Source: a virus. From it: DNA of 22,761 nucleotides. The notes beneath the pieces were generated by a model, which saw only the letters and a list, made by a program, of their open reading frames with translations, was not told the origin of the DNA and did not search any database. Shown here piece after piece: positions 1-22,761 of this stretch. Made by a program: the position numbers and the translations under genes. The stretch lies in IMG/VR virus record IMGVR_UViG_3300022885_000082, positions 1 to 22,761 of that record; one strand, 5' to 3'. Numbering within the stretch: the first letter of the stretch is position 1; every line of letters begins with the position of its first letter.

Positions 1-2
1 TA

Positions 3-455
3 TTATATGATTGGTCTCTACAATGTAAAAACTTAGGTATTTATGGTGGATTATTTGCAGTTGACTATAAATGGTTTATGAGCTATGCTTATTCTGATTT
101 CAAGAAGTGTCATGCAGATGATTGGTCTGTTTATCTTTCTGCTAAAAAGAATAAAACTAAAATAGCATATTCAACAGCTATAGGCTATTCATATGAAAAT
201 AATGTTGATGAGTTTTTAAAACGACAATATAGCTGGATGAGAATGTATAATCCTGTATTATTTTATATAGTCGCATTATATAGTGTCCTTAATGTTTATT
301 GCTTAATAAATGCCCCACTATTATTTTTAACAGTTAATAAAGCAATATTTCGGGCTCAGTCAGCAAAAAATATTACATGGAATGAGCAAATTATTAGAAT
401 CTCACAATTTAGATACAATTTAAGGAAGAAGAAAAATGACAATATTAAATCCTAA
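3..455 (+). CDS. C-terminal part of a membrane GT2-type glycosyltransferase (5' end outside window)
   Basis: The reading frame is open from the window edge, so the true start lies upstream; the first internal ATG is at 78. The visible ~150 residues look like the C-terminal third of a processive family-2 glycosyltransferase. A DDWSVYL segment resembles the ED-x-D-L acceptor-site motif, and about 30 residues on, QYSWMR resembles the Q-x-x-R-W motif. A hydrophobic stretch of about 30 residues (YNPVLFYIVALYSVLNVYCL and beyond) then suggests membrane anchoring, and the tail is basic. In phages such enzymes can modify host surface glycans or virion proteins, but that role is inference here. The gene overlaps the next one by 20 bases, which carry that gene's AAGGAAGAAG ribosome-binding site, so the two are probably co-expressed. 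A host-derived membrane protein of another type is possible. Confidence 0.5.
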   Translation, partial: LYDWSLQCKNLGIYGGLFAVDYKWFMSYAYSDFKKCHADDWSVYLSAKKNKTKIAYSTAIGYSYENNVDEFLKRQYSWMRMYNPVLFYIVALYSVLNVYCLINAPLLFLTVNKAIFRAQSAKNITWNEQIIRISQFRYNLRKKKNDNIKS

Positions 456-1353
456 TTCAGCAAACAGCACAGCATATACTTCTGTGTCTGGAGATAGAAC
501 TGCCCCCAATACATTAGCTACTATTTTAGCTGCTGGTACTGAATATTCAGGAGCACAGCTAAACACAATCAGTACTGATGATGTAAATAAGGTAACGGCA
601 GCTGGAGCAAATGCTGCACATTTAATTAAATATCGAGTATTAGGTACTGAAACGCAATTAGATTTTACTATTAAGGCAGAAGATTCTGGTCCTAGTGCTT
701 CTGATATATATTTCTATATTTGGAATGATAATTCTACAGCTTGGGAACTAATGGATCAAGATACGGTAGGTGCTATTAGAACTATGACCGATTCTATTAC
801 TACTAATGTAGCTAATTACATAGATGCTACAGATGATGTGTGGGTGCTGGCTACGTCTGGTTTGGGCGGTATGCATAATCTAGATTTATACTATGCACAA
901 TCAGAAACTACAGCAGCAGTTAGTTCAAGTAGTTCTAGTTCAAGTAATTCAAGTAGTTCAAGTTCTAGTAGTCCAAGCCCTATTTCTACAATTAGCTATC
1001 CGATTTATAGAAGTTTTAAAAGCGAAATTGGACAAATTGCTTTCAGCAAAATTAATTCAACTGCTTCAATATTTGAAGGGGCAGCAATAGCTATCGAAAA
1101 TGGTAATATTGCTGTTAATATTAATAGTTCTGTTAAGTTTATTGGATTCGCTATAGAACAATCTATTAGAAACAAAATATTAGTAAGAACTAATGGAACT
1201 GTTCGGCTAAATATAGCAGCAGAAATTGGCGATTCTGTTTACATGACAGGACAAAACTCATTTGACGTTACTGGTACTATTAAAATAGGAGTAGTCGAAG
1301 ATATTATTGATTCTGGAAGCTGCTGGGTCTACTTCGATGCTTTTCAGTTATAA
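436..1353 (+). CDS. Two-domain surface/decoration-like protein with serine-rich linker
   Basis: This 305-residue protein has three parts. Residues 1-150 form a beta-rich domain I cannot assign. Residues about 163-182 are almost only serine, a flexible linker. Residues about 186-305 align with the decoration protein encoded at 16332-16748: both contain KFIG followed by F or I and A, then G-x-x-x-L, an IG-x-SVY segment, IK-x-G-x-V, and CWV near the end. The start ATG follows AAGGAAGAAG and overlaps the upstream glycosyltransferase gene. The likely role is a virion surface protein that binds the capsid through the cement-like domain and displays the N-terminal domain; this is inference from the paralogy. 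The gene is the last on the plus strand before convergent minus-strand genes. A tail-tip or host-recognition role is an alternative. Confidence 0.6.
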   Translation: MTILNPNSANSTAYTSVSGDRTAPNTLATILAAGTEYSGAQLNTISTDDVNKVTAAGANAAHLIKYRVLGTETQLDFTIKAEDSGPSASDIYFYIWNDNSTAWELMDQDTVGAIRTMTDSITTNVANYIDATDDVWVLATSGLGGMHNLDLYYAQSETTAAVSSSSSSSSNSSSSSSSSPSPISTISYPIYRSFKSEIGQIAFSKINSTASIFEGAAIAIENGNIAVNINSSVKFIGFAIEQSIRNKILVRTNGTVRLNIAAEIGDSVYMTGQNSFDVTGTIKIGVVEDIIDSGSCWVYFDAFQL

Positions 1354-1390
1354 CCAAATCTTTAATATACGAACCACAGATAATTGAAGG

Positions 1391-1429
1391 AAAAAAGCCG
1401 ACTATGGCCGCTAAGCCATAATCAGCCGT
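1391..1429 (-). terminator. Rho-independent terminator ending the minus-strand early operon
   Basis: Read on the minus strand this is a 12-13 bp stem (core TATGGC/GCCATA, outer arms with a few G-T wobbles) and a six-base loop, followed by six T. On the plus strand the wobbles become C-A mismatches, so it is mainly a minus-strand terminator. It lies just past the stop of the last minus-strand gene and between convergent operons. Confidence 0.8.
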
Positions 1430-1441
1430 TTTGGAGAACTT

Positions 1442-1918
1442 TTAGTTATTTGCAGCATCCTTTGCTTCGAGCCAAGCCCCGATTACGCTTTCATGAGCGT
1501 TAACCGAATCAGCATCAGGATATCTACCATTCTTATTATGAAAGTCAACGACTTGCTGATTCATAAATGAATTGGCTGTTTCTTTTGCAGCAAGCTTTGC
1601 ACGCTTCGCAAGCTTCGAAGCCCGTAATTCTGCCTTGATTTGACGAAGAGCTGGTTGCCATGCCGCTTGACTGTCCTTCATAACCTTGAATTGAACTTTA
1701 GCCGCTTCATCGAACTTCTTAATATCAAAGCCAGAAACTTCATTTAGAATAGTCATCGCATCTACTTTTAGATTCTCATACTGAGCACTTGTAATATCAT
1801 ATTGCTGTGACCTTAGAATAATCTTTACTAGTTCTTGATAGTTAATCGTTTGATTATTAACCAATGATTCCTTTACATTTTTTAAGACGAATTCGACGGT
1901 GGTTATTTGCTTATTCAT
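1442..1918 (-). CDS. Unknown helical, lysine/alanine-rich protein
   Basis: I do not recognise this 158-residue protein. It looks mostly helical. Residues about 95-125 are rich in alanine and lysine (LRASKLAKRAKLAAKETA) and could form an amphipathic or nucleic-acid-contacting helix. The C-terminal part contains NGRYPDADSVNAH, a short loop type also seen in other phage small proteins. The start is supported by GGAG about nine bases upstream. The gene is the last of the minus-strand block and is followed at once by a rho-independent terminator. Its base composition is slightly more GC-rich than the two small genes before it. No cysteines, membrane segments or signal peptide are visible. Confidence 0.7.
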   Translation of the reverse strand: MNKQITTVEFVLKNVKESLVNNQTINYQELVKIILRSQQYDITSAQYENLKVDAMTILNEVSGFDIKKFDEAAKVQFKVMKDSQAAWQPALRQIKAELRASKLAKRAKLAAKETANSFMNQQVVDFHNKNGRYPDADSVNAHESVIGAWLEAKDAANN

Positions 1919-2001
1919 TACAGTTCTCCAAAAAGTTAATCATTCAGAAGTTTAGAAACATTTCTTACTTCTCTTACACTCATACTAATCATTACAATCT
2001 T

Positions 2002-2040
2002 TCTGGACAAAGTCCTTTTTTGCCAATTTAATCATAAATT
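2002..2040. repeat. Dispersed early-region repeat, copy A
   Basis: This ~39-bp sequence matches copy B at 2714-2753 at nearly every base and copy C at 3371-3410 less closely. It carries the small inverted repeat GGAC-AAA-GTCC. It overlaps the last codons and the stop of the minus-strand gene ending at 2028. Confidence 0.75.
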
Positions 2041-2258
2041 ATCTCGTCCTCCACAATTAAATAGTTGATCTTATCTATATAGTTTTTGAAGACATATTTT
2101 TTTAATTGAGAATGATTCGCTTCTAATTCAAATTCTTCATAAATTAATTCTTTAATTATCGCTAAAGAATCTTCTATAGTTATAATCCCACCATCTGACA
2201 TAAATACTTCGTGATCAGCTATATCTATTATATCTCGTACGTTTGCTTTTCTACTCAT
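2028..2258 (-). CDS. Unknown small acidic protein
   Basis: I do not recognise this 76-residue protein. It is acidic (many D and E, including SDGGIITIEDSLAIIKELI and a VEDEIIYD end) and has a mixed helical and strand pattern, with no cysteines or membrane segments. Its start lies behind an AAAGGGAAC-like sequence that could serve as a weak ribosome-binding site. It sits in the minus-strand block between two other unknown genes, and its 3' end, including the stop codon, lies inside copy A of the dispersed repeat, so the repeat may have supplied its last codons. Small acidic early proteins of phages often bind host enzymes or mimic DNA, but nothing in the sequence shows that here. Confidence 0.6.
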   Translation of the reverse strand: MSRKANVRDIIDIADHEVFMSDGGIITIEDSLAIIKELIYEEFELEANHSQLKKYVFKNYIDKINYLIVEDEIIYD

Positions 2259-2316
2259 TGTTTTGTTCCCTTTGTTATTCGTTTTACATGTCTATTTAAA
2301 AAGTTTCTAAAATTAA

Positions 2317-2673
2317 TCATTTCGATTTCCATATTAAATTTTTCCAAAAACTAAGAGAAAATATCGACTTAGCAACTTCATCCTGTTTTTCGGATTCTAT
2401 ACTCGATTGAATAACAGGTGCTTTATAAAACTGTTGATTTTCCGTAGACCAACTTAAAAAAGTGCGTTGTTTTATCTGCCAAACCAATTCTCCTTCTATA
2501 CCCATGGGTATATAATACTGAATATCTACTGGGTATTTGATATAGCTAATAATCTCTCCATCTTTATTCTTATACGTCATAAATTCGTCTTCTAAAACTA
2601 TTGTTCCTAAATCTTCTACTATAAATACATGTCTGTTTACTACGTTTTTTATCATATCGCCAGTTGAAATCAT
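2317..2673 (-). CDS. Unknown small protein of the early block
   Basis: I do not recognise this 118-residue protein. The first ~80 residues are strand-rich with regularly spaced hydrophobics and aromatics. The C-terminal end is more basic and aromatic (FSLSFWKNLIWKSK) and could touch a membrane or partner. The start is well supported by AAAGGAG seven bases upstream. The region between this gene and the one ending at 2753 contains copy B of the dispersed repeat, and there is no terminator, so it could be read through from the endonuclease gene or from its own promoter. No enzymatic motif is visible. Confidence 0.65.
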   Translation of the reverse strand: MISTGDMIKNVVNRHVFIVEDLGTIVLEDEFMTYKNKDGEIISYIKYPVDIQYYIPMGIEGELVWQIKQRTFLSWSTENQQFYKAPVIQSSIESEKQDEVAKSIFSLSFWKNLIWKSK

Positions 2674-2713
2674 TTCAATCTCCTTTTATAATACTATCAC
2701 TAGATTCTTCACT

Positions 2714-2760
2714 TCTGGACACAAGTCCTTCTTTGCCAATTTAATCATAATTTCAGCCAT
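2714..2760. repeat. Dispersed early-region repeat, copy B, at the 3' end of the HNH gene
   Basis: Positions 2714-2753 match copy A. Positions 2721-2760 match copy C with one small gap in each. The stop codon of the HNH endonuclease gene (2753-2755) lies inside it. It has the imperfect hairpin GGAC-ACAA-GTCC. Copies B and C are in the same orientation on either side of the endonuclease gene. Confidence 0.75.
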
Positions 2761-3316
2761 TTAAAATACCGCCAACGGTTAGTTGTTTAGTCTTTAATAG
2801 CTGTCTGAATTGTTTATTATTATCAAATTCGTCAATGTATTGTACAGCGAGCAGGTATTGGGCTGACGCTTCTTGCTCAGTAGCGTAGTAGCCGAGGTTA
2901 ATCTTCTTACTATTAATTACAATTTGCGACAGCCATTTGTTATAACGTTTATAAAACGACGCTCCAACGAGACTTCCTAGTCTGTGGGATTCACGATTCT
3001 GTAAATTCTCTCTATTGGTAACAATTCTCAAATTTTCAATATTATTATTTAATTTGTCGCCATCCACGTGATCGAGCATATGACCAGCAGGAATATCTGC
3101 TTTTTTAGATAGAATATAAATGAGTCGGTGAAAATACATCCTTTTGTTTTGAAAACCAACAAGGCAGTAGCCGTCACAATTATTCTTATTTTCGACCAGC
3201 TTCCATTTGCCGCCTCTTTCCCACTTCCGATATAATTCGCTATCCTTAATCTTAAAAGTTTCTAAAATAGATTCCAATTCTGCCTTAGTTAAAATTCGTC
3301 CGTAGCAGCTACGCAT
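2753..3316 (-). CDS. HNH homing endonuclease with C-terminal AP2-type DNA-binding domain
   Basis: This 187-residue protein carries an HNH_3-type nuclease: a conserved FHRLIYIL helix at about residues 62-69, DHVDGD at 82-87, then LNNNIENLRIVT and N residues to about 108. Residues about 115-165 form an AP2-like domain ending in LGYYATEQEASAQY. Such proteins are free-standing homing endonucleases that cut DNA lacking the gene and so spread themselves. It is a close paralogue of the plus-strand gene at 7564-8295, with long identical DNA runs and a shared leader (PubMed-type knowledge of the family only; no search was run). It lacks the ~56-residue C-terminal extension of the paralogue. The start follows CAGAGGAGCAC. 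Related repeats B and C flank it. Confidence 0.9.
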   Translation of the reverse strand: MRSCYGRILTKAELESILETFKIKDSELYRKWERGGKWKLVENKNNCDGYCLVGFQNKRMYFHRLIYILSKKADIPAGHMLDHVDGDKLNNNIENLRIVTNRENLQNRESHRLGSLVGASFYKRYNKWLSQIVINSKKINLGYYATEQEASAQYLLAVQYIDEFDNNKQFRQLLKTKQLTVGGILNG

Positions 3317-3352
3317 GGTTGTGCTCCTCTGTAAAAAGTGTCATTATTATTA
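3317..3352 (-). promoter_or_regulatory. Leader of the minus-strand HNH gene, shared with its paralogue
   Basis: On the minus strand the bases before the start read ATAATGACA, CTTTTTACAGAGGAGCAC and then the ATG. The same leader precedes the plus-strand paralogue, with a four-base insertion there. It includes the ribosome-binding site GAGGAG and a possible -10 (AATAAT). It shows that the duplicated unit extends upstream of the coding region. Confidence 0.6.
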
Positions 3353-3370
3353 AATTCGACATTTTATTTT

Positions 3371-3410
3371 ACAAGTCCTTCTTTTGCTAATTTAATAATA
3401 AATCAGCCAT
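3371..3410. repeat. Dispersed early-region repeat, copy C, upstream of the HNH gene
   Basis: This 40-bp sequence begins ACAAGTCCTTCTTTTGCTAA and ends TCAGCCAT. It aligns with copy B over its full length with one small gap in each and a few substitutions. It has lost the left arm of the GGAC/GTCC hairpin. It lies between the upstream operon's terminator and the HNH gene. Confidence 0.7.
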
Positions 3411-3416
3411 GTAATT

Positions 3417-3452
3417 AAAAAAGCCGACTAATCGTTTTCACAATTAGCCGAC
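3417..3452 (-). terminator. Rho-independent terminator of the replication operon
   Basis: On the minus strand GTCGGCTAAT pairs with ATTAGTCGGC around a ten-base loop, giving ten pairs of which two are G-T wobbles, followed by six T. It lies about 40 bases past the stop of the small gene ending at 3494 and separates the replication genes from the HNH gene. Its T-proximal arm (GTCGGC then T-tract) matches that of the terminator at 1391-1429. Confidence 0.85.
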
Positions 3453-3493
3453 CCAGAGGAGCATGCAAAAAATGAGCTTTTCTTGCCCGTTCA

Positions 3494-3691
3494 TTATAAC
3501 CTAGAATCCTTCACCCTAATGCACACCCATTCAAATTCAGCGGCTTTCGCTCCAATCGCTGCTCTTCGTTCTTTTGAGAAGCCAGCTTTATAACCGCGTG
3601 GCATACTTCCAGAGGCGAACAGTAAGGCAGCCCCTTCGATAGTCAAACGACAGCAGGAACGGTCTGCGGCGATCTTTTTAAGCAAGTTCAT
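3494..3691 (-). CDS. Small basic protein, GC-richer than its neighbours, unknown
   Basis: This 65-residue reading frame starts at an ATG that overlaps the end of the ATPase gene by 14 bases (ATGAACTTGCTTAA), which suggests translational coupling. A TTG start at 3721 is possible but would increase the overlap with no clear ribosome-binding site. The protein is basic, with MPRGYKAGFSKERRAAIGAK in the middle, and has no recognised fold. The DNA is visibly richer in G+C than the surrounding operon and uses codons such as GCC and CGC, which hints at recent acquisition from a different genome. It is the last gene before the terminator at 3417-3452. It might be a fragment of a larger gene; the coding call is moderately sure. 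Confidence 0.5.
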   Translation of the reverse strand: MNLLKKIAADRSCCRLTIEGAALLFASGSMPRGYKAGFSKERRAAIGAKAAEFEWVCIRVKDSRL

Positions 3692-5450
3692 AAAAAGTAG
3701 TATCTTTTCTAACTCCGGCAATTGAATTCAGTGAGCCTTTATTTACTAAGTCTGAAAGAAATTCACGAACCTGCACAGTTTTATAAGCAATATTTCTTTC
3801 GTCTCGCAGTGTCACGTGTTGAACTACCTGCCTAGGAGTTACTCTCCCTTCTTTTTTAATATACTCGAATATTTTAGAATGAATATTTTTAATATGAGAA
3901 TTCTCATTCTCGTGGAAAAAGCTATGGAAGCAACTCAATCCGAAATACATAAAATTATAAAAACGCCTATAATTTAATAGGCTGTTACAAATAGTATGTC
4001 CACCTATAAATTGGCAGTCCGGTTTTACACACGAATCAATAATATCTTGATATTCATGAGCTACTGACATCTTCAAAGCCCAGGTTATAGCTTTTGACTT
4101 GAATAAATCGCTTCGCATAGTCACATGCGGATGATTTAATATCCAGTCTTCGCACACTGAATTAATAGTTTTTTCAAACTCTACATTTTCTTCTATTGAA
4201 ATCCACACCTCAGCTTCTTCTTTTGTCAACTCCTTTAATAATTTCCAAGTTCTAACACACCGATCTTTTAAATGATTCGCTAATTCAAATGTATTCATCT
4301 GCTGAACATCTATATTTGGTAAGACTTCTTTAAATTTTTCCTTATTGAATATGGCAAACCGCCCTAGCAATCCTCCGTCCTGAGACGCGTCGTCTTTCAT
4401 TGATTGCATCAATTCTGGCTGACCTGCAGCAATACAGCCTAACGCAGCATGATAAGTTCTTCTACCTCCGTCTTGCTTTGTATAATGAACTTCTTCAACT
4501 ACATATTCTGCATAAGTCTTTAAAATTCCGGCTTGAGAACTAACTCCAGTTTTTAAAATACTTACTAATAAGTCTTGAAACTCGTCATTTATAATGATTA
4601 TGCCAGATTTAAAAGCTGCTGAGCACTTTTGTTTAGCATAAAATAAGCCTTCTGCTGAATAATTATCTTTAAAAGAAGATAATTCCTCCTTTGTCGGTTG
4701 TTTGCATTTCATTAAATCAATCATTCCGCTCATAGTCGTGCTGCCTACCACCTGCCATCTGATAGATGAGTAATCACTACCATAAGAGAGAGCGTCTTTT
4801 GCCTCTTGAATTGCTGACTTAAATAAGTTTATAATACCTGTTTTTCCAGATCCAGTCCTACTTAGTGCAATTCCCCAAGGATTACATACATAACGATTAG
4901 CAGTTCCATTAGCAATTTTTATAGACTTCCCCGGAAGATGACCAGCAAATAGAGCTGATAGATAATAAGTAATGGCTGGATCAGCGGATTTATTAGACTT
5001 CAGAATTAAATCAGCTATTTCAATTGAAGTTTTAGACATTGCTTCTATTAAATAGCTGATTTCGTATTTTGCCTCACTCTTGAGTTCATGAGGTAGACTG
5101 TCTTTTATAGCCGAAGCCTCTTTTAATGTTCGAGCAGAAAGGTTTGCTAGCTTATCAGCTTTTACAATTAAATCATACGCTAGATCGGCCGCTTTAATAC
5201 CTTCCTCTCTAGGAGTCCCTAGTGCTAGATTAAATATTTGAATGGCTTCTAGTGAAAAATTTGCTAATAAATGGCTATTAGAATAAGTCTTTATTAGACT
5301 TGAGGCATTCATTTCAGTTATTTTTCCAACTTTAGCATTAAAAAATTCAACCAGAGGAAGTTCGTCTTCCATTGCATAGTATAAAATATTATAATATGCG
5401 GTGCCTTTTAATATGTTTCCTATCAAAATTGTTTTAATTTCATTTCTCAT
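3678..5450 (-). CDS. DUF3987-like P-loop ATPase, probable replicative helicase-type protein
   Basis: This 590-residue protein has a helical N-terminal region (1-180), a P-loop ATPase core and a C-terminal winged-helix-like tail. The Walker A motif is SRTGSGKT at 197-204. Walker B is IIIINDE at 284-290. The segment GCIAAGQPELM near 338-348 fits a sensor, and GGLLGRF at 359-365 offers an arginine at 364, a combination typical of DUF3987/YfjI-type proteins that accompany phage and plasmid primases. The likely role is DNA unwinding or loading at the phage origin; the activity is inferred. The last ~80 residues (HSKIFEYIKKEGRVTPRQVV and on) look like a winged helix. The start follows CAGGAG and overlaps the upstream gene by 11 bases. 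The gene before it encodes a primase zinc-domain relative, which supports a replication role. Confidence 0.75.
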   Translation of the reverse strand: MRNEIKTILIGNILKGTAYYNILYYAMEDELPLVEFFNAKVGKITEMNASSLIKTYSNSHLLANFSLEAIQIFNLALGTPREEGIKAADLAYDLIVKADKLANLSARTLKEASAIKDSLPHELKSEAKYEISYLIEAMSKTSIEIADLILKSNKSADPAITYYLSALFAGHLPGKSIKIANGTANRYVCNPWGIALSRTGSGKTGIINLFKSAIQEAKDALSYGSDYSSIRWQVVGSTTMSGMIDLMKCKQPTKEELSSFKDNYSAEGLFYAKQKCSAAFKSGIIIINDEFQDLLVSILKTGVSSQAGILKTYAEYVVEEVHYTKQDGGRRTYHAALGCIAAGQPELMQSMKDDASQDGGLLGRFAIFNKEKFKEVLPNIDVQQMNTFELANHLKDRCVRTWKLLKELTKEEAEVWISIEENVEFEKTINSVCEDWILNHPHVTMRSDLFKSKAITWALKMSVAHEYQDIIDSCVKPDCQFIGGHTICNSLLNYRRFYNFMYFGLSCFHSFFHENENSHIKNIHSKIFEYIKKEGRVTPRQVVQHVTLRDERNIAYKTVQVREFLSDLVNKGSLNSIAGVRKDTTFYELA

Positions 5451-5973
5451 TTTTTATTTCTCCTGATAATAAATTCATTGTCGCTTCAAAGTGTAATTCT
5501 ATTTCATTTAATCCATCTTCCATAAATGACTTATCTATCACACTAATTAATTTAGCCAGCTTTTCTCTAGATTTAGGATTCTTCGCCGCCATGCCTATCG
5601 TTAGATATAACATATTCAAAGAATTATAGTTCTCCTTCTTTTCCGGTAAAGATAAATTAACTGCTATTTTTTCTATAGAACATATGACATTATCTATAGA
5701 TATGCCTTTGCTGCTCTCACTTGTCTGCTCTAAACCAATTGAACGGTACGCATCAGGCACTGATTTATTCTCTAACTCACAAATTAATGTTATAATATTG
5801 CCCTTTATCTTTGTGCCATGGCAATAAAATCCTTCCCTGCCATCACTATTAGTCCATACATAAAATGATGGCGTATTATCATCATAAAATGGACTCTTGT
5901 AAGCTGCCGTATTACCGTTATCTCGCTCAGAATATATGCCTTTTTTATTTAAGTATTCAGTAATTGTTAACAT
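5440..5973 (-). CDS. Primase CHC2 zinc-finger-like protein with most zinc ligands lost
   Basis: From the ATG at 5973, which follows AAGGAG at ideal spacing and overlaps the upstream stop by seven bases, the protein has 177 residues; a start at 6027 would add a run of unlikely residues inside the upstream gene. Residues 1-81 follow the DnaG N-terminal zinc-binding domain: a YL-x-KKGI start, SPFYDDNTPSFYV where DnaG has CPFH-x-x-x-TPSF, FYCHGTKIKGNII where DnaG has YHCFGCG-x-x-GN, then a helix ending in DAYRSIGL. Of the four expected ligands only Cys51 remains; Ser27, Tyr30 and Thr54 replace the others. The domain may still bind template DNA beside the separate Toprim protein. The C-terminal half is helical and unassigned. 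Confidence 0.7.
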   Translation of the reverse strand: MLTITEYLNKKGIYSERDNGNTAAYKSPFYDDNTPSFYVWTNSDGREGFYCHGTKIKGNIITLICELENKSVPDAYRSIGLEQTSESSKGISIDNVICSIEKIAVNLSLPEKKENYNSLNMLYLTIGMAAKNPKSREKLAKLISVIDKSFMEDGLNEIELHFEATMNLLSGEIKNEK

Positions 5974-6590
5974 AATAACTCCTTCAATTGTTCGTCTGAA
6001 CACTCGGAAGGATCGCTTCCTTCGCATTCTACAGATTTAATATCAATAGAATTTCCAAATACCTGCTTCATCTGGTTTGTTATTCTTTCTGTGGCCAGTT
6101 TTCCAGCTTTATCACCATCTAAAAATAGGCAGATTTTATTGCTTAGCGTCAAAATTAATGCCATCCTATACTCATTTAAATCCGTTCCACTTAAAGCAAC
6201 GCAGTTTCTATATCCTCTGGAATGCAAAGAGAGAACGTCAGCCTCGCCTTCTACAATTATTACATCAGAACATGACCAAGCAGCTTCTCTCGCTTTGTGG
6301 AATCCGTATAAATAGTTGGACTTTTTAAAGCCTGTCTCATATTGAAAACCTTTGTTTTCAAGATATCTTACCTTTAGTGCTATAGGTTCTCCCGAAACAG
6401 TATATTGTGGAATGGTCAATACATTTTGTTCTTGCCAGTATCCCCACTCAAAATCAATAGCTACTGACAATTTTATATGATGACTTTCTAGATAACTTAG
6501 TGCGGCAGACGATTGGTTTAGGCACAATTGATGTTTTCTAATACCAAGCTTTCGGTCAAAACTGGCCAGGTTCTCTGTTAATTCACTCAT
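5967..6590 (-). CDS. Primase catalytic core (Toprim) on a separate polypeptide
   Basis: This 207-residue protein matches the catalytic half of DnaG-type primases. Residues 30-90 contain the segment before the Toprim domain (ALSYLESHHI, LTIPQYTVSGEPIALKVRYL). The Toprim fold spans about 109-195, with VEGEAD at 113-118 giving the catalytic glutamate and FLDGDKAG at 156-163 giving the metal-binding aspartates, followed by a DPSE segment near 193-196. It would synthesise RNA primers for phage replication. No zinc-binding domain is attached; a relative of that domain is encoded by the next gene, so the usual domain order is reversed and split. The start is supported by AAAAGGAGAG. It is the first gene of the minus-strand replication operon, beside the putative origin. 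Confidence 0.85.
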   Translation of the reverse strand: MSELTENLASFDRKLGIRKHQLCLNQSSAALSYLESHHIKLSVAIDFEWGYWQEQNVLTIPQYTVSGEPIALKVRYLENKGFQYETGFKKSNYLYGFHKAREAAWSCSDVIIVEGEADVLSLHSRGYRNCVALSGTDLNEYRMALILTLSNKICLFLDGDKAGKLATERITNQMKQVFGNSIDIKSVECEGSDPSECSDEQLKELLC

Positions 6591-6642
6591 TTAAGCTCTC
6601 CTTTTTATTGATGAATTTCTATTATTCTATACAATTTTTTAG

Positions 6643-6672
6643 TTTTGGACACCTTCTTTTCATTTTTTAGCC
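6643..6672. repeat. Possible partial copy D of the dispersed repeat
   Basis: The plus strand reads TTTTGGACACCTTCTTTT and then a T-rich stretch ending in AGCCA. It resembles copies A-C with the middle AAGTC removed. The match is short, so this is only a possible copy. It lies in the leader of the replication operon, about 50 bases before the primase start. Confidence 0.35.
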
Positions 6673-6741
6673 ACTGTAATTGATGTATTTTCTGATCGTA
6701 AGTCCTTATTTTACGTTGGTGCTTCGAGTGTTGGGAGCAAC

Positions 6742-6758
6742 TGTAGAGACAGTCTACA
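6742..6758. repeat. Perfect 6-bp inverted repeat, possible operator or protein-binding site
   Basis: TGTAGA and TCTACA are exact reverse complements with the five-base spacer GACAG between them. It lies about 150 bases upstream of the primase start and contains a relative of the GTGTAG motif repeated further on. It could be an operator for the minus-strand operon or an initiator-binding site. Confidence 0.45.
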
Positions 6759-6875
6759 TTTAAATCTTTCACCAGCTAAATTACATAGATTTTAGCACCG
6801 AGTAGAGGCAAGTGTAGCTCGCCTAAACGTTTTTCTTCTACGCTTATTAATGCGTAAAAACAAGGTCAGAACGTC

Positions 6876-6893
6876 GAGTGTAGTGAGTGTAGT
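6876..6893 (+). repeat. Tandem 9-mer iteron-like repeat
   Basis: The 9-mer GAGTGTAGT occurs twice head to tail. A further GTGTAG follows at 6892-6897 and another lies at 6812-6817. Tandem short repeats beside replication genes often bind an initiator protein; here the binder is unknown. Confidence 0.55.
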
Positions 6894-6950
6894 GTAGACA
6901 TAGAGATATAAAGAAGAAGATTAATACATCCAAAAAAAAGTAGTTACTTC

Positions 6951-6978
6951 CGCACGTACGTGTACGCGTACGCACGTG
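6951..6978. other. 28-bp alternating purine-pyrimidine tract with nested palindromes
   Basis: Every base alternates pyrimidine-purine across the tract, which is GC-rich in an AT-rich surrounding. It contains the perfect palindromes CACGTACGTG (6953-6962) and GTACGCGTAC (6962-6971). Such tracts favour left-handed DNA under negative supercoiling and can also be protein-binding sites. Confidence 0.8.
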
Positions 6979-7024
6979 AGCGTGTAAATATTAATTTTTT
7001 ACATCAATAAGATACCAGCATTAA

Positions 7025-7160
7025 TCAGAAGGTACTGTAGATGCCCCAGGATGACGTCCACAGCTAAAACCATCTCTGAGTAGCCTTTTTCATTGAAACG
7101 CGTTCTAGAGGCATCCAGCAGCGTTTGTCGGCTTCTGTCCTTTTTAGAGATTTGGTGTCT
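7025..7160 (-). pseudogene. Decayed TetR-family DNA-binding domain (frameshifted fragment)
   Basis: On the minus strand this encodes KKDRSRQTLLDASRTRFN and then EKGYSE, which closely fits the first two helices of a TetR-family repressor. The expected recognition-helix segment does not continue in the same frame. One base over, the same strand reads TSSWGIYSTF and then a stop, which fits the TetR pattern S-x-G-x-Y-x-x-F. A +1 shift near 7050 would therefore restore a typical helix-turn-helix. No ligand-binding domain follows. The segment is more GC-rich than the rest of the region, so it may be a fragment captured from a bacterial chromosome. An upstream in-frame ATG exists, but the added N-terminus looks random. 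Confidence 0.5.
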
Positions 7161-7203
7161 AAAATTTTGAAATTTGTAAAAAATAAATTTGCAAATATTT
7201 TTT

Positions 7204-7212
7204 AGCGAAATA
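7204..7212 (+). promoter_or_regulatory. AGCGAAATA motif, copy 1
   Basis: The 9-mer lies seven bases before the start of the small basic gene at 7219, inside TTAGCGAAATAA. The same 12 bases recur at 21000-21011. It may be a promoter element or simply the leader of this gene; the short distance to the ATG would give a nearly leaderless message. Confidence 0.35.
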
Positions 7213-7218
7213 ATTATT

Positions 7219-7392
7219 ATGAAGAATGAATACAAAATCTTAAAACGATTAAAACGATCAGTACGTACTAGAAGACTAGAAGGTATTAAATTTAAAGCAT
7301 CTGTTTATTCAAAATTAGACAAGCATAATTCTAGACGTACTCGCAAGAGAATTAAAAAAGACTTAATGATTGACGTTGAACGTTGTGGTTGA
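7219..7392 (+). CDS. Small, strongly basic protein, unknown
   Basis: This 57-residue protein has about 21 lysine or arginine residues, with clusters LKRLKRSVRTRR near the start and SRRTRKRIKK near the end. A start ten codons upstream is possible, but this ATG is preferred because the extra residues are hydrophobic and would run through the AGCGAAATA motif. No Shine-Dalgarno sequence is evident. The composition suggests a nucleic-acid-binding protein. It is the first plus-strand gene beside the putative origin, a position where phages often keep early regulators. Arginine-rich antitermination proteins are one possibility, but there is no specific match. Confidence 0.5.
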   Translation: MKNEYKILKRLKRSVRTRRLEGIKFKASVYSKLDKHNSRRTRKRIKKDLMIDVERCG

Positions 7393-7477
7393 GATGATGG
7401 AGATGATGGTGGTAAGGTGAAGGTTCGAGTTGTATAATGAAAAGAAACGGCAGGGACAGCGAAAGTGGGAATAATCT

Positions 7478-7491
7478 TTTTTCGCGAAAAA
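7478..7491. repeat. 14-bp perfect palindrome, operator-like
   Basis: TTTTTCGCGAAAAA is its own reverse complement. It lies in the 171-bp gap between the small basic gene and the HNH gene, about 40 bases after a TATAAT at 7433-7438 and 35 bases before another at 7526-7531. Its position between two possible promoters suits a repressor site. The rest of the gap holds a purine-rich GAT/GGT stretch and no gene. Confidence 0.5.
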
Positions 7492-7525
7492 TAAAAAAAG
7501 GAAATGCTTAAAAGAAGATTGAATG

Positions 7526-7563
7526 TATAATAATGACAGACACTTTTTACAGAGGAGCACACC
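7526..7563 (+). promoter_or_regulatory. Promoter -10 and leader of the plus-strand HNH gene
   Basis: TATAAT at 7526-7531 is a good -10 box; no clear -35 is seen. It is followed by ACACTTTTTACAGAGGAGCAC and the ATG, giving a strong ribosome-binding site. The leader is nearly identical to that of the minus-strand paralogue, except for four extra bases (GACA repeated). Confidence 0.55.
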
Positions 7564-8295
7564 ATGAGTAGTTGCTACGGACGAAAATTGACGGAAGAAC
7601 AGATAGAATCTATTTTAGAAACTTTTAAGATTAAGGATGGCCAATTATATCGAAAGTGGGAAAGAGGCGGCAAATGGAAGTTAATCGCTAATAAGAATAA
7701 CTGTAACGGCTATTGCCTTGTTGGTGTTCTAAACAAAATGATGTTCTATCATAGACTGGTTTATATACTCACAAATAAGCAAGATGTACCTGTAGGCTAT
7801 ATGATTGATCATATTGACGGAGATACGTTGAATAATAAAATACAGAATTTACGAGTAGTAACCAATCGAGAAAATAAACAAAATTGTGAATCCCATCGAC
7901 TAGGAAGATTAGTAGGTTGCTGTTTCGATAAACACGCTCAAAAGTGGAAGTCGGAAATTAGAATTAATAATAAGAAGATTCACTTAGGCCGTTTCGCTAC
8001 CGAGCAAGAAGCTCATGATGAGTATCAACTTGCGTTAAAATATATTAACGATTTCGTAAATCCAAAACAATTTCGCGACCTTTTAAAGACTAAACCAAAA
8101 GCTGGAGAAATGTTCATGAAGATACTTAAACCTACTCCAAAAGCAGAACCTACTAGAATACAATCAACCACTGATTTTTTAGATCAATTAGAAAGATGCA
8201 TGGCAGTAAAAGAAATCGTTATCTCTAAAGATTATACAGATTCTATAGATTTTACTGAATTTATGGAATTATTTGGGGAGGATATTCTAAAATGA
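7564..8295 (+). CDS. HNH homing endonuclease with AP2-type domain and C-terminal extension
   Basis: The first ~187 residues parallel the minus-strand endonuclease. An HNH_3 nuclease carries YHRLVYIL at 62-69 and DHIDGD at 82-87, followed by LNNKIQNLRVVTNREN. An AP2-like DNA-binding domain follows at about 115-165, with LGRFATEQEAHDEY. A further ~56 residues (from about 188, PTRIQSTTDFLDQLERCMAV onward) have no counterpart in the paralogue and may be a captured tail from an interrupted gene. The start follows CAGAGGAGCAC. The stop overlaps the next ATG (ATGA), so the following gene is probably translated by coupling. The presumed role is self-mobility and marker exclusion; the host activity is untested. 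Confidence 0.9.
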   Translation: MSSCYGRKLTEEQIESILETFKIKDGQLYRKWERGGKWKLIANKNNCNGYCLVGVLNKMMFYHRLVYILTNKQDVPVGYMIDHIDGDTLNNKIQNLRVVTNRENKQNCESHRLGRLVGCCFDKHAQKWKSEIRINNKKIHLGRFATEQEAHDEYQLALKYINDFVNPKQFRDLLKTKPKAGEMFMKILKPTPKAEPTRIQSTTDFLDQLERCMAVKEIVISKDYTDSIDFTEFMELFGEDILK

Positions 8296-8600
8296 AGAAG
8301 AAAGTAGTAGAAGAAACAAAAATATTAGACGAACTGAAAGTTCAGAAGGTTAAAAATGTTAGTAAGCCAACTTTCAATGAGTACTTGTCGATTATTTCAG
8401 CGTTTGTCAGATGGGCGTCCATTGACCTCAAAGAGATTGAGCAGATTAAAATATCACAAAAATCTTTTGTGTCGCTGCAATTAGACAACCCTGTTCTCGA
8501 AAATTTATTTAAGCAAATGCGGATTACTAGTTCAAATAACTTTAATAAAGAGATATCTTTCAGGTTAGACAACATAACATTCATTTATTATCTCGCATGA
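8292..8600 (+). CDS. Unknown small protein coupled to the HNH gene
   Basis: I do not recognise this 102-residue protein. The first ~25 residues are charged and lysine-rich, and the remainder looks globular with a helical middle (FNEYLSIISAFVRWASIDL). Its ATG overlaps the previous stop as ATGA and is preceded by GGGGAGGA within the end of the upstream gene, so translation is likely. The next gene starts 12 bases after its stop. No cysteine or enzymatic motif is visible. Its place between an endonuclease and a PD-(D/E)XK nuclease suggests a DNA-related early function, but this is only context. Confidence 0.65.
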   Translation: MKKKVVEETKILDELKVQKVKNVSKPTFNEYLSIISAFVRWASIDLKEIEQIKISQKSFVSLQLDNPVLENLFKQMRITSSNNFNKEISFRLDNITFIYYLA

Positions 8601-8612
8601 GGAAGTCTATAT

Positions 8613-9089
8613 ATGTCGAACAATAACAAGAAAGGAAAATCAGGCGAACGAGCAGTCGTTAAACTATTAAATGAGCGATTTACAATACAATGTCAAGAAT
8701 TAGGTTGCTTCGCAAGAACTATAGGTTCAGGTAATAGATGGTCTCAGACGGACTGTTTAAGTAAACAAGCATCAGAATCTCTAGCTGGCGACTTAATAAC
8801 TCCAGACTCTTTTAAATATTGTATAGAAAATAAGTGTGGCTATAAATCAATTAGTATCCACGATATCTTTGCAGGCTCAAAACAATTAGATAGCTTTCTA
8901 GTTCAAGCTATCACTGACGCTCAGAGAATCAATAAGTTACCCCTACTTATTTGGAAGTCAGATTATAAGCCGTATATAGTAGGGGTTAAAGAGTTAATAA
9001 ATTCTAAAATCAGCATCCTTTATAACGATTGGTATATCTACAGCTTAACAGACTGGCTAGCACAGGAAGATAAGCAATTTTTTAGCTAA
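8613..9089 (+). CDS. PD-(D/E)XK-fold nuclease, Holliday-junction-resolvase-like
   Basis: This 158-residue protein has the layout of small phage PD-(D/E)XK nucleases. KKGKSGERAVVKLLNERF at 6-23 supplies the first glutamate (Glu12). FARTIGSGNR follows at about 33-42. The core is GDLITP with Asp60, then IENKCGY with Glu72 and Lys74. The last third has the LPLLIWKSD strand. Resolvases of this type cut branched DNA before packaging; related proteins are exonucleases, and the substrate cannot be settled here. GAGGAA stands before the start. The gene lies in the same orientation and close to the sigma-like gene, in the section before the packaging genes. Confidence 0.75.
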   Translation: MSNNNKKGKSGERAVVKLLNERFTIQCQELGCFARTIGSGNRWSQTDCLSKQASESLAGDLITPDSFKYCIENKCGYKSISIHDIFAGSKQLDSFLVQAITDAQRINKLPLLIWKSDYKPYIVGVKELINSKISILYNDWYIYSLTDWLAQEDKQFFS

Positions 9090-9162
9090 AATAATATTTC
9101 TGGGCAAAAAGAAGGAAATCAAAGATTTGAATAGAATATAGAAGATCATAGGAGAATATATA

Positions 9163-9696
9163 ATGAGTAAAAACTTTCAAATATCAACAGAAGAATCAGA
9201 GAAGTTACTGAACATTGCAAGGTCTGTAGCTTCAAAATTCGGTGGATCAGAAGATAATGTTCAAGAAGCTTATAGAATAATGCTAGACATCTATACAAAG
9301 CGAACACAGGCAGGATTACCTATCTCTAAGAGCATACTAAAGCTGCGTGCTACGGGAATTCTATATCACTACACAAACCATAACAAACCAAAACCAGAGC
9401 ATCTGTTTTCAGACTTAGGTGACTCAAAATTTGATAATGTAGAAGATACCAAAAATTCAGATATATTATATAACCTGTCAAAAAAAGAAATATTAACAAA
9501 GATCGAAGCATTGCTCACAAACGACAAGTATTTAATAGGTACAAAATTCGGCTTGTTTGGTTTTGATAAGCTATCATTAAAAGACGCAGCTATTAAATAT
9601 AATATCTCACATAAGAAAATAGAAAAGCTCACAAATTTGGCTATCAAGAACTTAAAAAGCGAAATAGAAAGAGCTGGTATTCCTAATCCTTTTTGA
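9163..9696 (+). CDS. Phage sigma-factor-like transcription regulator
   Basis: This 177-residue protein resembles a small sigma-70-type factor. Residues 15-45 (LLNIARSVASKFGGSEDNVQ and on) fit region 2.1-2.2, including the D-x-VQE segment used to contact RNA polymerase. Residues about 111-168 fit region 4: IEALLTNDKYLIGTKFGLFG, then a helix-turn-helix LSLKDAAIKYNISHKKIEKL with an LKNLK-like end. No clear region 2.4 is visible, so -10 recognition may be unusual. The likely role is directing host RNA polymerase to phage late promoters; in position it is equivalent to lambda Q. A copy of AGCGAAATA lies near the end of its own coding region, 43 bases before the next gene. The start follows AGGAGAATATATA. 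A sigma-like HTH regulator without sigma activity is possible. Confidence 0.6.
   Translation: MSKNFQISTEESEKLLNIARSVASKFGGSEDNVQEAYRIMLDIYTKRTQAGLPISKSILKLRATGILYHYTNHNKPKPEHLFSDLGDSKFDNVEDTKNSDILYNLSKKEILTKIEALLTNDKYLIGTKFGLFGFDKLSLKDAAIKYNISHKKIEKLTNLAIKNLKSEIERAGIPNPF
9658..9666 (+). promoter_or_regulatory. AGCGAAATA motif, copy 2 (inside the sigma-like gene)
   Basis: This copy lies in the last codons of the sigma-like gene, 42 bases before the ATG at 9709. It encodes Ser-Glu-Ile in frame, so it may be there by chance, but its distance to the next gene resembles that of copies 3 to 5. Confidence 0.3.
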
Positions 9697-9708
9697 GAGT
9701 TAAAAAAT

Positions 9709-10389
9709 ATGAGATATATAATTATTGTCAGTGTCTTATTAATGGCAGGCTGTGCTACTCAAATTTCTCCTGCAAAATCAGAATTAAAAGAATCCTCTAT
9801 AAATACATCAGGTGGAGATAGAAAAATTACTTCTATTTATATTGACGAAACTACAGGGAGTAAAACAGATTCTAAATCTGCATCAGGAACTTCTGCTTCT
9901 TCGAGTATAATCTCTAGCGGAGATATCAAAGACTGGAGTGCTGGTATCCCTGAATTACAACTATCAAGCATTAATTCTGGACAAGCCCAATCAATCGCTT
10001 CAATCGCTTCTGCAACTAAAAATCCAATGACCATATTCTTTATTCTGTCAGCAGTTTCATTTGTAATAGCTATTCCAATTTTAGTATATGTCAGTAAACC
10101 AATAGGCATTCTTTTATTCGTTGCCTCTGCTGGTCTGTTAGCAACTGCCCTACTAGCCACTGCTGCACCAATTACATTTGGTATATCAATTCTCGCTATT
10201 TTAGGTATCGTTGGTTACATGTATTTTAATAAGAAGAAAGAAAATAATAAGGATTCAGCACTAAAGACAATAGTATCTACCATTGAAACTATGCCTATTC
10301 AAGTTCAAGAACTAATAAAAGAATCTATTAAAGAAAAAGATGACGGTTCAATTAAAGAAGTAGTAACAGAAGTCAAATCTAAACTATGA
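9709..10389 (+). CDS. Lipoprotein with three C-terminal membrane segments
   Basis: The protein starts with a basic residue and a hydrophobic segment ending in LLMAGC, so Cys15 is a likely lipidation site. Residues 16-105 are serine-rich and probably extracytoplasmic. Three hydrophobic segments follow at about 107-128, 131-152 and 154-173, then a charged tail (KKKENNKD onward) of about 50 residues. A lipid anchor plus three transmembrane helices is unusual for a phage protein. Its place shortly before the presumed cos site corresponds to lambda's lysis cassette, where Rz1 is a lipoprotein, so an envelope-disrupting or superinfection-exclusion role is possible; neither is shown. The start has no strong ribosome-binding site. 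Its last four bases overlap the next gene as ATGA. Confidence 0.65.
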   Translation: MRYIIIVSVLLMAGCATQISPAKSELKESSINTSGGDRKITSIYIDETTGSKTDSKSASGTSASSSIISSGDIKDWSAGIPELQLSSINSGQAQSIASIASATKNPMTIFFILSAVSFVIAIPILVYVSKPIGILLFVASAGLLATALLATAAPITFGISILAILGIVGYMYFNKKKENNKDSALKTIVSTIETMPIQVQELIKESIKEKDDGSIKEVVTEVKSKL

Positions 10390-10826
10390 GTGTTAAAATG
10401 AAAGAAGTATTATATCATCATTTGGCAGAACTTCGAGATAACTCGTTATTTATATTTAAGTCAGATAGACAAAATAAGAATGGGTTATTTGCGTACGGTT
10501 ACCTAAAGAAAGTTAGGACTACTAAAAATATCTTGTTCGTTTATTCGTACTTCCTAGATATAGAACATATGTCTAATCTAGCCCATGCTCCAATGGAATT
10601 ATTTACTGCTACTGAAGCTAGGATACATACTTCTAATTTAATAGGTGTAACAGAAATAATGAATAAGAATAAAGTTAATTATGATATATTAGATGATGTA
10701 ATACATATGCCGGGGTTTCAGAAACCAAAGGTAATCGGGCAGATACACGCGAAATGGTTTGAGAATGCTATACCCAACGATGGATTTTATATGTACGAAG
10801 CAATAACAATAGCAGAAGGAAAATAA
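10386..10826 (+). CDS. Unknown phage protein
   Basis: I do not recognise this 146-residue protein. It begins by an ATGA overlap with the lipoprotein gene, so translation is probably coupled; a second ATG 12 bases on is also possible. The protein has alternating strands and short helices, many aromatic residues and no cysteine, signal peptide or membrane segment (LRDNSLFIFKSDRQ, then VRTTKNILFVYSYFLDIEHM). Such a composition fits a small soluble globular protein. It is followed two bases later by another unknown gene. Confidence 0.65.
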   Translation: MSVKMKEVLYHHLAELRDNSLFIFKSDRQNKNGLFAYGYLKKVRTTKNILFVYSYFLDIEHMSNLAHAPMELFTATEARIHTSNLIGVTEIMNKNKVNYDILDDVIHMPGFQKPKVIGQIHAKWFENAIPNDGFYMYEAITIAEGK

Positions 10827-10828
10827 TT

Positions 10829-11035
10829 ATGAGAATACCAAACGAAAAAGACAACCATGTTTACAGATTAGCTTACGAAAATTATCTTCTAGAAATAGAG
10901 GATATTGATTTAATTATGGAGTACGTAATAGAAGTCTTGAGATGTAGATTTGTAATGGCAGAAGTAATACTAAAAGAAGATGCCAATGCTTGGAATAGGT
11001 ACTGCGATAATTTCAACTGGACAGGTATAGAATAA
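10829..11035 (+). CDS. Unknown small acidic protein
   Basis: I do not recognise this 68-residue protein. It is acidic and mostly helical (LLEIEDIDLIMEYVIEVLRC), with two cysteines and a WNRYCDNFNWTG end. AGAAGGAAAA in the previous gene's last codons is a reasonable ribosome-binding site. It is the last gene before the presumed cos region and therefore probably the last gene of the right arm in the packaged chromosome. Confidence 0.6.
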   Translation: MRIPNEKDNHVYRLAYENYLLEIEDIDLIMEYVIEVLRCRFVMAEVILKEDANAWNRYCDNFNWTGIE

Positions 11036-11109
11036 TTAATAGCCACATTATTATAATGTAATTACTAATAAATTAGGGGCAACGAATATATTATAGCCAA
11101 ACATTTAGC

Positions 11110-11127
11110 GGCGAGATCACATTTTCT
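11110..11127 (+). repeat. 18-bp direct repeat, left copy
   Basis: GGCGAGATCACATTTTCT is identical at 11315-11332, 205 bases downstream. A ten-base part, GAGATCACAT, recurs inside the large-terminase gene at 12882. The pair may be terminase-binding sites or a recombination scar. Confidence 0.8.
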
Positions 11128-11166
11128 TACAATTTATAAAGTTCATACACTCCGGTATGCTTCACT

Positions 11167-11210
11167 CAGTCTGATTTAATTACGCCCAAGCTAATTAAAT
11201 AGATTGACTG
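11167..11210. repeat. Two-part hairpin in the presumed packaging region
   Basis: ATTTAATTA (11174-11182) and TAATTAAAT (11192-11200) pair perfectly around a nine-base loop. CAGTC (11167-11171) and GACTG (11206-11210) form an outer stem, leaving a small asymmetric internal loop. There is no T-tract after it, so it is not an ordinary terminator. Confidence 0.7.
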
Positions 11211-11314
11211 GCCTAGCTTATAAGCTAAAACTGGAGAGCTACTATAGAAATTGGAGTAACTACTAGAGGTGGGGGGCATAGGTTCTCCGGAGTAGTTATA
11301 AAATAAAGAGAATG

Positions 11315-11332
11315 GGCGAGATCACATTTTCT
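11315..11332 (+). repeat. 18-bp direct repeat, right copy
   Basis: This is the second exact copy of GGCGAGATCACATTTTCT. It ends 29 bases before the small-terminase start, in the leader of that gene. Confidence 0.8.
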
Positions 11333-11361
11333 AAGTACATATTATAATCATGGGAGACATT

Positions 11362-11802
11362 ATGGCAACAGCAAAACAAATACGCAGTATATATAATATA
11401 GATGATGCTCAGCTTCAAAAGTGGCGAGGTCTAGGGTTACCGGCTATTAAGTTAGGTCGTGGATTTCAATATGAGCCGGACAAAGTAGAGGAATTTTATA
11501 AAGCGTATATTCAGCCTAATCAGAAAAATATAACAGCACAAGATATTACCTTAGCTGAAATTAAAAGAAAGCTTGAATTAGAACGTACTGAAAATATAAA
11601 GATAAAAAACGACATATTAAGAAAAAGATACATTGATAAGAAAGATGTCGAAGTTATATTAATCGCTCGTGCTTCTGCTTTTAAAGAAGCTATACTTAGA
11701 ATAAAACAAGCTGTATTAATTCTAAGTAACAACCCATCTTTAGAACCGGCAATAGATAAAATTATAAGCGAAGCTTTAGAAGAACTGTTGAGTAAAAGCT
11801 AA
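11362..11802 (+). CDS. Small terminase subunit, Nu1-like
   Basis: The chosen ATG is preceded by GGGAG six bases upstream; an ATG four codons earlier would place that sequence inside the gene. The 146-residue protein has an N-terminal helix-turn-helix (KQIRSIYNIDDAQLQKWRG, then LPAIKLGRGFQY), like the winged helix of lambda Nu1 that binds cosB. Residues about 50-110 form a charged helix (ITLAEIKRKLELERTENIKI) for assembly, and the C-terminus (SLEPAIDKIISEALEELLSK) would contact the large subunit. It would recognise the packaging site directly upstream. Its stop overlaps the large-terminase ATG by one base (TAATG). Confidence 0.85.
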   Translation: MATAKQIRSIYNIDDAQLQKWRGLGLPAIKLGRGFQYEPDKVEEFYKAYIQPNQKNITAQDITLAEIKRKLELERTENIKIKNDILRKRYIDKKDVEVILIARASAFKEAILRIKQAVLILSNNPSLEPAIDKIISEALEELLSKS

Positions 11803-13592
11803 TGAAATGGACGAAAGAAGAACGGCGGATCTTAAGACATAAAGAAGCTGAACCTATTATCAATTGGATGGAAGATAACTATCTATTGGATGGTCCTTCT
11901 GTATCAGAACCCGGTCCTTATAGGTTTTCTCGAAGCCCATATTTCAAGGGTATAGCTGAAGCCTTTGAAACAACTAAAGAGGTAGTAGTTCGTAAATCTG
12001 CTCAGTGTGGATATTCAGTTTTCTTTGTAGGTTTAATTTCCTATATCATAGACAACGCTCCGAGCGATATGTTATTGGTTTTTCCTAATGCAGATTCTGG
12101 TGGAAATTTTTTAGAAGAAAAGGTATATCCCAGCTTCCGCAAGCAAAAATGGTTAAAAAAACTACTACCTAATACAGATAAAGATTTTACAAGAACAGGG
12201 ATAACCTTGGCTAATTGTTCTATTCATTTAGGATATTCAGGTTCACCGACTAGTTTATCTTCTAGGTCGATAAGGTATATTTTTGCTGATGAACTATCGA
12301 AATTTCAATCTAATAATCGCGAGGCGGACCCCGTCTCCTTAATGGGTGAGCGACAGATAACTTTCGGTTCAAGAAGTAGACTGTTGTACGGAACAACTCC
12401 AACACACAGCGAAGATAACATTTCAAAGCTGTTTGATTCGGCTGGCGAGCAATACTATTATCACATTCCGTGTCCTCATTGCAATAACTACTACAAGCCC
12501 GAAACGAAGCTTATCAAGTGGAATATACCTGAAGAATGGAAAGACACAGCTATAAGACGCGAAAGATTTATACTTGAAAATGATTGTGTTCATTTAGAAT
12601 GTCCTAAATGTCTAGGTAAAATAACAGAGGAAATGAGAATCAGATCATTAGAGTATGGAATTTGGCTAGCCCTGAATCAGTGGATTACTGCTAATGGAGA
12701 AATAGTAGGCGAAGAGAATGAGTACGCTCAACGTAAAGCATTCCAAATAAATAGATTAATGACCCCGTGGGGTACGTTAGTTGCTCATGCGGTTGAATTT
12801 CAAAGATCAATTGGTGATCCTAACAAGATAAGGAACTTTACCAATGCATGGGAAGGCTTACCGTTCAAACATATAAGCCGTGAGATCACATCTAACGACA
12901 TACAACAATACTGTAATGCTACCACGACCCGTAGGGAAATGACACCATTAGAAGGCTTTCTAGTCGCTTCTGCTGACACTCAAGATAATAGCTTTCACTG
13001 GAGTATTTGGCAGATTGGCATATCTTCAGCACATATTGTAGATTACGGAGTTGCTCAAGATCAACAGACATTAAAGGAAGCTGTATTCAAAGATTTTGGT
13101 GGGAAAGTTCCTCAAATACTAGCCATAGACGCGAGAGGTCATAGAACTTCAGATATCTATCAATTTGCAAGTCAAGACGAAAGAATAATTTGTGTATTAG
13201 GTGGCAATAACGAATTCTATCCACCGTTTAAAAAAACTGCAACAGCAGATTATCGAGCGAAAGCATATACGATTGACACTATCTTTTATAAAGATAAATT
13301 GTATAGTTGGCTTGAAAACGGAAAAGTCACCACATTTATTAATATAGACGATTATTGGTATCGATCTATAGCAGCGGAAAAGAAGATTTCATATATGGTT
13401 GGGGCAAAGGTTAAATGGAGATACGAAGAGGTTGTCAAAGATAAGAATCACCAGTTAGATTGCTTCGTATATGCAATGTTTGCCTATGACTATCTCAGTT
13501 CTACCACTAATTCTTCTCAATACACGGCTCCAAAACCTAAGAGAATCATCGCTCCAGTTAATCTAGTAGGGACTAATATAAGGCGTTTCTAA
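11802..13592 (+). CDS. Large terminase subunit, GpA family
   Basis: This 596-residue protein is a lambda gpA-type packaging ATPase and nuclease. The ATPase domain has the GpA version of Walker A, RKSAQCGYS at 64-72, and Walker B YIFADE at 159-164. A CPHC/CPKC zinc ribbon follows (Cys224, Cys227, Cys267, Cys270). The nuclease domain has SADTQDN with Asp392, AIDARGHRT with Asp443, and NHQLDCFVYA with Asp553. It cuts concatemeric DNA at the packaging site and drives it into the prohead. GpA terminases normally generate cohesive ends, which supports a cos phage. The start is coupled to the small subunit. The length is slightly below lambda gpA (641 residues) but all motifs are present. Confidence 0.95.
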   Translation: MKWTKEERRILRHKEAEPIINWMEDNYLLDGPSVSEPGPYRFSRSPYFKGIAEAFETTKEVVVRKSAQCGYSVFFVGLISYIIDNAPSDMLLVFPNADSGGNFLEEKVYPSFRKQKWLKKLLPNTDKDFTRTGITLANCSIHLGYSGSPTSLSSRSIRYIFADELSKFQSNNREADPVSLMGERQITFGSRSRLLYGTTPTHSEDNISKLFDSAGEQYYYHIPCPHCNNYYKPETKLIKWNIPEEWKDTAIRRERFILENDCVHLECPKCLGKITEEMRIRSLEYGIWLALNQWITANGEIVGEENEYAQRKAFQINRLMTPWGTLVAHAVEFQRSIGDPNKIRNFTNAWEGLPFKHISREITSNDIQQYCNATTTRREMTPLEGFLVASADTQDNSFHWSIWQIGISSAHIVDYGVAQDQQTLKEAVFKDFGGKVPQILAIDARGHRTSDIYQFASQDERIICVLGGNNEFYPPFKKTATADYRAKAYTIDTIFYKDKLYSWLENGKVTTFINIDDYWYRSIAAEKKISYMVGAKVKWRYEEVVKDKNHQLDCFVYAMFAYDYLSSTTNSSQYTAPKPKRIIAPVNLVGTNIRRF

Positions 13593-13598
13593 TTAGAA

Positions 13599-13607
13599 AG
13601 CGAAATA
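13599..13607 (+). promoter_or_regulatory. AGCGAAATA motif, copy 3
   Basis: This copy lies just past the large-terminase stop and 34 bases before the gpW start. It is followed by TTGAGTG; copy 5 has ACTAGTG at the same place, so AGTG three bases after the motif is shared by both. It is a candidate promoter for the head genes. Confidence 0.45.
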
Positions 13608-13641
13608 TTGAGTGGTACCCATTATAAACGGAACATATATT

Positions 13642-13884
13642 ATGGCAATCGACTATACCTCTCTAGAGACTCCATCCGACAGTCAAATGGTTATCCTATT
13701 AAAACACGCAATTTCTCAATTGCTTCTAGGTGGACAAAGCTATTCTATTGATGGTCAATCGTTCACAAGAACAGATGTAGATAAGCTGTCTAAGATGTTG
13801 AAATATTATGAAGATAAAGCTGCTGGTAATACATTCCCCAAATTTATACCTATAGGCTTCAATCAATCTAGGAACCCTAAATAA
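13642..13884 (+). CDS. gpW-like head-tail joining protein
   Basis: The protein has 80 residues from this ATG, which follows ACGGAACATATATT; a GTG 10 codons upstream would overlap the AGCGAAATA region and add an unlikely N-terminus. Residues 14-57 match the gpW fold: a helix MVILLKHAISQLLLGG, a short beta hairpin QSYSIDGQSFTRTD, and a second helix VDKLSKMLKYYEDK. In lambda, gpW is added after packaging to form the site for FII and tail joining. The gene lies between terminase and portal, exactly as in lambda, and its stop abuts the portal ATG. A ~20-residue proline-containing tail extends beyond the usual 68-residue length. Confidence 0.8.
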   Translation: MAIDYTSLETPSDSQMVILLKHAISQLLLGGQSYSIDGQSFTRTDVDKLSKMLKYYEDKAAGNTFPKFIPIGFNQSRNPK

Positions 13885-15186
13885 ATGGCAAATCAAAAAA
13901 CCACAGCTAAAAAATTAGAAGAAGCAAAGCAAGAATTTAAGCTTCAAGTATATACTCAGGCGTTGCAAGGTAATAATAACTCCCCTTGGTCTTCGCTCTA
14001 TAAACAGGGTGACAATAGAGATTCCTACGAATTAGGATACGATTCCGCCTCTCTTAGAGAAAGAAGCAAACTATTCTTTTCCAATGATCCCGTTTATCGA
14101 CCCTTGATAAATAATCTCGTTACTAATATAGTTGGTAGCGGGTTTGTATTCAAGAGCAATAATTTAGAAGCAGAAGATAAATTCTATTTATGGACCAAAG
14201 ATAGTAATGAATCACAGCTAAGCTGGGAAGATTTCTTATCAACTGTAGTTCGTTGGTTCTTTATCTTTGGAGACGTATTATTAATAAAAAGAGAAGGAAA
14301 AATAATTTTAATTGATCCTCAAAGAATAGGGTCTTTATCGGAGACGTTTGAAGGTCATACAGTTATAGATGGCGTTGAAATAGACGACTTAACATCTAAT
14401 CCAACATTTTTTCATATTAATACTGCTGGTGGCAAAAGTATAAGAATACCAGCGGATGAATGTATCTTCATAGCCAATAAAGTTCTTCCTTCTCAAATAA
14501 GAGGGGAGCCGATGCTCGCACAAATAGCAGACTTATTGGAGTCTATATATCAGTATACAACGGCGGCCGTTCTCGGAGCTAGAATAGCTGCATCGATGTC
14601 CTTAATTATAACTAGTCCGGACGTGGCAGGATTCGAAAACTACGCAGCAGGTCAAGTTTCTTTAACTAGTCCTACCATGAGTTATATGCCGGAAGGTAGT
14701 AAAATAGAACAAATTAAGGCTGAGCAACCAATCGGTAACTATGACGTTTTTCAGAACAATATACTAGATCAGATATGTATGGCTGTAGGATTAACTACTG
14801 CCAGTTTAGGGCAAGTGCAGAAACTTAACTTTTCAGCGTCAAAATTAAGTATTGAAATTGCAAGAGATACTTACAGAAAATGGCAGAGATTCTTTGGCGA
14901 CTATCTAATTCTCAAGCTGTGGAACTGGAAAATTGGAATGGACGTAGAAGTAACTATTAGAGGTTCAGGATTTAAATCGTATGACAAGCAAGCTGATTAT
15001 CAAGCTGAATCATTAGCCTTAGAAACCGGTCTAGAAACATTTGAGAATATACTCGCAGCACGCGGTATATATCTTGACGAACATATACAAAAACTTAAAG
15101 AAGAGCAAGTAAAGTTACAAGGAATTAAATTAAACCATTCCAGCATGACACAGGTAGATAAAGATGAGGAAATAAATAATGCATAA
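13885..15186 (+). CDS. Portal protein, lambda family
   Basis: This 433-residue protein matches lambda-type portals, which form the dodecameric ring for DNA entry. RDSYELGYDSASLRERSKLF at about 45-65, then the VYRPLINNLVTNIVGSGF segment, is the N-terminal signature. LIDPQRIG at about 145-152, GEPMLAQIADLLESIYQYT around 215-230 and the long C-terminal helix region starting SASKLSIEIARDTYRKWQRF at about 315-335 also fit. It is shorter than lambda gpB (533 residues), with most of the difference at the C-terminus, so proteolytic trimming may be minor here. It directly abuts the gpW gene and overlaps the protease gene by eight bases. Confidence 0.92.
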   Translation: MANQKTTAKKLEEAKQEFKLQVYTQALQGNNNSPWSSLYKQGDNRDSYELGYDSASLRERSKLFFSNDPVYRPLINNLVTNIVGSGFVFKSNNLEAEDKFYLWTKDSNESQLSWEDFLSTVVRWFFIFGDVLLIKREGKIILIDPQRIGSLSETFEGHTVIDGVEIDDLTSNPTFFHINTAGGKSIRIPADECIFIANKVLPSQIRGEPMLAQIADLLESIYQYTTAAVLGARIAASMSLIITSPDVAGFENYAAGQVSLTSPTMSYMPEGSKIEQIKAEQPIGNYDVFQNNILDQICMAVGLTTASLGQVQKLNFSASKLSIEIARDTYRKWQRFFGDYLILKLWNWKIGMDVEVTIRGSGFKSYDKQADYQAESLALETGLETFENILAARGIYLDEHIQKLKEEQVKLQGIKLNHSSMTQVDKDEEINNA

Positions 15187-16309
15187 GATAGTAAATAAGA
15201 AAGGTATCATTTATGTCCTTGGGTCGCTATCAAAATATGGTACACTAGAAGCTAAAGGTACTGACAGCTATCTGTCTATCAGACAATCGATAGTTGAACT
15301 AGAAGCCTCTAAGTCAATAGACGAAATAGCCATTTACATTGATAGTCCTGGTGGGCAAGTAGATGGATTATTTGACACCGCTGATTTAATCAAAGACAGC
15401 ATTAAACACACTTCAGCTTTTATTAGTGGTTGTGGCTGCTCAGCGGCTTATTTAATAGCTAGCCAGTGCAATATTATATATGCCGAGCAAGGCAGTATCG
15501 TTGGAAGCATAGGTGTTTTAAAGGCATTACAAGATACCAGTAAGCAGGATGAAATAGCAGGTATTAAAAATATAGTAATTGCTAGCGGAATAAAAAAGGG
15601 GAGATTAAACCCTGGAAGCGAAATTACTAATGAAGACATTAGTTCTATTCAAAGCAAGGTCACGTACTTTGCCGATTTATTTGCAAGCTATGTAAAACAA
15701 GGACGAAATATGAACGATGAAGAAATAAAAAATATAAAAGACGGAGATTCTTATATCGCCGAAGAAGCTATTGATTATAAACTAATAGACGGACTAGTTA
15801 AATATACTGATTTCGTCGCGGGAACAATCGAAATGAAGAAAGAACCAATGGAAGCAGAAGTAGCAGAAGTAGCAGAAGTATTAAAAGCAGAAGTAGTAGA
15901 AGTAGTCGAAGACAATGGTTCCGAAGTTGAAGAACTTAAGAAAATAATTGAAGACTTAAAAAAGCAAATTGAAGATATGAAGAATGTCGCTGAACCGGTC
16001 GCTGAGGAAGATGATAAAGAAGATGAAGACGAAGAAGACGAACCGGAAATTACTGCTAGTTTAAGTTTAATAGATTCGTATATGCTAGCTTCCGGAAATG
16101 ATAAGGATTTGGTTTTAGAAGCCATTTCTAAAAAATATACAATCGAGCAAGTCATAGAAAAGGCTGAATCCAAATTAGTAATTTCTAATCTTAAAACTTA
16201 TAATAAGAATAACGATAAAGATATGGTCTCTAAATTGCTTCCGTACTGTGACAGTGAAGCTGATGCAATTGCCCTTGCCGACTTTTACAAATCTGAGAAT
16301 AAGAACTAA
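15179..16309 (+). CDS. S49-family prohead protease with fused scaffold-like region
   Basis: The first ~215 residues are a SppA/lambda-C type serine protease: DSPGG at 55-59, SGCGCSAAYLIAS at 83-95 with the likely nucleophile Ser88, GSIVGSIGV at 105-113, and a candidate catalytic lysine in GIKKGR (139 or 140). Residues 219-290 are acidic and coiled-coil-like (VEELKKIIEDLKKQIEDMK), beginning with a repetitive EVAEV stretch. The remaining ~85 residues are helical. This matches lambda C with its nested Nu3 scaffold. An in-frame ATG at 15833, preceded by GGGAACAATCGAA, could start a separate scaffold protein; this is possible but not shown. The protease would mature the portal and scaffold during prohead assembly. 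Confidence 0.88.
   Translation: MHKIVNKKGIIYVLGSLSKYGTLEAKGTDSYLSIRQSIVELEASKSIDEIAIYIDSPGGQVDGLFDTADLIKDSIKHTSAFISGCGCSAAYLIASQCNIIYAEQGSIVGSIGVLKALQDTSKQDEIAGIKNIVIASGIKKGRLNPGSEITNEDISSIQSKVTYFADLFASYVKQGRNMNDEEIKNIKDGDSYIAEEAIDYKLIDGLVKYTDFVAGTIEMKKEPMEAEVAEVAEVLKAEVVEVVEDNGSEVEELKKIIEDLKKQIEDMKNVAEPVAEEDDKEDEDEEDEPEITASLSLIDSYMLASGNDKDLVLEAISKKYTIEQVIEKAESKLVISNLKTYNKNNDKDMVSKLLPYCDSEADAIALADFYKSENKN
15854..15895 (+). repeat. 9-bp tandem repeat in the protease-scaffold linker
   Basis: GCAGAAGTA occurs three times in tandem (15854-15880) and again at 15887-15895. It encodes the repeated A-E-V of the acidic linker. Such a repeat can change length by slippage without shifting the frame. 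Confidence 0.8.
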
Positions 16310-16331
16310 TTTACAATAGGAATATAATAAA

Positions 16332-16748
16332 ATGGCTGATTTAACTAAAAACACTCCCCGCGAATACAAGATGGTCGGCGTCGAAAAGATCGTAAACCTA
16401 CCTCTCGCAGCTTCTATAATTATCTATGAAGGTGGCTATGTATGCACGAACTCATCGGGCGATGCATTAAATGGTGATAACGGGCAGACGAAATTCATTG
16501 GTATTGCCAAAGCTAAAGCTACTACTGCTGATGATGTTAACATAGATGTTATACTCGAAGGCGTATTTAAATTGGAAGTAACAGGCGTTGATGATGATAA
16601 CGATATCGGTGCCAGTGTATACTTAGCTGGTGATGATAATGCTTATACTTTGTCTAGCACATCGAATATTAAAGTAGGTATCGTGCAGGAATGGATCAGT
16701 GGGACAACTTGCTGGGTATTTTTACAGTCTGACACTCTTCGCGTATAA
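16332..16748 (+). CDS. Capsid decoration (cement) protein
   Basis: This 138-residue, beta-rich protein has the layout of DUF2190/gpD-like capsid cements: EGGYVCTNSSGDAL, a TKFIGIAKAKA strand pair, GVFKLEV, IGASVYLAGDD, NIKVGIVQEW and CWVF near the end. It would bind the outside of the mature capsid and stabilise it, and its location between protease and major capsid genes corresponds to lambda D. The C-terminal half is paralogous to the C-terminal domain of the protein at 436-1353. The leader AGGAATATAATAAAATGGC is identical to that of the gene at 21065. Confidence 0.8.
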   Translation: MADLTKNTPREYKMVGVEKIVNLPLAASIIIYEGGYVCTNSSGDALNGDNGQTKFIGIAKAKATTADDVNIDVILEGVFKLEVTGVDDDNDIGASVYLAGDDNAYTLSSTSNIKVGIVQEWISGTTCWVFLQSDTLRV

Positions 16749-16781
16749 TTAACAAACATATAACACACAGGAAAAAATAAT

Positions 16782-17738
16782 ATGTCTAAATTCAATCATT
16801 CAATACTCTTACAGGCGGCCTTCACTAATCAATATAAGTTAGGTAAGGAAAGTACCTATGGAGTGAGAATCTCTAGATTACTTGAAAATACCTCGGCTAG
16901 TTCTCTAAGAGCAATAGCTATTGGTTCCAGTAAGCCGGTTGAAAAATGGGTTGGTAATCGTTCTACTAAGCCTTTAAAAGACTTCAAACTCGAAGTTCAG
17001 AACGAGCTATACGAAACGAACTTTTCAATCCCTAGAGAAACTTGGGAAAGAAATGAAGCCAATCTATTTGCTGATGAAAGCAGACAGATGGGCAATTATA
17101 TGGCTGACCACTGGAGCAAATTAGTCGCCCAAACTCTAATAGCCAATCCTACTTGGTACGACGGGGTCAATTTATTCGGTACTCATCCTATTATAAATAC
17201 TACTCAGGTAAACGATCTTACTAGCACAGAGATTGCTTCTGCTAGCATAGTTTTAAATACTCAGCCTTCTGCGGAAGAGGCTGGTGATATTATAAACGAA
17301 ACGTTAATTTATATTAATTCGGTAATCGTAAATGATGCGAACGTCGCTATTAATTCCAGTGCTAAACGCTTTTTAATAATTTGCGGTACGGCCAAAATGG
17401 CCGGAGCATATAGAAGTGCGATTATGCGTCAGAATTTGAGTAGCGGTTCAACAAGTCCAGTAGACGGATTAATTCGCAGCGGATATGTAATTGACGTAGT
17501 ACTTGATAATGCTCTAAGTGCTGGAACCACAAAGGTATACTTTGCGGTAGAAGATATGGCGAATAAAGCATTTATCCTGCATTCAGAATCTAACGTCCGA
17601 TTTGAATTAACTGGTACAGGAAATAATGATTCGCTCGCTTTCCAAACAAACGCTGTTCAGGTTGGCTGCAGTCAGATGAGGTCTCTAGCCCTAGGCGATT
17701 ATACCAAGATTTTCAGGCTCACTCACGCTACAGCATAA
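16782..17738 (+). CDS. Major capsid protein, Mu gpT-like HK97 fold
   Basis: This 318-residue protein resembles the Mu gpT major head subunit family. After a short N-terminal segment (LLQAAFTNQYKLGKES) it has the typical ETNFSIPRETWERNE strand and helix, ADESRQMGNYMADHWSKLVA, a WYDGVNLFGTHP motif, and later KRFLIICGTAKMAGAYRSAI and VYFAVEDMANKAFILHSES. The C-terminal end shows no linker to a decoration domain. It forms the capsid shell. The start follows CACAGGAAAAAATAAT. The next feature is a strong terminator, as expected for the most highly expressed late gene. Confidence 0.9.
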   Translation: MSKFNHSILLQAAFTNQYKLGKESTYGVRISRLLENTSASSLRAIAIGSSKPVEKWVGNRSTKPLKDFKLEVQNELYETNFSIPRETWERNEANLFADESRQMGNYMADHWSKLVAQTLIANPTWYDGVNLFGTHPIINTTQVNDLTSTEIASASIVLNTQPSAEEAGDIINETLIYINSVIVNDANVAINSSAKRFLIICGTAKMAGAYRSAIMRQNLSSGSTSPVDGLIRSGYVIDVVLDNALSAGTTKVYFAVEDMANKAFILHSESNVRFELTGTGNNDSLAFQTNAVQVGCSQMRSLALGDYTKIFRLTHATA

Positions 17739-17774
17739 GATTTAGGAACTCCCTAAAAGAAAATTAAAAGAAGC

Positions 17775-17816
17775 AAGGCGGACATAACCTGATTAGCAGC
17801 TTATTCCGCCTTTTTT
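17775..17816 (+). terminator. Rho-independent terminator after the major capsid gene
   Basis: AAGGCGGACATAA pairs with TTATTCCGCCTT as twelve base pairs with one bulged C, followed by six T. It lies 36 bases past the capsid stop and 21 before the next start, so downstream genes need read-through or a new promoter. Confidence 0.9.
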
Positions 17817-17837
17817 CTTTTTTGGGCTAAAATAAAT

Positions 17838-18299
17838 ATGATTGTAGATATTATTAGTGCAGGTCCATCAGCTAAAGAATACCGTCCATGCGGGGCTATT
17901 ACCGTTGGAGTAAATAGGTCGGTAATGCTATTCGAGTGTGACTACTGGGTAGTACTAGATTTTGAAGGCTACGAATTAATAAGTCCTTTTGTTAAAGGCA
18001 TGCCTCAAATAGTCACTTGCGGTAACGCTTGCAGGAAGCTAGACAACCTCGGAGTACCGTATATTAAGACAGCCTACGGAGATATACCCTACCAATATAA
18101 ACCAACTGAGTTTTCAATAGTAGCTGCTAAATATTTCGTACATAAAGAATTAAAAGCTTCTGTAGTAAATATTTATGGCGATGATAAAGTAGGTGGTGTT
18201 GACTGTGCAGATAATATAGATAGCAGCAGAATAAATAATAGATGGAAGCGAGAAATTGTATGTGAAGGGCTTCTAAAACAATACATGGAAATAAATTAA
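17838..18299 (+). CDS. Unknown Rossmann-like protein inserted in the head gene cluster
   Basis: I cannot assign this 153-residue protein with confidence. The N-terminus, IISAGPSAKEY then ITVGVNRS, has the G-x-GPS-like loop of DUF115/MptE-type and other nucleotide- or sugar-nucleotide-binding folds, and WVVLDFEGYELI is consistent with a second strand. Later, VNIYGDDKVGGVDCADN recalls a nucleotide-sugar binding pocket. It has five cysteines and no membrane segments. Lambda has no gene at this position. It sits just after the capsid terminator and ends one base before the next start. GCTAAAATAA at 17826-17835 immediately precedes its ATG, with no clear ribosome-binding site. An independently expressed accessory gene, possibly for glycan or surface modification, is one reading. 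Confidence 0.55.
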   Translation: MIVDIISAGPSAKEYRPCGAITVGVNRSVMLFECDYWVVLDFEGYELISPFVKGMPQIVTCGNACRKLDNLGVPYIKTAYGDIPYQYKPTEFSIVAAKYFVHKELKASVVNIYGDDKVGGVDCADNIDSSRINNRWKREIVCEGLLKQYMEIN

Positions 18300-18300
18300 A

Positions 18301-18870
18301 TTGTCAATATTTAGAGATGAAATTTCAGTTAATGATTTTAAACACGGAATGTTCAACGCTTATGAACTAGCTGAATCGGTAGTAATTCGTAGATATCCAA
18401 AGATTATTGCCCGTGCATCGGGTAATCAAGTCGCTGGTGAGATAACTAGTATTACGATCGACACAGCAGGCGAAGGATACGGTGCCACGCCTTCCTATAG
18501 CGTTAGTGGTACTGGTACTAGTTTAGTTCTAGATGTCATTACATTAACAGGGGGAGCTATTACGGGCATCTCTATAGCTAGTAGTTCTTCTGATTGGACT
18601 GGGCCTGCTACAATTCAATTCACTGGTGGATATTTAGATACAACGTTGAATGCAGTTATTGTTAGGCAGGGAGTTTCAAAAGTTAACGGAAGACTTAATA
18701 TTACTGAAGGATTAAAAGCATCATTCAGCAGATCAGACTATCCAGATTTAGATACTGGCAGAGATAAAATAATATTAAAGAAGAGATTAGATGATGCCTC
18801 TACGTCGGAAGCTGGGCTAGTTAATATATTAATAGAAAATTCGGCTATGTATACAGTACAGGTTAAATAA
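18301..18870 (+). CDS. Head-tail connector-like protein with an inserted beta domain
   Basis: This 189-residue protein starts at a TTG one base after the previous stop, with a weak GGA upstream; an ATG at residue 17 is the next candidate but would remove conserved-looking N-terminal sequence. Residues 1-45 and 111-189 look like one continuous small connector domain (SVVIRRYPKIIAR, then TTLNAVIVRQGVSKVNGRLN), in the position of lambda FI/FII. Residues 46-110 are two half-repeats of the GI-T-I-x-x-G-GY type domain found in phage tail and fibre proteins: EITSITIDTAGEGYG and GAITGISIASSSSDW. Such a domain would project from the neck. The function follows from position. Confidence 0.6.
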   Translation: MSIFRDEISVNDFKHGMFNAYELAESVVIRRYPKIIARASGNQVAGEITSITIDTAGEGYGATPSYSVSGTGTSLVLDVITLTGGAITGISIASSSSDWTGPATIQFTGGYLDTTLNAVIVRQGVSKVNGRLNITEGLKASFSRSDYPDLDTGRDKIILKKRLDDASTSEAGLVNILIENSAMYTVQVK

Positions 18871-19437
18871 ATGTCATTAAAAATAGATTTCAAATCTCTA
18901 ACTAAAGAAATTAAGCATCTTGAAAAAAAGCTGAACAGAGAAATAATTAACGCAACTAAAAGAAGTCTTCGAGGAATTGGTAAGGTTGATACTAATCGTA
19001 TGAAAAAAGAAGGTCTCAAAGAATTTAAAGAGACAAAGATTCTAAAGAAAACATTCAAAAGAAAGTTATACGGTAGAAATTTAAATGATTTAGAACTTAG
19101 CATGTGGTCTGGATTCCCTGGTGCAGCTATATTTCAAACAGGTGGTACGGTATCTGCTAAGCAGAAGTTAATGCCTATATTCTTTCAAAAGACTTCACGA
19201 ATGGTTATGAAAGCAGCTTTTAAATCAGGAAAGTTTATAACCTTCAAATCAAAAAAAGGTAATATAATAATCTTTGATAGTGAATTAAAAGTACCAGTAG
19301 GCGTACTTAAAAGTTCTATAAAACAAAAGAAGAGGCTTTCATTCTTCGAGAATCATTTAGAGAATAATGCAGAACACGAAGAAATATTAAACAAAGAATT
19401 CGATAAGTCCTTAGAAAAGTTAATGACGGAGAACTAA
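18871..19437 (+). CDS. Tail completion protein, Z-like (DUF6441-like)
   Basis: This 188-residue basic protein has a helical N-terminal third with many K and R (LTKEIKHLEKKLNREIINAT), followed by LSMWSGFPGAAIFQTGGTVS, which corresponds to the W-x-x-x-P...F-x-x-G segment of DUF6441-type and HK97 gp10/lambda Z-like tail completion proteins. KLMPIFFQKTSR and a beta-rich region (VIIFDSELKVPVGVLK) complete it. These proteins join the tail to the neck. The start abuts the previous stop (TAAATG), so coupling is likely. It is strongly basic, which is common in this family. Confidence 0.65.
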   Translation: MSLKIDFKSLTKEIKHLEKKLNREIINATKRSLRGIGKVDTNRMKKEGLKEFKETKILKKTFKRKLYGRNLNDLELSMWSGFPGAAIFQTGGTVSAKQKLMPIFFQKTSRMVMKAAFKSGKFITFKSKKGNIIIFDSELKVPVGVLKSSIKQKKRLSFFENHLENNAEHEEILNKEFDKSLEKLMTEN

Positions 19438-19440
19438 TAA

Positions 19441-19911
19441 ATGGCTGACTCTATTCTAGAGAAAATATCGCAGAATTTACTGACTACGCTAAATGAAATG
19501 TCTATCGCTAATGGGTATTCTGCAAATATATTATTTAGCAGGCCCCTAAGAAAGGGACGCGATCCATTACCAGATACTGGAGTATTATTTCTTACACAAT
19601 TACAAGAAACAGCAGAACAAGACGTTTCAAATCAACTCCAACGTTGGATTGCTTCATATGAAATAGAAATATATTTATTCTTTTCAGAAGATTTAACTAC
19701 TACAGTAGATAGTTCAAAAGCTAATATATTTGCAGACATTACAAAGCTGCTAATGACAGACGCACAGCGTGGAGTGCCTCACCTAGCCTTTGACACTTTC
19801 GTTAACGGCTTTGAATCTTTCATGGATGCAGAGGGGAGTTTCGAGGGTATCTCTATAGAATTTGATGTAGATTTCCGGGTGTTTAGAAATGATCCATATA
19901 TTACAGGATAA
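19441..19911 (+). CDS. Tail terminator protein, U-like
   Basis: This 156-residue protein has the order of the lambda U / tail terminator fold: a first helix (ILEKISQNLLTTLNEM), a strand at VLFLTQLQE, an RWIASYEIEIYLFFSED strand pair, a helix DITKLLMTDAQRG, and a final EGISIEFDVDFRVFRNDPY strand. Tail terminators cap the tail tube and fix its length before head attachment. The gene starts three bases after the previous stop and is followed by a ~70-base gap holding an AGCGAAATA motif. Position between the Z-like and tube genes agrees with lambda order. Confidence 0.7.
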   Translation: MADSILEKISQNLLTTLNEMSIANGYSANILFSRPLRKGRDPLPDTGVLFLTQLQETAEQDVSNQLQRWIASYEIEIYLFFSEDLTTTVDSSKANIFADITKLLMTDAQRGVPHLAFDTFVNGFESFMDAEGSFEGISIEFDVDFRVFRNDPYITG

Positions 19912-19938
19912 AAGCAAATTTTGCGAACAAAAATAATA

Positions 19939-19947
19939 AGCGAAATA
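19939..19947 (+). promoter_or_regulatory. AGCGAAATA motif, copy 4
   Basis: This copy is in the 71-base gap before the tail tube gene, 35 bases before its ATG. It is followed by TAGTATTG. Confidence 0.45.
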
Positions 19948-19982
19948 TAGTATTGAACACGAACTAAATAGGAATTAAAATT

Positions 19983-20921
19983 ATGGCTACAGTACAACGA
20001 ATGAATTTATTAGCTGCAAAAGTTGAATCAACAGTGGGAACAGCTGTTTCCACCGCGGCAGTTGATTCACAGTTTCACGTATTTAATACGAACGTACAAA
20101 CTAACATAGATTTTGTAACTAGACAATTAAATGGATCGCTAAGTAATTTAACCAGCGTCCACGGACCTAGAAGCGTAGTAATCACATTTTCGATTTATAT
20201 GACTGGTAATGGCAGTGCTGGAATCCCCGCATATGCTACTCTATTTTTAGAAGCTTGTGGTTTAAAAGAAACTACTGCCAGCTTTAAATTCAATCCGAGT
20301 TCGTTCCAGGACGATCATACTTCACTTTCAATGGCAATCTATAAAGACGGTACCGTCACAAAAGCAAGAGGCTGCAGAGGCAATGTCGACTTTGTATTTG
20401 AGCACGGGAGGCCCATCAGATTAGATTTCACTTTTACTGGTGTAGAAGACGGAGTTTCAGACGTTAGTTCTCCAACTGGCCAGACGTGGAGTACTTTAGT
20501 TCCGCCCAGGGTTGCAAGTGGTACGTTCACATTAGGTTCATTTACTCCAGTACTTAGTACGTTTAATATAGGTACTAATAATGACGTACAATTACGCCCA
20601 ACCATTGCTAATGATGAGGCATACATTAGTTCTATTATTGTTAATCGCAATTTTAGTGGACAGGCGGACCCAGAAATGGAACTAGTGGCAACTAACAATT
20701 ATTTTCTTCAGCTAAAAAATCATACAGAACAGGCACTTTCGATTAGTGTGGGAACTGTTCAATATAATAAAATACTTATTACAGCCCCTAAACTACAATG
20801 GAACACGCTTCAAGAAAGTTCTCGTCAAGGGTTAAATAGTCTTACAGCGAGTTTTTCGTTGAACGCTGATTTAAGTGTTGGTATAGACACCGAACTTGAA
20901 ATAAGCTTCCCACAAACCTAA
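19983..20921 (+). CDS. Tail tube protein
   Basis: This 312-residue protein is the expected major tail tube subunit of a lambda-like siphophage. The N-terminus (MNLLAAKVESTVGTAVSTAA) is the usual short helix and loop. The body is beta-rich, with the SVVITFSIYMTGNGSAG segment and VDFVFEHGRPIRLDFTFTGV corresponding to the tube-forming hairpins, and a C-terminal SLTASFSLNADLS strand. It would polymerise on the tape measure to form the tube. A second beta-rich part after about residue 170 suggests an extra surface domain, as in lambda V. The leader AAATAGGAATTAAAATT resembles that of the decoration gene. A rho-independent terminator follows. Confidence 0.8.
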   Translation: MATVQRMNLLAAKVESTVGTAVSTAAVDSQFHVFNTNVQTNIDFVTRQLNGSLSNLTSVHGPRSVVITFSIYMTGNGSAGIPAYATLFLEACGLKETTASFKFNPSSFQDDHTSLSMAIYKDGTVTKARGCRGNVDFVFEHGRPIRLDFTFTGVEDGVSDVSSPTGQTWSTLVPPRVASGTFTLGSFTPVLSTFNIGTNNDVQLRPTIANDEAYISSIIVNRNFSGQADPEMELVATNNYFLQLKNHTEQALSISVGTVQYNKILITAPKLQWNTLQESSRQGLNSLTASFSLNADLSVGIDTELEISFPQT

Positions 20922-20949
20922 ATATTCACTACAGAATATATTACAAATG

Positions 20950-20983
20950 AAGTCTGCTATCCAAAAGATTGCAGGCTTTTTTT
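20950..20983 (+). terminator. Rho-independent terminator after the tail tube gene
   Basis: AAGTCTGCTATC pairs with GATTGCAGGCTT around CAAAA, with one T-T mismatch and one G-T wobble, followed by a T-tract of about nine. It lies 28 bases past the tube stop. Confidence 0.85.
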
Positions 20984-21001
20984 GTTGGCTTAGATTAAAT
21001 T

Positions 21002-21010
21002 AGCGAAATA
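21002..21010 (+). promoter_or_regulatory. AGCGAAATA motif, copy 5
   Basis: This copy lies 18 bases after the terminator tract and 54 bases before the ATG at 21065. A new promoter is required here if the terminator is efficient, which makes this the most persuasive copy. ACTAGTG follows it. Confidence 0.5.
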
Positions 21011-21064
21011 ACTAGTGACGATCATATCTTTGGATTTAATAACATTTAATAGGAATATAATAAA

Positions 21065-21559
21065 ATGGCAAGTAGACTTGACGGGGATTTTTATATAAAC
21101 GGCAATATAGCTAGTTCAACAATGTCAATACCAGCAGGAAGCGTATCTAATGCTTCTATATTAGCCTTAGCTGGAATTCAAGCTGAGAAATTAGAACATC
21201 AGCATAAAATTCTATATGCTCAAGGTTCAGCAGTTACAGCGGCAGATTCTAGAAATCCAATATTTGTTGTCACCGGCTTGACTGGTAATATTATCAGCAT
21301 TAAAGCTGGTGCAGTTACTAAATCGATTGGCGATTCAATATGTGATGTAGATGTCCTTAAGAACTCAACTACAGTATTATCTTCTCCAATGAATATAGAT
21401 TCTGCTGATGCAAACTACGCTTTGATAACCGGAACTGTTTCGGTAGCCTCGCTTTCCCAAAATGACGTTTTAGAAGTTGACATCGACGCTACTATAGGAA
21501 CTGGCACACTTGCATTGGGAATATTTGTAATAATAGTAATACACGAATTAGCTCAATAA
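21065..21559 (+). CDS. Phage structural protein, fibre- or spike-like beta protein
   Basis: This 164-residue protein begins ASRLDGDFYINGNIASSTMS, then IPAGSVSNASI and AGIQAEKLEHQHKILYAQ. This head piece is common in small structural proteins of phages with Mu-like or lambda-like heads. The rest is a beta sandwich (IFVVTGLTGNIISIKAGAVT to ALGIFVIIVIHE). It could decorate the capsid or tail. It has no equivalent in lambda. It has a separate transcription unit by appearance: it follows a terminator and an AGCGAAATA motif and has the same 22-base leader as the capsid cement gene, which suggests similar expression and perhaps a capsid-surface role. Confidence 0.6.
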   Translation: MASRLDGDFYINGNIASSTMSIPAGSVSNASILALAGIQAEKLEHQHKILYAQGSAVTAADSRNPIFVVTGLTGNIISIKAGAVTKSIGDSICDVDVLKNSTTVLSSPMNIDSADANYALITGTVSVASLSQNDVLEVDIDATIGTGTLALGIFVIIVIHELAQ

Positions 21560-21598
21560 CTAACCTCAGTCGATTAACCACATTTTAAGGAGACATAA

Positions 21599-21958
21599 AT
21601 GTCAATTCCAACAGATAACTCAGATACATTCAATATAGAAATCGTTCAGAAAAGCGGTGACAAGTTAAGATTAGTTTGTCGCTATCCTACATACAAAGAA
21701 TTCAAGCAAGTTCTCAAAGAAAAGAAAGTACTTGAAACTATGAACGATGAAGAAGCCTATTATCAAAAGATTGAAGATACGTTCTTCCCTTTCTTAACGA
21801 ATAAGGACGAAGTATTAGACAAATTAACAGCCTTAGATATAATTCAAATTAAGAATAGTTTCTTAGATGAATCTATATTAAGTGAGGTAGATAAAAAAAA
21901 ATCAGCATCGCAATCGCTAGTATCTACTCCAGAATTGGAAGCGAAGACATCGGAGTAA
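21599..21958 (+). CDS. Tail assembly chaperone, G-like (unshifted product)
   Basis: This 119-residue protein lies between tail tube and tape measure, like lambda G. It has a short strand-rich start (FNIEIVQKSGDKLRLVCRYP), a helical middle (TYKEFKQVLKEKKVLETMN) and IEDTFFPFLTNKDEVLDKLT. It would bind the tape measure during tube assembly. The start follows AAGGAGACATAA. Near the end the gene carries an A9 tract in frame as GAT-AAA-AAA-AAA-TCA; a slip back by one base leads into a long downstream frame. The normal end after the slip site is only 18 residues (SASQSLVSTPELEAKTSE). Confidence 0.8.
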   Translation: MSIPTDNSDTFNIEIVQKSGDKLRLVCRYPTYKEFKQVLKEKKVLETMNDEEAYYQKIEDTFFPFLTNKDEVLDKLTALDIIQIKNSFLDESILSEVDKKKSASQSLVSTPELEAKTSE

Positions 21959-22329
21959 GAATTGAGTGTCCTATTTGTAGAGGGAAATCCTGCGATTTAA
22001 TCGAAAGAAAAACTGAAACGATTTTTGTATCAAGAACTCACGCTAAATATGAAGACCTGATTAATCAACTACCTATAGAAAAAATAGAAACAAATCATTT
22101 AGTTTGTAATGATGGATTCTTAATTTTAAATACTGCAATGGACAAATATCTAGACCAAGACATAGCAATGCTTTGTACGGCCGCTAGATGGGCTTCTGAC
22201 GGCTTCTTACCAAATGCTGGGGGTGTAGTCGACCAGAATTGGAAGGCGTTACAAGCCATCCAGTACTGGAAAATTGAAGATAAGGCAATGAAAAGCGAAA
22301 CGGAAGCAAAAGCTCTAGGGAATAATTAA
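21599..22329 (+). CDS. Tail assembly chaperone GT-like product made by -1 frameshift
   Basis: The frame used after a one-base backward slip at the A9 tract is open from 21895 to 22329, with a TAA just before the tract. It adds about 142 residues. The added part holds a CPICRGKSC motif and a further VCNDGF cysteine, then a helical end (LNTAMDKYLDQDIAMLCTAA to MKSETEAKALGNN). Lambda makes GT from G by the same mechanism, and both products are needed in a fixed ratio for tail assembly. The second frame has no suitable start before 22138, where an ATG lacks a ribosome-binding site, so it is best explained by the frameshift. The paired cysteines suggest a small zinc site. Confidence 0.75.
21893..21901 (+). 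promoter_or_regulatory. Slippery A9 tract for programmed -1 frameshifting
   Basis: Nine A in a row, read in the zero frame as AAA-AAA-AAA after GAT, provide the A-AAA-AAA heptamer. Slipping back by one base places translation in the frame that continues to 22329. I see no strong hairpin directly after it, but none is required at an all-A heptamer. Confidence 0.75.
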
Positions 22330-22761
22330 ATGGCGATATCGAAAAACATAGAATTAAAAATCAAAACTGTTGATGAGACCAAATCGGGTACTCAGCAGGT
22401 CAATGCGTCTTTGAAAAAGATAGAGGCTTCTGCTAAGCAAATGAACATCGCTGGGCAACAGAATACAAAATGGTCTTCTCAACTAAATAATAGTATTAGT
22501 CAAACAACTATCTCTTATGATAGGTTAAATTTTAAGATCAGAGATACTAATAAATATGGTTTAGAAACTCAAAAATGGTCTGGGAATTTGAGTGGTAATA
22601 TTAATAAATTAGTTGGTAGTTATGAGGCACTGAATACTAAAGCTAGACAATACGAATCAACACTTAGACAAGCTTCTCAATTAGAAGGTAAAATTGGTAC
22701 TGGTAATAAATTTGATCCTAGATTAGCTGGTGGATTTGAAAATGCTGCTTTTGCTGGTGGA
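22330..22761 (+). CDS. Tape measure protein, N-terminal part (cut by window end)
   Basis: The frame is open from ATG 22330, directly after the chaperone stop (TAAATG), to the end of the window, giving 144 residues. It begins AISKNIELKIKTVDETKSGT and then QQVNASLKKIEASAKQMN, which is typical of tape measure N-termini, and continues helical and rich in Q, N, S and T. The protein sets tail length and would be assembled with the G and GT chaperones encoded just before it. Its 3' part and total length are not visible. Confidence 0.85.
   Translation, partial: MAISKNIELKIKTVDETKSGTQQVNASLKKIEASAKQMNIAGQQNTKWSSQLNNSISQTTISYDRLNFKIRDTNKYGLETQKWSGNLSGNINKLVGSYEALNTKARQYESTLRQASQLEGKIGTGNKFDPRLAGGFENAAFAGG

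Follow-up and report, generated by a model that had tools for sequence, protein, structure and literature searches.

A short sigma-like protein and a repeated promoter-like 9-mer in a lambda-ordered phage fragment: a candidate one-box late transcription system

Organization of the phage record

The window analyzed in this study is the entire record IMGVR_UViG_3300022885_000082 (35% GC), and because the record is exactly 22761 bases long, the window holds all the sequence in which the 9-mer AGCGAAATA discussed below can be counted. The record represents a tailed phage and is evidently a genome fragment lacking both ends; the source of this lambda-ordered DNA is an uncultured virus infecting bacteria. 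Its leftward block contains primase-like and DUF3987 genes. The DNA primase (5440-6590, - strand) appears split into two overlapping genes, one for an N-terminal zinc-binding-type part and one for the toprim part. Two similar HNH endonuclease genes lie on opposite strands of this one small phage (2753-3316, - strand, and 7564-8295, + strand), and they are probably copies of one mobile gene. The rightward block comprises, in order, a resolvase-like gene (8613), a sigma-like gene (9163), a lipoprotein/spanin-like gene (9709), TerS, TerL (gpA), gpW-like, portal, S49 protease, decoration, capsid and tail genes.

8613..9089, + strand: PDDEXK/RusA-like resolvase, the gene preceding the sigma-like gene (Pfam PF24608, 1.9e-21; phrog_244, 2.4e-14)
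9163..9696, + strand: short two-domain sigma-like factor of 177 aa, region 2-like at residues 1-76 and region 4-like at residues ~99-170 (NCBIfam and fold)
11350..17738, + strand: head genes in lambda order, from TerS, TerL (gpA) and gpW-like through portal, S49 protease and decoration to capsid (profile matches)

The head genes follow the A-W-B-C-D-E order of lambda, and the sigma-like gene occupies the place of the lambda late activator Q, after a resolvase-type gene and before possible lysis genes and the terminase genes, just as the original prediction had placed it. Profiles of Q-family proteins (PF03589, PF06530) had no match anywhere in this record, which is a fragment with its ends missing. 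Homology of the gpW-like protein begins at residue 1, consistent with a start at 13642. TerL shared ~26% identity with its best matches; no close relatives of TerL were found in IMG/VR or GTDB contigs, and none of the phage as a whole in IMG/VR, GTDB contigs or phages. PADLOC matched no defence protein in the record.

A short sigma-like protein at the lambda Q position

The protein encoded at 9163-9696 had been predicted to carry region 2-like and region 4-like segments, and both were recovered, by different routes. First, the profile search against sigma models that had been proposed as a check gave 12 NCBIfam matches, every one of them to a sigma factor and all below curated cut-offs; the best was RpoS (1.4e-4, residues 87-173), and the alignments covered mostly region 4, with TIGR02985 and TIGR02937 spanning residues 13-168. 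In the same scan, used here as a calibration, the proven sigma factor gp36 of phage phiEco32 scored similarly weakly (4.1e-5) and gp55 of phage T4 had no match. A Pfam scan of the protein returned nothing, Sigma70_r4_2 included. All four weak, remote matches obtained by tblastn against plasmids were sigma factors. No homologue was found in IMG/VR or phages, and the region 2 half, searched alone by sequence, matched nothing.

Second, structural modelling bore on the N-terminal half. The AlphaFold2 model of the whole protein was poor (pLDDT 55.5), and the N-terminal 81 residues modelled alone gave three helices with a pLDDT of 86.8. Foldseek searches of these models against PDB and BFVD yielded nothing significant by themselves. 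When the Foldseek candidates were re-aligned, sigma region 2 structures filled rows 1-13 for the N-terminal half. The best of them, the N-terminal domain of SigE, aligned over 69 of 74 residues (Z 8.0, rmsd 2.5), and unrelated helical proteins appeared from Z 6.2 downwards; the whole-protein model agreed, sigma chains making up nearly all of the first 32 rows. Since Z values of 6-8 are middling for helical models, the fold and sequence evidence have to be combined. Region 4 is supported by sequence and region 2 by fold only, and their order and spacing are right for a two-domain sigma factor. Thus, the protein is very probably a short sigma factor. An anti-sigma factor was not recognised in this record.

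A repeated 9-mer upstream of rightward genes

The 9-mer AGCGAAATA has five exact copies in the 22,761-nt record, all on the + strand, and none on the - strand.

7204..7212, + strand: AGCGAAATA copy 1, at the junction of the leftward and rightward blocks; an ATG at 7219 follows after 6 nt, and of the five copies this is the one of which we are least sure
9658..9666, + strand: AGCGAAATA copy 2, within the coding sequence of the sigma-like gene (codons K-S-E-I-E); the start at 9709 follows after 42 nt
13599..13607, + strand: AGCGAAATA copy 3, 34 nt before the start of the gpW-like gene at 13642
17770..17822, + strand: intrinsic terminator after the capsid gene (dG -20.0 kcal/mol, z -4.9, then a T run)
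19939..19947, + strand: AGCGAAATA copy 4, with 35 nt separating it from the start of the tail gene at 19983
20943..20985, + strand: intrinsic terminator after the tail gene and before copy 5 (dG -17.5 kcal/mol, z -5.4, T run)
21002..21010, + strand: AGCGAAATA copy 5, directly after the terminator; the gene at 21065 follows after 54 nt

These positions agree with those originally reported for all five copies, as do the spacing of copies 2-5 (34-54 bases before a start codon), the AGTG that follows copies 3 and 5 at a distance of three bases, and the strong terminator directly before copy 5. Copies 1, 3, 4 and 5 are intergenic and copy 2 is coding, so the earlier count of four intergenic copies also holds, with the proviso that mechanical gene calling makes one of them, probably that at 7204, coding. 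An mRNA started from copy 1 would have almost no leader. The six one-mismatch copies were never intergenic (0/6), which indicates that the box is sharp. Neither a second promoter box or -10-like hexamer at a fixed spacing from AGCGAAATA nor a -35 element was detected. No copy lies directly before TerS (in 11036-11349) or before the capsid gene. Past the first terminator the next exact copy is that at 19939, which leaves the genes at 17838-19911 without a supported box. AGCGAAATA is positioned and oriented like a promoter.

The 10-mer GCTAAAATAA had been put forward as a related promoter element, and its two copies do occur before the sigma-like gene and the gene at 17838.

9085..9094, + strand: GCTAAAATAA copy 1, overlapping the resolvase stop codon; unsupported as a promoter element
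17826..17835, + strand: GCTAAAATAA copy 2, downstream of the capsid terminator, with the ATG at 17838 following after 2 nt; unsupported

Two copies were reached in 3/100 shuffles, and the geometry is poor: only 2 nt lie between the 17826 copy and the ATG behind it, too few for a normal promoter. We therefore rejected GCTAAAATAA as a promoter motif. With it falls one part of the private late-transcription system originally proposed for this phage, of which the sigma-like protein, its Q position and the promoter-like placement of the 9-mer were upheld.

A candidate mode of late transcription

The reading that we favor, with a probability of roughly 0.6, is that the phage sigma factor directs host polymerase to a one-box late promoter, AGCGAAATA, in the style of T4 gp55 and phiEco32 gp36. 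That the 9163-9696 factor reads AGCGAAATA, where transcription would start and when the genes would be expressed are all inferred from co-occurrence and precedent. The two-domain sigma would be made, probably at the end of an early or middle rightward transcript, and would bind the host core RNA polymerase and guide it to a private promoter, in which the single box would be the essential element, read like an extended -10 by region 2 without a -35. Starts at copy 2 would yield a unit from 9709 to TerL; those at copy 3 would serve W, portal, protease, decoration and capsid, ending at the 17.8 kb terminator; those at copy 4 would cover the tail gene as far as the 20.96 kb terminator; and those at copy 5 the genes from 21065 onward. 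Because the terminators at 17.8 and 20.96 kb are strong, a polymerase unmodified by Q would need fresh starts beyond them, and the AGCGAAATA boxes could supply these. The phage sigma would then do by initiation what lambda Q does by antitermination. In contrast with the single antiterminated operon of lambda, this phage has several spaced promoter-like boxes and internal terminators. A stronger version, in which an orphan two-domain sigma with its own one-box AGCGAAATA promoter has fully taken late control from Q and the late operon is split into separately terminated units, is offered only tentatively and is somewhat doubtful. Several points weigh against the favored reading: TerS and the capsid gene lack a box directly before them, copy 2 is coding, copy 1 lies almost at a start codon, the region 2 half has no match by sequence, and the significance of the motif depends on the gene call at 7204. 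In addition, no relative carrying both the sigma-like protein and the box was found in the searched databases.

Two characterized systems provide the precedent. The T4 late promoter is TATAAATA at -13 to -6, one box without a -35 (PMC1524935). The phiEco32 promoter is likewise a one-box element, tAATGTAtA, also present in phage 7-11; it is short, well conserved, low-copy and intergenic (PMC4331800). The T4 late promoter and AGCGAAATA both end in AAATA and lack a -35, but AGCGAAATA begins AGCG and the T4 box TAT. The protein of this phage is similar in size to gp55 (177 versus 185 aa) but differs in its 12 NCBIfam matches against none for gp55, and neither a T4-like sliding clamp nor a gp33 co-activator was recognised in the record. 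With phiEco32 gp36 and phage 7-11 it shares a small ECF-like phage sigma and a low-copy one-box intergenic motif, and with gp36 also a similar strength of NCBIfam match, whereas the box is different and the phiEco32 genome is 77.5 kb and of another type than the lambda-ordered fragment studied here. BLAST of the sigma-like protein against gp36 gave no meaningful alignment. The gp36/gp55-type feature itself, a low-copy conserved one-box motif before late genes with no -35, was found here and is sensitive to the gene call at 7204.

Statistical support for the motif

The main competing explanation grants that a genuine sigma factor controls phage genes but takes the recurrence of AGCGAAATA for chance, the true promoters being other, more degenerate sequences. 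We consider this unlikely, though by no means negligible. The count alone, on both strands against shuffled sequence as had been suggested, was 5 observed (5 on +, 0 on -) versus 0.42 expected, and 0/100 shuffles reached 5. An equally surprising 9-mer was present in 16/60 Markov simulations of order 2, 31/60 of order 3 and 56/60 of order 4. Thus, the bare count is unremarkable after correction for all 9-mers, which favors coincidence, as does the lack of a box before TerS.

The placement of the copies argues the other way. A 9-mer common to four rightward intergenic regions, as AGCGAAATA is, is unusual: any such 9-mer arose in 0/500 and 5/3000 dinucleotide shuffles, and in 14/3000 when 30 nt of upstream coding sequence was added to the regions. 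In the record, 59 9-mers occur four or more times; of these, AGCGAAATA alone has all copies within ~90 nt before a rightward start, and none of the other 58 has all copies ending 6-54 nt before one. Its confinement to one strand, with all five copies close ahead of a start, thus sets it apart. Related records (n=23) contained 0-1 copies each, which also speaks against coincidence. The significance weakens, however, because it requires the 7204 copy to count as intergenic: a mechanical gene caller assigns one copy, probably this one, to coding sequence, and the intergenic signal then falls to chance level.

Related phages and other explanations

TIGR02937 matches were found in 16 of the 49 records compared, the present one included. 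Nine other records had a region-4-like gene ~0.6-4.6 kb upstream of TerL, and in two more the TIGR02937 match lay in a TerS-like gene. In FP_Epona the gene order is resolvase, sigma-like, methyltransferase, TerS, TerL. Therefore, sigma-like genes upstream of the terminase genes, mostly with region 4 only, are common in related phages and are not new. The ArpU/Ltr/RinA-type proteins of these phages differ from the present protein in matching the region 4 half only, and their phages share no intergenic 9-mer, whereas this phage has multiple boxes; no intergenic 9-mer shared in related phages with sigma-like genes exceeded shuffles. Alignments of TerL, decoration and tail proteins retrieved only distant phages (~22-40% identity), none with a recognisable homologue of the sigma-like protein, and none of the distant phages checked for AGCGAAATA had more than one copy.

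These relatives raise the alternative that the 9163-9696 protein is an ArpU/Ltr-type DNA-binding late activator working with host sigma, and that AGCGAAATA is where it binds, not a -10. The ArpU-like, region-4-only proteins at the same gene position in related phages, the comparable place of RinA/Ltr ahead of the late genes in phages of S. aureus (PMC13123087) and the concentration of sequence evidence in region 4 all fit it. On the other hand, the ArpU profile (TIGR01637) had no match in the record at E up to 1, a model that was weak even in controls and could miss a remote kinship; the N-terminal half was modelled as sigma region 2; and no conserved -10-like hexamer stands at a fixed distance 3' of AGCGAAATA. 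On balance this explanation seems improbable.

Still harder to sustain is the idea that AGCGAAATA is a repressor operator or an mRNA 5' leader element unrelated to the sigma factor. A leader element would likewise account for the placement on one strand close to start codons, but the 9-mer is not palindromic, has no common RNA fold and no Rfam match, and its copy 5 directly follows a terminator, where a promoter would be needed. Least probable of all is that the sigma factor serves chiefly to reprogram the host instead of controlling the late genes of the phage. Phage-encoded sigma factors that change the development of their host are known in Bacillota (PMC9429907), but here the gene is flanked by the resolvase and packaging modules, and structural genes are preceded by the shared box.

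T4 and phiEco32 already provide known cases of control by a private sigma factor and one-box promoters. What this phage combines is the gene position of ArpU or Q with a domain make-up and a layout of several promoters like those of gp55 and gp36. In phages with lambda-like gene order, antitermination is the textbook mechanism of late control, and to our knowledge few small phage sigma factors with one-box promoters have been characterised. If the favored reading is true, the phage would offer a compact sigma-promoter pair, predicted from sequence alone, precisely where antitermination is the textbook expectation, and late control would have been swapped between initiation and antitermination with the order of the head genes unchanged. 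Small phage sigmas with one-box promoters also show how little sequence a sigma needs.

Other features of the rightward block

A 153-aa protein with no PHROGs match is encoded at 17838-18299, directly 3' of the capsid terminator and 5' of the head-tail genes. The same leader, AATAGGAATATAATAAAATGG, occurs at 16310-16340 and 21041-21070, preceding the decoration gene and the gene at 21065, and is apparently a shared ribosome-binding region. Finally, a 314-nt non-coding stretch lies 5' of TerS (11036-11349); within it, GGCGAGATCACATTTTCT stands at both 11110 and 11315 as a direct repeat with a spacing of 205 nt, and there is a hairpin around GGGGGGCATAGGTTCTCC. The stretch could be a cos/packaging site or an origin.
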